Origin: Phreatobacter aquaticus
Lineage (GTDB): Bacteria; Pseudomonadota; Alphaproteobacteria; Rhizobiales; Phreatobacteraceae
Length of the DNA: 64,000 nucleotides
Reading direction: 5' to 3'
Assembly (NCBI RefSeq): GCF_005160265.1
Contig: NZ_CP039865.1
Coordinates: forward strand, 2,442,828 to 2,506,827
Shown here: positions 1 to 64,000 of the stretch, piece by piece
Layout of the letters: each line of letters starts with the position of its first letter
Position numbering within the stretch: the stretch's first letter is position 1
Notes under the pieces: generated by a model
The model's database searches: none
What the model was told of the DNA's origin: nothing
Seen by the model: only the letters and a program-made list of their open reading frames with translations
Program-made: the position numbers and the translations under genes

Positions 1-2
1 CA

Positions 3-629
3 GGTCCGATCCCGGGCATGGGGGCCGCCGTCGTCGACGATGCGGGCAAGCCGCTGCCGCGCGGCCAGGTCGGCGAACTCGCACTGACAATCCCCTCGAT
101 CGGCCTGACGCGCGGCCTCTGGCGCTCGCCGGAGCGCTTCATCGAGGCCTATTGGGCCAAGGTGCCGGACATGTGGATCCACGGCGACTTTGCCTCCGTC
201 GACCTCGACGGCAACTGGTTCGTCCATGGCCGGTCCGACGACACGATCAAGATTGCCGGCAAGCGCACCGGCCCCTCGGAGGTCGAGGCGCTGCTGCTCG
301 GCACCGGCAAGGTCGGCGAGGCCGCGGTGATCGGCATTCCCGACCCACTCAAGGGCTCGGCGGTGATCTGCGTCTGCGTGCCCGCGCGCGGCGTTACCGG
401 GACACCGGAACTCGCCGACGAACTGAAAAAGGCCGTGGTGGCCGGTCTTGGCGCCTCGTTCCGGCCGAAGGCGGTAACCTTCGTCGACGCGATCCCCAAG
501 ACACGCAGCATGAAGATCATGCGGCGCGTCGTGCGCTCGATCTGGCTCGGCGAGCCGGTCGGCGACCTGTCGGGCCTGGTCAATCCGGAGGCGGTGGACG
601 GGCTGAAGGCGGTGGTGGCGAAGGCGTGA
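3..629 (+). CDS. AMP-forming acyl-CoA synthetase, C-terminal part (5' end outside window)
   Basis: The open frame runs in from the left edge, so only about 208 C-terminal residues are visible. They match the end of the acetyl/propionyl-CoA synthetase type of adenylating enzyme. The hinge region reads GRSDDTIKIAGKRTGPSEVE (A8-type motif, GRSDDTIK). The C-terminal domain carries the A10-type motif as RSMKIMRR, where the final lysine is the one that orients acyl-AMP formation; most relatives read SGK here, so the Met is a small deviation. The enzyme would join a carboxylic acid to CoA using ATP in the cytoplasm. It converges on the minus-strand catabolic block. Substrate cannot be told from this part. 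The internal ATG at 18 is not a credible start because homology continues upstream of it. Confidence 0.85.
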   Translation, partial: GPIPGMGAAVVDDAGKPLPRGQVGELALTIPSIGLTRGLWRSPERFIEAYWAKVPDMWIHGDFASVDLDGNWFVHGRSDDTIKIAGKRTGPSEVEALLLGTGKVGEAAVIGIPDPLKGSAVICVCVPARGVTGTPELADELKKAVVAGLGASFRPKAVTFVDAIPKTRSMKIMRRVVRSIWLGEPVGDLSGLVNPEAVDGLKAVVAKA

Positions 630-691
630 GCCTTTTGGAGGCCGGGTCTGTTACCGGCAGCCACAAGCGCATGACGTCGGAACTCTCTCGA

Positions 692-850
692 CGTCATCCC
701 CGGCGACCGAGGCGAAGCCGAGGGAGGGAAGGGGATCCAGGGGCCACGAGGGTCACACTCGCGCTCACAGGCGAGCGCTTGCTGTGAGACCAGGACGAAC
801 AGCTCCTGGACCCCCTTTCCCTCGCCCTTCGGGCTCGCCGGGGGTGACGG
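692..850. repeat. Dispersed palindromic repeat, copy 1
   Basis: The left arm starts CGTCATCCCCGGCG and runs to GGGGATCCAGG. The right arm starts CTCCTGGACCCCC and ends CGCCGGGGGTGACGG, so the two arms form a long imperfect inverted repeat around a central spacer. The same two arms occur at 36204-36320 in the opposite orientation, with a shorter centre. This is typical of the intergenic palindromic elements of Hyphomicrobiales genomes. It may fold into a transcript hairpin between convergent genes. Confidence 0.8.
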
Positions 851-910
851 ATGCGCGGCTTGGCTGGTGGCACGGCCCGAACACTCAGAACCTCAGGCTC
901 ACTCTCACCA

Positions 911-1005
911 CGTCATGCCCGCCCCTGAGGCGGGCATCCATGTCTTCGATCCGTCGCCCAGACGAACCCAAGGCGTGGATGGCCGGGACAAGCCCGGCCA
1001 TGACG
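911..1005. repeat. Short palindromic repeat unit (CGTCATGCCCG type)
   Basis: The unit begins CGTCATGCCCGCCCCTGAGG, itself a small hairpin (GCCCGCC/GGCGGGC). It ends GGCCGGGACAAGCCCGGCC followed by ATGACG, a second small hairpin whose outer end is the inverse of the beginning. A related half-unit (GTCATGCCCGGCCTTGTGCC) lies after ccr at 36028-36050. These look like REP-type intergenic elements of a family distinct from the 692-850 repeat. Confidence 0.65.
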
Positions 1006-1057
1006 CATGGAAAGGCCTGGAAGGAGGAAGAAGCGGCAGGCTCGCACCTGCCTGTCC

Positions 1058-2188
1058 TCACCCGCCTGCCCAGCCGGTCCGCCGCGCGGCCTCGTCCAGC
1101 ATGGGAAAGGCGCGCGATGCTGACGGCTCCCTGAGCCCCGGATCGATCGGCACCGGCAGGGCGGCCATCGCGCCGCCCACGCCCGAGACCTCACGCGCGA
1201 ACAGGCCGCGCCCGACGAAGGCACGATCGTTGGCCGCTTCCTCCAGCGTCGCGACCACCGAGACGCAGACATCGGCATCTCCGAACGCCTCCTGCCATGC
1301 GGCAGCGCTGCGTCCGGCGATCAGGCCTGCAACCTTGGCGCGGGTCGCCTGCGGATCGGGACGGTCGTCGCGGTCTTCCGGGCCAAGTCCGATCCTGTCG
1401 CAGAACACCTGCCAGAACCGCTCCTCCAGCGGCGCTGCCGCGAGGAACCGGTCATCGGCGGTGCGATAGATCTGATAGCGGGGCGAGCCTCCGGTGATCA
1501 GCTCGCCGCCAGGCCTTGGCCAGGCGCCGGCATGGCCTGCAGCCAGTCCCCAATAGGCGAAGGTGAAGAGATTGTCGGCCATGGCGACATCGATCGAGCA
1601 ACCCCGGCCGCTTAGCGCCCGCTGCTGCAGCGCCAGCAGGATGTTCAGCACCGCCGGATAGGCGCCCCCGCCGATATCGGCGGCCAGAACCTGCGGCAGG
1701 ACCGGCGCGCCATCGGTGCCGCGCGTCAGGCCGAGCAGGCCGGCCTCGGCGAGATAGTTGAGATCGTGACCGGCCTTGGCGACCCGCTCACCCGACTGGC
1801 CGTAGCCGGAGATGGAACAATAGATCAGCCGCGGATTGTCCGTGGCGAGTGTTTCGTAACCGAGCCCCAGCCGCGCCATCACGCCCGGCCGGAACTGCTC
1901 GATCAGCACATCGGCCTCGGCGGCGAGCGCCTTGATGTGGGCGAGGTCGCCGGCATCCTTCAGATCCGCGACCAGGCTCGCCTTGCCGCGGTTGAGCAGG
2001 GCGAAATTGCCGCTCGCGCCGGCAAAGGGCGGTGCATAGGAGCGCATCTCGTCGCCGGTGCCGGGCCGCTCGACCTTGATCACCTCCGCACCCGCCTCTG
2101 CCAGAATCAGGCTCGCCAGCGGTCCGGGCAGGAGGTTGGAGAAGTCGAGGACCTTCAGGCCGCTGAGCGGCGGCAGCGGCGCGGCCAT
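1058..2188 (-). CDS. CoA-transferase family III protein, alpha-methylacyl-CoA racemase-like
   Basis: A 376-residue CaiB/BaiF-fold protein. Three racemase-specific positions can be seen: the His in GHDLNYLAEAG, the Asp in AADIGGGAYPA, and the Glu in PLEERFW. In alpha-methylacyl-CoA racemases the equivalent His/Asp pair moves the alpha proton, so I favour racemisation of 2-methyl-branched acyl-CoA over CoA transfer, though the fold alone allows either. The start at 2188 (MAAPLPPLSG) is chosen because the fold begins right after it; a longer frame upstream overlaps the acyl-CoA dehydrogenase. It is the last gene of the catabolic operon, 13 bp after the dehydrogenase. A racemase would let an S-specific dehydrogenase use both isomers of a branched acid. 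Confidence 0.8.
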   Translation of the reverse strand: MAAPLPPLSGLKVLDFSNLLPGPLASLILAEAGAEVIKVERPGTGDEMRSYAPPFAGASGNFALLNRGKASLVADLKDAGDLAHIKALAAEADVLIEQFRPGVMARLGLGYETLATDNPRLIYCSISGYGQSGERVAKAGHDLNYLAEAGLLGLTRGTDGAPVLPQVLAADIGGGAYPAVLNILLALQQRALSGRGCSIDVAMADNLFTFAYWGLAAGHAGAWPRPGGELITGGSPRYQIYRTADDRFLAAAPLEERFWQVFCDRIGLGPEDRDDRPDPQATRAKVAGLIAGRSAAAWQEAFGDADVCVSVVATLEEAANDRAFVGRGLFAREVSGVGGAMAALPVPIDPGLREPSASRAFPMLDEAARRTGWAGG

Positions 2189-2201
2189 GGCTGTCCCCCG
2201 C

Positions 2202-3347
2202 TCAGGCGGCGTTGCGCTTCTGCATCTCACGCAGGATGACGAGGTGCTGGATGTCGTTGGTGCCCTCGTAGATGCGGGTGACGCGGGCATCGCGATAATG
2301 GCGCTCGACCGGGAAGTCGGCGAGATACCCGTAGCCGCCCATGGTCTGGATCGCTTCCGAACAGACCCATTCGGCCGCGTCGGACGCGACGAGCTTGGCC
2401 ATGCAGGCCTCCATCAGGCAAGGCTGGCCGGCATCGGAGAGTGCGGCCGCATGCAGCACCATCTGACGGGCGCTCTCGATCCGCGTCGCCATGGCGGCAA
2501 GGCGGAAGCCGACCACCTGATGCTCGATGATCGGCTTGCCGAACACCACGCGGTCGCGGGCATAGTCGAGCGCCGCCTCATAGGCCGCGCGGCCGATGCC
2601 GACGGCCTGGGCGGCAATGCCGATGCGTCCGCCCTGCAGGTTGGAGAGTGCGATCCGGTAACCCTCGCCCTCGGCGCCGAGGCGGTTCGCCACCGGCACG
2701 CGCAGGTTCTCAAACGCGATCTGGCAGGTGTCGGAGGAGTGCTGGCCGAGTTTCTCCTCCTTGCGCACCACCACATAGCCCGGCGCCGGCAGCGGCACGA
2801 TGAAGGCGGAAATGCCCTTGGTGCCGTCCTGTGGGCCGGTGCGGGCGAAGATCAGCGCGACATCGGCATTGCTGCCCGTGGTGATGAACTGCTTGGTGCC
2901 GTTCAGCACATAATGATCGCCGTCGCGCACCGCGCGGGTGGCCAGCGCGCCGGCATCCGAGCCTCCATGGGCTTCCGTCAGCAGGAAGGCGGAGATCATG
3001 CGCCCCTCGGCCATGGGCTTCAGGAACCGCTCCTTCTGCTCGTCGGTGCCGAACGTGACGAGCGGCATGCAGCCGACCGAATTGTGCCCGCTCATCACGG
3101 TGGATGTGCCGGCATCGCCGGCGGCGATCTCCTCCAGCGCCAGCGCGGTCGACACATAATCCGCACCAACACCGCCCCATTCCGCCGGCACATTCATGCC
3201 CATCAGGCCGAGGCTGCCCATTTCCCGGATTTCCGCCATCGGGAAATGGCTTTCGCGATCCCACCGGGCAGCGTTCGGTGCCAGCTTCTCGCGCGCGAAC
3301 TGGCGCGCCATGTCGCGGATCATCGTCTGCTGCTCGGTGAGGATCAT
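2202..3347 (-). CDS. Acyl-CoA dehydrogenase (FAD), first of two
   Basis: A full-length 381-residue acyl-CoA dehydrogenase. It shows the N-terminal helical domain, the flavin segment AFLLTEAHGGSDAGA (about residues 120-135), the substrate/FAD strand TKQFITTGSNADV, and the C-terminal RIYEGTNDIQ. The Glu of RIYEG is the catalytic base in short- and medium-chain enzymes. It would oxidise an acyl-CoA to the 2-enoyl-CoA and pass electrons to ETF. It sits 24 bp downstream of the second dehydrogenase and 13 bp upstream of the racemase-like gene, in one operon read leftward. The substrate is unknown; the racemase next door hints at a 2-branched one. Confidence 0.93.
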   Translation of the reverse strand: MILTEQQTMIRDMARQFAREKLAPNAARWDRESHFPMAEIREMGSLGLMGMNVPAEWGGVGADYVSTALALEEIAAGDAGTSTVMSGHNSVGCMPLVTFGTDEQKERFLKPMAEGRMISAFLLTEAHGGSDAGALATRAVRDGDHYVLNGTKQFITTGSNADVALIFARTGPQDGTKGISAFIVPLPAPGYVVVRKEEKLGQHSSDTCQIAFENLRVPVANRLGAEGEGYRIALSNLQGGRIGIAAQAVGIGRAAYEAALDYARDRVVFGKPIIEHQVVGFRLAAMATRIESARQMVLHAAALSDAGQPCLMEACMAKLVASDAAEWVCSEAIQTMGGYGYLADFPVERHYRDARVTRIYEGTNDIQHLVILREMQKRNAA

Positions 3348-3371
3348 GGCGTTCGTCCCGGATGGTCTGTT

Positions 3372-4541
3372 CTAGTTCTGGAATTTGGCGAGATGGGCGC
3401 GGGCAATGACGATCTTCTGGACCTCGGTCGCGCCCTCGTAGATCCGCAGCGCGCGGATATCGCGATAGAGCTCCTCGACCTTCTCGCCCTTCTTCACGCC
3501 GAGGCCGCCGAAGATCTGGATCGCGCGGTCGATCACCTTCTGGGCGTTCTCGGTCGCCACCATCTTGGCGATCGCCGCCTCCTTGGTGATGCGCTCGCGG
3601 CCCTGATCCTTCTCCCAGGCTGCGCGGAAGATCAGCAGGGCGGAAGCTTCGAGCTCCGCGACGCTGTCGGCAAGCGAGGCCTGCGTGAGCTGGAGGTCGG
3701 CGAGCGGCGCGCCGAACATCTTGCGGCTGACCGCTCGCCGGCTCGCCTCATGCAGGGCGCGATTGCCCATGCCGAGAGCGGCCGCCGCAACGGTTGAGCG
3801 GAACACGTCGAGCGTCGCCATGGCGATGGCAAAGCCCTGGCCGGGGCGGCCCAGCAGGGCGTCCTCCGGCACGACACAATTGTCGAAGCCGAGGGTCGCC
3901 AGCGGATGCGGCGCGATGACCTCGATCCGCTCGATGACCGAGAGACCTGGCGTGTCGGCCGGCACGATGAAGGCCGAGATGCCGCGGGCGCCCGCGGCCT
4001 CGCCGGTGCGCGCGAACACCACGTAGCGGTCGGCAATGCCGCCATTGGAGATCCAGGTCTTGGTGCCATCCAGCCGCCAGCCACCGGCAACCTTCGTGGC
4101 CGTGGTGGAGAGGGCCGCGACATCCGACCCGGCATCGGGCTCGGACAGCGCGAAGCCTGAGATCGCCTTGCCGTCGCGCACCGAGGGGCAGGCGGCGGCC
4201 TTCTGCGCAGGTGTTCCGAACAGCGAGATCGGACCGGTGCCCAGCCCCTGCATGGCGAAGGCAAAGTCGGCGAGACCGTCGACATAGCCAAGCGTCGCGC
4301 GGGCGATGCAGAGCGTGCGCACGTCGAGGGCGGCGCGAAGGCCACCCTGATCGCCGGGCACGCAGGCCTTGAGGAAGCCAGCCTCGCCGAGCGCCGTCAC
4401 CAGCCGGCGGCACGAGCCATCGACATCGTGATGGTCGACGAGGCCGGGGACCGTCGCCTCCGCCCATGTGCCAAGGCGGTCGGCGAAGGCGCGGTGGGCG
4501 TCATCGAAGAACGGCAGCGCAAGGAAATCAGCGGCAAGCAT
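3372..4541 (-). CDS. Acyl-CoA dehydrogenase (FAD), second of two
   Basis: A 389-residue acyl-CoA dehydrogenase with [17 protein letters not shown] (flavin loop), [20 protein letters not shown] and the catalytic Glu in [11 protein letters not shown]. The start at 4541 ([12 protein letters not shown]) is preferred over the in-frame ATG at 4574 because GGAGAG lies six bases before it. It is about 40 bp downstream of the crotonase gene and immediately upstream of the other dehydrogenase. The two proteins are clearly diverged paralogues, so they either act on different intermediates or form a hetero-oligomer, as paired dehydrogenases do in dicarboxylate and steroid side-chain pathways. Which applies here cannot be decided from sequence. 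Confidence 0.92.
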
Positions 4542-4580
4542 GGACGCTCTCCGCTGTTCGATGAGACGGGGCACGCATGA

Positions 4581-5411
4581 TCAATTGCCCTCGAAGACCG
4601 GCTTCTGCTTGGCAACGAAGGCGTTGTAGGCGCGCCCGTAATCCTTGGTCTGCATGCAGATCGCCTGCGCCTGGGCCTCCGCCTCGATGGCGCTGTCGAT
4701 GTCCATCGACCATTCCTGGTGGAGGCAAGTCTTGGTGATGCCGTGGGCGAAAGTCGGGCCGTCGGCCAGTTCCTTGGCGAGCGTCTGGGCCTCGGCCAGC
4801 ACGTCGTCAGGCGAGACGACCTTGTTGAAGAAGCCCCACTTGTCGGCTTCCTCCGCCGACATCGAGCGTCCCGTGTAGAGCAGCTCGGAGGCCCGGCCCT
4901 GGCCGATGATGCGCGGCAGGATCGCGCAGGCGCCCATGTCGGCGCCGGCAAGGCCGACCCGCACGAACAGGAAGGCGGTCTTGGCGCGCGGCGTGCCGAT
5001 GCGGAGATCAGAGGCCATGGCGACGATGGCGCCAGCGCCGGCGCAGATGCCGTCGACCGCCGCGATGATCGGCTGCGGGCAATGGCGCATCGCCTTGACG
5101 AGATCGCCGGTCATGCGGGTGAAGGCGAGCAGGCCCGGCATGTCGCCGGCTTCCTGCATGCGGACCAGCGGGCCGATGATCTCGTGGACGTCGCCGCCAG
5201 AGCAGAAATTGCCGCCAGCGCCGGTGACGACCACCGTCTTCACATCGGTCGCATAGACCAGCTTGAGGAACAGGTCGCGCAGTTCGGCATAGCTTTCGAA
5301 GGTCAGCGGATTCTTCCGCTCGGGCCGGTTCAGCGTGACGGTCCCGACCTTGCCGGCAACCTCCCACTTGAAATGGGTCGCCTTGTAATCAGCGGCTTTG
5401 AACGTCTGCAC
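4581..5411 (-). CDS. Crotonase-superfamily protein lacking both hydratase glutamates
   Basis: A 276-residue crotonase fold. The oxyanion-hole segment reads [13 protein letters not shown]. The two catalytic glutamates of classical enoyl-CoA hydratase are missing: GGGCELA is replaced by GAGAIVA, and PEILLG by VRVGLAG. An Asp (GLAGADMG) sits in the active-site loop instead. The protein may therefore be an isomerase, hydrolase or ring-cleaving member rather than a plain hydratase. The start is GTG at 5411, preceded by AGAGGA at normal spacing. It lies between the SDR gene (28 bp) and the dehydrogenases, so it belongs to the same catabolic operon. Confidence 0.85.
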
Positions 5412-5439
5412 GGGGAAATCCTCTTGAACGATGATCGGG

Positions 5440-6180
5440 TCAGGCCATGGTCAGGCCGCCGGAGACGCTGAGCGTCTGTCCGGTGATGTAATCGGATTTA
5501 TCGCTGGCGAAAAACAGGATCGCATTGGCGATATCCTCAGGTTTGCCGAAACGGCGGAACGGAATCGCACGTTTGAAGGCTTCGAGGTGGTTTTCCGGCA
5601 GCGCCATCAGCATCGGCGTTTCGGTCGGGCCGGGGCAGATGCAGTTCACATTGATCGAATAGCGCGCCATTTCGCGGGCAAGACCCTTCGAAAAGCTGAT
5701 CAAACCGCCCTTGGCGCCGGAATAGACGGTCTCGCCGGACGAGCCGACGCGGCCGGCATCGCTGGCGACATTGACGATCTTGCCCGAGCGGCGGGCGATC
5801 ATGGGATCGAGCAGGGCGCGGATCAGCTTGACCGGCCCCATCAGATTGACGTCGACGACCCGGTCCCAGAAGGCGCTGTCATTCTCGACGAAGGGCTGGC
5901 CCTTGCCGTAACCGGCGCCGTTGACCAGCACGTGAACCTCACCGCGGCCAAGCACGGCGGCGGCGAAAGCCGCAATCGACTCGTCGGAGGCGACGTCGAG
6001 GTGGAGGAAGGTCGCCTTCAGCCCTTCGGCGCGCATCTTGGCCGCCTGGGCCTCGCCCTTGTCGGCCGAGAGGTCGGCCAGCACAACGGCCGCGCCGGCA
6101 CGCGCCAGAACTTCCGCGGTCGCGAGACCAATGCCCGATGCCGCTCCGGTGACGACGACGGTCTTGCCTTCGAGCCTCAT
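5440..6180 (-). CDS. SDR-family dehydrogenase, resembles 2-hydroxycyclohexanecarboxyl-CoA dehydrogenase (BadH)
   Basis: A 246-residue classical short-chain dehydrogenase: cofactor motif TGAASGIG near residue 11, NGAGYG, catalytic Ser in [15 protein letters not shown], and YSGAK with catalytic Tyr and Lys. The stretch around [22 protein letters not shown] and the end [12 protein letters not shown] closely resembles what I remember of BadH from Rhodopseudomonas palustris. BadH oxidises a 2-hydroxyacyl-type alicyclic CoA ester with NAD. The expected role is the 3-hydroxyacyl-CoA dehydrogenase step of this operon. The gene starts 12 bp after the enoyl-CoA hydratase stop. SDR specificity is hard to predict, so the BadH likeness is a suggestion only. 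Confidence 0.88.
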
Positions 6181-6192
6181 GGGATCAGTCCT

Positions 6193-6945
6193 CTATCGGT
6201 CGAGAAATGCGGCGACCCGCCTGCGGGTGTCGCCGGTGTTGAGAAGCTTGTGGGTTTCGAGAAGCTCGATCTGCAGGCCTGAACCGAGTTCGGCATCGGC
6301 GGCCGAGAAGCAGCGCTTGCAGGCGGAAAGCGCCTTGGGCGACATGGTGGCCACTCGCTCGGCGAGCGCGAGCGTGAAGGCGGCGAGCTCTTCCGCCGGC
6401 ACCGCCCACTGGACAAGGCCGAGACCGAGCGCCTCAGCGCCGGTGATCACCTCGGCGGTCAGGATCATCCGCCGCGCCACGCCCGGGCCGCAGAGCCTGG
6501 ACATGCGCTGCGTGCCGCCGGCTCCCGGCAGCAGGCCGAGGCGGGTCTCGGGCAGGCCGAGCGGCGCGGTCTTCGCCGCCACCCGGAGATCGCAGGCGAG
6601 CGCCAGTTCGAAACCGCCGCCATGGGCCGCGCCGCCGATCTCGGCGATCACCACCTGGGATGCGCTTTCGATCCGGTCATAGAGCCGCTGGATGCGGCGG
6701 ACAGTCTCGACCATCGCGTCGGGGCCATCGTCGGTCGCGAAGCACTCCCGCATCAGCTTGAGGTCGGCGCCGGCCGAGAAGGTGCGCTGCGACGAGCGCA
6801 CCAGCAGCACGGTGATGTCCGGGCGCTGGTCGAGCTCGTCGAGCACGGCGTCGAAGCCGTCGATCCAGGCACGGTTGATGGCATTGACCGGCGCGCGCTC
6901 CATCGTGAGCACGAACACCGATCCCCTGGTCTCTGTTCTGAACAT
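6193..6945 (-). CDS. Enoyl-CoA hydratase (classical catalytic residues present)
   Basis: A 250-residue crotonase. Unlike its two paralogues in this block it keeps both catalytic glutamates, in GGGFELALACD and GLPETRLGLLPGAGGTQR, so true hydration of a 2-enoyl-CoA is likely. The start at 6945 (MFRTETRGS) is preferred over the ATG at 6972, because the latter falls inside the 20-bp operator palindrome and would give the odd N-terminus MNDHSFGEP. It is the first gene of the downstream catabolic operon (hydratase, SDR, crotonase, two dehydrogenases, racemase-like). The operator lies 10 bp before its start codon, so repressor binding should block transcription directly. Confidence 0.92.
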   Translation of the reverse strand: MFRTETRGSVFVLTMERAPVNAINRAWIDGFDAVLDELDQRPDITVLLVRSSQRTFSAGADLKLMRECFATDDGPDAMVETVRRIQRLYDRIESASQVVIAEIGGAAHGGGFELALACDLRVAAKTAPLGLPETRLGLLPGAGGTQRMSRLCGPGVARRMILTAEVITGAEALGLGLVQWAVPAEELAAFTLALAERVATMSPKALSACKRCFSAADAELGSGLQIELLETHKLLNTGDTRRRVAAFLDR

Positions 6946-6954
6946 GGGTTCACC

Positions 6955-6974
6955 GAATGAATGATCATTCATTC
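6955..6974. promoter_or_regulatory. Perfect 20-bp palindrome, probable TetR operator 1
   Basis: GAATGAATGATCATTCATTC is its own reverse complement. It lies immediately upstream of the catabolic operon and about 280 bp downstream of the tetR stop. Closely related palindromes at 15522 and 16943 precede the two transporter units, which makes this a regulon operator rather than chance. Confidence 0.85.
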
Positions 6975-7253
6975 TTCTGGAATATGGGACGCTGGTGCCT
7001 GCGTCAAGCGGCCGAATGGCGCATGGGTTGTCGTGGTCAGTGGCGGCGGGACGGGATGCCGCGCGCCCTGTGGCGAAGCGACGGGCGTGGCGGCCTCAGT
7101 GGCGGCGAGACGACCGGTTTGGGGCTCAGCGACCGGCGAGGTTGCGGCGCTGCCAGGCGGGGGCAGGGTGACGGGCGCTCTTGATCAGAGGGGCCAGCGA
7201 CCAGGCTCATGGCAAGCGGACTGCCCAGCCTCGGCGAGCGGCCGATCCAGGTC

Positions 7254-8012
7254 TCAGTCCCGGGCCTTGGCCGGCGCTTTCGTCTTGCTGGCTCCCGCCT
7301 TGCCGGCCCTGGCCGCCGTCGCCCGGTGGGCGGCGAGGAACTGGCCGTACTGGATCAGGCCCTTCGGGGTCGCCATGGCATGGACGAAGAAATCGAAGCC
7401 CTGCTCGATATAGCCTTCGATCGTGGTGATCTGGCTGAGCCGCCAGTGCTTCAGCGCCCAGGTATGGGCATAGAGCACCAGCTGGTAGGTGACGAGATCG
7501 ACATTGACCTCACGAAACACGCCGGCCGCCACGCAGTCGCGCAGGCGCTGCGCGATGAATTCGTTGGTCTCGAGCTCCAGCTGCTTGATCAGCTCGCGCT
7601 GCTCGCGCGGCAGCGATTTCGTCGAGCGATAGGCGAGAACGGCCGCGCTCCTGCGGTGATCGATGACCCGGCAGAAGGTTGCGAGCGACGACCACAAGGC
7701 TTCCAGCGGATCGCTGATCGTGGTGACCGAGAGCGGGATTTCCTGCTTGTACGATTCCAGCACGCTCATCAGCGAGAGCAGCAGGACGTCTTCCTTGGTC
7801 TGCGCATATTGGTAGATCAGGCCGATGCTAACGCCGGCCTTGCGCGCGATGTCCTGGATGGTCGTGCGATAATAGCCCTGATCGGAAAACAGCTCGACCG
7901 CCGCCGCGACGATCTGCTCACGCCTGCGCATGACCAGCTTCTCGTCGGTCACCTGGCTCTTGACGATCGTCTGATCAAAAGCCCTAGGGGGGGGTGTCAG
8001 AGGCTTCTTCAT
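7254..8012 (-). CDS. TetR/AcrR-family transcriptional regulator
   Basis: A 252-residue regulator. The N-terminal helix-turn-helix (about residues 30-80) reads IVAAAVELFSDQGYYRTTIQ and continues DIARKAGVSIGLIYQYAQTKED, a clear TetR domain. The rest is an alpha-helical ligand domain of unknown specificity, and the tail is Lys/Ala rich. It sits inside the minus-strand block, after the thioesterase gene and before the catabolic operon. It is the natural candidate to bind the three GAATGAAT-type palindromes. In such clusters the repressor is usually released by a CoA thioester of the pathway. A run of eight Gs lies within the first codons (7986-7993), a possible slippage site, but the frame is intact. 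Confidence 0.93.
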   Translation of the reverse strand: MKKPLTPPPRAFDQTIVKSQVTDEKLVMRRREQIVAAAVELFSDQGYYRTTIQDIARKAGVSIGLIYQYAQTKEDVLLLSLMSVLESYKQEIPLSVTTISDPLEALWSSLATFCRVIDHRRSAAVLAYRSTKSLPREQRELIKQLELETNEFIAQRLRDCVAAGVFREVNVDLVTYQLVLYAHTWALKHWRLSQITTIEGYIEQGFDFFVHAMATPKGLIQYGQFLAAHRATAARAGKAGASKTKAPAKARD

Positions 8013-8060
8013 CGTCTTCCGATCTAGTTCGGCTCGATTGTCCCGTCGCCGGGACAGGCA

Positions 8061-8492
8061 TCAACCTGTTGGATAAACCGGACGCAACCGTTTCCAAAGC
8101 CCGGTTGCGGTCAGAAGCAACCTTTTTCCGCAGCGCAATTCGCCCTGGACGAAAACGACCGAGCGCGTCACCCGCGTCACCGCGGCCGAGCACTCGATCA
8201 GATCGCCCGGCCTGGCGCCGTCGACGAAATCGCAAGTGAGGCTGATGGTGACCGCCATGCCACCGTCGATCGCCTCCATGACAGTCAGCCCCAGCGTCTG
8301 GTCCGCAAGGGCGGTGAGCACGCCGCCATGGATCGCGCCGCGGATATTGCTGTGCGCCTCGCCAGTCCTGAAGGCGAAGCCGGGGCCATTGGATCGCCTG
8401 TAGAGCGGCCCCAGGACCCGATCGAAATTGCCATCCAGCGCCGGTGTCGGCTCATAGCCTTCGGGAATGCCGGGTGGGACTGCGCTGGTCAT
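8061..8492 (-). CDS. PaaI-type hotdog-fold acyl-CoA thioesterase
   Basis: A 143-residue single hotdog domain. The signature is HSNIRGAIHGGVLTALADQ, in which the HGG loop and following acidic residue build the thioesterase site, followed by ISLTCDFVDGARPGDLIE. It probably releases free acid from CoA esters that accumulate in the pathway, a housekeeping role for the CoA pool. The start at 8492 (MTSAVPPG) is preferred; it comes a few bases after the stop of the oxidoreductase gene, which suggests coupled translation. The ATG at 8519 would overlap that gene. Confidence 0.85.
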   Translation of the reverse strand: MTSAVPPGIPEGYEPTPALDGNFDRVLGPLYRRSNGPGFAFRTGEAHSNIRGAIHGGVLTALADQTLGLTVMEAIDGGMAVTISLTCDFVDGARPGDLIECSAAVTRVTRSVVFVQGELRCGKRLLLTATGLWKRLRPVYPTG

Positions 8493-8496
8493 CGGA

Positions 8497-9507
8497 TCAT
8501 GACGAAGGCTCGCGCCCACGCGCCGTGACCAGCACCACCTTGCCCAGCGCCTTGCGCGTGACGATCAGCTCCATGGCGTCTGCGATCTCCTCGATCGGCA
8601 CCACCGCGCAGAGCGGCGGGTCGATACGGCCATCCGCCGCCATGGCGAACAGGTCCGCCTGCACCTCGCGCACCCGGTCCGGCATCCGCTCGAGATAGTC
8701 GCTCCAGTGAATACCGGTCACCGCGATATGCTTGACCAGAATGTAGTTCGCCCGCGCGCTCGGGATCTCGCCGCCCGCAAAGCCGACCACCACGAGCCGC
8801 CCATCCCAGGCAAGCGCCCTGAGGCAGGCCTCGAATCCGGGGCCGCCGACATTTTCGATCACCACGTCGGCGCCATGCCCGTCAGTTGCCGCCTGAACCT
8901 GCGCGCGCACGTTGTCGCGCAGGTTTGCGCCGCTCATGTCGATCACGGCATCGGCGCCCTGCGCCAGCACGAAGTCGCGCTTGTCGGGGCTGCCGATGCC
9001 GGCCAGCACCCGGCATCCCGCGGCCTTGGCGAGTTGCATGGCCGAGACGCCGATACCACCGCCGGCACCGGTTACCAGCACGGTCTCGCCGGGCTTCAGC
9101 CGGCCGCGATCAAAGAGTGCAAACCAGGACGTCTGATAGGTCAGTCCCAGGGCGGCGGCCCTGGTCATCGAAAGGCCGGCGGGCATCGGATAGCAATGCT
9201 CGGCGGACACCCGGACGGTCTCGGCGAAGGCACCGTTCTCCAGCTGGCCGACGACGCGGTCCCCCGCCTTGAAGCGCGTGACGCCTTCGCCAACGGCCGC
9301 GACGATCCCGGCGAATTCCTTGCCCGGTACGAAGGGAAGAGGCGGCAGGGTCTGATACTTGCCGGCGGCGACCAGCACGTCGGGGAAATTGAGGCCGACA
9401 GCATGGACGTCGACCGTCACCTCGCCCGGTGACGGCTCCGGCCTCGGCCAGTCGCGGAACACCAGGGCCTCCGGCGGGCCGAACCGCTCGACCACCACTG
9501 CTTTCAC
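8497..9507 (-). CDS. Zinc-type alcohol dehydrogenase-like / NADPH:quinone oxidoreductase family protein
   Basis: A 336-residue medium-chain dehydrogenase/reductase. It has the GroES-like N-domain (GLNFPDVLVAAGKYQ, FVPGKEFAGIV) and a Rossmann domain (LVTGAGGGIGVSAMQLAK). The structural-zinc cysteines are absent, so it belongs to the quinone oxidoreductase/enoyl reductase branch, which uses NADPH. The start codon is GTG at 9507 with AAGGAG six bases upstream. It lies 28 bp after the acyl-CoA ligase gene. A likely job is reduction of an enoyl or unsaturated intermediate of the pathway, but the family is broad. Confidence 0.88.
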   Translation of the reverse strand: MKAVVVERFGPPEALVFRDWPRPEPSPGEVTVDVHAVGLNFPDVLVAAGKYQTLPPLPFVPGKEFAGIVAAVGEGVTRFKAGDRVVGQLENGAFAETVRVSAEHCYPMPAGLSMTRAAALGLTYQTSWFALFDRGRLKPGETVLVTGAGGGIGVSAMQLAKAAGCRVLAGIGSPDKRDFVLAQGADAVIDMSGANLRDNVRAQVQAATDGHGADVVIENVGGPGFEACLRALAWDGRLVVVGFAGGEIPSARANYILVKHIAVTGIHWSDYLERMPDRVREVQADLFAMAADGRIDPPLCAVVPIEEIADAMELIVTRKALGKVVLVTARGREPSS

Positions 9508-9535
9508 GGCGTGCTCCTTCCGGCTGCCGCCCTGC

Positions 9536-11173
9536 TCACTCGCCGGGCTTCATCGTCTTGGCCATCTCGCGCAGGCGGAATTTCTGGATCTTGCCGCTGG
9601 CGGTGCGCGGCAGCTCGCTCAGCACTTCCAGCCGTTCAGGCAGATAGTTCTTGGTGATGTGCTGGCTCGACAGGAAGGCCGTCACGTCGCCGAGCGTCAC
9701 CTTTGTGCCGGGCCGGGTGGTGACAAAGGCGCAGGCGCGCTCGCCGAGGCGATCATCCGGCATGGCGACGATGGCGACATCGTTGATATCGGGGTGCTTG
9801 TAGACCAGGCCCTCGATCTCGACGACCGGGATGTTCTCGCCGCCGCGAATGATGATGTCCTTGGCCCGGCCGGTGATGCGGACATAGCCTTCGGCGTCGA
9901 TGCGCGCGAGATCGCCCGTGTCGAACCAGCCTTCGGCATCCACCGCATTGAGATCCGGCCGCTTCAGATAGCCGACGAAATTGCTGCAGCCCTTGACCTG
10001 CAGGCGGCCCTCCTCGCCGGCGGCCAGCGGCTTGTCGGCTGGGTCGACGACGCGCACCGCCATGCCCGGCAGCGGGCAGCCATCGGTCTCGAAGGCCTTT
10101 TCCGGTGGATCTTCCGGTTTGGTGACGGTCACCGCGCCGTTCTCCGTCATGCCCCAACCGGACGCGATGGTGGCGCCCATATGGTCGGTGGCGCGCCGCA
10201 CGAGCACGCGCGGGATCGGCGCGCCGGCCGCCAGGAACACCCGGAGCGAGCGGAAGGCCTCGGGCCTCGCCTCCGCCTCGTCGGTGAGGTCGGCGAGGAA
10301 TGGCGTCGAGGCCATGGTGAAGGTCGGCCGCTCGGCTGCGAACAGGTCGGCGGCCACCTTGCGGTTCCAGATATCCTGCAGCACCACGTGGCAGCCGAGC
10401 ACGATCGGCATCATCAGCCCGTACATGAAGCCGGTCTGGTGGGCGAGCGGGGAGGCCATGAACACGATGTCCTGGCCCGACAGGTGCAGCCGCTCGATAT
10501 AGGGGCCGAGATTGCTGATCTGGGTGTTGGACGTGTGCATCACGCCCTTGGGCTCACCGGTCGTGCCGGAGGTGTAGAGCACCTGGATGATGTCGTCCGG
10601 CTTCGGCCGGCGCGCGGCGAACAGCGCTGTGGCCGCCGTCTGGTCGACCGGCTTGTCGTGGAGGCGCTCGAACGCTGCATCACCCTCGCCGCCGATCACC
10701 AGGGCATGAGCGAGATGGGGCAGCACATCGCGCATGCCGGCGATCATCGCGCCATGGTCGAAGTCGCGGAAGACCTGCGGCGTCACCACCACCTTGGAGC
10801 GGGCGTGGTTGAGCATGAATTCCAACTCGCGGCGCCGCAGGATCGGCATGATCGGATTGGTGATCGCGCCGATGCGCAGGCAGGCGAGATGCAGCGCGAC
10901 GAACTGCCACCAGTTGGGCAACTGGTAGGAGACGACATCGCCGACCTCGACCCCAAGACCCGCGAGGTTGACCGCGATGCGCGTCACCCGCTCGTCGAGT
11001 TCGCCATAGGTGAGGCGCGTCTGGCTCGCCTGGGTCACGTCATGGGCGACGATCGCCAGGGCGCCCGGCTGCTCCTTCACCCGATGGTCGAAATCGTCGA
11101 GCAGGGTCCGGTTCTTCCAGAATCCAGCCTTCACCATGGCGTCGCGGCGCGCGGCAAACCCATCCATATGCAT
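9536..11173 (-). CDS. AMP-forming acyl-CoA ligase, possibly alicyclic or medium-chain acid specific
   Basis: A 545-residue ligase of the ANL superfamily. Motifs in order: LYTSGTTGEPKGVMHT (P-loop-like A3), GWGMTENGAV (A5), WFDTGDLARIDAEGYVRI (A7), GRAKDIIIRGGENI (A8) and the catalytic Lys in RTASGKIQKFRL. It converts a free acid, ATP and CoA to acyl-CoA. The overall look (long N-terminus, GGENIPVVEIE) recalls cyclohexanecarboxylate-CoA ligase AliA, but that is inference. The start at 11173 (MHMDGFAARR) has GGAG about eight bases upstream. As the only complete ligase of the regulon it should activate the acid imported by the Liv transporter. Confidence 0.9.
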   Translation of the reverse strand: MHMDGFAARRDAMVKAGFWKNRTLLDDFDHRVKEQPGALAIVAHDVTQASQTRLTYGELDERVTRIAVNLAGLGVEVGDVVSYQLPNWWQFVALHLACLRIGAITNPIMPILRRRELEFMLNHARSKVVVTPQVFRDFDHGAMIAGMRDVLPHLAHALVIGGEGDAAFERLHDKPVDQTAATALFAARRPKPDDIIQVLYTSGTTGEPKGVMHTSNTQISNLGPYIERLHLSGQDIVFMASPLAHQTGFMYGLMMPIVLGCHVVLQDIWNRKVAADLFAAERPTFTMASTPFLADLTDEAEARPEAFRSLRVFLAAGAPIPRVLVRRATDHMGATIASGWGMTENGAVTVTKPEDPPEKAFETDGCPLPGMAVRVVDPADKPLAAGEEGRLQVKGCSNFVGYLKRPDLNAVDAEGWFDTGDLARIDAEGYVRITGRAKDIIIRGGENIPVVEIEGLVYKHPDINDVAIVAMPDDRLGERACAFVTTRPGTKVTLGDVTAFLSSQHITKNYLPERLEVLSELPRTASGKIQKFRLREMAKTMKPGE

Positions 11174-11270
11174 GGTCCACTCCCTCGGGCGGTCGTTTCC
11201 GGGCGACGCCCTTGAGGCGCCGCGCATTTTGATGTCCGGCGGTCGTGTCGCCGCCGGTTGTCAGGTCACG

Positions 11271-12092
11271 TCAGAGCGGTGAGCTTTCCGGGAACACCGG
11301 CTTGCGCTTCTCGACATGGGAGGCGAGGCCCTCCTTCACGTCGGGGCCGGTGAAGCCCATGAATTCCAGCGCCAGCGAGGCGTCGAAGGTCGGGCCCATC
11401 TGGCGCAGCCAGTTGTTCAGCGCATATTTGGTCCAGCGGATGGCGTTCGGCGCGCCCTCGGCGAGACGGGTCGCGATCTCGATCGACTTGGCGTCGAGGT
11501 CGGCATCGTCAACCGCCAGCGAGACCAGACCGATGCGCTCGGCCTCGGCGCCCGAGACCGGGTCGCACAGCAGCAGGTAATATTTGGCCTTGGCCATGCC
11601 GCAGAGCAGCGGCCAGATGATCGCCGCATGGTCGCCGGCTGCAACGCCGAGCCGGGTATGGCCGTCGATCAGCCGGGCGTCCTTGGTGACGATGGAGATG
11701 TCGGCAAGCAGGCCGCAGACGAGGCCTGCGCCGACCGCCGGTCCGCGAATGGCGCTGATGATCGGCTTGGAGCAATTGATCACGTTGTAGACGATGTCGC
11801 GCGCTTCCTTCCAGTTGCGGGCGCGCGTCTCGAAATCGTTGATGATCTTCTCGATCATCTTGAAGTCGCCGCCGGCCGAGAAGGCCTTGCCGTGACCGGT
11901 CAGGATCGCCGCCGAGACGGTCGGATCCTTGTCGATGTCCTGCCAGATAGTGGCGAGTTCGCCATGCATGATCTCGTCGGCGGAGTTCAGCCGTTCCGGA
12001 TTGTACATGGTCACGCGCAGCACACGCGGGTGCGGCCGGTCGAACTTCAGGCGCTGGTACTTGGCATAGGGATCGGCAGGAGCTTGGGACAT
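11271..12092 (-). CDS. Crotonase-superfamily protein, second member without hydratase glutamates
   Basis: A 273-residue crotonase. The oxyanion segment is [13 protein letters not shown]. Where hydratases have GGGCELA this protein has [11 protein letters not shown], and where they have PEILLG it has [14 protein letters not shown], so both catalytic Glu are gone. The loop carries Asp (AGD), in the same register as the other atypical crotonase at 4581-5411. The start at 12092 (MSQAPADPY) follows GAGAGGAAG. It sits between livF (39 bp) and the acyl-CoA ligase (97 bp), and is transcribed with the transporter genes rather than with the catabolic operon. Its reaction cannot be assigned; isomerase or hydrolase are options. 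Confidence 0.85.
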
Positions 12093-12131
12093 GGCTGGGC
12101 TTCCTCTCATTCCATTGGCATCGCCGCCGGA

Positions 12132-12823
<692 letters not shown>

Positions 12824-12827
<4 letters not shown>

Positions 12828-13537
12828 GTGATGCTGGTCCCGAGATAGGCGCGCACCACCTCCTGGTTGGCGCGGATTTCCTCGCCCGGACCGTCGGCCA
12901 GGATCTTGCCGAGATGCAGCACGGTGATGCGATCCGAGATCGAGAAGATGACGTCCATGTCGTGCTCGACGATCAGCACGGTGACGCCCCAGCTGGTGGC
13001 GAGTTCACGCAGGAGCCGGGCCAACACCAGGGACTCGCTGATCGACAGGCCGGCGGCGGGCTCGTCGAGGAGCAGCACCGAGGGCTTGCCGACGAGGGCA
13101 AGGGCCAGGTCGAGACGGCGCTGGTCGCCATAGGAAATGTCGGCGGCGCGCCGGTCGGCGAGGGCTGACAGCCCAAGCGCCTTGATCACCTCCTCGGTAT
13201 TGTCGGTCTCCGCCGCGCTGGCGGCGAGGCTGATCTGCTCGCGCACTTCGAGGTCGGCAAAGATATTGGTCTTCTGGAACGAGCGGGCGAGGCCGACACG
13301 GCGCCGTGCCCGGGCGGACAAGCCACTGATATCGCGCCCCTGGAAGCGCACGGTGCCGACCGTCGTGCCGCCGCCGCGACCGCAGAGCGCGTCCATCAGC
13401 GTCGACTTGCCGGCGCCATTGGGGCCGATCAGTCCGCGGATCTCGCCGGGGACCAGCGCGATGGAGACCTTGTCGACCGCGACAAAGCCGCCATAGCGGC
13501 GCGTCATGTCGATGCCTTCGAGAGCAAAGCCGCTCAT
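12824..13537 (-). CDS. livG: Branched-chain amino acid-type ABC transporter ATPase LivG
   Basis: A 237-residue ATPase: Walker A GPNGAGKSTLMDALCG, a Q-loop in ARSFQKTNIF, signature ISYGDQRRLDLALALVGKP (the usual LSGGQ reads SYGDQ, common in LivG), Walker B VLLLDEPAAGLS, and H-loop IVEHDMDVIFSI. The start at 13537 (MSGFALEG) overlaps the livM stop as ATGA; the stop likewise overlaps the livF start. It partners LivF on the cytoplasmic face of the LivHM channel. Confidence 0.95.
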
Positions 13538-14547
13538 CGGGCCTTCCCCTTCAGTTTGGCGACCATGCTGGACAGGAGGCCGCTGACGCCATGGGGCAGC
13601 AGGACCGTGACGACGATCAGCGTCACGCCGATGATCGCCGGCCAGTGCTCGGTGAGGTCGCCGGCCGCATCCTTGAACATGAAGAAGATCACCGAGCCGA
13701 GGGCAGGGCCCCAGATGGCCCGCGCGCCGCCGATCACCGCCATGACCAGCGCCTCGCCCGACAGCGACCAGTGCAGGACACCCGGCGTGACGAAGGCGTT
13801 GTAGAGCACGAACAACACGCCGCCGATGGCGCCGACGGCGGCCGACACGCCATAGATGATGGCGCGCGGCACCACGGTCTCGAAGCCGATATAGCGGGCC
13901 CGCTCCTCGTTCTCGCGAATGGCGATGGTCAGCAGCCCGAAGCGCGAGCGCGCGATCAGCCAGAGGCCGCCGATGATCAGCACCAGCACGATCCAGCAGA
14001 CGACGAACATGGTGGCGGGCTGCTGGAACACGGCGATGTCCATCCCGAACAGCGTGGATGGCAGGCGCACCGCCATGCCGTCGTCGCCATTGGCGAGGTC
14101 GCGCCAGCGCAGGAAGATCTCGTGGAACGACTGGGCGACGGCCAGCGTCAGCATGGAGAAGGCGAGGGGCGGCAGCCGGACGATGCCGAGGCCGGCGACG
14201 AAGGCGAGGATCGACGGCAGGACGATCGCGAGGATGATGGCGAGTTCGGTCGGCATCAGGCCGAACTTGCCGTTGAGCGCGACCCCATAGGCCGCCAGTC
14301 CATAGAAGGCGGCATGGCCGAAGCTGGTCAGGCCGTTCTGGCGGATCATGAAACCGATGCCCGTGGCCAGCACCGCGCTGATCACCGCCTGGGTCATCAG
14401 GGTGAGCGCCAGCTGCGACGACACCAGGACCGGCACGAGCAGCCCGAGCCCGAGGGCGCAGGCGATGACAACGGCCGCCAGTGGCAGCGGTGACCGCGAT
14501 GCCGGACGAGGCGAAGCCGCGTTGGTTTCGACGGAGGGCATGGTCAT
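13534..14547 (-). CDS. livM: Branched-chain amino acid-type ABC transporter permease LivM
   Basis: A 337-residue inner membrane permease with many hydrophobic helices, starting LPLAAVVIACALGLGLLVPV after a short cytoplasmic tail. The family loop is seen in NGLTSFGHAAFYGLAAYGVA and in SRFGLLTIAIRENEERARYI (EAA-like coupling helix). It forms the channel with LivH. The start at 14547 (MTMPSVE) overlaps the livH stop as ATGA, so the four transporter genes are one translationally coupled unit. Confidence 0.94.
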   Translation of the reverse strand: MTMPSVETNAASPRPASRSPLPLAAVVIACALGLGLLVPVLVSSQLALTLMTQAVISAVLATGIGFMIRQNGLTSFGHAAFYGLAAYGVALNGKFGLMPTELAIILAIVLPSILAFVAGLGIVRLPPLAFSMLTLAVAQSFHEIFLRWRDLANGDDGMAVRLPSTLFGMDIAVFQQPATMFVVCWIVLVLIIGGLWLIARSRFGLLTIAIRENEERARYIGFETVVPRAIIYGVSAAVGAIGGVLFVLYNAFVTPGVLHWSLSGEALVMAVIGGARAIWGPALGSVIFFMFKDAAGDLTEHWPAIIGVTLIVVTVLLPHGVSGLLSSMVAKLKGKAR

Positions 14548-15389
14548 TTTCCGGCTCCGGCAAGGCCTTGCGGACGCAGGGTCAGCACGAGCGCCATGAT
14601 GGCCAGCGGCAGCATCGAGGCGAGTTCGGGGACGAAGACGATGCCGAGATTGTGCACCTGGCCGATCAGCAGGGCTGCGATGAACACGCCGGTGAAGCTG
14701 GTGAGGCCTCCGGTGACCACGACCACGAAACAGTCGATGATGATGTAGCCGCCCATGGACGACGACAGCGCGAGCAGCGGCCCGGCGATCGTGCCGGAGA
14801 GGCCGGCAAGGCCAGTGCCGATGGCGACCACCAGAGCGCTGAGCCGGTCCGTATCGACGCCCTGCATGCCCGTGGTGACCGGATCGACGCTGGAGGCGCG
14901 GACATAGAGGCCGACCCGGCTGGAGCGCAGCCAGATCGCAAGGCCGGCGGCGACGGCCAGGGCGACAGCGATCACGAACAGCCGATAGACCGGGAAGGTC
15001 GCGCCGAACATCGGCACGACACCGGAGAGGATCTGCGGCGGCGCGACGGTGAGGAAGTCCTTGCCCCAGATGGTGCGAACGAGATCCTCGACGACGAACA
15101 ACAGGCCGAATGTCACCAGAAGCGTGACGATCGCGTCCTCATGGGCCAATGGCCGGAACACGAAGCGGTCGAGCAGCACGCCAAGGGCTGCCAGCGCGAC
15201 CACCGAGACGACCATGCCGGTCCAGAAGCCGAGATAGGCGGCGACCGCGTAGGAAATGTAGGCGCCCAGCATGAACAGGCCGCCATGGGCGAAATTGGTC
15301 ACGCGGCGCAGGCCGAAGATCAGCACCAGTCCGACGGACAGCAGGTAGAGAAAGCTGCCATAGACCAAGCCATTGATGATCTGGATCAT
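14544..15389 (-). CDS. livH: Branched-chain amino acid-type ABC transporter permease LivH
   Basis: A 281-residue permease of eight or so hydrophobic helices: IQIINGLVYGSFLYLLSVGL at the start, then RRVTNFAHGGLFMLGAYISY, the coupling segment SRVGLYVRASSVDPVTT, and the closing helices VTGGLTSFTGVFIAALLIGQ. It pairs with LivM. Its ATG overlaps the stop of a 30-codon leader ORF (15386-15478), so its translation is probably tied to that peptide. The nearest operator palindrome lies 132 bp upstream of this start and 43 bp upstream of the leader start. Confidence 0.94.
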   Translation of the reverse strand: MIQIINGLVYGSFLYLLSVGLVLIFGLRRVTNFAHGGLFMLGAYISYAVAAYLGFWTGMVVSVVALAALGVLLDRFVFRPLAHEDAIVTLLVTFGLLFVVEDLVRTIWGKDFLTVAPPQILSGVVPMFGATFPVYRLFVIAVALAVAAGLAIWLRSSRVGLYVRASSVDPVTTGMQGVDTDRLSALVVAIGTGLAGLSGTIAGPLLALSSSMGGYIIIDCFVVVVTGGLTSFTGVFIAALLIGQVHNLGIVFVPELASMLPLAIMALVLTLRPQGLAGAGK

Positions 15390-15478
15390 GCCAGTCGCAT
15401 CCGGGTCAACGGGGCGCGGGGAGCGAACGTCGCGCCGTAGGCGATCTCGGTGCGGGCCGGGCCGCTCAATCCTGCCAT
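15386..15478 (-). CDS. 30-codon leader ORF translationally coupled to livH
   Basis: A small frame begins with ATG at 15478, preceded by AAGGGAAGG at good spacing, and ends in TGA at 15388-15386. That stop overlaps the livH ATG (ATGA), the same arrangement as the other junctions of this operon. The peptide starts MAGLSGPARTEIAYGATFAP and ends RMRLA; I do not recognise it. It may be a leader peptide that couples translation, or the remnant of a larger gene. It lies just downstream of operator 2, so it is inside the transcript if the promoter is at the operator. Confidence 0.5.
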   Translation of the reverse strand: MAGLSGPARTEIAYGATFAPRAPLTRMRLA

Positions 15479-15521
15479 GACGTCCTTCCCTTCTGCATGA
15501 CGCGTTGCGATCGCGTCGTTG

Positions 15522-15541
15522 CTGAATGAATATTCATTCAG
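15522..15541. promoter_or_regulatory. Perfect 20-bp palindrome, probable TetR operator 2
   Basis: CTGAATGAATATTCATTCAG is self-complementary. It shares the GAATGAAT and ATTCATTC arms with the sites at 6955 and 16943. Here the arms abut, whereas the other two have four bases between them. It lies upstream of the leader ORF and livHMGF, so it should control the second transporter unit and the genes down to tetR. Confidence 0.8.
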
Positions 15542-15680
15542 TTTGCGTCTGTCAATGACCGGGCCTCGTTCGCGGGTAGGGGAGCGAAGGGTAGGTCCAA
15601 GCCGCGCGGCGGGACAATCCGCCGATTGGGAGTGTTGCGGGATGCGGGGGCAACCGTGTGCCTTGCTCTCGCCAGACGGG

Positions 15681-15707
15681 TCCGGCCGCGCCCGAAGCGC
15701 GACCGGA
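15681..15707 (-). terminator. Stem-loop after the substrate-binding protein gene
   Basis: TCCGG-C-CGCGC, loop CCGAA, then GCGCG-A-CCGGA: ten base pairs with one internal mismatch, 15 bases beyond the stop of the binding-protein gene. There is no U-run, so it may be a partial terminator or an mRNA-stabilising hairpin that lets the binding protein be made in excess over the permeases. Confidence 0.5.
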
Positions 15708-15721
15708 CAGCATGGTCGGGA

Positions 15722-16915
15722 TCAGAGGCGGCAGGTGCCGTCGGGCTTCGGCGTGGCGACGTCCGCCGGAACGGTCATGTTGATGACCGGGCGGAGCGCC
15801 CCATTGGCCATCGCGACCTGGCCGAAATAGTTCGGCCCGATCAGCTGATGGTCTTCCTTGCGCATCATCTGCGAGCCGAGGATCGTGTCGAAGCTGGCGC
15901 CTTCCATGGCCTTGGCGATGTCGGCCGGCTTGACGCTGTTGGCCTTCTTCACTGCCTGGAAGATCACCTGCATGCCGATATAGGTCTCGCCTTCGAAATT
16001 GGTCGGCAAGCTGCCCGGATATTTGACCGCCCAGTCGGCGACGAACTTCTTGTTCGACGGCGTATCCAGCGTCGCGCTGTAGTTGATGATGGTGTGGATG
16101 CCCTTCACCGTCTCGCCCAGCACCTTCACCGTGCCGTCCGTGGTGAAGCTGGTGCCGCCGGTGACGACCTTCTCGAACAGGCCGAACTGCTTGGCCTGCG
16201 TGGCGAAATTGATGGCATCGCGGCCAGCGAGCGCCACCCAAAGGGCCTGGGCACCGGAATCGGCGACTTTCTGGATATGGGCGGCGTAGTCATTGCTGCC
16301 GAAGGCCGGATAGTTTTCCGAGACGATGGTCTTGCCGGTGGCTTCCGAGGCCTTCTTGAAGCTCGCGCCGGAATTGCGGCCCCAGGCGATATCGGCCGCG
16401 ACGACGGCCCATTTGGTTTCCGGTCGCGTGGCAAGCCAGGGCTGCACCACGGCGGCATCGGAATAATCGGGGCGGTTCACGCGGAACATGCGGCCCTGGC
16501 ACTGCTTGCCGGTGATGTCGTCCGCCTTGTTGATGGTCGCGACATAGATCGCGTTCCAGCGCGCCAGCATCGGGCCCATGGCAAGAGCCTCGCCGGACGC
16601 GATGGAGCCGGTCAGCACGTTGAAGCCGGCCAGCGCCAGCTTCTCGCCCTGCTGGCGGGCAAGCTCGGGCTTGGCCTCGGTATCGAGGAAGCGGACCTCG
16701 ACCTTGTGGCCGTTGACGCCGCCGGCGGCATTGGCCTCGGCGACGGCGAATTCGATGGCGCGCTTGGCCTCGTCGCCGAGCTGGGCATAGGTGCCGGTCA
16801 GTGCCGTGGGCACGCCGATCTTCAGCGGCTCCTTGGTCTGGGCATGGGCCGTACCAGCTCCGGCGAGCACAACGCTCGACGCGCCGATCAGAAGCGTCCT
16901 TCTTGTCGTCTGCAT
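15722..16915 (-). CDS. Liv-type ABC transporter substrate-binding protein
   Basis: A 397-residue periplasmic binding protein of the leucine/amide family. The signal sequence MQTTRRTLLIGASSVVLAG ends at AHAQ and has a twin-arginine-like start. Mature features include LKIGVPTALTGTYAQLGDEA and AVAEANAAGGVNGHKVEVRF, the usual ligand-fold opening. The start at 16915 has GGAGG eight bases upstream; in-frame ATGs at 16930 and 16960 lack a ribosome-binding site, and the latter lies in the operator. It should capture the substrate for LivHMGF. Operator 3 is 27 bp upstream of the start. Confidence 0.93.
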   Translation of the reverse strand: MQTTRRTLLIGASSVVLAGAGTAHAQTKEPLKIGVPTALTGTYAQLGDEAKRAIEFAVAEANAAGGVNGHKVEVRFLDTEAKPELARQQGEKLALAGFNVLTGSIASGEALAMGPMLARWNAIYVATINKADDITGKQCQGRMFRVNRPDYSDAAVVQPWLATRPETKWAVVAADIAWGRNSGASFKKASEATGKTIVSENYPAFGSNDYAAHIQKVADSGAQALWVALAGRDAINFATQAKQFGLFEKVVTGGTSFTTDGTVKVLGETVKGIHTIINYSATLDTPSNKKFVADWAVKYPGSLPTNFEGETYIGMQVIFQAVKKANSVKPADIAKAMEGASFDTILGSQMMRKEDHQLIGPNYFGQVAMANGALRPVINMTVPADVATPKPDGTCRL

Positions 16916-16942
16916 GGGTCGTTCCTCCATTGGTCTTTTTAA

Positions 16943-16962
16943 GAATGAATGTTCATTCATTC
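16943..16962. promoter_or_regulatory. Near-perfect palindrome, probable TetR operator 3
   Basis: GAATGAATGTTCATTCATTC: nine-base arms around a TT centre. It differs from operator 1 by one base at the centre. It lies 27 bp upstream of the substrate-binding protein start codon. Confidence 0.82.
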
Positions 16963-17099
16963 ATCCATCGGGTGACCGGCAATTGTCAAGCGAGCGAAGG
17001 ATGGAGGGGACGGTTAAGATGGCCGGCCGGCGCGGCGAGCATCCGCCGGGAACGAACAGGTGTCGCGAGGACAGGTCCGCCCGCCCCCTGGCTTCGCTG

Positions 17100-17113
17100 G
17101 ATTGTTGACAATC
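17100..17113. promoter_or_regulatory. Candidate GntR/FCD operator overlapping a -35-like element
   Basis: GATTGTTGACAATC has six-base inverted arms (GATTGT/ACAATC) around TG. A further half-site GACAATC follows at 17114-17120. The sequence contains TTGACA, a -35-like hexamer; no good -10 is visible at the right distance. FCD-type GntR regulators commonly bind TTGT..ACAA palindromes, and such a regulator is the last gene of this cluster. Confidence 0.5.
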
Positions 17114-17175
17114 GACAATCTGCGCTTTTGACTGTCCGACGACAGAGCTTCAGCCGAGGCCGGACGGAGGGTCCC

Positions 17176-18012
17176 ATGAGCATCGATCGACGGATATTTG
17201 CCGCATCCCTTGTTGTCTCGGCGGGAGCCACACTCGTCGCCCCAGCTATCGCGCAAGGCGCGGGCACCCTGGACGAGGTCAAGCGCCGCGGCTCGCTCAG
17301 GGTCGGCGTGACCCAGGCGCCCCCCTGGTATTCCAAGGATCCCCGCACCGGCGAATGGTCGTCCGGTGTCGGCGTCTCGGTCGGCAAGGCCATGGCAACA
17401 GCGCTCGGCGTCCGCTTCGAACCGGTCGAGGTCACCTGGGGCACGGCGATCGCGGCCCTCCAGGCCAACCGCATCGACATCATGTATGTGCTCGACGCGA
17501 CGCCTGAACGCGCCCAGGCGGTCGACTTCCCGGCATCGCCTCTGCTCTACTATTCCCTCGCGGTGCTGGCCAAGGATGAGCTCGCCGTGCGCAACTGGGA
17601 GGACCTGAACAAGCCGGAGGTCCGGATCGCCGTGCCGCAGGCGACCAGCATGGACGCCTTCCTCACCGCCAATGTCGCGAAGGCCACCATCCAGCGCTTT
17701 CCCGGCAATACCGAGGCCATCGCCGCTTTCCAGTCGGGCCGGGTCGAAGCGGTCTGCCTGTTCCATCCCCCGCTGATCGCAGCCCGCCAGCGCCTCGGCG
17801 CAGGCAAGATCGTCGTGCCTCAGCCGACCCGGTCCAACCCGTCCAGCGCGGCCGTCCGCAAGGGCGACACCGCCTTCGTTGCCTGGGTGGACGAGCAGAT
17901 CAGTGGCTATTACCGCAGCCGCCAGATCCAGACCTGGTACGAGGAATTCCTCACCAGCTTCGGCCTCGACCCCAAGGCGGCCCCACCGATCATCAAGGAA
18001 ATGCTCGGCTGA
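17176..18012 (+). CDS. Polar amino acid-type ABC transporter substrate-binding protein
   Basis: A 278-residue family 3 solute-binding protein. Signal peptide MSIDRRIFAASLVVSAGATL ends near AIAQ, with a twin-arginine-like start. The mature part opens LDEVKRRGSLRVGVTQAPPW, then RIDIMYVLDATPERAQAVDF and WVDEQISGYYRSRQ, all typical of the HisJ/GlnH group. The start at 17176 has GGAGGG five bases upstream. It is the first gene of a five-gene cluster plus regulator on the plus strand, preceded by a candidate GntR operator. The ligand is unknown. The acidic carboxylate contacts usual for amino acid ligands cannot be judged by eye. Confidence 0.92.
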   Translation: MSIDRRIFAASLVVSAGATLVAPAIAQGAGTLDEVKRRGSLRVGVTQAPPWYSKDPRTGEWSSGVGVSVGKAMATALGVRFEPVEVTWGTAIAALQANRIDIMYVLDATPERAQAVDFPASPLLYYSLAVLAKDELAVRNWEDLNKPEVRIAVPQATSMDAFLTANVAKATIQRFPGNTEAIAAFQSGRVEAVCLFHPPLIAARQRLGAGKIVVPQPTRSNPSSAAVRKGDTAFVAWVDEQISGYYRSRQIQTWYEEFLTSFGLDPKAAPPIIKEMLG

Positions 18013-18022
18013 CGCGGCTCCC

Positions 18023-18697
18023 GTGTACCGCTGGGACTTCACGCCGATCTGGGCGCATGGTGACCTGCTGCTGGCAGGCCTTGGCAATACGCTTGTCCTG
18101 ACAGGCGTGGCGCTGGCCGGCGGTCTGCCGGTCGGCCTCGCGCTGGCGCTGGCGCGCCTGTCCGGCAATCGCCTCATGGCGGCCCCGGCCGGGCTCGTCA
18201 TCGAGGTGTTCCGCACGACGCCTCCGCTCGTCCAGCTGTTCTGGTTCTATTTCGGGCTGCCGATCATCCTGAAGGTCGAGATGACGCCCTATCTCGCCGC
18301 GGCTCTCACCTTCACGATCCAGTCCGGGGCCTTCTTCGCCGAAATTTTTCGCGCCGGCATCGTCTCGGTCGACAAGGGGCAGAGTGAGGCGGCCCGCGCC
18401 ATCGGCATGAGCAAGGCGCAGGCGATGCGGCGCATCATCCTGCCCCAGGCGGTGAAGCGCATGTTCCCCGCCATGATGGAGCGCTCGATCGAGCTGATGA
18501 AGACGACCACTCTCGTCGCCACCGTCTCCTATGCCGACCTCCTCTATCAGGCGAACGAACTGGCCCAGAAGACCTTCCGTCCCCTCGAGGTCTTCACCGC
18601 GGCGGCGCTCCTCTATTTCGTCACCATCACGCTGGTGAGCGCACTGGGCGCGCTGGTCGAGCGGCGCATGGCGCAAAGCGGCGAGATGGCGCGATGA
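18023..18697 (+). CDS. Polar amino acid-type ABC transporter permease, first
   Basis: A 224-residue HisM/GlnP-type permease with about five hydrophobic segments. The coupling (EAA) loop reads EAARAIGMSKAQAMRRIILP. I place the start at the GTG at 18023, because it gives VYRWDFTPIW, matching MTYRWDFTPL of the paralogue that follows. It begins 10 bp after the binding-protein stop. Its stop overlaps the next start (ATGA). It forms a heterodimeric channel with the next gene product. Confidence 0.9.
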   Translation: MYRWDFTPIWAHGDLLLAGLGNTLVLTGVALAGGLPVGLALALARLSGNRLMAAPAGLVIEVFRTTPPLVQLFWFYFGLPIILKVEMTPYLAAALTFTIQSGAFFAEIFRAGIVSVDKGQSEAARAIGMSKAQAMRRIILPQAVKRMFPAMMERSIELMKTTTLVATVSYADLLYQANELAQKTFRPLEVFTAAALLYFVTITLVSALGALVERRMAQSGEMAR

Positions 18698-19359
18698 CCT
18701 ATCGCTGGGACTTCACGCCGCTCATCGACAATTGGCAGGCGCTGGCCATGGGCGCCATCGGCACTCTGCGGCTTTTCGCCATCTGCCTGGTGATCGGCCT
18801 CGGTTTCGGCCTGGTCGTGGCGCTGGCGCGGCGGTCCCGCTGGCGGATGGCGCGATGGGTGTCCATCGGCTTCATCGAGTTCTTCCGGAACACGCCGGTC
18901 CTCGTGCAGATCCTGTGGTTCTATTTCGCCCTGCCAATGCTGGTTCCGGTCGAGATCACGCCCTTCGCGGCGGCCATTCTTGGCATTTCGCTGAACTCGG
19001 CCGCCTATTCGGCAGAAATCTACCGCGCCGGCATCCAGTCGATCGAGCCGGGCCAATGGGAGGCGGCGCGCGCCATCGGCATGTCCGGCCTGCAGACGCT
19101 CCGGCGGATCGTCCTGCCGCAGGCGCTGAGGCGGGTGCTGCCGGCCCTGACCAACCGCGGCATCGAGATCTTCAAGATGACGACGCTGGCCTCGGTGGTC
19201 GCCTATATCGAGCTCCTGCACCAGGGCAAACTCATCGCCTCGCTGAACTTCAATCCGCTGGAGGTCTACACCGTCATCGGCGCCCTCTTCTTCCTCTTCC
19301 TCTACCCGCTGGTGCGCGCGACCTATGCGCTCGAGCGGCGGCTCGCACGGAGCGACTGA
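18694..19359 (+). CDS. Polar amino acid-type ABC transporter permease, second
   Basis: A 221-residue paralogue of the preceding permease: MTYRWDFTPLIDNW, then FIEFFRNTPVLVQILWFYFA and coupling loop EAARAIGMSGLQTLRRIVLP. The ATG overlaps the preceding stop, so the two subunits should be made in equal amount. The ATPase gene starts three bases after its stop. Confidence 0.93.
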   Translation: MTYRWDFTPLIDNWQALAMGAIGTLRLFAICLVIGLGFGLVVALARRSRWRMARWVSIGFIEFFRNTPVLVQILWFYFALPMLVPVEITPFAAAILGISLNSAAYSAEIYRAGIQSIEPGQWEAARAIGMSGLQTLRRIVLPQALRRVLPALTNRGIEIFKMTTLASVVAYIELLHQGKLIASLNFNPLEVYTVIGALFFLFLYPLVRATYALERRLARSD

Positions 19360-19362
19360 GCC

Positions 19363-20145
19363 ATGGACACGCCTCTCCTCCGGCTCGCGGGCCTCGACAA
19401 GCGTTTCGGCGACAAGGCCGTCTTCTCCGGCGTCGATCTCGACGTGAAGCGTGGCGACCGCATCGCCCTCATCGGCGCATCGGGGTCGGGCAAGTCCACG
19501 CTGCTGCGTTGCATCAACTTTCTCGAACGACCCGACGCCGGCCGCGTGATCCTGAACGGCGAGCCGGTCGGTACGGAGCGCCAGCGCTCCGGCGGCACCG
19601 AGATCCGCTACGACGAGGCAAGCCTCAACCGGCTGCGTCAGCGCGTCGGCATGGTGTTCCAGCAATTCAACCTGTTCCCCCACATGACGGCGCTCGGCAA
19701 TGTCATGGAAGGGCTCGTCACGGTGAAGCGCATGGCGAGCGGGCCGGCCGCCGAGCGCGCCCTCGCCGAACTCGCCCGCGTCGGTCTCGCCGACAAGGCC
19801 GAGGCCTATCCGGCGCATCTGTCCGGCGGGCAGAAGCAGCGCGTCGCGATTGCGCGGGCTCTGGCCATGGAGCCGGAGATCCTCTTGTTCGACGAGCCGA
19901 CGTCTGCGCTCGACCCGGCGCTCGTCGGCGAGGTTCTGGACACGATCCAGGCGCTTGCCGCCGAAGGGCGCACCATGATCCTCGTCACCCACGAGATCGG
20001 CTTCGCCTATCACATGGCGACCCGCGTCCTCTTCCTCGCCGAGGGCGGCATCTACGAACAGGGAACGCCGGACGAGGTGCTGAAGGCGCCGCGCCGGCCT
20101 CTGACCCAGGACTTCATCGCCGGCCATCGCCGGTTCAGCTTCTGA
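19363..20145 (+). CDS. Polar amino acid-type ABC transporter ATPase
   Basis: A 260-residue GlnQ/HisP-type ATPase. Walker A GASGSGKSTLLRC, Q-loop MVFQQFNLFPHMTALGNV, signature LSGGQKQRVAIARALAMEP, Walker B ILLFDEPTSALDP and H-loop ILVTHEIGFAYHMA. It carries the GGTEIRYDEASLNRLR type insert seen in some rhizobial homologues. It energises uptake by the preceding permeases. Confidence 0.94.
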   Translation: MDTPLLRLAGLDKRFGDKAVFSGVDLDVKRGDRIALIGASGSGKSTLLRCINFLERPDAGRVILNGEPVGTERQRSGGTEIRYDEASLNRLRQRVGMVFQQFNLFPHMTALGNVMEGLVTVKRMASGPAAERALAELARVGLADKAEAYPAHLSGGQKQRVAIARALAMEPEILLFDEPTSALDPALVGEVLDTIQALAAEGRTMILVTHEIGFAYHMATRVLFLAEGGIYEQGTPDEVLKAPRRPLTQDFIAGHRRFSF

Positions 20146-20157
20146 CGGAACAGTGCC

Positions 20158-21081
20158 ATGACCAGCGCAGCGACTTCCACCGCGGGCAGTGCCCAGGGCT
20201 ATCTCGACGATCCGCGCAACGAGGCGGTTCTCGTCTATGTCGACGGCGCCTTCGTTCCGCGCCATGAAGCCCGTGTCTCGGTCTTCGACAGCGGCTTCGT
20301 GCTGGGCGACGGCGTCTGGGAGGGCCTCCGGCTCAAGAACGGCCGGCTGATCCAGCTCGACGCCCATCTCGACCGGCTCTTCGAGGGCGCCAATTCCATC
20401 GCCCTCGACATCGGCCTCGACCGTGACGGGGTTGCCGCCGCGGTGAACGAGACCCTGGCGCGCAATGGCATGACCGATGGCGCCCATGTGCGTCTCATGG
20501 TGAGCCGTGGCATCAAGAAGACGGTCAACCAGGACCCGCGCTTCGTCATCGGCAAGGCGACCATCGTCATCGTCGCCGAATACAAGACGCCGCGCCCGGA
20601 ATCGAAGGCCCGCGGCCTGTCCCTCTTCACCTCCGCCTTCCGGACAAGCACGCCGGATGTCTTCGACCTGCGCCTCAACTCGCACAGCCGCCTCAACCTG
20701 ATCCAGGCGCTGATCCAGGCCATCAATGCTGGCGCCGACGAAGCCCTGATGCTCGACCCGCAGGGCTTCGTCGCCAGCTGCAACTCCACCAACTTCTTCA
20801 TCGTGCGCCGCGGCACGCTGTGGACCTCCACCGGCGCCTTCTGCTTCAAGGGCCTCACCCGCCAGGCCGTGCTGGATGCATGGCGCGCCGCGGGACTGCC
20901 CGCCGAGGAACGTCCCTTCACGCTCGCCGAGGTCTATGCCGCGGACGAGGCCTTCATTACCGGAACGCTCGGCGGCGTCACGCCGGTGACGAAAATTGAC
21001 GGACGGGTGATTGGCACCGGCACGCCCGGAGCGATGACCAAGCTCGCCTCCGAGCACTACCAGGCCTGGGTCGCCCGATGA
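20158..21081 (+). CDS. Class IV aminotransferase-fold protein lacking the PLP lysine
   Basis: A 307-residue protein of the fold shared by branched-chain and D-amino acid aminotransferases (VSVFDSGFVLGDGVWEGLRL, LMLDPQGFVASCNSTNFF, GLTRQAVLDAW, AFITGTLGGVTPVTKIDG). In active members a lysine three residues before Asn in a K-x-L-N context binds PLP; here the segment is NSHSRLNLIQ with Ser177/Arg178 at that place and no lysine nearby. The Glu that contacts the PLP ring nitrogen (TEGSSSN in D-amino acid aminotransferase) is replaced by Ser207 in VASCNSTN. Either the chemistry differs or the protein is not a transaminase. It lies between the ABC transporter and the regulator gene, whose ATG overlaps its stop. 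Confidence 0.82.
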   Translation: MTSAATSTAGSAQGYLDDPRNEAVLVYVDGAFVPRHEARVSVFDSGFVLGDGVWEGLRLKNGRLIQLDAHLDRLFEGANSIALDIGLDRDGVAAAVNETLARNGMTDGAHVRLMVSRGIKKTVNQDPRFVIGKATIVIVAEYKTPRPESKARGLSLFTSAFRTSTPDVFDLRLNSHSRLNLIQALIQAINAGADEALMLDPQGFVASCNSTNFFIVRRGTLWTSTGAFCFKGLTRQAVLDAWRAAGLPAEERPFTLAEVYAADEAFITGTLGGVTPVTKIDGRVIGTGTPGAMTKLASEHYQAWVAR

Positions 21082-21782
21082 GCCGCGCGGCGGGCCTCGC
21101 CATGGAAACGGGCGTCGCGCCGCTCCGGCGCGCGACCTTCCGCGACCTGGTCGCCGAGCGCTTGCGCCAGGCCATTATCGACGGCTCCATCGCGCCGGGC
21201 AGCACGGTGACGGAACAGCAGCTCGCGGCCGAGTTCGGGGTCAGCCGCGGCCCCTTGCGTGAGGCAATGGGCCAACTCGTCGAGGAGGGTCTCCTCGTCT
21301 CGGTGCCCTATACCGCCACCCGCGTCATGTCGCTGTCGCGCCACGACGTCGGTGAGATCTATTCCTTGCGCACCGCGATGGAGCGCCTTGCCTTCGCGCA
21401 GATCTGGGACCATCGGACCGAGGCCTTTGCCGCGACCCTCAGGGCACGGCACGAAGCCCTGCTGGCGGCGCTGCCCAGCGGCGACGGCTTCGCCACGTCG
21501 CAGGCCGAGGTGCGGCTCCACGCAACCGTCTACGAATTCTGCGGTCACAAGCTGCTTCTGGAGGCCTGGAACCGGATTGCGCCCCGTCTCCATCTCTACC
21601 TCGCGGTCCATCAGAAAGCCCATGGCCGCTCCGGTCCGCTCGACGATGCCCACCGCGCCTATGTCGATCTCGCGACCGGCGACCGGCTCGACCTGATGCT
21701 GGCGGAACTCGACCATCACATGCAGCGCGGCCTCGACCATCTGCAGGACTATGTGGCGCGCATCGTCGCCGCCGGAGACTGA
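21078..21782 (+). CDS. GntR-family regulator with FCD domain
   Basis: A 234-residue regulator. The N-terminal winged helix shows LRQAIIDGSIAPGSTVTEQQ followed by LAAEFGVSRGPLREAMGQLVEEGL, a textbook GntR domain. The C-terminal alpha-helical FCD domain contains ExxxLRxAMERLA and the histidines (HATVYEF, LDHHMQRGLDHL) that usually hold a metal and the effector. Its ATG overlaps the preceding stop. It most likely controls the upstream transporter cluster through the GATTGTTGACAATC site at 17100, responding to the transported compound or its product. Confidence 0.92.
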   Translation: MSRAAGLAMETGVAPLRRATFRDLVAERLRQAIIDGSIAPGSTVTEQQLAAEFGVSRGPLREAMGQLVEEGLLVSVPYTATRVMSLSRHDVGEIYSLRTAMERLAFAQIWDHRTEAFAATLRARHEALLAALPSGDGFATSQAEVRLHATVYEFCGHKLLLEAWNRIAPRLHLYLAVHQKAHGRSGPLDDAHRAYVDLATGDRLDLMLAELDHHMQRGLDHLQDYVARIVAAGD

Positions 21783-21870
21783 ACGGCATCGGCAGGTCGG
21801 ACCCTGCCTGAGCATCGCCACCCGGGACGTCGGGTGCGCCCTCAGCTAACCCACGGACATGTCGCGACAA

Positions 21871-21900
21871 AACAAAAGCCCGGCTGAACGGCCGGGCTTT
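21871..21900 (-). terminator. Rho-independent terminator of tRNA-Ala
   Basis: A ten-base-pair stem (AAAGCCCGGC/GCCGGGCTTT, 21875-21900) with a six-base loop. On the minus strand it is followed by TGTTTTG, a U-rich tail. It lies 12 bp after the 3' end of the tRNA. It may also slow plus-strand transcripts coming from the GntR gene. Confidence 0.8.
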
Positions 21901-21912
21901 GTCAAGACGGGC

Positions 21913-21988
21913 TGGTGGAGCTGAGCGGAATCGAACCGCTGGCCTCTGCAGTGCGATTGCAGCGCTCTCCCATCTGAGCTACAGCCCC
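21913..21988 (-). tRNA. tRNA-Ala(CGC)
   Basis: The minus strand gives a 76-nt cloverleaf with encoded CCA. The acceptor stem is GGGGCTG/CAGCTCC and the D-arm starts TAGCTCAGATGGGAGAGC. The anticodon stem is CTGCA/TGCAG around loop ATCGCAC, giving anticodon CGC (codon GCG). The T-arm contains GGTTCGATTCC. It is followed by a U-tailed hairpin. Confidence 0.95.
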
Positions 21989-22114
21989 CGCCCGGAGCGG
22001 CCTTTTAGGGTCTGGGCCTCCGGCGTGTCAAGCGTGGCGGCAGCTGATCCACCGCGCAACCGGCGTGCCACCATGCGGTCACGTCGCGTGGTTCCTCAGG
22101 CGTTTGAGGCGACA

Positions 22115-22139
22115 TGCGGGGCGCGGCGTCCGCCCCGCA
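22115..22139 (-). terminator. Stem-loop just after secA
   Basis: A perfect nine-base-pair stem (TGCGGGGCG/CGCCCCGCA) with a seven-base loop begins five bases after the secA stop. There is no U-run on the minus strand, so it may be a factor-assisted terminator or a 3'-end stabiliser. Confidence 0.5.
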
Positions 22140-22144
22140 AACCC

Positions 22145-24925
<2,781 letters not shown>

Positions 24926-25299
24926 GATCGTTCCTTCGCTTGAGGCCGCGCCTGACAGGGGACCGGTTGAGCAGATGGGTCGCACCCAACTGCCGATCGG
25001 TTCATGTCACCGGCCTCACAAGGCAGGTTGAGGGGCCACCCAGGGCGGTCCCGTCTTCATTCCCGAGCAGGGAATCCCGGACGAGGGGCGATCCCACCCA
25101 TTCACCAAGACGTGCGGTAGATATGGACGGTGGAAAGGGTTGTCAATTCAGCGCGAACCGGGCATTCCTGCCCCACCCGGCGCAGTGAACCCAAAGGCTG
25201 TCCCAGACGTTCTGCCGCATGGTCTGTTCATTCGTGCATTGCCCGACCAGCGGCACCGCGTAGCCGACCCTCGCCAACCGTGACAAAGGCCCGCTTCCG
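24926..25299. other. Divergent promoter region between secA and the parvulin gene
   Basis: This 374-bp gap between divergent starts contains no credible gene. It should hold promoters for both directions. I cannot point to a convincing -35/-10 pair or a known operator. No hairpin with a U-run is apparent. Confidence 0.5.
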
Positions 25300-26211
25300 A
25301 TGACCGTTCGCCTTCCTTTTGCCCTCGCAGCCCTTGTTCTCGGCCTGAGCGGCCCCCTGATGGCGCAGACGCCCCCTGCGGCCCCCGCCGCACCCGCGCC
25401 TGCCGCCCGGCTGGCGCCGGACGCCGTTCTTGCCAAGGTCTTCGGCGTCGAGATCCGCCAGGCCGATCTCGACGCGGCTGAAGAGGATATCGGCGGCCAG
25501 GCGACCGCCCAGATGAACCCCGACCAGAAGCGCGACTATCTCCTCGGCTTCGTCATCGACCTGACGATCGCCGCCCGCGCGGCGGAGGCTCGCAACATCC
25601 AGAACGGCCCGGATTTCGCCCGCAAGCTCTCCTATTACCGCAACAAGCTGCTGGTCGAGAGCCTGTTGAACGCGGAGACGGCCTCCCGGGTGACCGAAGC
25701 CGAGATGCGCAAGGTCTATGACGAGCAGCGCTCGCGGATCACGCCCGAGGAGGAAGTGCGCGCCAGCCACATCCTCGTCGAGACCGAGGAAGAGGCGAAG
25801 GCGATCATCGCCCAGCTGCGCGGCGGTGCCGATTTCGCGACCCTCGCCAAGGAAAAGTCGAAGGATCCGGGCGGTGCCAATGGCGGCGACCTCGGCTTCT
25901 TCTCCAAGGCCCAGATGGTGCCGGAATTCGCGACCGCCGCTTTCGCCATGCAGCCGGGCGCGCTGTCCGAGACGCCGGTCAAGACCCAGTTCGGCTGGCA
26001 TGTGATCAAGGTTGTCGAGAAGCGCGAGCGCCCGATCCCGACCTTCGAGCAGGTTCGTGGCCAGATCGAGGACTTCCTGACCCGTCGCGCCCAGGCCGAG
26101 CTGGTGCAGAAGCTGCGCTCCGAGGCCCAGGTCGAGCGGCTGCTGCCGCCGGCCGCTCCGGCTCCTGCGCCGGGTGCCGCCCCGGCGACCCCGGCCCCTG
26201 CCAGGCCCTGA
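25300..26211 (+). CDS. Periplasmic parvulin-type peptidyl-prolyl isomerase
   Basis: A 303-residue secreted foldase. Residues 1-23 form a Sec signal peptide ending MAQ, followed by an Ala/Pro-rich linker and a SurA-like helical region (about 40-140). One rotamase domain follows: EEVRASHILVETEEEAKAII, KSKDPGGANGGDLGFFSKAQ, ALSETPVKTQFGWHVIKVVE. The C-terminus is a proline/alanine tail (PAPAPGAAPATPAPARP). It helps outer-membrane or periplasmic proteins fold after SecA-driven export, which fits its divergent partner secA. Confidence 0.92.
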   Translation: MTVRLPFALAALVLGLSGPLMAQTPPAAPAAPAPAARLAPDAVLAKVFGVEIRQADLDAAEEDIGGQATAQMNPDQKRDYLLGFVIDLTIAARAAEARNIQNGPDFARKLSYYRNKLLVESLLNAETASRVTEAEMRKVYDEQRSRITPEEEVRASHILVETEEEAKAIIAQLRGGADFATLAKEKSKDPGGANGGDLGFFSKAQMVPEFATAAFAMQPGALSETPVKTQFGWHVIKVVEKRERPIPTFEQVRGQIEDFLTRRAQAELVQKLRSEAQVERLLPPAAPAPAPGAAPATPAPARP

Positions 26212-26217
26212 CCAACA

Positions 26218-26251
26218 GCCCTGCCTTTCGAACCGTTTCTTAAGGCAGGGC
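26218..26251 (+). terminator. Stem-loop after the parvulin gene
   Basis: GCCCTGCCTT and AAGGCAGGGC form a perfect ten-base-pair stem with a 14-base loop, starting seven bases after the stop codon. No U-run follows. It separates the parvulin gene from the flippase gene. Confidence 0.5.
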
Positions 26252-26328
26252 AGGCTATTGAGGGCATCTTGGATCGGGCTCCGTCGCAGGACGGGGCCGG
26301 CCCGCCGGGGAAGCCGCTCGTGTCTGTC

Positions 26329-27729
26329 ATGGGTTCCGACGAAGCCGAGATGGGGCGGGGCGCCAAGACGCTCCTGTCGCCATCGGCCGTCATTGACCGC
26401 CTGCGCTCGGTCCTGACCGGCAGCGGCGATCATTCCATCGCCCAGCGCATGGCGGGCGCGGCCTTCATCATTCGCGTCATGAGCGCGGCCATCGCCTATG
26501 TCAGCCAGGTGCTGATGGCCCGCTGGATGGGCGGCTCCGAATTCGGCATCTATGTCTCGGTCTGGGTCTGGGTTCTGCTGCTCGGACATTTTTCCAATCT
26601 GGGCCTGGCCTCCGCCGCCCAGCGCTTCATTCCCGAATATGCCGGCCGCGGCGACGAGGACGGCCTGCGCGGCTTCCTGAAGGGCGCGCGGCTGATCGGC
26701 ATGGCCTCCGGCACCGTCATCGCGGCCCTTGGCCTCACCGGCCTCTGGCTCGCAGGCCCCTCGATCGGCACCGGCCTCGGCGTGCCTCTGGCGCTCGCGG
26801 CCATCTGTCTGCCGCTCTATGTGCTGACCGACATCCAGGATGGCATTGCCCGGTCGCAGAACTGGACCGACCTGGCGCTGGGCCCACCTTATCTGATCCG
26901 ACCGGTCATCCTGCTCGCCGGCATGGCGGCGGGCCACATGCTCGGCCTTGCGGCCAATGCCACCACCGCCATGGCGGCCGCGGTCATCGCCACCTGGGCT
27001 GCTGGCATGATCCAGTTCTGGCTGCTCGGGCGCCGCCTGAAGGGCCGCGTTGCTGCCGGCCCGCGCCGCTATGAGGGCCGCTTCTGGCTCGCCACCTCGG
27101 TGCCGATCTTCCTGGTCGAGGCGTTCTATCTCGCCCTGACCTATACCGACATCATCCTCCTGAAGCAGTTCCGCCCAGCGGAAGAGGTCGCGATCTACTG
27201 GGCCGCGGTGAAGACGCTGGCGCTGGTCGCCTTCATCTATTTCTCGGTCGCCGCCGCGGCTGCCCACCGTTTCAGCGAATATCACACCGCCGGCGACCGC
27301 CAGAAGCTGTCGGAATTCCTGTCGGCCTCGATCCGCTGGACCTTCTATCCCTCGCTCGCAGCCACGATCGTGGTGCTGGCGCTGGGCAAGCCCTTCCTCA
27401 TGCTGTTCGGCCCGGATTTCGTCGCGGGCTATCCCGCCATGTTCGTCGTCTCGATCGGCCTTCTCGCCCGCGCGGCGGTTGGCCCGGTCGAGCGGCTGCT
27501 CTCCATGTCCGGCCAGCAGCGACTCTGTGCGCTGATCTATGCCACCGCCTTCGCCACCGCCGTGATCCTCTGCGTCTTGCTCATCCCGCCCTTCGGCATG
27601 ATGGGAGCCGCCAGCGCCACCGCCATTGCCCTGACCCTGGAATCGGTCCTGCTGTTCTGGGTGACCCGCACCAGGCTTGGCCTGACCGTCTCGCCCTTCG
27701 CGCGCCGTAGTCCGGCAGCCGCCGAATGA
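26329..27729 (+). CDS. Wzx/MATE-type oligosaccharide flippase family membrane protein
   Basis: A roughly 466-residue integral membrane protein with a dozen or so hydrophobic segments, for example FIIRVMSAAIAYVSQVLMAR, WVWVLLLGHFSNLGLASAAQ and the late loop KPFLMLFGPDFVAGYPAMFV. FGPDFVxGYP is typical of polysaccharide flippases, which move lipid-linked glycans across the inner membrane. The start is uncertain: ATG at 26329, GTG at 26320 (better ribosome-binding site, GGGGAAG) and TTG at 26269 are in frame. The stop overlaps the next start (ATGA). No glycosyltransferases are nearby, so the glycan is unknown. Confidence 0.85.
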   Translation: MGSDEAEMGRGAKTLLSPSAVIDRLRSVLTGSGDHSIAQRMAGAAFIIRVMSAAIAYVSQVLMARWMGGSEFGIYVSVWVWVLLLGHFSNLGLASAAQRFIPEYAGRGDEDGLRGFLKGARLIGMASGTVIAALGLTGLWLAGPSIGTGLGVPLALAAICLPLYVLTDIQDGIARSQNWTDLALGPPYLIRPVILLAGMAAGHMLGLAANATTAMAAAVIATWAAGMIQFWLLGRRLKGRVAAGPRRYEGRFWLATSVPIFLVEAFYLALTYTDIILLKQFRPAEEVAIYWAAVKTLALVAFIYFSVAAAAAHRFSEYHTAGDRQKLSEFLSASIRWTFYPSLAATIVVLALGKPFLMLFGPDFVAGYPAMFVVSIGLLARAAVGPVERLLSMSGQQRLCALIYATAFATAVILCVLLIPPFGMMGAASATAIALTLESVLLFWVTRTRLGLTVSPFARRSPAAAE

Positions 27730-28934
27730 GCACCGATCTCACCCAAAGACCGCACCTGGCTCCCCTCGATCCGGTGGATGATCGGCTGGATCGCATGGCG
27801 TCGCCGCCGCTCCAGCCCTATGGCACCGCCGACCGGGATGCAGGCGCTCTGACCACACGCTGGGTCGAGGCTGAAGATTGGGCGCAGCTCGAGGCGGCCT
27901 GGCGCGCCCTTGCCGCCTGCGCCGAGCCCAATGTCTTCCTGTGCCCGGCCTTCGCGCTGGCCGCGAGGGCGATCGATCAGGAGCCCGACCTCGGCGCCGT
28001 GGTGATCGAGCGCGACGGCTTTCTCGTCGGCTTCGCGGCGGGACGCTTCCGCCGCCGCGGTCTGGTCTTTTCGCTCTGGACACACCCCTATGCGCCCTAT
28101 GGCCTGCCGCTGATGGAGCGGGGCAGGGAGGCCGATATTCTCGACGCCCTGTTCCGGCATCTGGCCGATGCCGGCGTTGCGGCGCTCGATTGGCCCTTGG
28201 CTGACGAGGGGCCGGCGTCGCAGGCGCTCGAAGGGCTCATTTCAGCTGGCCATCGCCGGGTCGATCTTTTCGACCATCATCGGCGCGCGGTGATGACGGC
28301 TGCGCCGCCGAAACCGTCCAAGGAGATGCGGCGCCTCTCCCGCCGCCTCGGCGAGACCGGCGATCTGCGTCACTGCACGACGGCCCGCGACCTGCCGATG
28401 GACATTGCCGCCAATGCGTTCCTGAAGCTTGAGGCCGACGGCTGGAAAGGCCGGAAGGGCACCGCCTTGGCAGGCTCCGGCGAGACGCTCGCCTTCTTCC
28501 ACGAGGTTGCCCTGGGCCTTGCCGAGGCAGGCGATGCCCGTATCGACCTGCTCACACTGGACGGCCGCCCGATCGCCGCTGGCGTCGTCCTCGCGGCGGG
28601 CAACCGCGCCTGGTACTGGAAGACGGCCTATGACGAGACCCTCGCGCGCTACTCCCCTGGCATCCTGCTGACCCAGGCGCTGGCAGCCGATCTCGCCGAG
28701 GACGGCCGCTTTGCTCTCGTGGATTCCTGCGCCATTCCCGGCCATTCGATGATCGACCGCATCTGGCCGGAACGCATGGCCATAGCCAGCCGCTATATCG
28801 CGGTGCCTCCGGGCCGGCCCAGCGTCGATTACCGGATCGTCGCCGGCACGGAGCGGCTGCGTCTCGGAGCGCGGCGCGCCGCCAAGGCCCTGCTCGCGCG
28901 GCTCAAGGGCGGTCGCGCAAAAGCCGGCGGATGA
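27726..28934 (+). CDS. GNAT-fold (CelD/BioF2-like, FemAB-type) acyltransferase
   Basis: A 402-residue protein with a C-terminal GNAT-like domain. Visible blocks: FLVGFAAGRFRRRGLVFSLW, then FHEVALGLAEAGDARIDLLT with GRPIAAGVVLAAGNRAWYWK and YSPGILLTQALAADLAEDGR, the usual pattern of the Acetyltransf_6 group (CelD-like). Such proteins add acyl or aminoacyl groups to polysaccharide or peptide acceptors. It is translationally coupled to the flippase (ATGA overlap), so the pair probably modifies and exports one surface glycan. Its 3' end overlaps the convergent ligase gene by 32 bp. Confidence 0.75.
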   Translation: MSTDLTQRPHLAPLDPVDDRLDRMASPPLQPYGTADRDAGALTTRWVEAEDWAQLEAAWRALAACAEPNVFLCPAFALAARAIDQEPDLGAVVIERDGFLVGFAAGRFRRRGLVFSLWTHPYAPYGLPLMERGREADILDALFRHLADAGVAALDWPLADEGPASQALEGLISAGHRRVDLFDHHRRAVMTAAPPKPSKEMRRLSRRLGETGDLRHCTTARDLPMDIAANAFLKLEADGWKGRKGTALAGSGETLAFFHEVALGLAEAGDARIDLLTLDGRPIAAGVVLAAGNRAWYWKTAYDETLARYSPGILLTQALAADLAEDGRFALVDSCAIPGHSMIDRIWPERMAIASRYIAVPPGRPSVDYRIVAGTERLRLGARRAAKALLARLKGGRAKAGG

Positions 28935-30522
28935 CCTTGCCGGTCGTGGTCATCGGCAATTCGTCGATGAACTCCATCTCGCGCGGATAGGAATGGGTCG
29001 ACATGCGCGTCTTCACGAAGTCGCGGATGTCCTCCTCCAGTTCCTTTGACGGCTCGACGCCGCGCTTCAGCACGACGAAAGCCTTGACGATCTCGGTGCG
29101 CAGCGGGTCCGGCTTGCCGACGGCCGCCGCGAGCGACACTGCAGGATGCTTGATCAGGCAGTCCTCGACCTCGCCGGGGCCGATGCGGTAGCCGGCCGAG
29201 GTGATGACATCGTCGTCGCGGCCGAAGAAATGCACATAGCCGTCGTAATCCACGATGCCCTGGTCGCCGGTGGTCATCCAGTCGCCGATGAACTTGGCCT
29301 CCGTCGCCTCCGGCTTGTTCCAGTAGCCGAGGAACATGACGGGGTCGGGCCGTTGCACCGCGATCTGCCCGCGCTCGCCGGGGTCGCACAGCGAGCCGTC
29401 ATCGCGGATGACGCCGACCGTATGACCCGGCACCGGCTTGCCAATGGCGCCGGCACGGCTGACGCCAAGTGCGGCCGACGACGACAGCACGAGATTGCAT
29501 TCGGTCTGGCCGTAGAATTCGTTGATGGTCAGCCCCAGCGCCTCGCGGCCCCAGTCATACGTCTGGGCGCCCAGCGCCTCACCGCCTGAGGCGAGCGTGC
29601 GGAGCACCAGCTTGTGGCGCGAGCGCGGGTCCTCCACCGAGCGCAGCATGCGCAGCGCGGTCGGCGGCACGAAGGAGTTCCTGACCTCCATCTCCGCCAT
29701 CAGCGCAAAGGCCTCGTCGGCATCGAATTTCTCGAACTTCTTGGCCACCACCGGCACGCCGAAATGCAGCGACGGCAGCAGCACGTTGAGGAGGCCGCCC
29801 GCCCAGGCCCAGTCGGCCGGCGTCCACATCCGGTCGCCCGGCTGGGGGAAGAATTCGTGGGGCATCTCCACGCCCGGCAGATGGCCGAGCAGCACGCGAT
29901 GGCCGTGCAGCGCGCCCTTGGGCTGGCCGGTGGTGCCGGACGTGTAGATCATCATGGCGGGATCGTCGGCGGCGGTGTCAACCGCCTCGAAGCGCGACGA
30001 AGCCTCTTCCAGGCTGTCGTAGAAGTCGGCCACGCCATGGTCGCCGGCGCCATCGACCGACAGGACGACAGAGAGCTCTCCCAACTGGTCGCGGATCTGG
30101 TCGAGCTTGGCGAGGCCCTCGCCATTGGTGATCAGCGCGCGCGCGCCGGAATCCGACAACCGGAAGGCCAAAGCATCGGTGCCGAACAACGCCGCCAGCG
30201 GCACGGCGATGGCGCCCATCTTGTAGATCGCGACATGGGCTATGGCCGCGGCCGCCCCTTGTGCCAGCACCAGCGCGACACGGTCGCCGCGCTTCACACC
30301 CTTGGCCACCAGCACATTGGCCAGCCGGTTGGAGGCTTCCTCCAGCCGCCCGTAGGTCACCGGCTCGATCGTGCCGTCGGGCTTCTTCCACAGGATCGCC
30401 GCGCGGTCCGGCACCAGCTTCGCCCAGCGCGTGCAGACATCGACGCCAATGTTGTAGCGCTCTGGGATCTGCCAGCGGAAGGCACGGACGAGAGCGTCAT
30501 AGTCGCGAAGGGGAGGGAGCAT
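28903..30522 (-). CDS. AMP-forming acyl-CoA synthetase (acetyl-CoA synthetase-like, medium-chain type)
   Basis: A 539-residue ANL enzyme: MMIYTSGTTGQPKGALHGHR (A3), TINEFYGQTECNLV (A5), WMTTGDQGIVDYDGYVHFFG (A7), GRDDDVITSAGYRIGPGEVE (A8) and a C-terminal Lys in MTTTGKVIRRLLR (A10). It resembles the short/medium-chain acyl-CoA synthetases related to acetyl-CoA synthetase. The last gene of a minus-strand group, it starts 57 bp after the thioesterase stop. The 3' end overlaps the acyltransferase gene on the other strand by 32 bp. The substrate is not known. Confidence 0.9.
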   Translation of the reverse strand: MLPPLRDYDALVRAFRWQIPERYNIGVDVCTRWAKLVPDRAAILWKKPDGTIEPVTYGRLEEASNRLANVLVAKGVKRGDRVALVLAQGAAAAIAHVAIYKMGAIAVPLAALFGTDALAFRLSDSGARALITNGEGLAKLDQIRDQLGELSVVLSVDGAGDHGVADFYDSLEEASSRFEAVDTAADDPAMMIYTSGTTGQPKGALHGHRVLLGHLPGVEMPHEFFPQPGDRMWTPADWAWAGGLLNVLLPSLHFGVPVVAKKFEKFDADEAFALMAEMEVRNSFVPPTALRMLRSVEDPRSRHKLVLRTLASGGEALGAQTYDWGREALGLTINEFYGQTECNLVLSSSAALGVSRAGAIGKPVPGHTVGVIRDDGSLCDPGERGQIAVQRPDPVMFLGYWNKPEATEAKFIGDWMTTGDQGIVDYDGYVHFFGRDDDVITSAGYRIGPGEVEDCLIKHPAVSLAAAVGKPDPLRTEIVKAFVVLKRGVEPSKELEEDIRDFVKTRMSTHSYPREMEFIDELPMTTTGKVIRRLLRDRP

Positions 30523-30579
30523 GGCCGGAACTCACAGGGGCCGAGACCGGTACTCCAACGCGGCCATGCGGTCCAGTCG

Positions 30580-30990
30580 CTAGCCCGTTGCTACCATCAG
30601 GACGCTGCTGCCACCGGCGACCAGCCGCTCCTCTCCATCGGCGACCGCGAAGATCTCGGCATTGGCAAAGATCTGTCGTTTGCCGGCCTTCACGACATGG
30701 CCCCGGGCGATCATGAGCTGGCCAACCGCCGGCGCGTAGAATCCGACTTGATAGTGCGAGGCGAGCACACGCCCCGCAACGGTTGCAGCGGTAAAGCCGC
30801 AAACCGTGTCGATCAGCGCACCCGTGACGCCAGCGTGCAGAAAGCCGGAATATTGCGTGAGCTCATCGCGCATCGCGAGGCGGATCTCCGCACGGCCCTC
30901 GCCGGCCGCGGTGACGTCGAACCCCGCCCAGCGATTGAACGGCGCCGAGGCGTTGATGGCCCTGATCTGTTCCAGGATGGGGAGTGTCAT
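30580..30990 (-). CDS. PaaI-type hotdog thioesterase
   Basis: A 136-residue hotdog protein: RDELTQYSGFLHAGVTGALI is the thioesterase loop (HAG with following Asp in LIDTVCG), then HYQVGFYAPAVGQLMIARGH and KRQIFANAEIFAV. It likely hydrolyses acyl-CoA esters made by the ligase encoded just downstream. Its ATG overlaps the stop of the truncated membrane-protein frame (ATGA), which shows that the broken gene was once its operon partner. Confidence 0.85.
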   Translation of the reverse strand: MTLPILEQIRAINASAPFNRWAGFDVTAAGEGRAEIRLAMRDELTQYSGFLHAGVTGALIDTVCGFTAATVAGRVLASHYQVGFYAPAVGQLMIARGHVVKAGKRQIFANAEIFAVADGEERLVAGGSSVLMVATG

Positions 30991-31256
30991 GACAACGCCT
31001 CCCGGCTGGGTGATGCCGCCTCAGGTGCCAGCCGCCAAAAGAGCAGCGCGGCAAGGCCTAACCAGACGATATAGGCGGCGTGACGAAGCAGGATCGGGCC
31101 AGGCCCTGTCTGGCTGATGATCAGGCCCATATCGAAGAACGGCAGGAATGCGCCGATGGCGAGCATCCAGGCCAGGGCGCGCACATTGCGCAGCGACAGC
31201 AGCACCAGGGCGATCGCGCCGAGCAGCATGGTGCGGCTGCCATAGATGGGCCCCTG
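30987..31256 (-). pseudogene. Truncated small membrane protein gene (DUF4267-like remnant)
   Basis: The frame ends in TGA overlapping the thioesterase start, and reads QGPIYGSRTMLLGAIALVLL, then RALAWMLAIGAFLPFFDMGL and an end helix IVWLGLAALLFWRL. This looks like the C-terminal two thirds of a DUF4267-type membrane protein whose first helix is missing. At about 31257 the sequence changes to the AT-richer DNA of the peptidase gene; residues encoded upstream of that point do not fit the family. Translation could restart at the ATG at 31229, giving about 80 residues. I infer loss of the 5' end at the junction. Confidence 0.55.
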
Positions 31257-31281
31257 AACATTAAAGGGGCACAGATATACG

Positions 31282-31977
31282 TTAGGCGAGATCAAAGGGC
31301 ATGCAACACTGGAATCGGCGCCCTTCCAACGGACTGACCGACCCTTTTGAAAGCCAAAGAAGATCGCCCACACATTCCACGACGCCATCTGTGATGACAA
31401 TTCCATCTCCGTCCGGGCAGGCGATGATGGGTCTGGAATTGTGCGTGCTGTAGGTAATCAAGTCTGGCAGGTAGCTTTGCTTTTCATGAAGATGGGGGAA
31501 AAACTCAAATGGCACCAGATTGAGCGCCGCACCCTCTTCCACGTCTTCGGGGCGTCTCGCGCTGAACAGAGCATCCACCGCAATAGTCGGGGTCATCAAA
31601 ATTGCACCGGCACTTGTTCCGATTAACAGACCTCCATTGTTGGCCCAGTCCTGCAATTTCTTGAGCATGCCGCTGCGGCGTACACGAGAAAGAAAAGCAG
31701 CGGTGTTGCCGCCCGACAGATGGATAGCATCGCATGCCAACAAGATATTTGTTTCGGCATTGCTGTGTTCTCGATCAAGGTCGTAAAAGACGTCGAGGTT
31801 TAGGTGTAGACGTCCATAATAGCTTTGTCTCTCTTTGTAGAACCTGAAGTCGGGCTCTGGACTAGAAGGGACATAACCAATCCGAGAACCGCGCCCTTTC
31901 ATCAATTCCAATAGGCGAAGGTCAACTTTCTCGTTCGCTGGAATGATCTGATCGCTGTAGAGGACGGCATTAATCAT
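31282..31977 (-). CDS. Peptidase E-like (S51 / type 1 glutamine amidotransferase-like) protein, atypical composition
   Basis: A 231-residue protein with the S51 pattern: CDAIHLSGGNTAAFLSRVRR and the nucleophile elbow GLLIGTSAGAILMTP, where the Ser of GTSAGA is the catalytic serine. A His-containing FFPHLHEKQS follows. Peptidase E relatives cleave after N-terminal Asp or act on cyanophycin dipeptides; the exact substrate is open. The gene is much less GC-rich than its surroundings: 31801-31860 has 28 G/C of 60, against 40 of 60 at 32041-32100. It abuts a truncated gene. Both facts suggest horizontal acquisition. Confidence 0.82.
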   Translation of the reverse strand: MINAVLYSDQIIPANEKVDLRLLELMKGRGSRIGYVPSSPEPDFRFYKERQSYYGRLHLNLDVFYDLDREHSNAETNILLACDAIHLSGGNTAAFLSRVRRSGMLKKLQDWANNGGLLIGTSAGAILMTPTIAVDALFSARRPEDVEEGAALNLVPFEFFPHLHEKQSYLPDLITYSTHNSRPIIACPDGDGIVITDGVVECVGDLLWLSKGSVSPLEGRRFQCCMPFDLA

Positions 31978-32043
31978 GATTTGCTCCTGGAGCGACGGGT
32001 GAGCAATTTTTCACCATCGGCTCGCAACGCTCCCTGAGCGGGC

Positions 32044-34020
32044 TCACGCCGCCTGCTTGGCGCCTTCGCCGACGATCCTGACGATATCCGCCATGATGGC
32101 GTTGAGCTGGAAATCCTTCGGCGTATAGACCGCCGCGACGCCTGCCTTCTTCAGCACGGCCTCGTCCTCCGGCGGGATGATGCCGCCGACCACCACTGGC
32201 ACATCCTCCAGCCCTTCCTCGCGCATCCGCTCCATCACCTCGGTGACGAGGGGAATATGGCTGCCGGACAGGATCGACAGGCCGACCACATGGACGCCCT
32301 CTTCCAGCGCCGCATTGACGATCTCGGCAGGCGTCAGGCGGATGCCCTCATAGACCACCTCCATGCCGCAATCGCGCGCGCGCACCGCGATCTGCTCGGC
32401 GCCGTTCGAATGGCCATCAAGGCCGGGCTTGCCGACCAGGAATTTGATGCGCCGGCCAAGTGCCCGCGACACCTGCTCCACCTCAAGGCGGATCGGCCCC
32501 AGATCGCCGGTCTCGGCGCGCGCAGCACGCCCGACACCCGTCGGTGCCCGATATTCGCCGAACACCTCGCGCAGCACCTGGCCCCATTCGCCGGTGGTGA
32601 CACCGGCCTTCGCAGCCGCAATCGAGGGCTCCATGATGTTGCGCCCTTCGGTTGCGGCGGCGCGCAGATCGGCCAGCGCCTTGGTCGCGGCCCCGGCATC
32701 GCGCGCTTCGCGCCAGGCCTTGAGATTGGCGACCTGGGCCGCCTCGACGGCGGGATCCACCACCATGATGGAACCTTCGCCGGTGGTCAGCGGCGAGGGC
32801 TCGGTCTCGGTGAAGCGGTTGACGCCCACCACCACCTGTTCGCCGGCCTCGATCGCCTCGAGACGCTTGCTGTTGCTCTCGACAAGCTTGGACTTCATGT
32901 AGGAGACGGCGGCGATCGCCCCGCCCATCTCCTCGATCAGCTTCATCTCGGCCTGCGCCTCGGCCTTGAGGCTTTCGACCTTGGCTTCCACCACCGGATT
33001 GCCGTCGAACAGGTCGCCGAATTCCAGGAGGTCGGTCTCGAAGGCGAGGATCTGCTGCAGGCGCAGCGACCATTGCTGGTCCCAGGCGCGCGGCAGGCCG
33101 AGTGCCTCGTTCCACGCCGGTAGCTGCAGCGCGCGGCAGCGCGCCTTCTTGGAGATCGTCACCGCCAGGGCCTCGATGAGGATCCGGTAGACATTGTTCT
33201 CCGGCTGCTGCTCGGTCAGGCCCAGCGAGTTCACCTGAACGCCATAGCGGAACAGCTTCTGCTTGGGATCGGTGACGCCGTAGCGGGTCTCGACGAGCTC
33301 CTCCCAGAGGTCGACGAAGGCGCGCATCTTGCACATCTCGGTGACGAACCGCATGCCGGCATTGACGAAGAACGAGATGTGGCCGACGACCTCGCCGAAG
33401 CCGCCCGCCGGGACTTCGCCGGACGCCTTCACCGTGTCGAGAATGGCGATGGCATTGGCCAGCGCGAAGGCCAGTTCCTGCACCGGCGTCGCGCCGGCCT
33501 CCTGCAGGTGGTAGGAGCAGACATTCATCGGGTTCCACTTCGGCATCTCGGCCGTCGTGAACAGGATCGTGTCCTTGGTGAGCCGCAGCGACGGCTCGGG
33601 CGGGAACACATAGGTTCCACGCGACAGATATTCCTTCAGGATGTCGTTCTGGGTCGTGCCGGCAAGCGACGAGCGCGGCACGCCCTGCTCGTCGGCCACC
33701 GCCACATAGAGCGCCAGCATCCAGCCCGCGCAGGCATTGATCGTCATCGACGTGTTCATGGCATCCAGCGGAATGCCGTCGAACAGGGTGCGCATGTCGC
33801 CGAGATGGGAGACGGGCACGCCGACCTTGCCCACCTCGCCACGGGCGAGAACATGGTCGGCGTCGTAGCCGGTCTGGGTCGGCAGGTCGAAGGCGACCGA
33901 CAGGCCGGTCTGGCCCTTGCCGAGATTGGCGCGATAGAGCGCGTTCGACTTCGCCGCGGTCGAATGGCCCGCATAGGTGCGGATCAACCAGGGTTTGTCG
34001 CGCGTGTCTTTGCTGCGCAT
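32044..34020 (-). CDS. ecm: Ethylmalonyl-CoA mutase (coenzyme B12-dependent)
   Basis: A 658-residue B12-dependent acyl-CoA mutase. The opening after a short tail reads KPWLIRTYAGHSTAAKSNAL, then LSVAFDLPTQTGYDADH and LGDMRTLFDGIPLDAMNTSM, the hallmark of the ethylmalonyl-CoA mutase clade. The C-terminal cobalamin domain has the base-off motif LDGHSNG (D-x-H-x-x-G), LSILSGSH and VVVGGIIP. It turns (2R)-ethylmalonyl-CoA into (2S)-methylsuccinyl-CoA in acetyl-CoA assimilation. The start at 34020 has GGGAGG upstream. The partner reductase ccr lies 0.7 kb away, divergent. Confidence 0.95.
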   Translation of the reverse strand: MRSKDTRDKPWLIRTYAGHSTAAKSNALYRANLGKGQTGLSVAFDLPTQTGYDADHVLARGEVGKVGVPVSHLGDMRTLFDGIPLDAMNTSMTINACAGWMLALYVAVADEQGVPRSSLAGTTQNDILKEYLSRGTYVFPPEPSLRLTKDTILFTTAEMPKWNPMNVCSYHLQEAGATPVQELAFALANAIAILDTVKASGEVPAGGFGEVVGHISFFVNAGMRFVTEMCKMRAFVDLWEELVETRYGVTDPKQKLFRYGVQVNSLGLTEQQPENNVYRILIEALAVTISKKARCRALQLPAWNEALGLPRAWDQQWSLRLQQILAFETDLLEFGDLFDGNPVVEAKVESLKAEAQAEMKLIEEMGGAIAAVSYMKSKLVESNSKRLEAIEAGEQVVVGVNRFTETEPSPLTTGEGSIMVVDPAVEAAQVANLKAWREARDAGAATKALADLRAAATEGRNIMEPSIAAAKAGVTTGEWGQVLREVFGEYRAPTGVGRAARAETGDLGPIRLEVEQVSRALGRRIKFLVGKPGLDGHSNGAEQIAVRARDCGMEVVYEGIRLTPAEIVNAALEEGVHVVGLSILSGSHIPLVTEVMERMREEGLEDVPVVVGGIIPPEDEAVLKKAGVAAVYTPKDFQLNAIMADIVRIVGEGAKQAA

Positions 34021-34135
34021 CTTCGCCTCCCGAGCGGTTCTTTGAGCGACATTCTGTGCTCTGCCCGGGCATATTGCAATGCAGCGAAAGACGGACCGCG
34101 CCGCAGCGATGCGGCGCGGCGCCACCGGACTCGTG

Positions 34136-34390
34136 TCAGGCGCGCCGGACGATGCTCAGCAGGAACAGCAGGATCACCGCGCCAATGGTCGCGCTGAAGA
34201 TTGCGGATGTGATGCCGCCACCAAGCCGCACGCCGAGCTTCGGCAACAGGAAGGTGGCAATCAGCGCGCCGACAATGCCCACGACGATATTGCCAATGAG
34301 GCCGAAGCCATAGCCCTTGACGATGACGCCAGCGAGCCAGCCAGCCACCGCGCCCACGATCAGCAGCACGAACAGACTTTCGATAGGCAT
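34136..34390 (-). CDS. GlsB/YeaQ/YmgE family (transglycosylase-associated) membrane protein
   Basis: An 84-residue hydrophobic protein with three glycine-rich helices: FVLLIVGAVAGWLAGVIVKG, GLIGNIVVGIVGALIATFLL and SAIFSATIGAVILLFLLSIV. This is the pattern of the YeaQ/GlsB family, small inner membrane proteins often induced by stress, of unknown action. GGGAG lies about eight bases before the ATG at 34390. It sits between ecm and ccr and may have its own promoter. Confidence 0.85.
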   Translation of the reverse strand: MPIESLFVLLIVGAVAGWLAGVIVKGYGFGLIGNIVVGIVGALIATFLLPKLGVRLGGGITSAIFSATIGAVILLFLLSIVRRA

Positions 34391-34708
34391 GGTCAGGTCT
34401 CCCTTTGGCCGGAGCGGTCTGCCCGCCTGCCGGCAATTTCGCTGCACAGGCTGAATACCTGCGCGAATGCGGAACAAGTAACGCGCGAGGGCGCTCGTAG
34501 TTCCAGCGGGCCAGACATGTGCGGCAAAACGGCCCTTCACCTGTCGGCGGAGGACAATGCGCGCAATAAGACGAAAGATGGAGGGACTATCGCGACATAT
34601 CCTGTCGGGAAACGGAATTTCGCACTTGCACATCCATGTTGCGGTGCACATAATTTCAGGATCAGGACCCGGTTCACAGAAGGTCCGCACTCCCATCGAG
34701 GTAACACC
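34391..34708. other. Divergent promoter region upstream of ccr
   Basis: A 318-bp gap between the GlsB-type gene and ccr, with no credible gene. It contains one reasonable sigma70-type promoter facing ccr (34626-34654) overlapped by a TGCAC...GTGCA inverted repeat. Confidence 0.55.
34626..34654 (+). promoter_or_regulatory. Candidate ccr promoter with overlapping inverted repeat
   Basis: TTGCAC, a 17-base spacer and CATAAT (five of six to the -10 consensus). TGCAC at 34627 and GTGCA at 34644 form an inverted repeat inside the core promoter, a plausible regulator site. The predicted 5' leader to the ccr ATG is about 48 nt. Confidence 0.45.
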
Positions 34709-35986
34709 ATGGCAGAGCCAGCCACCGCCCCCGCGGCCAAGCCGCTCAAGGATCTCTACGAATTCGGCGAGGTCCCGCCGCTCGGCCATGTGCCGGCCAA
34801 CATGTATGCTTGGGCCATCCGCAGGGACCGCCACGGGCCGCCGGAACAGTCGTTCAAGGTCGAGGTCGTGCCCACCTGGACGCTCGGCGAAGAGGAAGTG
34901 CTGATCTACGTGATGGCCGGCGGCGTCAATTATAATGGCGTCTGGGCCGGCCTCGGACAGCCGATCTCGCCCTTCGACGTGCACAAGGCGCCGTTCCACG
35001 TCGCCGGCTCCGATGCCTCGGGCATCGTCTGGGCCGTCGGGTCCAAGGTGAAGCGCTGGAAGGTCGGCGACGAGGTCATCGTCCATTGCAACCAGGACGA
35101 CGGCGACGACGAGGAGTGCAACGGCGGCGACCCGATGTTCTCTTCCTCCCAGCGGATCTGGGGCTATGAGACGCCGGACGGCTCCTTCGCGCAGTTCTGC
35201 CGGGTTCAGTCGCGCCAGCTGATGGTGAAGCCGAAGCACCTGCCATGGGAGGAGGCGGCCTGCTACACGCTGACGCTCGCCACCGCCTATCGCATGCTGT
35301 TCGGCCATCCGCCCCACACGCTGAAGCCCGGCGACAATGTGCTGGTCTGGGGCGCATCCGGCGGTCTCGGCGTGTTCGCCGTGCAGCTTGTCGCGGCCGC
35401 CGGCGCCAATGCCATCGGCGTCATCTCGGATGAGACCAAGCGCGACTATGTCATGCAGCTCGGCGCCAAGGGCGTCATCAACCGCAAGGACTTCAACTGC
35501 TGGGGCCAGATGCCCACGGTGAATTCCGACGAGTACACGGCCTGGACCAAGGAAGCCCGCAAGTTCGGCAAGGCGATCTGGGACATCACCGGCAAGAAGG
35601 ATGTCGATATCGTCTTCGAACATCCGGGCGAAGCGACCTTCCCGGTCTCCTGCCTTGTCGCCAAGCGCGGCGGCATGATCGTCTTCTGCGCGGGAACCTC
35701 GGGCTTCAACATCACCTTCGACGCCCGCTATGTCTGGATGCGCCAGAAGCGCGTGCAGGGCTCGCATTTCGCCCATTTGAAACAGGCCGCCGCCGCCAAC
35801 CAGTTCGTGCTCGACCGGCGTGTCGACCCCTGCATGAGCGAGCTGTTCCCCTGGGACAAGATCCCGGCGGCCCATGCGCTGATGCTCGCCAACAAGCATG
35901 CGCCGGGCAACATGGCCGTGCTGGTCAATTCGCCGAAGCCGGGTCTCAGGACGCTCGACGACGTGATCGAGGCGACAGGCGGCTGA
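34709..35986 (+). CDS. ccr: Crotonyl-CoA carboxylase/reductase
   Basis: A 425-residue medium-chain reductase of the crotonyl-CoA carboxylase/reductase clade. It opens KDLYEFGEVPPLGHVP and MYAWAIRRDRHGPPEQSFKV, then shows GGVNYNGVWAGLGQP, PFHVAGSDASGIVWAVGSKV, the long acidic loop CNQDDGDDEECNGGDPMFSS typical of Ccr, WGASGGLGVFAVQL (NADPH site) and QGSHFAHLKQA. The Asn of VNYNG and His of GSHFAH correspond to CO2-site residues described for the family. It reductively carboxylates crotonyl-CoA to ethylmalonyl-CoA. GAGGT precedes the ATG at 34709. With ecm nearby this marks the ethylmalonyl-CoA pathway. Confidence 0.97.
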   Translation: MAEPATAPAAKPLKDLYEFGEVPPLGHVPANMYAWAIRRDRHGPPEQSFKVEVVPTWTLGEEEVLIYVMAGGVNYNGVWAGLGQPISPFDVHKAPFHVAGSDASGIVWAVGSKVKRWKVGDEVIVHCNQDDGDDEECNGGDPMFSSSQRIWGYETPDGSFAQFCRVQSRQLMVKPKHLPWEEAACYTLTLATAYRMLFGHPPHTLKPGDNVLVWGASGGLGVFAVQLVAAAGANAIGVISDETKRDYVMQLGAKGVINRKDFNCWGQMPTVNSDEYTAWTKEARKFGKAIWDITGKKDVDIVFEHPGEATFPVSCLVAKRGGMIVFCAGTSGFNITFDARYVWMRQKRVQGSHFAHLKQAAAANQFVLDRRVDPCMSELFPWDKIPAAHALMLANKHAPGNMAVLVNSPKPGLRTLDDVIEATGG

Positions 35987-36031
35987 TAACGGCTGGCCTC
36001 TCGGCTTTCAGCACATCCTATCCAAAGTCAT

Positions 36032-36062
36032 GCCCGGCCTTGTGCCGGGCATTTACGTTTTT
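36032..36062 (+). terminator. Terminator-like hairpin after ccr (REP half-unit)
   Basis: GCCCGGC, loop CTTGT, GCCGGGC, then ATTTACGTTTTT. The stem is part of a GTCATGCCCGGC repeat half-unit related to 911-1005. It follows the ccr stop by about 45 bp and has a late U-rich stretch. Confidence 0.6.
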
Positions 36063-36203
36063 GGGCCACGCCAGGGCACCCACGAGAAGTACCTCATTCT
36101 TCGAGGCTCGGCTTCGCCGCGCACCTCTGGATGAGGTGAGGAGAGGGCGCGCCAAGTGAAATTGCCGTCCGAACTGCTTGTCTCGCGCAGTCTCACGCTC
36201 AGT

Positions 36204-36320
36204 CCGTCACCCCCGGCGAGCCCGAAGGGCGAGGGAAGGGGGTCCAGGAATCGTTGTGGAGGGTCCAGCTAAAGAAATCTGGATCCCCTTCCCTCGGCTT
36301 CGCCTCGCCGGGGATGACGT
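36204..36320. repeat. Dispersed palindromic repeat, copy 2 (inverted relative to copy 1)
   Basis: The left arm CCGTCACCCCCGGCGAGCCC through GGGGGTCCAGG is the reverse complement of the right arm of copy 1. The right arm TCTGGATCCCCTTCCCTCGG through CCGGGGATGACGT is the reverse complement of copy 1's left arm. The centre is shorter than in copy 1. Both copies lie between convergent genes. Confidence 0.8.
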
Positions 36321-36393
36321 CGGTGCTTGAAACGGCACATGATTGCAAAGGGCATGAACCGGGCGCTTGGCCCGGAACCCCCTGTGCCTGCCA

Positions 36394-38811
36394 TCACCCC
36401 CGGAGCGTCGCCCCGGTCTTCTTCGCCACTTCCGCGACAACCTTGGCCGCCACAGCCTCGATCTCGACATCGGTCAGCGTCTTGTCGCGCGGCTGCAGCA
36501 CCACGCTGAGAGCGACCGACTTCTTCGTCTCGTCGATGCCCTTGCCCTCGTAGATGTCGAACACCGAGACGCCGGTGATCAGCTGCTTGTCGACGCCCTG
36601 CGCCGCCTTGACGATATCACCGGCCTTGACCGCGCGATCGACCAGGAAGGCGAAGTCGCGTTCCACCGGCTGGAAGGCCGAAAGCGCCAGCTGCGGCTTG
36701 GCGCGCGAGGTCTTCGGCTTGGGGGCCGGGATCTTGTCGAGGATCAGCTCGAAGGCGACGATCGGCCCCTTGACGTCGAGCGCCTCCAGCACCGTCGGAT
36801 GCAGTTCGCCGAACCAGCCGAACACGTTCTGCGGACCCATCTGGAACGTGCCGGAGCGGCCCGGGTGGAACCAGGCGGGACCGCCCGCCACCACCTGGAT
36901 GCCGGCCATCGGCGCGCCTGCTGCCGCCAGCACGGCCAGCGCATCGGCCTTGGCATCGAACACGTCGGCTGCACCCGCACCCTGCCAGTGACGACCGGTG
37001 CCGGCCGGCCGGGCAAGCCCGCGCCGCACGCCCGAGGCCGCGATCTGCTGGTCTTCTGGACGGTCGCCGCGGAAGATCTGGCCGACCTCGAACAGGGCGA
37101 CGTCGCCAAAGCCGCGATCGGCATTGCGCTGCGCGCTAGTGATCAGCCCTGCGAGCAGGGTCGGGCGCATGTCCGAGAGATCGGCGGCGATCGGATTGGC
37201 GAGCGCAAGCTCCGGCTGGCCACCGCCGAAGGCTTCGGCATTGGCCTTCGACACGAAGCTCCAGGTGACGGCTTCCACCATGCCGCGGGCGGCAAGCGTC
37301 CGCTTGGCAAGCCGCGTGCGCTTCTGCATCGGCGTCAGCACCGGCTTCGGGACCGTGCCGCCGCGATCGAGCGGGGTCGAGGGCACGCGGTCGACGCCGG
37401 CAATGCGCATGACCTCTTCGGCGAGATCGGCCTTGCCCTGCACGTCCGGGCGCCAGGAGGGCGGGGCCACTTTCACGCTGGGCCCGTTGCCCGACACCAT
37501 GAAGCCGAGGCTTTCCAGGATGCGCCGCGATTCCCGGTCGGACACGTCGAGGCCGGTCAGCCGCTTCGTCTCGTGGAACGGGAAATGGATGATCAGGTTC
37601 TGCTCGGGGATCTCGCCGGTGAGCGACAGCTCCGAGGCCTCGCCGCCGCAGAACTCCATGACCATGCGGGTCGCGAGATCGCAGCCTTCCACCGTGTAGA
37701 TCGGGTCGACGCCGCGCTCGAACCGGTAGCGCGCATCGGTGATGATGCCGAGATTGCGGCCGGTGCGGGCGATATCCATCGGATCCCACAGCGCCGATTC
37801 GATCAGCACGTCGGTCGTCGTCTCGTCGCAGCCGGAAGCTTCGCCGCCCATCACGCCGGCAATCGATTCCACGCCATTGTCGTCGGCGATCACCGTCTCT
37901 TGGCCGGTGAAGCCGTAGATGCGGCCGTCGAGACCCAGCACGGTCTCGCCCTTGGCGGAGCGGCGCACCACCAGCGTGCCATGCACCTTCTTGGCGTCGA
38001 ACACGTGCAGCGGCCGGCCACGGTCGAAGGTAATGTAGTTGGTGATATCGACCAGCGCATTGATCGGACGGAGGCCGATGGCAGTGAGGCGGCGCTGCAG
38101 CCATTCCGGCGAGGGGCCGTTCTTGACGCCGCGCACCAGGCGCAGCGCGAAGGCCGGGCAGAACTTCTTGTCCGCGCCATCGAAGCGCAGCTCGACCTTC
38201 TGCGGGCAGGGGAACTTGGCCTCGATATGCGGCGCACGCTCGTGCTTCAGCTTGCCGAGACCGGCGGCCGCCAGATCGCGGGCAATGCCATGGATCGAGG
38301 TGCAGTCCGGGCGATTCGGCGTGAGATTGATCTCGATGACGGGATCGCCGAGCTTCGCCCAGTCAGCATAGCGCTCGCCCACCGGCGCATCCGCCGGCAG
38401 ATCGATGATGCCGTCATGGTCTTCGGAGATCTCGAGCTCGGCGGCCGAGCACAGCATGCCTCGGCTCTCGACGCCGCGGATCGTGCCGACGCCCAGCGTG
38501 ATCTTCTTGCCGGGAATGAACGTGCCGGGGGGCGAGAACACCGACTTCATGCCGGTGCGCGCATTCGGCGCGCCGCAGACCACCTGAACCGGATCGCCCG
38601 AGCCGGTGTCGACCATGCAGACCCGGAGCCGGTCGGCATTCGGATGCTGCTCGGCCGAGATCACATAGGCGATCGTGAAGTCCTTCAGCCGGGCGCCGGC
38701 ATCGTCGACATGCTCGACCTCCAGGCCGATGCGGGTCAGCGCCTCGACGATGGAATCGAGCGTTTCGTCGGTCTCAAGGTGGTCCTTGAGCCAGGAGAGC
38801 GTGAACTTCAT
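36394..38811 (-). CDS. pheT: Phenylalanyl-tRNA synthetase beta subunit
   Basis: An 805-residue PheT. It starts [20 protein letters not shown], then has the EMAP-like tRNA-binding domain ([20 protein letters not shown], about residues 40-150), the B3/B4 editing region, B5 and the catalytic-like core, and a C-terminal anticodon-binding domain ([20 protein letters not shown]). It pairs with PheS as a heterotetramer that charges tRNA-Phe. The ATG at 38811 overlaps the stop of the ASCH-domain gene (ATGA), so the two are translationally coupled. Confidence 0.97.
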
Positions 38812-39230
38812 CGGACGGGTTCCGGTCTTTCGAAAATGTCGCGCAATGCAAAGCGCTCGCAAACAACGAGCATGTCGGCGTCAAAGGTACCCTGACGCCG
38901 GAAGTAGGCCTGATGTGCGTCGCGCCAAAAGGCCAACGAGCCGTCCCCTTCGCCTTCTTCCGCGGCAAAAGCCGCGTCGACGGCGTCGAACCGCATGATA
39001 TCCACGGCTGTTGTCTCGATGCTGCAGGCCGGCTGGCCGGCGCCGTCGAGCACGATATTGATTTCGCCGAGCTTCGGCATCAGTCCGCGCGCCTTGGCAT
39101 CGGCGAGCGAGTTGCAGGTCGCGCGCTTCTGTCCCGCCAGCACGAGCGCCAGCAGCTCGTCCGCCAGCTCCGGGCTGTCGCCAAAGGGCCAACGCGGTGC
39201 GTCCGGATACTGGGCGGGATCGAAGCGCAT
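38808..39230 (-). CDS. ASCH-domain protein between pheS and pheT
   Basis: A 140-residue protein with the ASCH pattern: an N-terminal helix [20 protein letters not shown], the conserved GQKRAT segment, [20 protein letters not shown] and a late strand [18 protein letters not shown] domains are PUA-like and are thought to bind RNA; some family members hydrolyse modified nucleosides such as N4-acetylcytidine. The start at 39230 ([12 protein letters not shown]) fits the fold, seven bases after the pheS stop; a longer frame would run into pheS. The stop overlaps the pheT start. A function with tRNA-Phe synthesis is possible but unproven. Confidence 0.8.
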
Positions 39231-39237
39231 CGCAGCG

Positions 39238-40320
39238 TCAGCTCGACAGACCGCCCGCCAGCGACGGCGCGTCCAGCGGCTTGAAGCCGTAATGCGACAG
39301 CCAGCGGACATCCGCCTCGAAGAACTGGCGGAGGTCGCTGATGCCATATTTCAGCATGGCGATGCGATCGATGCCCATGCCCCAGGCGAAGCCCTGGTAG
39401 ATGTCGGGGTCGAGCCCGCAATTGCGGATGACGTTCGGATGCACCATGCCGCAGCCGAGGATCTCTAGCCAGTCCGTGCCCTCGCCGAAGCGGATCTCGC
39501 CGCCCTGGCGGTTGCACTGGATGTCGACTTCCATCGACGGCTCGGTGAACGGGAAGAACGACGGTCGGAACCGCATCTTCACGCCGTCGACCTCGAAGAA
39601 CGCCTTGCAGAATTCCTCCAGGATCCACTTCAGGTGGCCGATATGGCTGCCCTGGTCGATCACCAGCCCTTCCACCTGATGGAACATCGGCGTGTGGGTC
39701 TGGTCGGAATCGTTGCGATAGGTGCGGCCCGGGCAGATCACCCGGATCGGCGGCTTCTGGCCCAGCATGGTGCGCACCTGCACCGGCGAGGTATGGGTGC
39801 GCAGCAGCAGGCGCGAGCCGTCCGGCTTCGGATTGAAGAAGAACGTGTCGTGCATCTCGCGGGCCGGATGGCCCTCGGGGAAGTTCAGCTTGGTGAAGTT
39901 GAGATCGTCGGTCTCGATATCCGGACCCTCGGCAATCGCAAAGCCCATGTCGCCGAAGATGGCGGTGAGCTCGTCATAGACCTGGCTCAGCGGATGGATG
40001 CGGCCGGTCTCGGTCGGGCTCTCGCGGACGGGCAGCGTCACGTCGATCGTCTCGGAGGCAAGCCGCGCGGCGAGCGCGCCCTGCTTCAACGTTTCGCGAC
40101 GGCTTCCCAGCGCCTCGGTCACCTTGTCCTTGACCGCATTGATGGCAGCGCCGGCCGCCTTGCGGTCGTCGGGAGCCATCTGGCCAAGGGTTGCCAGCAG
40201 CGCCGAGATCGAGCCCTTCTTGCCAAGGGCGCCCACGCGCACCGCTTCCAGCGCGGCCTCGTCGGAGGCCGCTGCCACGGCGGAGAGGAGTTCAGTTTCG
40301 AGCTGGACGAGATCGGTCAT
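39238..40320 (-). CDS. pheS: Phenylalanyl-tRNA synthetase alpha subunit
   Basis: A 360-residue class II synthetase subunit. An N-terminal coiled-coil (about 1-90) binds tRNA. The catalytic domain has motif 2 [20 protein letters not shown] with [20 protein letters not shown], and motif 3 [18 protein letters not shown]. It forms the active site of the alpha2beta2 enzyme. The gene is read before the ASCH gene and pheT. No Phe-rich leader peptide or attenuator is visible upstream. Confidence 0.98.
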
Positions 40321-40384
40321 CGGGTCGCCTGGAATTCGGGAAGCTTCGTTTGGCGCGGGGTAGCGTGGCGGTCAAGCCGTCGGA

Positions 40385-41443
40385 TCAGCTCCGCCAGCGC
40401 AAGGTCATCGGCTGGATCGGGTTTTCGAAGGGCTTGCCGTCGGCCTGCGCCTTCACGAACGTGTCCTTCACCCGCATCCACCAGCGGGCCTGCGTGTCGG
40501 CATCGTTGATCAGCATCAGGTTCGGCTTGTGGATCAGCCCCTCGCGCTGCTGGATCACCACCACGCGGTCCTGGTCAAGGAAGGTCCGCATGAGGTGCTC
40601 GAAGATCGGCTTGAACGCCGACATCCAGCCGGCCGAGACCCAGAAGAACTGGTGCACTTCGGTCTCGCCCTCGTTCACCGGCGTGATCGCGGTGAGACCG
40701 GTCGCCTGATATTTCGAGCCGCGGATATTCTCGATCCGAAGGCCCGGCAGCATGTAGCTGATCTCGGTGGTCACCGGCGTGCCGAGGATCTTGTAGGCGA
40801 TGTTCTGCGGCGGCAGTTCATGGCGCACCATCGACCAGCCGAGCTCCGACGGCGCGAAATGCTTCTCCTTCGGACGCAGCTTCTTCGCGCCCTTCTTGAA
40901 CCACCAGGACGTGTGCACATAGGCCGCGTGCGTCGGGTCCATCAGGCCGAAGGCCGCATGGTCCATCGAGCAGTGGAACGGCAGCATGATGTGGAAGCGC
41001 GGGCCGGTGGCGACGTCGAAGTCCGGCATCAGCGGCGGCTCGGGATAGCCGGCTTCCGCCGGTGTCTCGCCGGCGCGCGGGAAGAAGATCCAGATCATCC
41101 CCTGGCGCTCGACGCAGGGGTAGGAGCCGCAGCGGATCTTGCCGAGATCCATCTGCTGGCCCTCGCGCAGCGACGGGATCTCGACGCAGGTGCCGGTCTG
41201 GTCAAAGCGCCAGCCGTGATAGCAGCATTGCACCGTCTCTCCGTCGAACTGGCCGTAGCGCAGCGGGATGCCGCGATGCGGACAGACGTCGCGGATCGCG
41301 AAGACCTCGCCGGTCTTGGAGCGGCCCATCAGGACGGGTTCGCCGACCAGCGTCTTCGCCAGCGTCTTGCCGGGCTTCAGGTCGCGGCCGGGTGCTGCCA
41401 CGTACCACAGGCCCTTGATCAGTTCGGCGGTCAGACCCTGCAT
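40385..41443 (-). CDS. Rieske non-heme iron oxygenase, alpha subunit type
   Basis: A 352-residue protein with a Rieske [2Fe-2S] domain (CPHRGIPLRYG and CCYHGWRFDQTG, ligands C-x-H and C-x2-H). The catalytic domain carries the mononuclear iron motif DPTHAAYVH, an acidic residue and two histidines. This pattern matches oxygenases that hydroxylate or demethylate aromatic and other hydrophobic compounds. The start at 41443 (MQGLTAELIKG) has GGAG upstream. No dedicated reductase or ferredoxin gene is next to it; it stands between pheS and rplT and may be cotranscribed with neither. The substrate is unknown. Confidence 0.88.
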   Translation of the reverse strand: MQGLTAELIKGLWYVAAPGRDLKPGKTLAKTLVGEPVLMGRSKTGEVFAIRDVCPHRGIPLRYGQFDGETVQCCYHGWRFDQTGTCVEIPSLREGQQMDLGKIRCGSYPCVERQGMIWIFFPRAGETPAEAGYPEPPLMPDFDVATGPRFHIMLPFHCSMDHAAFGLMDPTHAAYVHTSWWFKKGAKKLRPKEKHFAPSELGWSMVRHELPPQNIAYKILGTPVTTEISYMLPGLRIENIRGSKYQATGLTAITPVNEGETEVHQFFWVSAGWMSAFKPIFEHLMRTFLDQDRVVVIQQREGLIHKPNLMLINDADTQARWWMRVKDTFVKAQADGKPFENPIQPMTLRWRS

Positions 41444-41490
41444 GATGGCTCCGTGATCTCCTGGCAGCTTCTCGCGGCCGATCATGAAAG

Positions 41491-41528
41491 CAAAAAGCCC
41501 GCGCCACCCCGGTGAGGGTCGCGCGGGC
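41491..41528 (-). terminator. Rho-independent terminator of rpmI-rplT
   Basis: On the minus strand GCCCGCGC and GCGCGGGC (eight pairs, extended by inner pairs GACCC/GGGTG) are followed directly by TTTTTG. It starts about 30 bp after the rplT stop and overlaps the far upstream part of the oxygenase leader. Confidence 0.85.
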
Positions 41529-41558
41529 CGAATGTGAAAGACCTCAGATCAGATGAGG

Positions 41559-41924
41559 TCAGGCAGCTGCCGGCAGCGATCCCTTGGCCTTTTCGACCAG
41601 GGCCGCAAAACCTTCAGGCGACGTGATCGCGAGGTCGGAGAGAACCTTGCGGTCCACTTCGATGCCGCAATTGATCAGGCCGGCGATGAAGCGCGAATAG
41701 GTCAGGCCCTGCTCACGGACAGCGGCGTTGATGCGCTGGATCCAGAGGGCGCGGAAATTGCGCTTCTTGATGCGACGATCGCGGGTCGCGTACTGCATCG
41801 ACTTGTCGACGGCAGCCTTTGCGGCGCGGATGGTGTTCTTGCGGCGACCACGAAAACCGGTGGCGGCCTTGAGGGTCTTCTTGTGCTTGGCGTGGGCGGT
41901 AACGCCCCTTTTGACGCGAGCCAT
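41559..41924 (-). CDS. rplT: 50S ribosomal protein L20
   Basis: A 121-residue L20: [40 protein letters not shown] and [20 protein letters not shown]. It binds 23S rRNA early in 50S assembly. It follows rpmI by 48 bp and ends in a strong terminator. In many bacteria L20 also represses its own operon. Confidence 0.98.
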
Positions 41925-41972
41925 GGCTGATATCCTTCAATCGTACTTGGGTTTCTTGCGGAACGGATGCGA

Positions 41973-42173
41973 TCAGCCGTTGGGCAGGAAGTACCGCTTG
42001 ACGTTGTAGCCGTCGGTTTCGAACATGGCCGTGGTGCCGCGATGGTCACGGATCTGCTTGTTCGTCCGCTTGATCATGCCGTGGCGCTTGCCGGACTGGG
42101 CGTACATCACCTTGCCGGTCGCGGAGATCTTGAAGCGCTTTTTGGCGCCCGATTTGGTCTTCATCTTGGGCAT
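41973..42173 (-). CDS. rpmI: 50S ribosomal protein L35
   Basis: A 66-residue, very basic protein starting [20 protein letters not shown] and ending KRYFLPNG. It precedes rplT. infC is not upstream here, as is common in this order, so rpmI probably has its own promoter in the 192 bp before it. Confidence 0.97.
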
Positions 42174-42365
42174 TTGGCTCTCTCATTCGTTGGCGGGACC
42201 ACCATCTATTCGCAGGCTTGCGCCCGGAACGGGTCGTCCCTGAGTTGCTCGGATGAGCATTCGGGATCGCCACGGCAGCCCTAATCAGCCGGTCGATCCG
42301 AAGGGGTGGGCCTATACAGGACAATCAGCTGAAGGACAAGCGCCCGCGCGAGGCTGGTCTGATCC

Positions 42366-42698
42366 TCAGCGGCGGCCGGCCTTGGCCTCGGCCGGCTGTA
42401 GCACCGGAACCGGTCCGACAAGCAGGGCCAGCAGCGACGTCACCCTGCTACGATTGCCGCCATTGCCGCCGTCGCCATCGGCCGGAAGGAGCATTATCGC
42501 CGCGCCCATCTGGACGCTGGCGAAGGTCAGCCCGAGGAAGAAGGCAAGGACCGGAAAGGCGACGAGGCCGGAATTGCTCTGGGCCGCCAGTGTGCGAAGG
42601 CCGGCAAAATCGAACCAGACCATGGCGCCCACCATGGCAATGGCGAGCGCGAAGCCGATCAGCGCATTGCGCAGCAGAAACCGGACATGGGCGGGCAT
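42366..42698 (-). CDS. Small two-helix membrane protein, unknown function
   Basis: A 110-residue protein starting MPAHVRFLLRNALIGFALAI. Two hydrophobic helices can be seen (residues 11-30 and about 47-72, LVAFPVLAFFLGLTFASVQM), followed by a Gly/Asn-rich loop and a polar tail. The start at 42698 has a strong AGGAGG seven bases upstream, which rules out the longer in-frame start at 42893. I do not recognise the family. It is divergent from the DUF1330 gene. Confidence 0.7.
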   Translation of the reverse strand: MPAHVRFLLRNALIGFALAIAMVGAMVWFDFAGLRTLAAQSNSGLVAFPVLAFFLGLTFASVQMGAAIMLLPADGDGGNGGNRSRVTSLLALLVGPVPVLQPAEAKAGRR

Positions 42699-42885
42699 CA
42701 GGGCCTCCTGAACTGTCTCTCGCCGCATAGGGACGAGAACGAGCGGGGGTGACCCCTTGTGCCGCTCTGGAGAGGCGAGATCAAGCGGCCCGGCGCAGGG
42801 CAGGTGCGGGGTGGCCGCGCGGCGGGGTGGCTTGCCCGAAGCGGGCCGGCCGATCCAGAGTGCCGCCGCCACAAGGGAGGACTTC

Positions 42886-43194
42886 ATGGCCAAGGGCTAC
42901 TGGATCGCACGCGTCGATGTGAACGACACCGAATCCTACAAGAATTACGTCGCCAAGAACGGCATCGCCTTCGCCAAGTTCGGCGGCCGCTTCGTCGTGC
43001 GCGGCGGCAAGTTCGAGACGCTGGCCGGCACCAGCCGCTCGCGCAACGTCGTCATCGAGTTCCCGAGCTATGAGCAGGCACTCGCCTGCTGGCACTCGCC
43101 CGAATACCAGGCCGCCAAGGCCGAGCAGAAGGGCGGCGCCATCATGGATGCGATCTGCATCGAGGGCTACGAGGGCGTCCAGCCGGGGGCGTGA
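42886..43194 (+). CDS. DUF1330-domain protein
   Basis: A 102-residue single-domain protein with the DUF1330 pattern: MAKGYWIARVDVNDTESYKN, FVVRGGKFETLAGTSRSRNV and ACWHSPEYQAAKAEQKGGA. The fold is a dimeric ferredoxin-like barrel (Dabb-like), for which no enzymatic role is established. AGGGAGG lies six bases before the ATG at 42886. It stands alone between divergent and convergent neighbours. Confidence 0.9.
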   Translation: MAKGYWIARVDVNDTESYKNYVAKNGIAFAKFGGRFVVRGGKFETLAGTSRSRNVVIEFPSYEQALACWHSPEYQAAKAEQKGGAIMDAICIEGYEGVQPGA

Positions 43195-43249
43195 GACGCG
43201 AGCCCTCGCCGGGATCATGGGTCCCGGCGGGTGGCAGGCCGCCGCCTGG

Positions 43250-44335
43250 TCAGGCCGCTGACAGGCGCACCTTGAGGAAGCGCATGCTACGCTGGGCCAC
43301 GGCGACGTCGATGGCGTCGAACTCGTCCTGCAAGAGCGCTGTCATGGCATCCGCGCCATGGGCGGTCGGTGCGGACTTCTTCTTGCGCAGCGCGACAGCC
43401 GCGACGTAGCAGCCGTAGCTGATATCGAGCGCCCTGAACATGACCGCGATGCGGTCGGAAGCCCCCGTCGCCAGCGTATGGAACACGAAGTTGCGGCTGA
43501 GCCCGAGCAGGGGCGCCATCAAGCTCGCGACTTCCAGCAGCCGCTTCTTCTCCAGCACCGTGTGGACAGCGCGATCGACCGTGAGCGTGCCAGCCTCGAT
43601 GGCGGCGAGCAGGCGCTCGGCGCCTTTGACGTCTTCGCGACGCTGCCGCATTTCCTCGCGAAAACGACCCGTTGCGGATCTCAGGGCCTTCGCCGCAACG
43701 CCGCCGTCGACATCGATGCCGCGCTCGGTGAGGCGCCGGGCAAAGTCGTCCGAGATGACGCCCTTGAGCATGACGATGGAATCCGGCTGCAGATCGCCGC
43801 GCTTGAACAGGGCTTCGAGAATGTCGATGTCGTTGCTTCCGCGCGTGGCAAGCCGCATCATGCCGCCGTTGGAAATCTCGGCGCCCTGATTGCCGGCGAC
43901 CGTCTTCAGCACCTGAGCGCTGCCGCGTTCGATCAGCACGTCGGTGACCGCTGCCGGGATGACCCGGCGCAGCGCGACGGCCTGCAGGCGCGCATCGCTC
44001 CCCTGGGCGGCAAGCGACAGCAGATCCTGTACCGCCAGCACCGGCGAACGCGCGATGATCGGGTTTGAGACCGCCTCATTGTCGTCCCAGGCGAGCCGTT
44101 GGGCAATCGCATGCGGTGTCCGGACGCTGTCGGCGAGCTGGTCCGCCAGCGCGGCCCGCGCTTGCGGTGGACCGCTGTCGAGAACGCGCTCAAGAATGTC
44201 GACGAACAGCTCTTCCTCGATCTCGGACGGACCCTCGGGGTGCGAGAGGTACATGTCCGCGACACTTCTCAGAAGTTCCAGCCGGCGTTCGGATGTCGGA
44301 CCCGATGATATCTCTTTGAGAAGAGCAAGTGGCAT
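43250..44335 (-). CDS. DUF2336-domain protein
   Basis: A 361-residue, mostly alpha-helical protein with the DUF2336 pattern: RRLELLRSVADMYLSH at the start, then ARAALADQLADSVRTPHAIA and SNPIIARSPVLAVQDLLSLA (HEAT-like repeats). The family is common in alphaproteobacteria and is often found near regulators or chemotaxis genes; no biochemical function is established to my knowledge. No signal peptide or membrane segment is apparent. It is divergent from the aminopeptidase gene. Confidence 0.85.
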   Translation of the reverse strand: MPLALLKEISSGPTSERRLELLRSVADMYLSHPEGPSEIEEELFVDILERVLDSGPPQARAALADQLADSVRTPHAIAQRLAWDDNEAVSNPIIARSPVLAVQDLLSLAAQGSDARLQAVALRRVIPAAVTDVLIERGSAQVLKTVAGNQGAEISNGGMMRLATRGSNDIDILEALFKRGDLQPDSIVMLKGVISDDFARRLTERGIDVDGGVAAKALRSATGRFREEMRQRREDVKGAERLLAAIEAGTLTVDRAVHTVLEKKRLLEVASLMAPLLGLSRNFVFHTLATGASDRIAVMFRALDISYGCYVAAVALRKKKSAPTAHGADAMTALLQDEFDAIDVAVAQRSMRFLKVRLSAA

Positions 44336-44644
44336 GAGGCGATCGACCGGATTTCGAGACTACTCAGGACTGTGGGTGCGAGCCACGGCAAGGGGCGAAG
44401 AAATTGTGATCGAACTCTAGGACACCACCCGATAAGGATCAGTGAATCGGACGGCGGAGGAGCGAGCGGGCATGGCTACTCTCTCTTCACCCGTCCCCGG
44501 CCGGGGGCTGACACAATGCAGGGTTGGACTTGAAAAACGGCCGTCAGGCCCGAGATTTCGTTGAAAATGCGCACTTGCGACCAGTCCCCGCTTGCCTTTT
44601 TGTCGCACAAGCGGTTCGAGGACGTTTGATCCGGAAAGTTAATA
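44336..44644. other. Divergent promoter region, no gene seen
   Basis: A 309-bp gap between the divergent DUF2336 and aminopeptidase genes. It is somewhat less GC-rich than the coding DNA. I see no credible ORF, RNA gene or strong promoter consensus. An imperfect inverted repeat (CTTGCGAC ... GTCGCACAAG, about 44573-44611) is the only structure. Confidence 0.5.
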
Positions 44645-46036
44645 ATGCTGCACTCGCTGCTTAGGCCCGCCGGCACCCAGGGTGCCACCCCGATATACCT
44701 CGTCTCCCAGGCCGGCCTCGGCGAATTCCTGGCCCTGCCCGAACACGCGCCGCACGAGGCTTTCCTCAGGGCGGCCCAGTTCGAAGCCAAGCCAGGACGC
44801 GCCGTCTATATTCCCGGCGGCGATGGCACGATCGAAGCGGTCTATTTCGGTACCGAGGATCCGGCCGCCCGTCACCACGATCCCCTGTTCCTCGGCAAGC
44901 TGCCAGCGCAGCTGCCCTCCGGCACCTATCGTCTGGCCAATCCGCCGGATGATGCCATGCGTGCGGCGCTGGCCTTCGTCACCGCGCAGTACCGCTTTGC
45001 CCGCTACAAGAAGGTCACGCCGAAGGACGCCTCCCTCGTCGTGCCGGATGGCGTTGACGGCGAAGCGCTGAGTCAGCAGATCCACGCGATTGTCCTGGCG
45101 CGCGACCTCGTCAACACGCCGGCCAACGATCTCGGCCCGGTCGAACTCGAGGCGGCTGTGTCCGATCTCGCCCGCAACCACGGCGCCGTCATGACGACGA
45201 TCGTCGGTGACGACCTGCTGCTCCGCAATTTCCCCATGATCCACGCTGTCGGCATGGGATCGCCGCGCCTGCCGCGCCTCATCGACCTCACCTGGGGCAA
45301 TCCAAGCCACCCGAAGGTGACGGTTGTCGGCAAGGGCGTCTGTTTCGACACCGGAGGCCTCAACCTGAAGCCTGACGCCTCCATGCTCCTGATGAAGAAG
45401 GACATGGGAGGCGCCGCCGCCGCCATTGGCCTTGCCCACATGATCATGGCATCGAAACTGCCCGTGCGGCTCCGCCTGCTGATCGCTGCGGTTGAGAATT
45501 CGGTATCCGGCCGCGCCTTCCGTCCGGGCGATGTCTATCCCACCCGCAAGGGCATCACCGTCGAGATCGGCAATACCGACGCCGAGGGCCGGCTCGTCCT
45601 CTGCGATGCGCTGACGCTCGCCGATGACGAGGCGCCGGACCTCATGGTCGATTTCGCGACCCTGACCGGCGCTGCGCGCGTGGCGCTCGGGGCCGATCTT
45701 GCGCCGATCTATACCCACGACGATGCCCTGGCTGCCGATCTCGTCCGGCAGGGTATCCGGGTTGCCGATCCGGTCTGGCGGCTGCCGCTGTGGGCGCCCT
45801 ATGTCGCGGCCCTCGACAGCCGGGTTGCCGATTTCAACAATGTCGGCACCGGCGGCTTTGCGGGCTCGATCACGGCCGCCCTGTTCCTCGACCGCTTTGT
45901 CGAGAAGGCCAAGGCCTGGGTCCATGCCGACATCTACGCCTGGGTGCCGAACGAGAAGCCCGGCCGTCCGGTCGGCGGCGAGATGCACGGCGCGCGGGCA
46001 GTCTTCGAGGTCGTCAAGGAGCGGTTCGGCGGCTGA
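44645..46036 (+). CDS. Leucyl aminopeptidase family protein (M17)
   Basis: A 463-residue M17 metallopeptidase. The two-metal active site is visible in VGKGVCFDTGGLNLKPDASM (with catalytic Lys and metal Asp), MKKDMGGAAAAIGLAHMIM and GNTDAEGRLVLCDALTLAD, the family signature NTDAEGRL. It removes N-terminal residues from peptides in the cytoplasm. The start at 44645 follows GGAAAG. A short stem-loop lies after the stop near 46070-46088. It stands upstream of the malic enzyme gene but with 135 bp between, so it is probably a separate unit. Confidence 0.95.
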   Translation: MLHSLLRPAGTQGATPIYLVSQAGLGEFLALPEHAPHEAFLRAAQFEAKPGRAVYIPGGDGTIEAVYFGTEDPAARHHDPLFLGKLPAQLPSGTYRLANPPDDAMRAALAFVTAQYRFARYKKVTPKDASLVVPDGVDGEALSQQIHAIVLARDLVNTPANDLGPVELEAAVSDLARNHGAVMTTIVGDDLLLRNFPMIHAVGMGSPRLPRLIDLTWGNPSHPKVTVVGKGVCFDTGGLNLKPDASMLLMKKDMGGAAAAIGLAHMIMASKLPVRLRLLIAAVENSVSGRAFRPGDVYPTRKGITVEIGNTDAEGRLVLCDALTLADDEAPDLMVDFATLTGAARVALGADLAPIYTHDDALAADLVRQGIRVADPVWRLPLWAPYVAALDSRVADFNNVGTGGFAGSITAALFLDRFVEKAKAWVHADIYAWVPNEKPGRPVGGEMHGARAVFEVVKERFGG

Positions 46037-46171
46037 CTTGCCGCCAGCCCTGATCGTGAGCGGCTGAGGCTGCGGGAAATTTCCGCAGTCTCTCTGTCTG
46101 ATGTCCCGTTGCCGCGCTCGCAACCGGCCCCTATGGTCCTGTCCCTTCGAGGAACGCACCAAGAAAAGCTC

Positions 46172-48457
<2,286 letters not shown>

Positions 48458-48459
48458 TC

Positions 48460-51042
48460 TTAGACGCCGATCGGGGCGGCGGCGAAGGCCGCCTCGTCGT
48501 CAGGGGCAAGGCTCGGCGAGATGGTCTGGAACCGGCGCTCGATGGCGTCGGCAATCAGAGGCGCCGTCTCCGGCGGCACCGGCCGGGAGAACACGTAGCC
48601 CTGGACGCAGTCGCAGTCGAGGTCGGCCAGGACGTCGACCTCGGCCTGCAGTTCGGCGCCTTCCGCCACGACCGACATGCCGAGACCGCGCGACAAGGCG
48701 ATGATGCCGCCGAGCAGCTTGCGCTTTTCCGGCCGCGTCGAGATGCCGTCGACGAAGGAGCGATCGACCTTCAGCCGGTCGAAGGGCAGGCGGGTCAGAT
48801 AGCCGAGCGAGGAATAGCCGGAACCGAAATCGTCGAGGGCGAGGCGGACCCCCAGTGCTGACAGCGCGGTGAGCGTCCGGCTGATGCGGTGTTCGGTATG
48901 ATCGACGAACAGGCTCTCGGTCAGTTCAAGGCAGAGCAGGTGCGGCGGCAGGCCGGTCTCGGCCAGAACCGCCGATACCGCCGTTTCGAAATCCATGTTC
49001 CAGAACTGCGCAGGCGACACATTCACCGCGACCGAGCGCGGCTTGAAACCCTGATCGATCCAGGCGCGGGCCTGGGTGCAGGCCTCGCGCAGGATCCACA
49101 GGCCGAGATCGACGATCAGGCCGGAACTCTCGGCGATCGGGATGAATTCGTTTGGCGGGATCGGTCCGCGCTCCGGGTGGTTCCAACGCAGCAGGGCCTC
49201 GAAGCCGGTGACCTTGTGCGAAGACAGGTCCACTTGCGGTTGATAATGGGCGTGCAGCGTTCCGGCTTCCACCGCATGGCGCAGGTGGCGGGCAAGATCG
49301 AGCCGCTGTTCGACGGCCTGCGCATAGGCCGGTTCGAACACCATGGCGCGGCCTCGGCCAGCTTCCTTGGCCATGTAGAGCGCGAGGTCGGCATTGCGCA
49401 TCGCCTCATCGACGGTTGTGCCGTCGATCGGCAGATGGGCGATGCCGATGGTTGCGCCGATGAAGGCCTCGCCCTCGGAGAGCTGGATCGGGCCGCACAA
49501 TCGGTCGACGATGCGGGCGGCCAGCATTTCGACATCGTCTGCGCCGGTCGTCGGATCGGGCAGCACAGCGAATTCGTCGCCGCCAAGCCGGGCGATGAAA
49601 GCGTTGCGCCCAAGCTCTGCCCGCAGCAGCACACCGACCTTGGACAAGAGTTCATCGCCTGCTGCGTGGCCGAGCGAGTCATTGACCTCCTTGAACCGGT
49701 CGAGGTCCAGCAACAGCAGGGCGCCAGACGTGCCTTTGCGAAAACAGGCGTCGAGCACGGTCGCCAGTTCGCGCTTGAACAGCGCGCGGTTGGCAAGTCC
49801 GGTGAGAGGGTCGTGATAGGCGAGCTTCTCGAGTTGGCGCTGGGCCTCCTTGCGCTCGGTGATGTCCTGGACCGTGCCGATGATCCCGATGGCCTCGCCG
49901 GCAGCATCCAGCTCCGGCTCGCAGGTGAGGGCAAGATCCGCCGAGCTGCCATCAGGCCGGACGACCTGGACGTCGATGGCCTGGGTTGTCCGCGACCGGA
50001 TGGCCTCGCGCTGGAGCTTGATCACTTGTTCGGCTGCCGATGCGCCGAAACAGGCCAGCACATTGGCGTGGGTCGGGTCGAACGTCGCGGCCTCGAGCCC
50101 GAACAGGGTGATGCATTCGTCAGCCAGCGTCACACGCTCGGATCCGAGGCGATAGCTCCAGGTTCCGATCTTGCCCATGCGATGGGCTTCGCGCAGTGCC
50201 GCGGTGCGCTGGTTCAGAAGCTCCTCGGCCTGGCGCAACTGGGTGATGTCGCTGGCGGTGCCGCGATAGCCGAGAAAGGCGCCATTGGCATCGAAGATGG
50301 GCTTGCCGCTGGATCGAACCGAGACGCGGCCGCCTTCCTTGGATGGGTCGAGATAGGAATAGACGAAGTCCTTGAACGGGCGGCGGGCCTCCAGGTCCTG
50401 GAAATGCTCGTCCATCTTGGCCCGGTCCTCCGGGATGATGGGCATGTCGCGCCGCGTCCTGCTCGAGAAGTTGCGGCGACCCGGGCTCCGCGTCCAATGT
50501 TCCTTGAGCGACAGGTCGACGAAACGATGCTCGGTATCGGTCTCCCAGCACCAGTCGGACGCGGTGTCGACGAAATCGGTCAGACTGGCCTGGCTTGCGG
50601 CGAGCCGTGTCAGGGCGCGTCGCTCATCGGTCACGTCCTTGACGATGCCGGAGACGCCGGTGATCACGCCGGCCGCATCGCGTTCCGCCTCCCCATAGAC
50701 CGCGAAGGTGAGCACACGGTCCTCGGCGCCGCGATAATCGCCCTCGACCACATAGGGCTCGCCGGTATCCCAGCAATGGTAGTAGGCGGCCTTCAGCCGG
50801 TCCGGGGCGTCGCCCAGATAGCGGCTGCGGATTCTGGTCATCGCGACATGCGCCGAGCCTGGCTCGAGGTCATAGATCGCCACCAGTTCGGGCGACAGCC
50901 AGAGGTCGGGAGAGGTGCGCTCGATCGAGCGCCAATAGCCCATGCGGGCAATCATCAGGGCCCGGTGCAGCATATCGGCGTCGCCCGGTCCGCGCGCGAC
51001 CAGGGTCTGATTAGCCTGGCGTTTGCTCCGGGTCTTTGTCAT
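48460..51042 (-). CDS. PAS-GGDEF-EAL cyclic-di-GMP signalling protein
   Basis: An 860-residue protein with three PAS-like sensor segments (about 25-140, 150-275 and 285-405), a GGDEF domain containing ARLGGDEFAVL and an EAL domain with GFEALLRWNHPERG, then LDDFGSGYSSLGYLTRLPFD. Both active-site motifs are intact, so it could make and break cyclic di-GMP; which activity wins is not predictable. There is no membrane segment, so sensing is cytoplasmic. The gene is divergent from the HAD hydrolase and converges on maeB with a two-base gap. Confidence 0.94.
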   Translation of the reverse strand: MTKTRSKRQANQTLVARGPGDADMLHRALMIARMGYWRSIERTSPDLWLSPELVAIYDLEPGSAHVAMTRIRSRYLGDAPDRLKAAYYHCWDTGEPYVVEGDYRGAEDRVLTFAVYGEAERDAAGVITGVSGIVKDVTDERRALTRLAASQASLTDFVDTASDWCWETDTEHRFVDLSLKEHWTRSPGRRNFSSRTRRDMPIIPEDRAKMDEHFQDLEARRPFKDFVYSYLDPSKEGGRVSVRSSGKPIFDANGAFLGYRGTASDITQLRQAEELLNQRTAALREAHRMGKIGTWSYRLGSERVTLADECITLFGLEAATFDPTHANVLACFGASAAEQVIKLQREAIRSRTTQAIDVQVVRPDGSSADLALTCEPELDAAGEAIGIIGTVQDITERKEAQRQLEKLAYHDPLTGLANRALFKRELATVLDACFRKGTSGALLLLDLDRFKEVNDSLGHAAGDELLSKVGVLLRAELGRNAFIARLGGDEFAVLPDPTTGADDVEMLAARIVDRLCGPIQLSEGEAFIGATIGIAHLPIDGTTVDEAMRNADLALYMAKEAGRGRAMVFEPAYAQAVEQRLDLARHLRHAVEAGTLHAHYQPQVDLSSHKVTGFEALLRWNHPERGPIPPNEFIPIAESSGLIVDLGLWILREACTQARAWIDQGFKPRSVAVNVSPAQFWNMDFETAVSAVLAETGLPPHLLCLELTESLFVDHTEHRISRTLTALSALGVRLALDDFGSGYSSLGYLTRLPFDRLKVDRSFVDGISTRPEKRKLLGGIIALSRGLGMSVVAEGAELQAEVDVLADLDCDCVQGYVFSRPVPPETAPLIADAIERRFQTISPSLAPDDEAAFAAAPIGV

Positions 51043-51144
51043 TGCCCCAATTCACCGTTCCCGAACGCACTTTGTCGGCTGGCGATTATCAACTCGTTAC
51101 ATTCTTGAATTATTGGCTTTCTTTCCCGAAAGGAATTGCGCGGA

Positions 51145-51765
51145 ATGACCATGATGACACCGACCAAGCCGACAGCTGTCTTCGATATCGGACAAGTCTT
51201 GCTGCGCTGGGACCCCGTGAACAGCTTTACCCGGCTGCTCGGCGACCCTGAGCGTGCAAGGGCCGTGATGGACGAGATCGACTTCCACGGCTGGCACGCG
51301 CACCAGGATGCCGGCCGGCTGGTGGCCGACGCCGTGGCCGATCATGTCAGTCGCTTTCCCCACCATGGCGAGGTCATCAGCGCCTATTACGACAATTGGC
51401 TGGACAGCGTGCCAGGCGAGGTCCCCGGCACCCGCGCGCTGTTCGAGACATTGGCGGATCAGGGGCCGGTCTTCGGCATTTCCAACTTCTCGCGGGAAAT
51501 GTTCGACCGGACCGTGCCGGCCTATCCGTTCCTCAAGCGCTTCACGGACCTGGTGCTCTCGGCCGATGTCCGCATCAACAAGCCCGATCCCCGGATCTAT
51601 CGGATCCTGGCGGAGCGCAACGGCCTGACGCCGTCCAGCCTGATCTTCATCGACGACAACCCCGCCAATGTCGCGGCCGCTCAGGCCGAGGGCTGGGACG
51701 GCATCGTGTTCACCGACGCCCCTTCGCTTTCCGCCGCACTGCGCGCACGGGGGCTTGAGGTCTGA
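51145..51765 (+). CDS. HAD-superfamily hydrolase (YihX-like)
   Basis: A 206-residue HAD phosphatase-like protein. Motif I reads FDIGQVLLRWD, where the nucleophile Asp is present and the second acidic position is Gly, as in YihX-type members. SNFSREMFDR fills motif II, KPDPRIYR motif III and FIDDNPANVAAA motif IV. It hydrolyses small phosphoesters, unknown which. The start at 51145 (MTMMTPTK) is one of three close ATGs. The final 56 bp overlap the 3' end of the hybrid kinase gene on the opposite strand. Confidence 0.9.
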   Translation: MTMMTPTKPTAVFDIGQVLLRWDPVNSFTRLLGDPERARAVMDEIDFHGWHAHQDAGRLVADAVADHVSRFPHHGEVISAYYDNWLDSVPGEVPGTRALFETLADQGPVFGISNFSREMFDRTVPAYPFLKRFTDLVLSADVRINKPDPRIYRILAERNGLTPSSLIFIDDNPANVAAAQAEGWDGIVFTDAPSLSAALRARGLEV

Positions 51766-53806
51766 AGCCGGCATAGCCGGCGAGTGTCTCGGCCAGCCTG
51801 TCGGCATCGAGGGGTTTTGTCAGAAACCCGTCCATGCCGGCGGCAACCGCAGCCGCCCGGTCCTCGGCGAAGGCATTGGCGGTCAGCGCAATGATCGGCA
51901 GGCGCTGGCCCTCTGGCTCCCCGGCGCGGATCATCTTGGCCGCCGACAGCCCGTCGCATTCGGGCATCTGCATGTCCATCAGCACGAGATCGATCCGCTC
52001 CGCAGGGTCGAGCGCGGCTGCTGCCGCCGCGCGGCCATCGGCCTTCCAGATTGGCTCATGGCCAAGCTTCTCGATCAGCCGGCGCGCCAGCAGCGCATTG
52101 ATCTCGTTGTCCTCGGCAATCAGGATCCGCCGACGCTGGTCGCCAGTCGCCGGCACCCTTGCCTCGCGCCTGGCCGGCTCTGCATCGGTGAGCGGATCGG
52201 ATGTGGCGATACCGGCCTCCGTCGGGCGCATCTGCATGACGAGGGAGGCTTCCCGCACCGGCGAGACGAGCCAGCCGGAAATGCCTTGGTCTCGCCAGCG
52301 GGCGACATCGCCGCGTGCCGAGGGCGTCACCACCAGCACGATGCGGCCGGCCCGCGCCTTGAGGGCGGCGACCGTTTCGCCGATGGCTGTCTCGCCGAGC
52401 CGGTGGTCGACCAGCACGGTGTCGAAGCGGGCATCGGTGGCAATCTCGGACGGGTCCTCGAACCGGGTGACTTCGGCGCCGCGCGCCGCCAGCCTGCGCG
52501 CCAGCACGGCCTTTTCCACGCCTCGGCCGGAGACGATCGCCACCGACAGGCCATCCAGCCGCTCGGGCGTCGCCACCGCGCTGCCGGCAGCCTTCAGCGG
52601 CAGGCGGATGCGAAAGGTCGAGCCCTTGCCGAGCACGGTGTCGACCGAGAGCTCGCCGCCCATATGGCTGATGATGCGCCGCGAAATGGCAAGACCGAGA
52701 CCTGTTCCGGCATGGCGGCGGGCGAATGTCGTCTCGCCCTGCTCGAATTCACTGAAGATGCGCTCGACATCATCCGGGGCGATGCCCGGGCCGGTGTCGC
52801 GGACCGCCACCATCAGGCTGTCGGCGGAGCGGTCGACGGTCAGCGCCGCGCCGCCGGCCTCGGTGAATTTCACCGCATTGCCGGCGAGGTTGAGGATCAC
52901 CTGCCGGAGCCGGGTTGCATCGCCGACGAGGCGGGCCGGCACGTCCGGCGCGATCGCGGTGGCGAGATCCAGCCCCTTGCCATGGGCGCGCGGCCCCAGA
53001 AGTTCGGCAACGCCCTCGATCAGCGGCACCAGCTCGAACGGCGCTTCCTCCAGGTCCAGGCGGCCGGCCTCGATCTTGGTGAAGTCGAGGATCTCCTCGA
53101 TCAGGTTGAGCAGCGCCTCGCCGGAGGTCTTCACCGCGCTGGCATAGGTCTTCTGTTCCGGCGTCAGCCTGGTGTCGATCAACAGATCGGCCATGCCCAT
53201 GATGCCGTTGAGCGGCGTGCGGATCTCGTGGCTGACGGTGGCCAGAAACCGCGACTTGGCGGAGCTTGCCGCCTCGGCGCGGGCGCGCGACAGCGCCAGC
53301 TCGGCCTCCGACCCCTTGCGGTCGGTAATGTCGCGGCCGACCGACTGGATCTCGTCGAGCCGGCCGTCGGCGCCGCGCACCGCATGGTGGCGCCAGGCGA
53401 TCCACCGCTCTCCCGTTGGCGTGACGACCCGTTCGTCGGCGCCATGGGAGCCGTCGGCGTCATGACGCTCCGGCGTGGTCTCCGCAACCGTATGCATCAG
53501 TTCAGTGCCAACCAGCTTGCCGGGCTGAAGCCCCAGAAGATCGGCATAGGCCTGGTTGGCATAGGTGACGAAGCCGACGCGGTCGCGCCGGACCACCAGA
53601 TCGCCCAGCGAGTCGATCAGCCCGCGATGGCGCTCCTCGCTCTCGGCGAGCTCGAACACCCGGTCGGTCAGCGTCTCGACCGTTTCCTCGAGCGCTGCTG
53701 TCTTGCGGGACAGGGCGCGCCGGACCAGGGCGAGGCGGAACAGGGCAGCGAGGCCGGCGACGGCGAAGGCGGTCGCAATGCCGGCGATCAGGGCAAACGG
53801 ATCCAC
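51710..53806 (-). CDS. Hybrid histidine kinase (PAS, kinase, degenerate receiver, receiver)
   Basis: A 698-residue kinase. One N-terminal transmembrane helix (residues 4-25), a PAS domain (about 55-165), the phospho-His motif [21 protein letters not shown]-box [14 protein letters not shown] and G-boxes [10 protein letters not shown] and [20 protein letters not shown] first receiver-like segment (about 430-530) lacks a normal acidic pocket. The last receiver is intact, with [20 protein letters not shown], phospho-Asp in [11 protein letters not shown] and Lys in FLTKPLD. The start is GTG at 53806 with GAGAGG upstream. No separate partner regulator gene is adjacent. Confidence 0.94.
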
Positions 53807-53887
53807 GAGACGGCCTCTCCACGCACAGGCAACGGCGCGGCCAGCGTAAACAGACAGGGTTGATGGCTGGTTACCGGCGGCTCTCGA

Positions 53888-55423
53888 TCAGGCGGCGGCG
53901 CGGGCCCTGTCGGTGGCGCCGCGATAGCTCAGCGCCTCGGCAAGATGCAGCCGGCCGATGGTGCTGGCGCCATCAAGATCGGCGAGCGTGCGGGCGACCT
54001 TCAGCACCCGGTGATAGCCCCGTGCGGTGAGCCGCATCGTGTCGGCGGCGTCGTGCAGCAGCGCCAGGCCGCCCTTGTCCGGCGTTGCCACCGTGTCGAG
54101 CACCGAGGGCGGCGCATGGGCGTTCAACATGGCCTTCAGCCCGAGCCCGCGATAGCGCTCGGCCTGCAGCGCGCGCGCCATGGCCACGCGCTCGCCAACC
54201 TCCCGGCTGCCCTCGGCTGGCGGCGGCAGGATCAGATCGGCTGCCGAGACCGCCGGCACCTCGATGACCAGATCCATCCGGTCGATCAGCGGGCCGGAAA
54301 TCTTGGCCTGGTAATCGGCCATGCAGCGCTCGTTCGGCATGCGCTTGCAGGCATAGCCCGGTTCGGTCGCATGACCGCAGCGGCAGGGGTTCATTGCCGC
54401 GACCAGCTGGAACCGCGCGGGGAAACTGACGCGCTGGTTCGCCCTGGCAATCACCGCCTCGCCGGTCTCGATTGGCTGGCGCAGGCCGTCCAGCACCTGC
54501 GGCTGGAACTCCGGCAATTCGTCGAGGAACAGCACGCCGTGGTGGGCCAGCGACACCTCGCCGGGTCTCACCCTCAGCCCGCCGCCGATCAGGGCTGCCA
54601 TCGAGGCGGAGTGATGCGGATTGCGGAAGGGCCGGCGGGTCGTCAGCTCGCCGCCCTGCAATTCGCCGGCGACCGAATGGATCATCGAGACTTCCAGCAG
54701 TTCGGCCGGCGACAAGGGCGGCAGGATCGATGGCATGCGGCTCGCCAGCATCGACTTGCCCGAGCCCGGCGGCCCGTTCATCAACAGCGCATGGCCACCG
54801 GCGGCCGCGATCTCCAGCGCCCGTTTGGCGCTTTCCTGGCCCTTGATGTCGCGGAGATCGGCAAGTGGCGCTTCCACCGTCCGGATGCCCGGCTTGGGGC
54901 GCGATAGCACCTGCGTGCCTTTGAAATGATTGGCGAGCTGGACCAGGTTGTCGGGCGCGAGCACCTCGACATCCTCGCCGGCCCATGCCGCTTCCGGGCC
55001 GCAGGCAGCCGGACAGATGATGCCGAGCCCCATCCCGTTGGCGGCCATCGCGGCGGGCAGCACACCGGCGACCGGCGTGATGCGGCCATCGAGCGCCAGT
55101 TCGCCCAGCACCATGAACCCGCCCAGCGCATCCGCCGGAATGGCGCCGATCGCCGCCATCAGGCCAAGCGCGATCGGCAAGTCGAAATGCGAGCCTTCCT
55201 TGGGCAGATCGGCGGGCGCCAGATTGACGGTGATCCGCTTGCCCGGCAGCGCCAAGCCGGACGCCACCAGCGCCGAGCGCACCCGCTCGCGCGCTTCGCT
55301 CACCGCCTTGTCCGGCAGGCCGACAATATTGAACACGACCTGGCCGGTGAGCACGTGCACCTGCACGTCGACCGGCTTGGCCTCGATGCCCTCGAATGCG
55401 ACCGTCGCGACCCGCTGCACCAT
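53888..55423 (-). CDS. YifB/ComM family Mg-chelatase-like AAA+ ATPase
   Basis: A 511-residue protein. The N-terminal Lon-like domain (MVQRVATVAFEGIEAKPVDV, about 1-170) is followed by an AAA+ module with Walker A GPPGSGKSMLASRMP, Walker B VLFLDELPEF and a C-terminal Mg-chelatase domain (CRCGHATEPGYAC, RALQAERYRGLG). ComM relatives help branch migration during uptake of transforming DNA; YifB in other species has no clear role. The ATG at 55423 gives the conserved N-terminus; upstream in-frame ATGs do not. It stands before the gshB group. Confidence 0.93.
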   Translation of the reverse strand: MVQRVATVAFEGIEAKPVDVQVHVLTGQVVFNIVGLPDKAVSEARERVRSALVASGLALPGKRITVNLAPADLPKEGSHFDLPIALGLMAAIGAIPADALGGFMVLGELALDGRITPVAGVLPAAMAANGMGLGIICPAACGPEAAWAGEDVEVLAPDNLVQLANHFKGTQVLSRPKPGIRTVEAPLADLRDIKGQESAKRALEIAAAGGHALLMNGPPGSGKSMLASRMPSILPPLSPAELLEVSMIHSVAGELQGGELTTRRPFRNPHHSASMAALIGGGLRVRPGEVSLAHHGVLFLDELPEFQPQVLDGLRQPIETGEAVIARANQRVSFPARFQLVAAMNPCRCGHATEPGYACKRMPNERCMADYQAKISGPLIDRMDLVIEVPAVSAADLILPPPAEGSREVGERVAMARALQAERYRGLGLKAMLNAHAPPSVLDTVATPDKGGLALLHDAADTMRLTARGYHRVLKVARTLADLDGASTIGRLHLAEALSYRGATDRARAAA

Positions 55424-55551
55424 GGCCAACCCCCACCCGCAGGAGGGGATAGTACATGCCATGAACATGAGAACAAGTAGGGAACGAAAAGAATCTGGCG
55501 GAGCGGCGAGGGTCGCCGGCGGCGCGCGCCGCCCGCGACCCTGGATGCGCC

Positions 55552-56493
55552 TTAAGCCCGCTTCGCCTCGATCGCGTCCCAGACGGTGACCGCGAGATCT
55601 GGCCCGCCCAGTCGCTTGATGGCGCGGATGCCGGTCGGTGCGGTGACGTTGATCTCGGTGAGATTGCCGCCGATCACGTCGATGCCGGTGAGCAGCAGGC
55701 CGCGCTTCTTGAGTTCCGGTCCGATCGTATCGCAGATTTCCCGCTCGCGCTCGGAGAGCTGGGTCGTCTCGGCGGCACCGCCGCGCACCATGTTGGACCG
55801 GAGATCGTCGGCGGCCGGCACCCGGTTGACCGCACCGGCGAACTTGCCGTCGACCAGGATGATCCGCTTGTCGCCGTCGCGCACCGCCGGCAGATAGCGC
55901 TGGATCACCCAGGGCTCGCGGCTGGTGGCGGAGAACATGTCGAGGAACGAGCCGAAATTCTCGTCCTCGGCGCGGATGCGGAACACGCCGGCGCCGCCAT
56001 GGCCGTAGAGCGGCTTCATGACGATGTCGCCCATTTCCTTCCGGAACGCGCGAATGTCGTCCGCGTCGCGGCTGATCAGTGTCGTCGGCATCAACTGCGG
56101 GAACAGCGTGACGAAGATCTTTTCCGGCGCGTTGCGGACGTGGAAGGGGTCGTTGACCACCAGGGTCTTCGGCGTCACGCGCTCCAGGAAATGGGTGGCA
56201 GTGATATAGTGCAGGTCGAAGGGCGGGTCCTGGCGCATCAGCACCACATCGAACTCGTCCACCCGCACGCGGCTGCCCGCGCCCTTGGTGAAATGATCGC
56301 CCTCGACGTCGCGCACCTGCAGAGGTGAGGCGAAGGCCGTCACCACGCCGTCGCGCATCGACAATTGGTCGGGATGATAGACCGCGACCTCGTGGCCTCG
56401 GCTCTGTGCTTCGAGCAGCAGGGCAAAGCCGCTGTCACCCTTGATCTTGATGGTCTCGATGTGGTCCATCTGGACGGCGACCTTGAGCCGCAT
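55552..56493 (-). CDS. gshB: Glutathione synthetase
   Basis: A 313-residue ATP-grasp enzyme: [56 protein letters not shown] (ATP loop) and [20 protein letters not shown]. It joins glycine to gamma-glutamylcysteine to give glutathione. It follows yraN by 13 bp in the rsmI-yraN-gshB operon, an order seen widely in proteobacteria. Confidence 0.97.
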
Positions 56494-56506
56494 GGGGGCA
56501 TACCTT

Positions 56507-56884
56507 TCAGAAGTTCGCGTCGAACGCGCCCTGGATATGGCGAGGCCAGGTGCCTTTCGAAACCAGGATCAGATCATAGCGCCTATCGCCCGTCGCATGG
56601 CGAGGGTTCCTGGCGCAATAGAGATCGGCGGCCTGCGTGATGCGCCGGACCTGCGCCGGACCCAGCGCGATCTCGGCTGCGTCGGCATTCGCACGGGCTT
56701 TGACCTCGACAAATACCAGAACATTGCCGCGCGACGCGATGATGTCGATCTCGGCGCCCGGTGCACGCCAGCGCTGCGCCAGGATCCGATAGCCCTTCAG
56801 CCGCAGCATCAGGACGGCGACCGTCTCGGCGATCCGGCCGCGTCCCCAGGCGCCGGAGCGCTTCGGGTCGGCCTCCCGCGCCAT
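56507..56884 (-). CDS. YraN / UPF0102 family protein
   Basis: A 125-residue protein with the nuclease-like core [20 protein letters not shown] (D...E-x-K) of the UPF0102 family. It is predicted to be a restriction endonuclease-like fold; the function is not established. The ATG overlaps the rsmI stop (ATGA), so the two are translated together. Confidence 0.92.
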
Positions 56885-57819
56885 CAGCCGCGGGCCTTGG
56901 CCTGAAGGTCGAGGGCGCGCTGGTAGAGGTCGCGGCGGGCAAGCCCCGTCGCCTCCGCCACCAGGCCGGCGGCATCCTTCACCGAATGGCTACCAAGCGC
57001 CTGCACCAGCATGGCATCGACATCGGCGGCTTCAGGCGGCGGCGCCTCGCCCGGCGGGCCGATGACCAGCACGATCTCGCCCTTGGGATCGGCGGCGCCT
57101 GCATAATGGGCGGCGAGTTCGCCAAGCGTGCCGCGCCGCACCTCCTCGTGGCTCTTGGTCAGTTCCCGGCAGACGGCGGCCTGACGCTCGCCAAGCTCGG
57201 CGGCGAGATCGGCCAGCGATGCGGCGAGCCTCGGGCCGCTCTCGAAGAACACCAGCGAGCCCGGCACGGTTGACAAGGTCTTCGCCCGGCTGCGACGACC
57301 AGCGGTCTTTGGCGGCAGGAACCCGTCGAAGAAGAAGGCATCGGTCGGCAGTCCCGCCGCGACCAGAGCCGCCAGCACGGCGGAGGGGCCGGGCACCGGC
57401 ACCACGGGAAGGCCTGCTGCGCGCACGGCTTCCACCAGCTTGAAGCCCGGATCGGAGACCAGCGGCGTGCCGGCATCGGAGATCAGGGCCACCGCCTGTC
57501 CCGCGGCAAGCCGGGCCATCAGCTTCGGGCGCATCTCGGCTGCATTGTGCTCGTGATAGGGCACCAGCGACACGGTCATGCCGAAATGATCGACCAGTCT
57601 GCGGGAAACACGGGTGTCCTCGCAGGCCACCACATCGGCGGCGGCCATCGTCTCGATGGCGCGGATCGTCATGTCGCGCAGATTGCCGATCGGGGTCGCC
57701 ACGACATGGAGGCCGGGCTCCAGCACGCGCGCCGTGAACACGGTTCCGCCGATCTGGTAGCGGCGCGAGGCAGGGGCTGCGGCAGGCGTTTCGGCAGGGG
57801 GATCGGCAAACTTGGACAT
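56884..57819 (-). CDS. rsmI: 16S rRNA (cytidine-1402 2'-O) methyltransferase RsmI
   Basis: A 311-residue SAM-dependent methyltransferase of the tetrapyrrole methylase fold: LHVVATPIGNLRDMTIRAIE, CEDTRVSRRLVDHFG, ALISDAGTPLVSDPGFKLVE and VPVPGPSAVLAALVAAGLPT. It modifies the 16S decoding centre. I put the start at 57819 (MSKFADPP); the in-frame ATG at 57849 is possible. It opens an operon with yraN and gshB and is divergent from the LpoA-like gene. Confidence 0.94.
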   Translation of the reverse strand: MSKFADPPAETPAAAPASRRYQIGGTVFTARVLEPGLHVVATPIGNLRDMTIRAIETMAAADVVACEDTRVSRRLVDHFGMTVSLVPYHEHNAAEMRPKLMARLAAGQAVALISDAGTPLVSDPGFKLVEAVRAAGLPVVPVPGPSAVLAALVAAGLPTDAFFFDGFLPPKTAGRRSRAKTLSTVPGSLVFFESGPRLAASLADLAAELGERQAAVCRELTKSHEEVRRGTLGELAAHYAGAADPKGEIVLVIGPPGEAPPPEAADVDAMLVQALGSHSVKDAAGLVAEATGLARRDLYQRALDLQAKARG

Positions 57820-57917
57820 GGTGGCAAACGGCTCCGGAACGGCCTTCATACACCAGCGACGCTGCGCGTGGGCGGCTGTTTCAAGAGGATCGGTCGGCGG
57901 GTGCCGACCGGCCAGGT

Positions 57918-57933
57918 GTTGCGCTGGCGCAAC
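57918..57933. promoter_or_regulatory. Inverted repeat in the rsmI / lpoA-like divergent region
   Basis: GTTGCGCTGGCGCAAC: seven-base arms around TG. It lies 98 bp upstream of the rsmI start and 90 bp upstream of the lipoprotein GTG. A TTGACC at 57953 could serve as a -35 for the lipoprotein gene. Which protein, if any, binds here is unknown. Confidence 0.4.
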
Positions 57934-58023
57934 GCCGTTAACCAACCGGCGGTTTGACCTTGGCCATCCGACACGGTTAATGCGACATTGGGTACGGGCG
58001 TTCGAGGCAGTTGGAGGCCTTTC

Positions 58024-59247
58024 GTGAAAATCAAATTGTCCGATGGGCAACGTTTCGGTCTGATGCGGCGGACCGTCCGGAGCTGGCCTTTCGCGGGCCT
58101 TGCGGCGACTTCCCTTGCGCTGGCGCTGGCCGGCTGTTCCGGGGCCAATGTCGGTGGACCGCCGACGCCGGTTCCCGTCGGCACCGCGCCCACAGCGCAG
58201 GCCGCGCCCGGTTCAGGCACCACAATTGGCACCGGATCGGTGAAAGTGGCGCTGATCCTGCCGCTGACGGCTGGCGGTGCCGCCGGCAACACCGCGACCG
58301 TTCTGCGCAATGCCGCCGAAATGGCGGTCGCCGAATTCCAGAACCCCGACATCACCATCCTGGTCAAGGATGATGGCGGCACTGCCGCGGGCGCCCAGGC
58401 GGCCGCCCAGGCAGCCCTGCAGGAAGGCGCCGAACTGATTCTCGGGCCCCTGCTCGCCGAATCGGTGCGCGGCGCGGCTGCGGTGGCGCGCCCGGCCGGC
58501 AAGCCGATCATGGCCTATTCGACCGATACCAGCGTCGCCACCCGCGGCGTCTATCTGATGAGCTTCACGCCGCAGAACACCGTCGACCGGATCGTTCAGC
58601 ACGCCGCCCAGATGGGCAAGCGCTCCTATGCGGCCTTCGTGCCCGACTCGGCCTTCGGCCAGGTCGTGCAGGGGGCTTTCCAGGAGGCGGTGAGCCGCTC
58701 GGGCGGGCGTGTCGTCGCCATCGAGAAATTCCCGCTCGATCCCGCAGGTGTCACCGCTGCCGCCGCGCGCCTGAGCGGCATTGCCGGCCAGATCGACGCG
58801 ATCTTCGTGCCCGATCCCTATGATGGCGCGGCGCTGCGTGCGCTGTCGGCGGCCAATGTCGACATTCGCCGCGTGCAGGTGCTGGGCGTCGGCCCGTGGG
58901 TCGGCAATCGCGCAGCTGCCCAGGCGGCGCCGTCGGCGCTCTATGCCGCGCCTGATGAGGCCGGCTTCCAGAACTTCGCTGGCCGCTATCGCGCCCGCTT
59001 CGGCCAGGATCCGGCCCGCATCGCGTCGCTGACCTATGATTCCGTGTCGCTGGTGGCGGCACTGGTGCGCACGCAGGGCACGCAGCGCTTCTCGGAGACT
59101 GTCCTGACCAATTCGTCGGGCTTCAACGGCGTCGATGGCCTGTTCCGGTTCCGTGCCGACGGCTCGCCGCAGCGCGGCCTGGCCGTCATCCAGGCCGGTG
59201 GCCGGGTCGTCAGTCCGGCGCCGCGGACCTTTGGCGGCGGGTCCTGA
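58024..59247 (+). CDS. LpoA-like penicillin-binding protein activator lipoprotein
   Basis: A 407-residue lipoprotein of the periplasmic-binding-protein fold. The start is GTG at 58024 with GGAGG seven bases upstream; the next ATG is at 58063. A signal ends in the lipobox LALAGC near residue 38, followed by a Pro/Ala-rich linker. The ligand-type domain opens VKVALILPLTAGGAAGNTAT, then IDAIFVPDPYDGAALRAL and LTYDSVSLVAALVRT. In gammaproteobacteria LpoA activates PBP1a, and lpoA lies beside rsmI and yraN as here. No TPR half is present, so the protein is shorter than E. coli LpoA. Confidence 0.85.
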   Translation: MKIKLSDGQRFGLMRRTVRSWPFAGLAATSLALALAGCSGANVGGPPTPVPVGTAPTAQAAPGSGTTIGTGSVKVALILPLTAGGAAGNTATVLRNAAEMAVAEFQNPDITILVKDDGGTAAGAQAAAQAALQEGAELILGPLLAESVRGAAAVARPAGKPIMAYSTDTSVATRGVYLMSFTPQNTVDRIVQHAAQMGKRSYAAFVPDSAFGQVVQGAFQEAVSRSGGRVVAIEKFPLDPAGVTAAAARLSGIAGQIDAIFVPDPYDGAALRALSAANVDIRRVQVLGVGPWVGNRAAAQAAPSALYAAPDEAGFQNFAGRYRARFGQDPARIASLTYDSVSLVAALVRTQGTQRFSETVLTNSSGFNGVDGLFRFRADGSPQRGLAVIQAGGRVVSPAPRTFGGGS

Positions 59248-59292
59248 TCTCGCGACGATCGGCACCCTCTGGGGTTCCGCAGTCTATCGGTG

Positions 59293-59332
59293 TGCGGGCG
59301 TGCGAGATCACCTCTGATCTCCCACGCCCGCA
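59293..59332. terminator. Long hairpin between convergent genes
   Basis: TGCGGGCGTG-C-GAGATCA, loop CCTC, TGATCTC-C-CACGCCCGCA: a 17-pair stem with one C-C mismatch. It lies 45 bp after the lipoprotein gene and about 110 bp after the convergent SDR gene. It has no U-run on either side, so it may act as a bidirectional, factor-assisted terminator. Confidence 0.6.
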
Positions 59333-59441
59333 TCGTCTGCATGATCGCTTGTGTGGCGAGAGCCACCCAGGCCTGGATGAGGCCGCCCAAGGTCCCTCGA
59401 AGCACCAACGGTGCTCCGCTCTGGTGCGACATCGGGTGCTG

Positions 59442-60266
59442 CTAGGCCCGCGAACTTCGCTCCTTGGCGACTGCCGATAGCCCGATCTTTTCCACCAGAG
59501 CGGGAAACAGGCGACCCAATCGCCACGCCAGCCGGGCGCGACCGGGAAGCACGATCACCGACTTGTTTTTGTCCAGGGCGGCAAGGATGTCGTCCGCGCA
59601 CTTCTCGACCGGATAGGGTGGCCCTGCCATGGCGGTGAGGAAGCGTCTGGCATCGGGGGCCCAGCCAATGCCGAGGTCACCGGGGTTCTCTGCATCGAGC
59701 AACGGTGTTTCCACAGCCGCGGGGCACACCACGCTCACCCGCACACCACGTGAGGCCGCCTCGATGCGCAAACTGGTGCTCAAGCCCACGACCGCGTGCT
59801 TGGTCAAAGCATAGGGCGTGAACAGCGGGGCCGGCCCCAGTCCTGCCAGTGAAGCTGTGTTGACGATGTGCCCGAATCCTTGCTCGAGCATGATGGGGTA
59901 GGCCGCCAGGACGCCATGGAGGACACCATAAACATTGATGTCAACGATGCGGTGCCAGCCTGAAAGAGGGATGTCATCCACCTCTCCGGCAATGCCGATG
60001 CCGGCATTGTTGAACATGTAATCGAGGCGACCGTTCTGGGTGGCAAATTCTTCGATGCTTCTTTTCATCGCGGCGGCATCGCGAACATCAAGTGAAAGGC
60101 TGCTGGCGTCGTCGCCACATTCCTTGGCCACCGCTTCCGCTGCGGCCACGTTCGTGTCTGCGACACACACTGTCGTGCCGCGCGCAGCCAATGCTTTGGC
60201 CAAGGCACGTCCGATCCCAGAACCGCCGCCCGTGACGAATGCTGTGGGCCTTGTCGTTGTCGCCAT
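59442..60266 (-). CDS. SDR-family oxidoreductase
   Basis: A 274-residue classical SDR: TGGGSGIGRALAKALAARG, NNAGIG, catalytic Ser in VNTASLAGLG, YALTK with Tyr and Lys, and VVCPAAVETPLLD. The C-terminal part (about 200-274) has IVLPGRARLAWRLGRLFPAL, a membrane-binding-like basic/hydrophobic tail seen in SDRs acting on lipids or sterols. The start at 60266 has GGAG upstream. Codon use looks a little less GC-biased than its neighbours. The substrate is unknown. Confidence 0.88.
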   Translation of the reverse strand: MATTTRPTAFVTGGGSGIGRALAKALAARGTTVCVADTNVAAAEAVAKECGDDASSLSLDVRDAAAMKRSIEEFATQNGRLDYMFNNAGIGIAGEVDDIPLSGWHRIVDINVYGVLHGVLAAYPIMLEQGFGHIVNTASLAGLGPAPLFTPYALTKHAVVGLSTSLRIEAASRGVRVSVVCPAAVETPLLDAENPGDLGIGWAPDARRFLTAMAGPPYPVEKCADDILAALDKNKSVIVLPGRARLAWRLGRLFPALVEKIGLSAVAKERSSRA

Positions 60267-60478
60267 AGACGATCTCCAGATTGTCGCGCCGGGGAACTGA
60301 GGGCGTCCAGAAAGTGTGGGGCGGTTCAAGGCACTCTGCAGGATGGGGTACAGTAGACTTCAACTTCTCCTAAAGTCTGCTCCATCGTCCGCGTCGTCGA
60401 CACCAGCCCGCCATTGGTTGATTTTCAGATTCGCGGACGGCCCCGTCAATGCGCCAGTCCTTCGCAGGTCCTTGCGAC

Positions 60479-61798
60479 TTAGCCGAGCGTCAGCTTCACC
60501 GCTACGCCCGCCACCGCCATGATGCCGACCAGCGCGATCATGCCGACCTTGAAACGGAAGGCGAGGACGAAGGCCGCGACCGACAGCACCGCCGCCCATA
60601 TGTCGAAGCGCTTGAAATCGACGGTCGGCAGGTGGAACGGCCCGAAGCTCGCTTCGCCGACCTGACCAAACAGCACGTGCAGGCCGAACCAGACGGCGAG
60701 ATAGGCGATGACGCCGATCACCGCCGCCGTGATGCCCTGCAGCGCGCCGGCGAGCCGCCGGTTCGAGCGCAGATCCTCGACATAGGGCGCGCCGGCGAAG
60801 ATCCACAGGAAGGACGGCGCGAAGGTGACCCAGGTGGTCATCAGCGCGCCGAGAATGCCGGCGAGCATCGGGCTGAACGGCTGGGGCAGCCGATAGGCCG
60901 CGAGAAAGCCGACGAACTGGGTGACGAGAATGGTCGGCCCCGGTGTTGTCTCGGCTAGCCCCAGGCCATCGGCCATTTCGGGAGCGGTCAGCCAGTGCTT
61001 CTGCTCGACCGCCGCCTGGGCCAGCCAGACCAGCAGCGCATAGGCACCCCCGAAGGTGACCACCGCCAGCTTCGAGAAGAACAGGCCGATCTCGGTCAGC
61101 ACGTGGCCTTGGCCGAGCGCCAGGGCGGCGATCACCACCGGCGCCCACCAGACCAGCGTCCAGACCGCGATGGTGACGAGCGTGCGGCCGAGCCACCCCG
61201 ACGCCGCAGCCGGCGCGGTGAAGCTCTCTGTGGCCGGATGGACGAACAGCGCGCCCGCCAGCGCCGCACCGGCGACGATGGCGGGGTAGGGGAGCTTGAG
61301 CACCAGGATCGCCAGGAACGAGGCGACCATCAGTCCGTAGAGCAGGGGCGTATGGCCGACGCGCTTGGCCATCTTCAGGAGCGCCTGCACGACGATCACC
61401 AGCACCGCCGCCTTGATGCCGAAGAAGATGCCCTCGACCAGCGGCACGCCCTTGGCAGCCACATAGAGCATGGTGAGGCCGAGGACGACGAGCGCGCCGG
61501 GCACCACGAACAAGAGGCCCGCCACCAGCCCGCCGCGCACCCCGTGCAAGAGCCAGCCGATATAGGTCGCCAGCTGCTGCGCCTCCGGCCCCGGCAGCAG
61601 GGTGCAATAGTTCAGCGCGTGCAGGAACCGCTTCTCGTCGAGCCATTTCTTCTCGTCGACGATGATCGTGTGCAGCATGGCGATCTGGCCTGCCGCGCCG
61701 CCGAATGAAAACAGGCCGACCTTGATCCAGACCGCAAGGGCCTCGGAGAACGGGACCGCTGGAAAAGGAGTGGCGGTTTCGGAGGTGACGGTGGTCAT
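60479..61798 (-). CDS. chrA: Chromate transporter ChrA (long form)
   Basis: A 439-residue membrane protein with two homologous halves. Half one shows FSFGGAAGQIAMLHTIIVDE and LLPGPEAQQLATYIGW; half two shows VTFGGAYALLVWLAQAAVEQ and TTPGPTILVTQFVGFLAAY. This two-domain pattern is the long-chain CHR family, which expels chromate and lowers its uptake. The start at 61798 (MTTVTSETATP) precedes the first half directly. The signature FGG and PGP motifs are intact, but resistance has not been shown for many homologues. Confidence 0.93.
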   Translation of the reverse strand: MTTVTSETATPFPAVPFSEALAVWIKVGLFSFGGAAGQIAMLHTIIVDEKKWLDEKRFLHALNYCTLLPGPEAQQLATYIGWLLHGVRGGLVAGLLFVVPGALVVLGLTMLYVAAKGVPLVEGIFFGIKAAVLVIVVQALLKMAKRVGHTPLLYGLMVASFLAILVLKLPYPAIVAGAALAGALFVHPATESFTAPAAASGWLGRTLVTIAVWTLVWWAPVVIAALALGQGHVLTEIGLFFSKLAVVTFGGAYALLVWLAQAAVEQKHWLTAPEMADGLGLAETTPGPTILVTQFVGFLAAYRLPQPFSPMLAGILGALMTTWVTFAPSFLWIFAGAPYVEDLRSNRRLAGALQGITAAVIGVIAYLAVWFGLHVLFGQVGEASFGPFHLPTVDFKRFDIWAAVLSVAAFVLAFRFKVGMIALVGIMAVAGVAVKLTLG

Positions 61799-62131
61799 GC
61801 GGGGGTGATCCTGCGCCGGCGCTCGTCGTGAGGCCGACCAAGGCCATAAAGCCCATCCCCATGCACAAATCCATGACGGGCGTGATCGCCATTGCCGGGC
61901 GAAGGCCGCATGCCAATGACAGCCCCGATCTCGGAAAGAGCCCTCAGCCCATAAGCCCAAGAGATAGCTGCCTCGCGCATGGGTTGCCGCCGCACGGCTC
62001 CCATGTCGAGGGCTCCCGCCGCTCACCGATCAAATCGGTTAGAATGCCGTCATGTCGCCCTCCGGACATCAACCTTGACCAGTCCCAGCCCATCCGCTCC
62101 CGCGCAGCCATCGGCGGAGGTGGCGCAGCGC
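61799..62131. other. Divergent promoter region between chrA and the DMT exporter gene
   Basis: This 333-bp gap has open frames on both strands but none with a credible start or known product. It should hold the promoters of both genes. A TTG at 62075 is an alternative start of the exporter gene. I see no operator-like palindrome. Confidence 0.45.
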
Positions 62132-62989
62132 ATGCGCCTCAAGGGCATCGGGCTGATGTGCATCGCGCTCGCCTGCTTCGCCTGCCTCGACACGCTGGGC
62201 AAATGGCTCGGCACGTCCATGAACCCGATGCAGGTGGTCTGGACCCGCTACACTGCGGCTCTGGTCTTCGTGCTGATCATCTTCAACCCGCTGCGCGACC
62301 CGAAGGTGCTGGTCACCAAGCGGCCCTGGCTGCAGGCTGTGCGTTCGGCGCTGCTGTTCCTGTCGACGGCGCTGAATTTCTTCGCGCTTCAATATCTCCA
62401 GCTCGACCAGACCGTCTCGATCATGTTCGCCAATCCGTTCATCGTGGCGATCATATCCGGCCCGCTGCTCGGCGAATGGATTGGCCCGCGCCGCTGGATG
62501 GCGGTTGTCGTCGGCTTCATCGGCGTGCTGGTGGTCACCCAGCCCTGGAGCGGCAACATGCACTGGGCCATGGGCCTGACCCTTCTCGGCACCACCTGCT
62601 ACGCGGTCTACAACATCCTCACCCGCATGCTCGCCGGTCACGATTCCGCCGGCACCACGTCCATCTATTCGGTCGCCTTCGGCGCCATCGTCGCAACCGC
62701 TCTCGTGCCCGGCTACTGGACCACGCCGGACAGCTGGTCCGTGGTGGCCGCCATGGTGGCGATCGGCGCGCTCGGCGCCTTCGGCCATTGGGTGCTGATC
62801 ATCGCGCACGGCTATGCGCCGGCCGGCATTCTCGCGCCCTTCATCTATGGCCAGATCATCTGGATGATCGGTCTGGGCTGGGCGGTCTTCGGCCAGGTTC
62901 CTGCCGTCAACACGCTGGTCGGCGCCGGCATTGTCATCGCCTCCGGCCTCTATCTCCTGTTCCGCGAACGGACCATCCGCGGCGGCTGA
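62132..62989 (+). CDS. DMT-family (EamA) transporter
   Basis: A 285-residue membrane protein with ten hydrophobic helices, in two EamA repeats: LKGIGLMCIALACFACLDTL, FFALQYLQLDQTVSIMFANP and GEWIGPRRWMAVVVGFIGVL, then GLTLLGTTCYAVYNILTRML and the C-terminal APFIYGQIIWMIGLGWAVFG. EamA proteins export amino acids or other small metabolites. The ATG at 62132 is chosen because the fold begins there, with GGAGG about 11 bases upstream; the in-frame TTG at 62075 is less likely. The cargo is unknown. Confidence 0.88.
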   Translation: MRLKGIGLMCIALACFACLDTLGKWLGTSMNPMQVVWTRYTAALVFVLIIFNPLRDPKVLVTKRPWLQAVRSALLFLSTALNFFALQYLQLDQTVSIMFANPFIVAIISGPLLGEWIGPRRWMAVVVGFIGVLVVTQPWSGNMHWAMGLTLLGTTCYAVYNILTRMLAGHDSAGTTSIYSVAFGAIVATALVPGYWTTPDSWSVVAAMVAIGALGAFGHWVLIIAHGYAPAGILAPFIYGQIIWMIGLGWAVFGQVPAVNTLVGAGIVIASGLYLLFRERTIRGG

Positions 62990-63099
62990 GCCGGCCAGAT
63001 TGTCGCATCCGTAAAGTGCCGCATGAACGCCCTTGACGCTGGGGCCCGCTATCCTCCAGCTTGTCGCAAGCTTGAGTTCATCCAGCGGGAGTACCTGTC

Positions 63100-63738
63100 A
63101 TGCGGGCGGAACCGGGCCAGGGGGCCGATCTCTACCTCGTTGATGACGATCCATCCGTTCGTGACGCGCTGGGGCTTGTGTTCGAACAGGCCGGTTTCCG
63201 CGTCTCCGGCTTTGCTGACGGGCCGGGCCTGCTCCAGGCCCTGCAGCACCGTTCCGCAGACATCCTGCTGGTCGATGTCCAATTGCCGGGCCCGAGTGGC
63301 CTCGACGTGCTGCGCCATCTCCATGCCCGCAAGTTTCCGGGGCCCATCATCCTCATGTCCGGCCATGCCGACATCCCCATGGCTGTGGAGGCGATCAAGG
63401 CCGGAGCCACCGACATCATCGAGAAGCCGTTCAATCTCGACCGGCTGGTCGCCCAGATCACCAATGCGCTGGCCAATCATTCGCGCCGCCGCGCCGAGCG
63501 TGCCGACCCCGTGGCAGCCCTCGGGCCGGAAGGCGCGAGCCTGCTGACCCCGCGCGAGCGCGACGTGCTGCAGGAACTGGTGCGCGGCGCCTCCAACAAG
63601 GAGGCTGGCCGCAGCCTCGGCATCAGCCCACGCACCATCGAGGTCCACCGCGCCCGCATCATGGAAAAACTCGGCGCGCGCAATGCCGCCGATCTGGTGC
63701 GCGTCATCTACGACGAACAGCGCACCGGCTTCAGCTGA
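63100..63738 (+). CDS. FixJ-like two-component response regulator
   Basis: A 212-residue response regulator. The receiver (about 10-125) has DDDPSVRDALGLVFEQAGFR, phospho-Asp in LLVDVQLPGPSG and Lys in IIEKPF. The C-terminal LuxR-type DNA-binding domain reads LTPRERDVLQELVRGASNKE and SISPRTIEVHRARIMEKLGA. The short receiver, MSGHADIPMAVEAIKAGATD and the helix-turn-helix place it in the FixJ/NarL-like group with a one-domain DNA-binding output. A small hairpin AGCTTG-TCG-CAAGCT lies at 63058-63072, 28 bp before the start. No kinase gene is in view, so its partner is elsewhere or past the edge. Confidence 0.94.
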   Translation: MRAEPGQGADLYLVDDDPSVRDALGLVFEQAGFRVSGFADGPGLLQALQHRSADILLVDVQLPGPSGLDVLRHLHARKFPGPIILMSGHADIPMAVEAIKAGATDIIEKPFNLDRLVAQITNALANHSRRRAERADPVAALGPEGASLLTPRERDVLQELVRGASNKEAGRSLGISPRTIEVHRARIMEKLGARNAADLVRVIYDEQRTGFS

Positions 63739-63750
63739 ACGGCGCTGGGG

Positions 63751-63774
63751 AAAGGTCCGGTCCGTCCGGCCTTT
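63751..63774 (+). terminator. Hairpin after the response regulator gene
   Basis: AAAGG-T-CCGG, loop TCCGT, CCGGCCTTT: nine pairs with one bulged T, followed by CGGCTTG. It starts 13 bases after the stop. Confidence 0.45.
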
Positions 63775-63887
63775 CGGCTTGATAGACCGGCAGTCCCGGA
63801 TCATCCTCAAGCATATGAACGAGCCAGCCGGATATCGGGTCCGCTCGTGGGCAAGGCATGCGCATTCCCGCGAACCGGAGGCTGGTC

Positions 63888-64000
63888 ATGCCGGACGAAC
63901 CGCAGCTCTATGCCCGCTATCGCGGCCATATTCTTGAGATCGTCACCGACCGCCTGACCTTGCGCCTGGATACCGGCGATCTCGTTGCCATCGAGGACTA
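63888..64000 (+). CDS. Start of a hypothetical gene (3' end outside window)
   Basis: An ATG at 63888 has GGAGG seven bases upstream, and the frame stays open to the window edge. The first residues are MPDEPQLYARYRGHILEIVT, then DRLTLRLDTGDLVAIEDY. I do not recognise the family from 37 residues. The good ribosome-binding site and codon use support a real gene. Confidence 0.6.
   Translation, partial: MPDEPQLYARYRGHILEIVTDRLTLRLDTGDLVAIED

What the first reader, a model, noticed from the sequence alone, without database searches (positions are those of the whole stretch)
6955..16962. Three matching palindromes define a TetR regulon of transporter plus acyl-CoA pathway
Palindromes with GAATGAAT/ATTCATTC arms lie at 6955-6974 (perfect, 10 bp before the catabolic operon), 15522-15541 (perfect, 43 bp before the livH leader ORF) and 16943-16962 (one central mismatch, 27 bp before the binding protein). 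They occur at each transcription unit boundary of a 16-kb single-strand block that contains one tetR gene. The spacing differs (4, 0 and 4 bases between the eight-base arms), which may mean different affinity or registers. The sites are seen; the regulator assignment is inference from position.
Basis: partly seen in the sequence, partly recalled or inferred. Interest (0 to 1): 0.7.

Follow-up and report, generated by a model that had tools for sequence, protein, structure and literature searches.

The report
TetR operators controlling a cyclic-acid regulon
Three near-identical DNA palindromes in a bacterium sit on the promoters of an uptake-and-breakdown gene block and are very probably the switches of one TetR-type repressor encoded inside that block; this is a well-supported but ordinary kind of gene control.

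Summary
The three palindromes lie at the stated coordinates and are the only such places in the 4.97-Mb Phreatobacter-type genome (3 places at up to 2 mismatches, reversed control 0). Relatives of this tetR carry the same operator, GAATGA-N4-TCATTC, before tetR, the solute-binding protein, livH, a ligase and the enoyl-CoA-hydratase/SDR genes. In 14 genomes with a tetR relative, 16 of 18 distinct perfect sites lie within 10 kb of it; 5 of the 14 have none there.

One correction: the '4, 0, 4' spacing is a parsing artefact. All three sites contain the same 16-mer with a 4-bp spacer; site 1 holds it twice, shifted by 4 bp. TTGAC starts 16-37 bp upstream of the 16-mer at all three.

Most likely mechanism: a repressor dimer covers the -10/+1 region of three promoters and is released by a pathway acyl-CoA. 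Binding and inducer are inferred. The closest characterised parallel is MbdR of Azoarcus. The substrate is probably a cyclic acid; the textbook cyclohexanecarboxylate pathway fails its tests.

The parts
6955..6974 (.). Operator site 1: two overlapping GAATGA-N4-TCATTC 16-mers (6955-6970 and 6959-6974)
   Evidence: conserved in L067
15524..15539 (.). Operator site 2, one 16-mer inside the 20-bp palindrome 15522-15541
   Evidence: conserved in L067
16943..16962 (.). Operator site 3: 16-mer 16943-16958, plus a second register at 16947-16962 with one mismatch
   Evidence: L067 has the 16-mer shifted by 4 bp relative to TTGACA
6979..7007 (-). Probable promoter TTGACG-N17-TATTCC of the catabolic operon, operator directly downstream at about +1
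   Evidence: read by eye; TTGAC distance; the tool's strict consensus scan did not report it
15527..15555 (-). Probable promoter TTGACA-N17-TATTCA of the liv operon; the -10 lies inside operator 2
   Evidence: read by eye; not reported by the strict scan
16984..16989 (-). Probable -35 TTGACA of the SBP promoter; operator covers the -10/+1 region
   Evidence: read by eye; not reported by the strict scan
7254..8012 (-). TetR-family regulator (252 aa; TetR_N, TetR_C_24), last gene of the liv-side run
   Evidence: structure model
15722..16915 (-). Periplasmic binding protein of a branched-chain-amino-acid/urea-type ABC transporter
15386..15478 (-). Short leader ORF (30 aa), stop overlapping the livH start
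12132..15389 (-). livH, livM, livG, livF-type permease and ATPase genes
11271..12110 (-). Enoyl-CoA hydratase/isomerase family protein (PRK07327)
9536..11227 (-). Acyl-CoA ligase, closest model cyclohexanecarboxylate-CoA ligase (775.1 bits, cut-off 792.3)
8497..9507 (-). Zinc-binding-dehydrogenase/quinone-oxidoreductase family protein
8061..8519 (-). Thioesterase-superfamily (4HBT) protein
6193..6945 (-). Enoyl-CoA hydratase, first gene of the catabolic operon
5440..6180 (-). SDR dehydrogenase, closest model BadH (267.1 bits, cut-off 431.2)
4581..5411 (-). Enoyl-CoA hydratase PRK08258 (496.9 bits, cut-off 330)
3372..4574 (-). Acyl-CoA dehydrogenase 1
2202..3347 (-). Acyl-CoA dehydrogenase 2
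1058..2236 (-). Family III (CaiB-type) CoA-transferase, end of the block (start codon assumed; 1058-2290 was scanned)

Best explanation
The palindromes are operators of the TetR repressor encoded at 7254-8012. A TetR dimer recognises TGAATGA-N4-TCATTCA. It covers the -10/+1 region of three sigma-70-type promoters: the solute-binding-protein gene, the livHMGF-ECH-ligase-reductase-thioesterase-tetR operon, and the ECH-SDR-ECH-ACAD-ACAD-CoA-transferase operon. Without substrate it blocks all three promoters and limits its own synthesis, because tetR ends the liv operon. When a cyclic carboxylic acid enters and the ligase makes its CoA ester, that ester or a following one binds TetR and releases it, inducing uptake and breakdown together. 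Shown here: the sites, their uniqueness in the genome, their conservation with homologous tetR genes and their place beside TTGAC boxes. Inferred: operon extents, protein binding, repression, acyl-CoA inducer and substrate class.
For: Only three places in the genome. Perfect 16-mer in 14 of 30 deduplicated loci around homologous tetR genes, a single-mismatch site only in 9 more, none in 7; reversed pattern 0 of 30. All 13 loci of the clade nearest this tetR have a site with up to 1 mismatch (fork support 89/90, below the program's star). 39 of 42 such sites lie up to 420 bp before a homologue of a block gene, tetR itself 10 times (21 of the 23 loci with such sites were given, no random control). 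14 tetR-positive genomes: 16 of 18 distinct sites within 10 kb of tetR, chance about 1e-35 under a uniform model. TTGAC starts within 40 bp of 23 of 28 operator registers against 6.5% of 4000 random positions in the same loci, at 15 or 16 bp in 13 of 31 instances. In L067 operators 1 and 2 and all three TTGAC boxes are kept while much of the intergenic DNA has changed. Helix-3 residues S62, G64, L65, I66, Y67, Q68, Y69 are invariant in the 12 sequences aligned (window and 11 near relatives). The model's PDB matches include acyl-CoA-binding TetR repressors: B. subtilis FadR with stearoyl-CoA, AibR with isovaleryl-CoA.
Against: No binding, expression or ligand data exist. 5 of 14 tetR-positive genomes have no perfect site within 10 kb of tetR; their TetRs are 39-44% identical to the query, but a 43% one (G475) does have a site. 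A second tetR relative of G257 (49%) has no site on its 5.3-kb contig. Four of ten tetR-less genomes of the genus hold one perfect 16-mer each, so other factors can use a similar sequence. Loci are not all independent: L071, L073 and L074 are near copies, and share genomes. The strict promoter scan reported none of the three promoters. More distant relatives differ in the recognition helix. The structural match is to a very common fold and does not prove acyl-CoA binding. tetR has no operator directly before it in the window, so autoregulation depends on read-through from the liv promoter.
Confidence: 0.83

Rival explanations
1. The sites belong to another TetR-type regulator elsewhere in the genome, with the local TetR controlling something else.
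For: Four tetR-less genomes of the genus carry one perfect 16-mer each. Two other TetR-like genes of this genome have TGACTGA-like palindromes close upstream, so related factors may use related half-sites.
Against: All perfect sites in this genome lie within 10 kb of this tetR. The next best TetR match in the genome is 27% identical (E 1.5e-11). The operator follows homologues of this tetR across families, often directly in front of tetR.
Confidence: 0.08
2. Two modes of binding: site 2 binds one dimer, whereas site 1 with two registers shifted by 4 bp binds alternative or paired dimers, giving graded affinity. (An addition to the best explanation rather than its opposite.)
For: Site 1 holds two perfect 16-mers shifted by 4 bp in both species with the full block. 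Site 3 of the window has a second register with one mismatch.
Against: In the other loci no perfect registers shifted by 4 bp were seen. Registers shifted by 4 bp share most of their bases, so two dimers could hardly sit side by side on one face. No measurements.
Confidence: 0.2
3. The palindromes act in RNA as hairpins (attenuation or mRNA stability) rather than as DNA operators.
For: Sites 1 and 3 may lie partly in the 5' leader.
Against: The spacer is fully self-complementary in only 4 of 26 perfect sites (the arms are fixed there by the search). TTGAC stands at recurring distances, and site 2 holds the probable -10. The terminator scan of 6000-18000 reports none at the three sites.
Confidence: 0.03
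4. Chance or ancestral repeat copies without function.
For: The arms are GAAT tetranucleotide repeats, which can arise by slippage.
Against: Uniqueness in the genome and conservation across families at the same gene starts.
Confidence: 0.01

Closest known systems
MbdR regulon of Azoarcus sp. CIB (anaerobic 3-methylbenzoate degradation; PMC4424350, abstract and passages seen)
   Same: TetR repressor; operon with ABC transporter plus CoA ligase; separate catabolic operon; operators spanning transcription start and -10; inducer there is the first CoA ester
   Different: Operator is ATACN10GTAT there, GAATGA-N4-TCATTC here; mbdR has its own promoter; here tetR ends the transporter-side run, and no benzoyl-CoA-reductase-type gene is among the block genes scanned
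FadR of Bacillus subtilis (fatty acid degradation; PMC4525379, passages seen)
   Same: TetR repressor of ligase and beta-oxidation operons, inhibited by long-chain acyl-CoA; its operator consensus as I recall it (TGAATGAMTANTCATTCA, from no call) fits site 2
   Different: NCBIfam FadR model 48.4 bits against a cut-off of 200; 18-20% identity in structural alignment; here linked to a transporter and to cyclic-acid-type enzymes
bad-ali cluster with BadR (cyclohexane carboxylate; PMC9795900, abstract and passages seen)
   Same: Ligase close to the cyclohexanecarboxylate-CoA ligase model, BadH-like SDR, enoyl-CoA hydratases, acyl-CoA dehydrogenases; CoA-ester-responsive repression there
   Different: BadR is MarR-type with CAAN4TTG in Gram-negative clusters; BadI, BadH, ligase and dehydrogenase models stay below cut-off here
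Salicylyl-CoA 5-hydroxylase (PRK08255) clusters
   Same: Paralogous SDR-ECH(PRK08258)-ACAD-ligase sets in other Phreatobacter genomes, ACAD1 83-87% identical in four clusters; two of the four were scanned and have PRK08255 beside them
   Different: Those four clusters have no such operator at up to 2 mismatches; the window block has no PRK08255 among its scanned genes, though the genome holds one elsewhere

Membership tests
TetR family of transcriptional regulators | N-terminal TetR_N helix-turn-helix domain | tested here: met
   PF00440 58.1 bits, cut-off 24; 12 of 12 aligned members
TetR family of transcriptional regulators | All-helical fold matching solved TetR repressors | tested here: met
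   Model pLDDT 81.6, 10 helices; the 50 PDB matches listed (of 1093) are nearly all described as TetR-like or other transcriptional regulators
TetR family of transcriptional regulators | Binds a palindromic operator as a dimer | not testable with these tools
   Palindromic sites tied to tetR homologues; no binding data
Bacillus FadR (NCBIfam NF053878) | Passes the curated model | tested here: not met
   48.4 bits against 200
Bacillus FadR (NCBIfam NF053878) | Operator consensus TGAATGA-N4-TCATTCA (recalled) | tested here: inconclusive
   Site 2 fits, but the consensus comes from memory; the two papers tried were not held
MbdR regulon | Operator ATACN10GTAT | tested here: not met
   Sites are GAATGA-N4-TCATTC; MbdR operator from PMC4424350
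MbdR regulon | TetR gene linked to ABC transporter, CoA ligase and catabolic operon with operators over the promoters | tested here: met
   Gene content; promoters predicted only
MbdR regulon | Inducer is an aromatic CoA ester | not testable with these tools
   No ligand data
bad-ali cyclohexane carboxylate pathway | BadI ring hydrolase | tested here: not met
   TIGR03210: 26 matches in the genome, 0 over the cut-off
bad-ali cyclohexane carboxylate pathway | Ligase (TIGR03208), BadH (TIGR03206) and cyclohexanecarboxyl-CoA dehydrogenase (TIGR03207) models | tested here: not met
   775.1 of 792.3, 267.1 of 431.2 and 225.0 of 575.35 bits; the ligase is a near miss

The most novel reading that the evidence does not exclude
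A so far undescribed alphaproteobacterial TetR subfamily controls an undescribed cyclic-acid degradation route. Its operator is built of GAAT tetranucleotide repeats, so that strand slippage can move or double the binding register by 4 bp (site 1 double, site 3 shifted between two species) and tune repression at each promoter.
Probability: 0.2. Interest if true: 0.5.

Novelty: new member of a known kind. Interest (0 to 1): 0.35.

Why it matters
It gives a testable operator, regulator and target set for a gene block whose substrate is unknown, conserved with a TetR subfamily in several alphaproteobacterial families. The regulator and its operator could serve to identify the substrate, since the inducer should be its CoA ester. 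It also shows that a regulator assignment made from position alone can be checked by whole-genome and comparative scans.

Tried and rejected
Different spacing as a sign of different binding modes: rejected as the main reading, because all sites share GAATGA-N4-TCATTC. Cyclohexanecarboxylate (bad-ali) assignment: rejected, models below cut-off and no BadI over cut-off. Wider regulon: the best extra site in the genome (about 4250750, between an acyl-CoA dehydrogenase and a CoA-transferase gene) is weak, and its surrounding 431 bases have no match in the 11 other genomes of the genus searched, so I do not count it. Literature searches for the motif letters gave nothing relevant: 0 papers, 20 of 207 listed, unrelated, 20 of 25 listed, unrelated. 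Such searches miss motifs shown only as logos. Searches on FadR, TetR, cyclohexane or aminobenzoyl-CoA terms gave only the parallels cited. The frame L113:6123-8471:+ was the wrong strand of a GC-rich gene; the true gene is the minus-strand ORF, PRK08255. One search found the own-genome copy through that antisense frame; the copy was then confirmed on the minus strand.
Full report
What is there. The window lies in a 4.97-Mb single-contig genome. I infer the genus Phreatobacter: the tetR contig of the same-genus genome G004 and the named record NZ_JAEULY010000014.1 (Phreatobacter MAG) are both 148,032 bases long. One minus-strand block runs from 16915 to 1058: solute-binding protein; livH, livM, livG, livF; ECH (PRK07327), acyl-CoA ligase, oxidoreductase, thioesterase, tetR; then ECH, SDR, ECH (PRK08258), two acyl-CoA dehydrogenases and a family III CoA-transferase.

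More than chance. In the whole genome the extended palindrome has only these three places at up to two mismatches, and the reversed control none. With the longer arms TGAATGA/TCATTCA and a 4-base spacer, only these three sites have zero or one mismatch, while five other places have two; at three mismatches there are many (54 places in all, control 8). The shorter core TGAATG-N2-CATTCA at up to two mismatches gives 38 places against 7 in the control, so looser searches do pick up other sites.

One operator, constant spacing. In relatives the site near tetR reads GAATGA-N4-TCATTC. The window sites fit: site 2 once; site 1 twice, shifted by 4 bp; site 3 once, plus once with a mismatch. Over 26 perfect sites the base before the arm is T in 39 of 52 half-sites; the first spacer position is A or T in 49 of 52 and the second T or C in 50 of 52. 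The six arm letters are fixed there by the search itself.

The tie to this TetR. tetR relatives were found without using the motif: 2 of 12 genomes of the genus, 10 of 397 of the order and 5 of 385 of the class, each count including the window's own genome (in only the best candidates of each genome were scored), and 19 named loci. Of 30 deduplicated loci (two shorter ones, L079 and L080, were not in this count), 14 hold a perfect 16-mer, 9 only one with a single mismatch, 7 none; the reversed pattern is absent from all 30 at both levels. Of the seven, L085 holds only a 31-residue match and L056 is a 5.3-kb contig. L071, L073 and L074 are near copies of one another. In the tree the 13 loci nearest the window all have a site (8 perfect, 5 with one mismatch); that fork has support 89/90 and is drawn open. 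The label 'perfect' is clustered on the tree (7 changes, shuffled mean 11.0, as low in 5 of 500), but not as one clade. For the tree L079, L080 and three other TetRs of the genome were labelled 'none' although not scanned for single mismatches. Of 42 sites in the 21 loci given to (L060 and L082, each with one single-mismatch site, not given), 39 lie up to 420 bp before a homologue of a block gene: tetR 10, the first ECH 9, ligase 7, SBP 5, SDR 4, livH or its leader 4, others 6; some sites count for two genes. Several of the ligase and SBP homologues are distant (25-29% identity), and no random control was run for this count.

Whole genomes. In 24 genomes the perfect 16-mer was counted. The 14 with a tetR relative have 20 hits (18 distinct sites); 16 sites lie within 10 kb of tetR, in 9 of the 14 genomes. 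Under a uniform model this has a chance of about 1e-35. The exceptions are one site in G015, inside a 762-codon ORF, and one in G167 on another contig. Five tetR-positive genomes have no perfect site near tetR (G015, G037, G065, G190, G765; TetRs 39-44% identical). Ten genomes of the genus without a tetR match at E 1e-30 have four hits in four genomes, with other spacer letters; reversed control 0 in all 24. Eight of those ten have a 72-75% copy of ECH PRK08258. The paralogous clusters that I read in three of them (G001, G005, G011), and the second one in G004, have no site at up to two mismatches.

Promoters. By eye, site 1 follows TTGACG-N17-TATTCC, site 2 overlaps TTGACA-N17-TATTCA, and site 3 follows TTGACA. 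Across loci, 23 of 28 operator registers (double registers counted twice) have TTGAC starting within 40 bp on one side, against 6.5% of 4000 random positions in the same loci; 13 of 31 TTGAC instances start 15 or 16 bp before the 16-mer, which puts the -10 inside the operator. The strict consensus tool reported none of these promoters; it asks for T at the last position of the -10. Against L067, aligned identity is 97 of 308 columns (site 1 region, half of it unmatched), 200 of 335 (site 2) and 59 of 101 (site 3); operators 1 and 2 and the TTGAC boxes are kept, and site 3 is shifted by 4 bp relative to its TTGACA.

The regulator. 252 residues with TetR_N and TetR_C_24; helix-3 residues are invariant in the window protein and 11 near relatives but vary in more distant ones. 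The structure model (mean pLDDT 81.6) matches TetR repressors in the PDB, first PfmR of Thermus, then among many KstR2, B. subtilis and B. halodurans FadR, and AibR. The Bacillus FadR model of NCBIfam is not met (48.4 of 200 bits).

The pathway. No model names it. The ligase is just below the cyclohexanecarboxylate-CoA-ligase cut-off (775.1 of 792.3), the SDR resembles BadH below cut-off, and BadI is not met (26 matches in the genome, none over the cut-off). In two relatives (L070, L078) the ligase beside an operator has benzoate-CoA ligase among its closest models (below cut-off), next to 3-hydroxyacyl-CoA dehydrogenase (PRK08268) and enoyl-CoA hydratase (PRK08138) genes. Of four paralogous Phreatobacter clusters, the two scanned lie beside PRK08255, named bifunctional salicylyl-CoA 5-hydroxylase/oxidoreductase. 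This genome has a PRK08255 at about 2.64 Mb but only one PRK08258 copy at E 1e-60, in the window. I infer a cyclic carboxylic acid, aromatic-derived or alicyclic.

Comparison with what is known. MbdR of Azoarcus has the same logic: TetR repressor, transporter-plus-ligase operon, catabolic operon, operators over the start and -10, first CoA ester as inducer, with another operator sequence (PMC4424350, abstract and passages). BadR of the bad-ali clusters is of MarR type in Gram-negatives, and Gram-positive bad-ali clusters carry a TetR-like gene (PMC9795900, abstract and passages). FadP and LiuQ, TetR regulators of fatty acid and branched-chain amino acid degradation, are given as unique to betaproteobacteria among the genomes of that study (PMC5343134, passages). 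My recollection that the B. subtilis FadR consensus resembles site 2 could not be checked. In the library I saw no paper on this operator, within the limits of three letter searches of which two were listed only in part.

Verdict. A real, conserved, locally acting TetR regulon of a familiar kind, with a regulator subfamily and substrate that I did not find described.

Noticed in passing
window 15386-15478: Short leader ORF before livH (30 aa in the window, 22 aa in L067): start region kept, interior differing by whole codons, stop overlapping the livH start; looks like translational coupling.
   Followed up: partly
window 16943-16962 and L067 1104-1119: Operator 3 is shifted by 4 bp relative to TTGACA between the two species, as expected from slippage of a GAAT repeat.
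   Followed up: partly
L015 about 1490-1520 (G000:C1:4250749-4250770): A weak similar palindrome between an acyl-CoA dehydrogenase and a family III CoA-transferase gene; its DNA has no match in the 11 other genomes of the genus searched.
   Followed up: partly
L031 and L008 (G000:C1:1317599 and 1661966): Two other TetR-like genes of this genome have TGACTGA-like palindromes close upstream, perhaps their own operators.
   Followed up: no
L095, L096, L098: Three tetR-less Phreatobacter genomes share a GAATGARATTTCATTC palindrome; in the two read (L095, L098) it stands in matching surroundings, probably the site of another factor.
   Followed up: no
L115 1459-3792 (minus), G000 at about 2.64 Mb: PRK08255-type salicylyl-CoA 5-hydroxylase gene, while the genome's only PRK08258 copy at E 1e-60 is in the window block.
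   Followed up: partly
window 18694-19359: On the plus strand beyond the block there is a separate ABC permease gene (BPD_transp_1).
   Followed up: no
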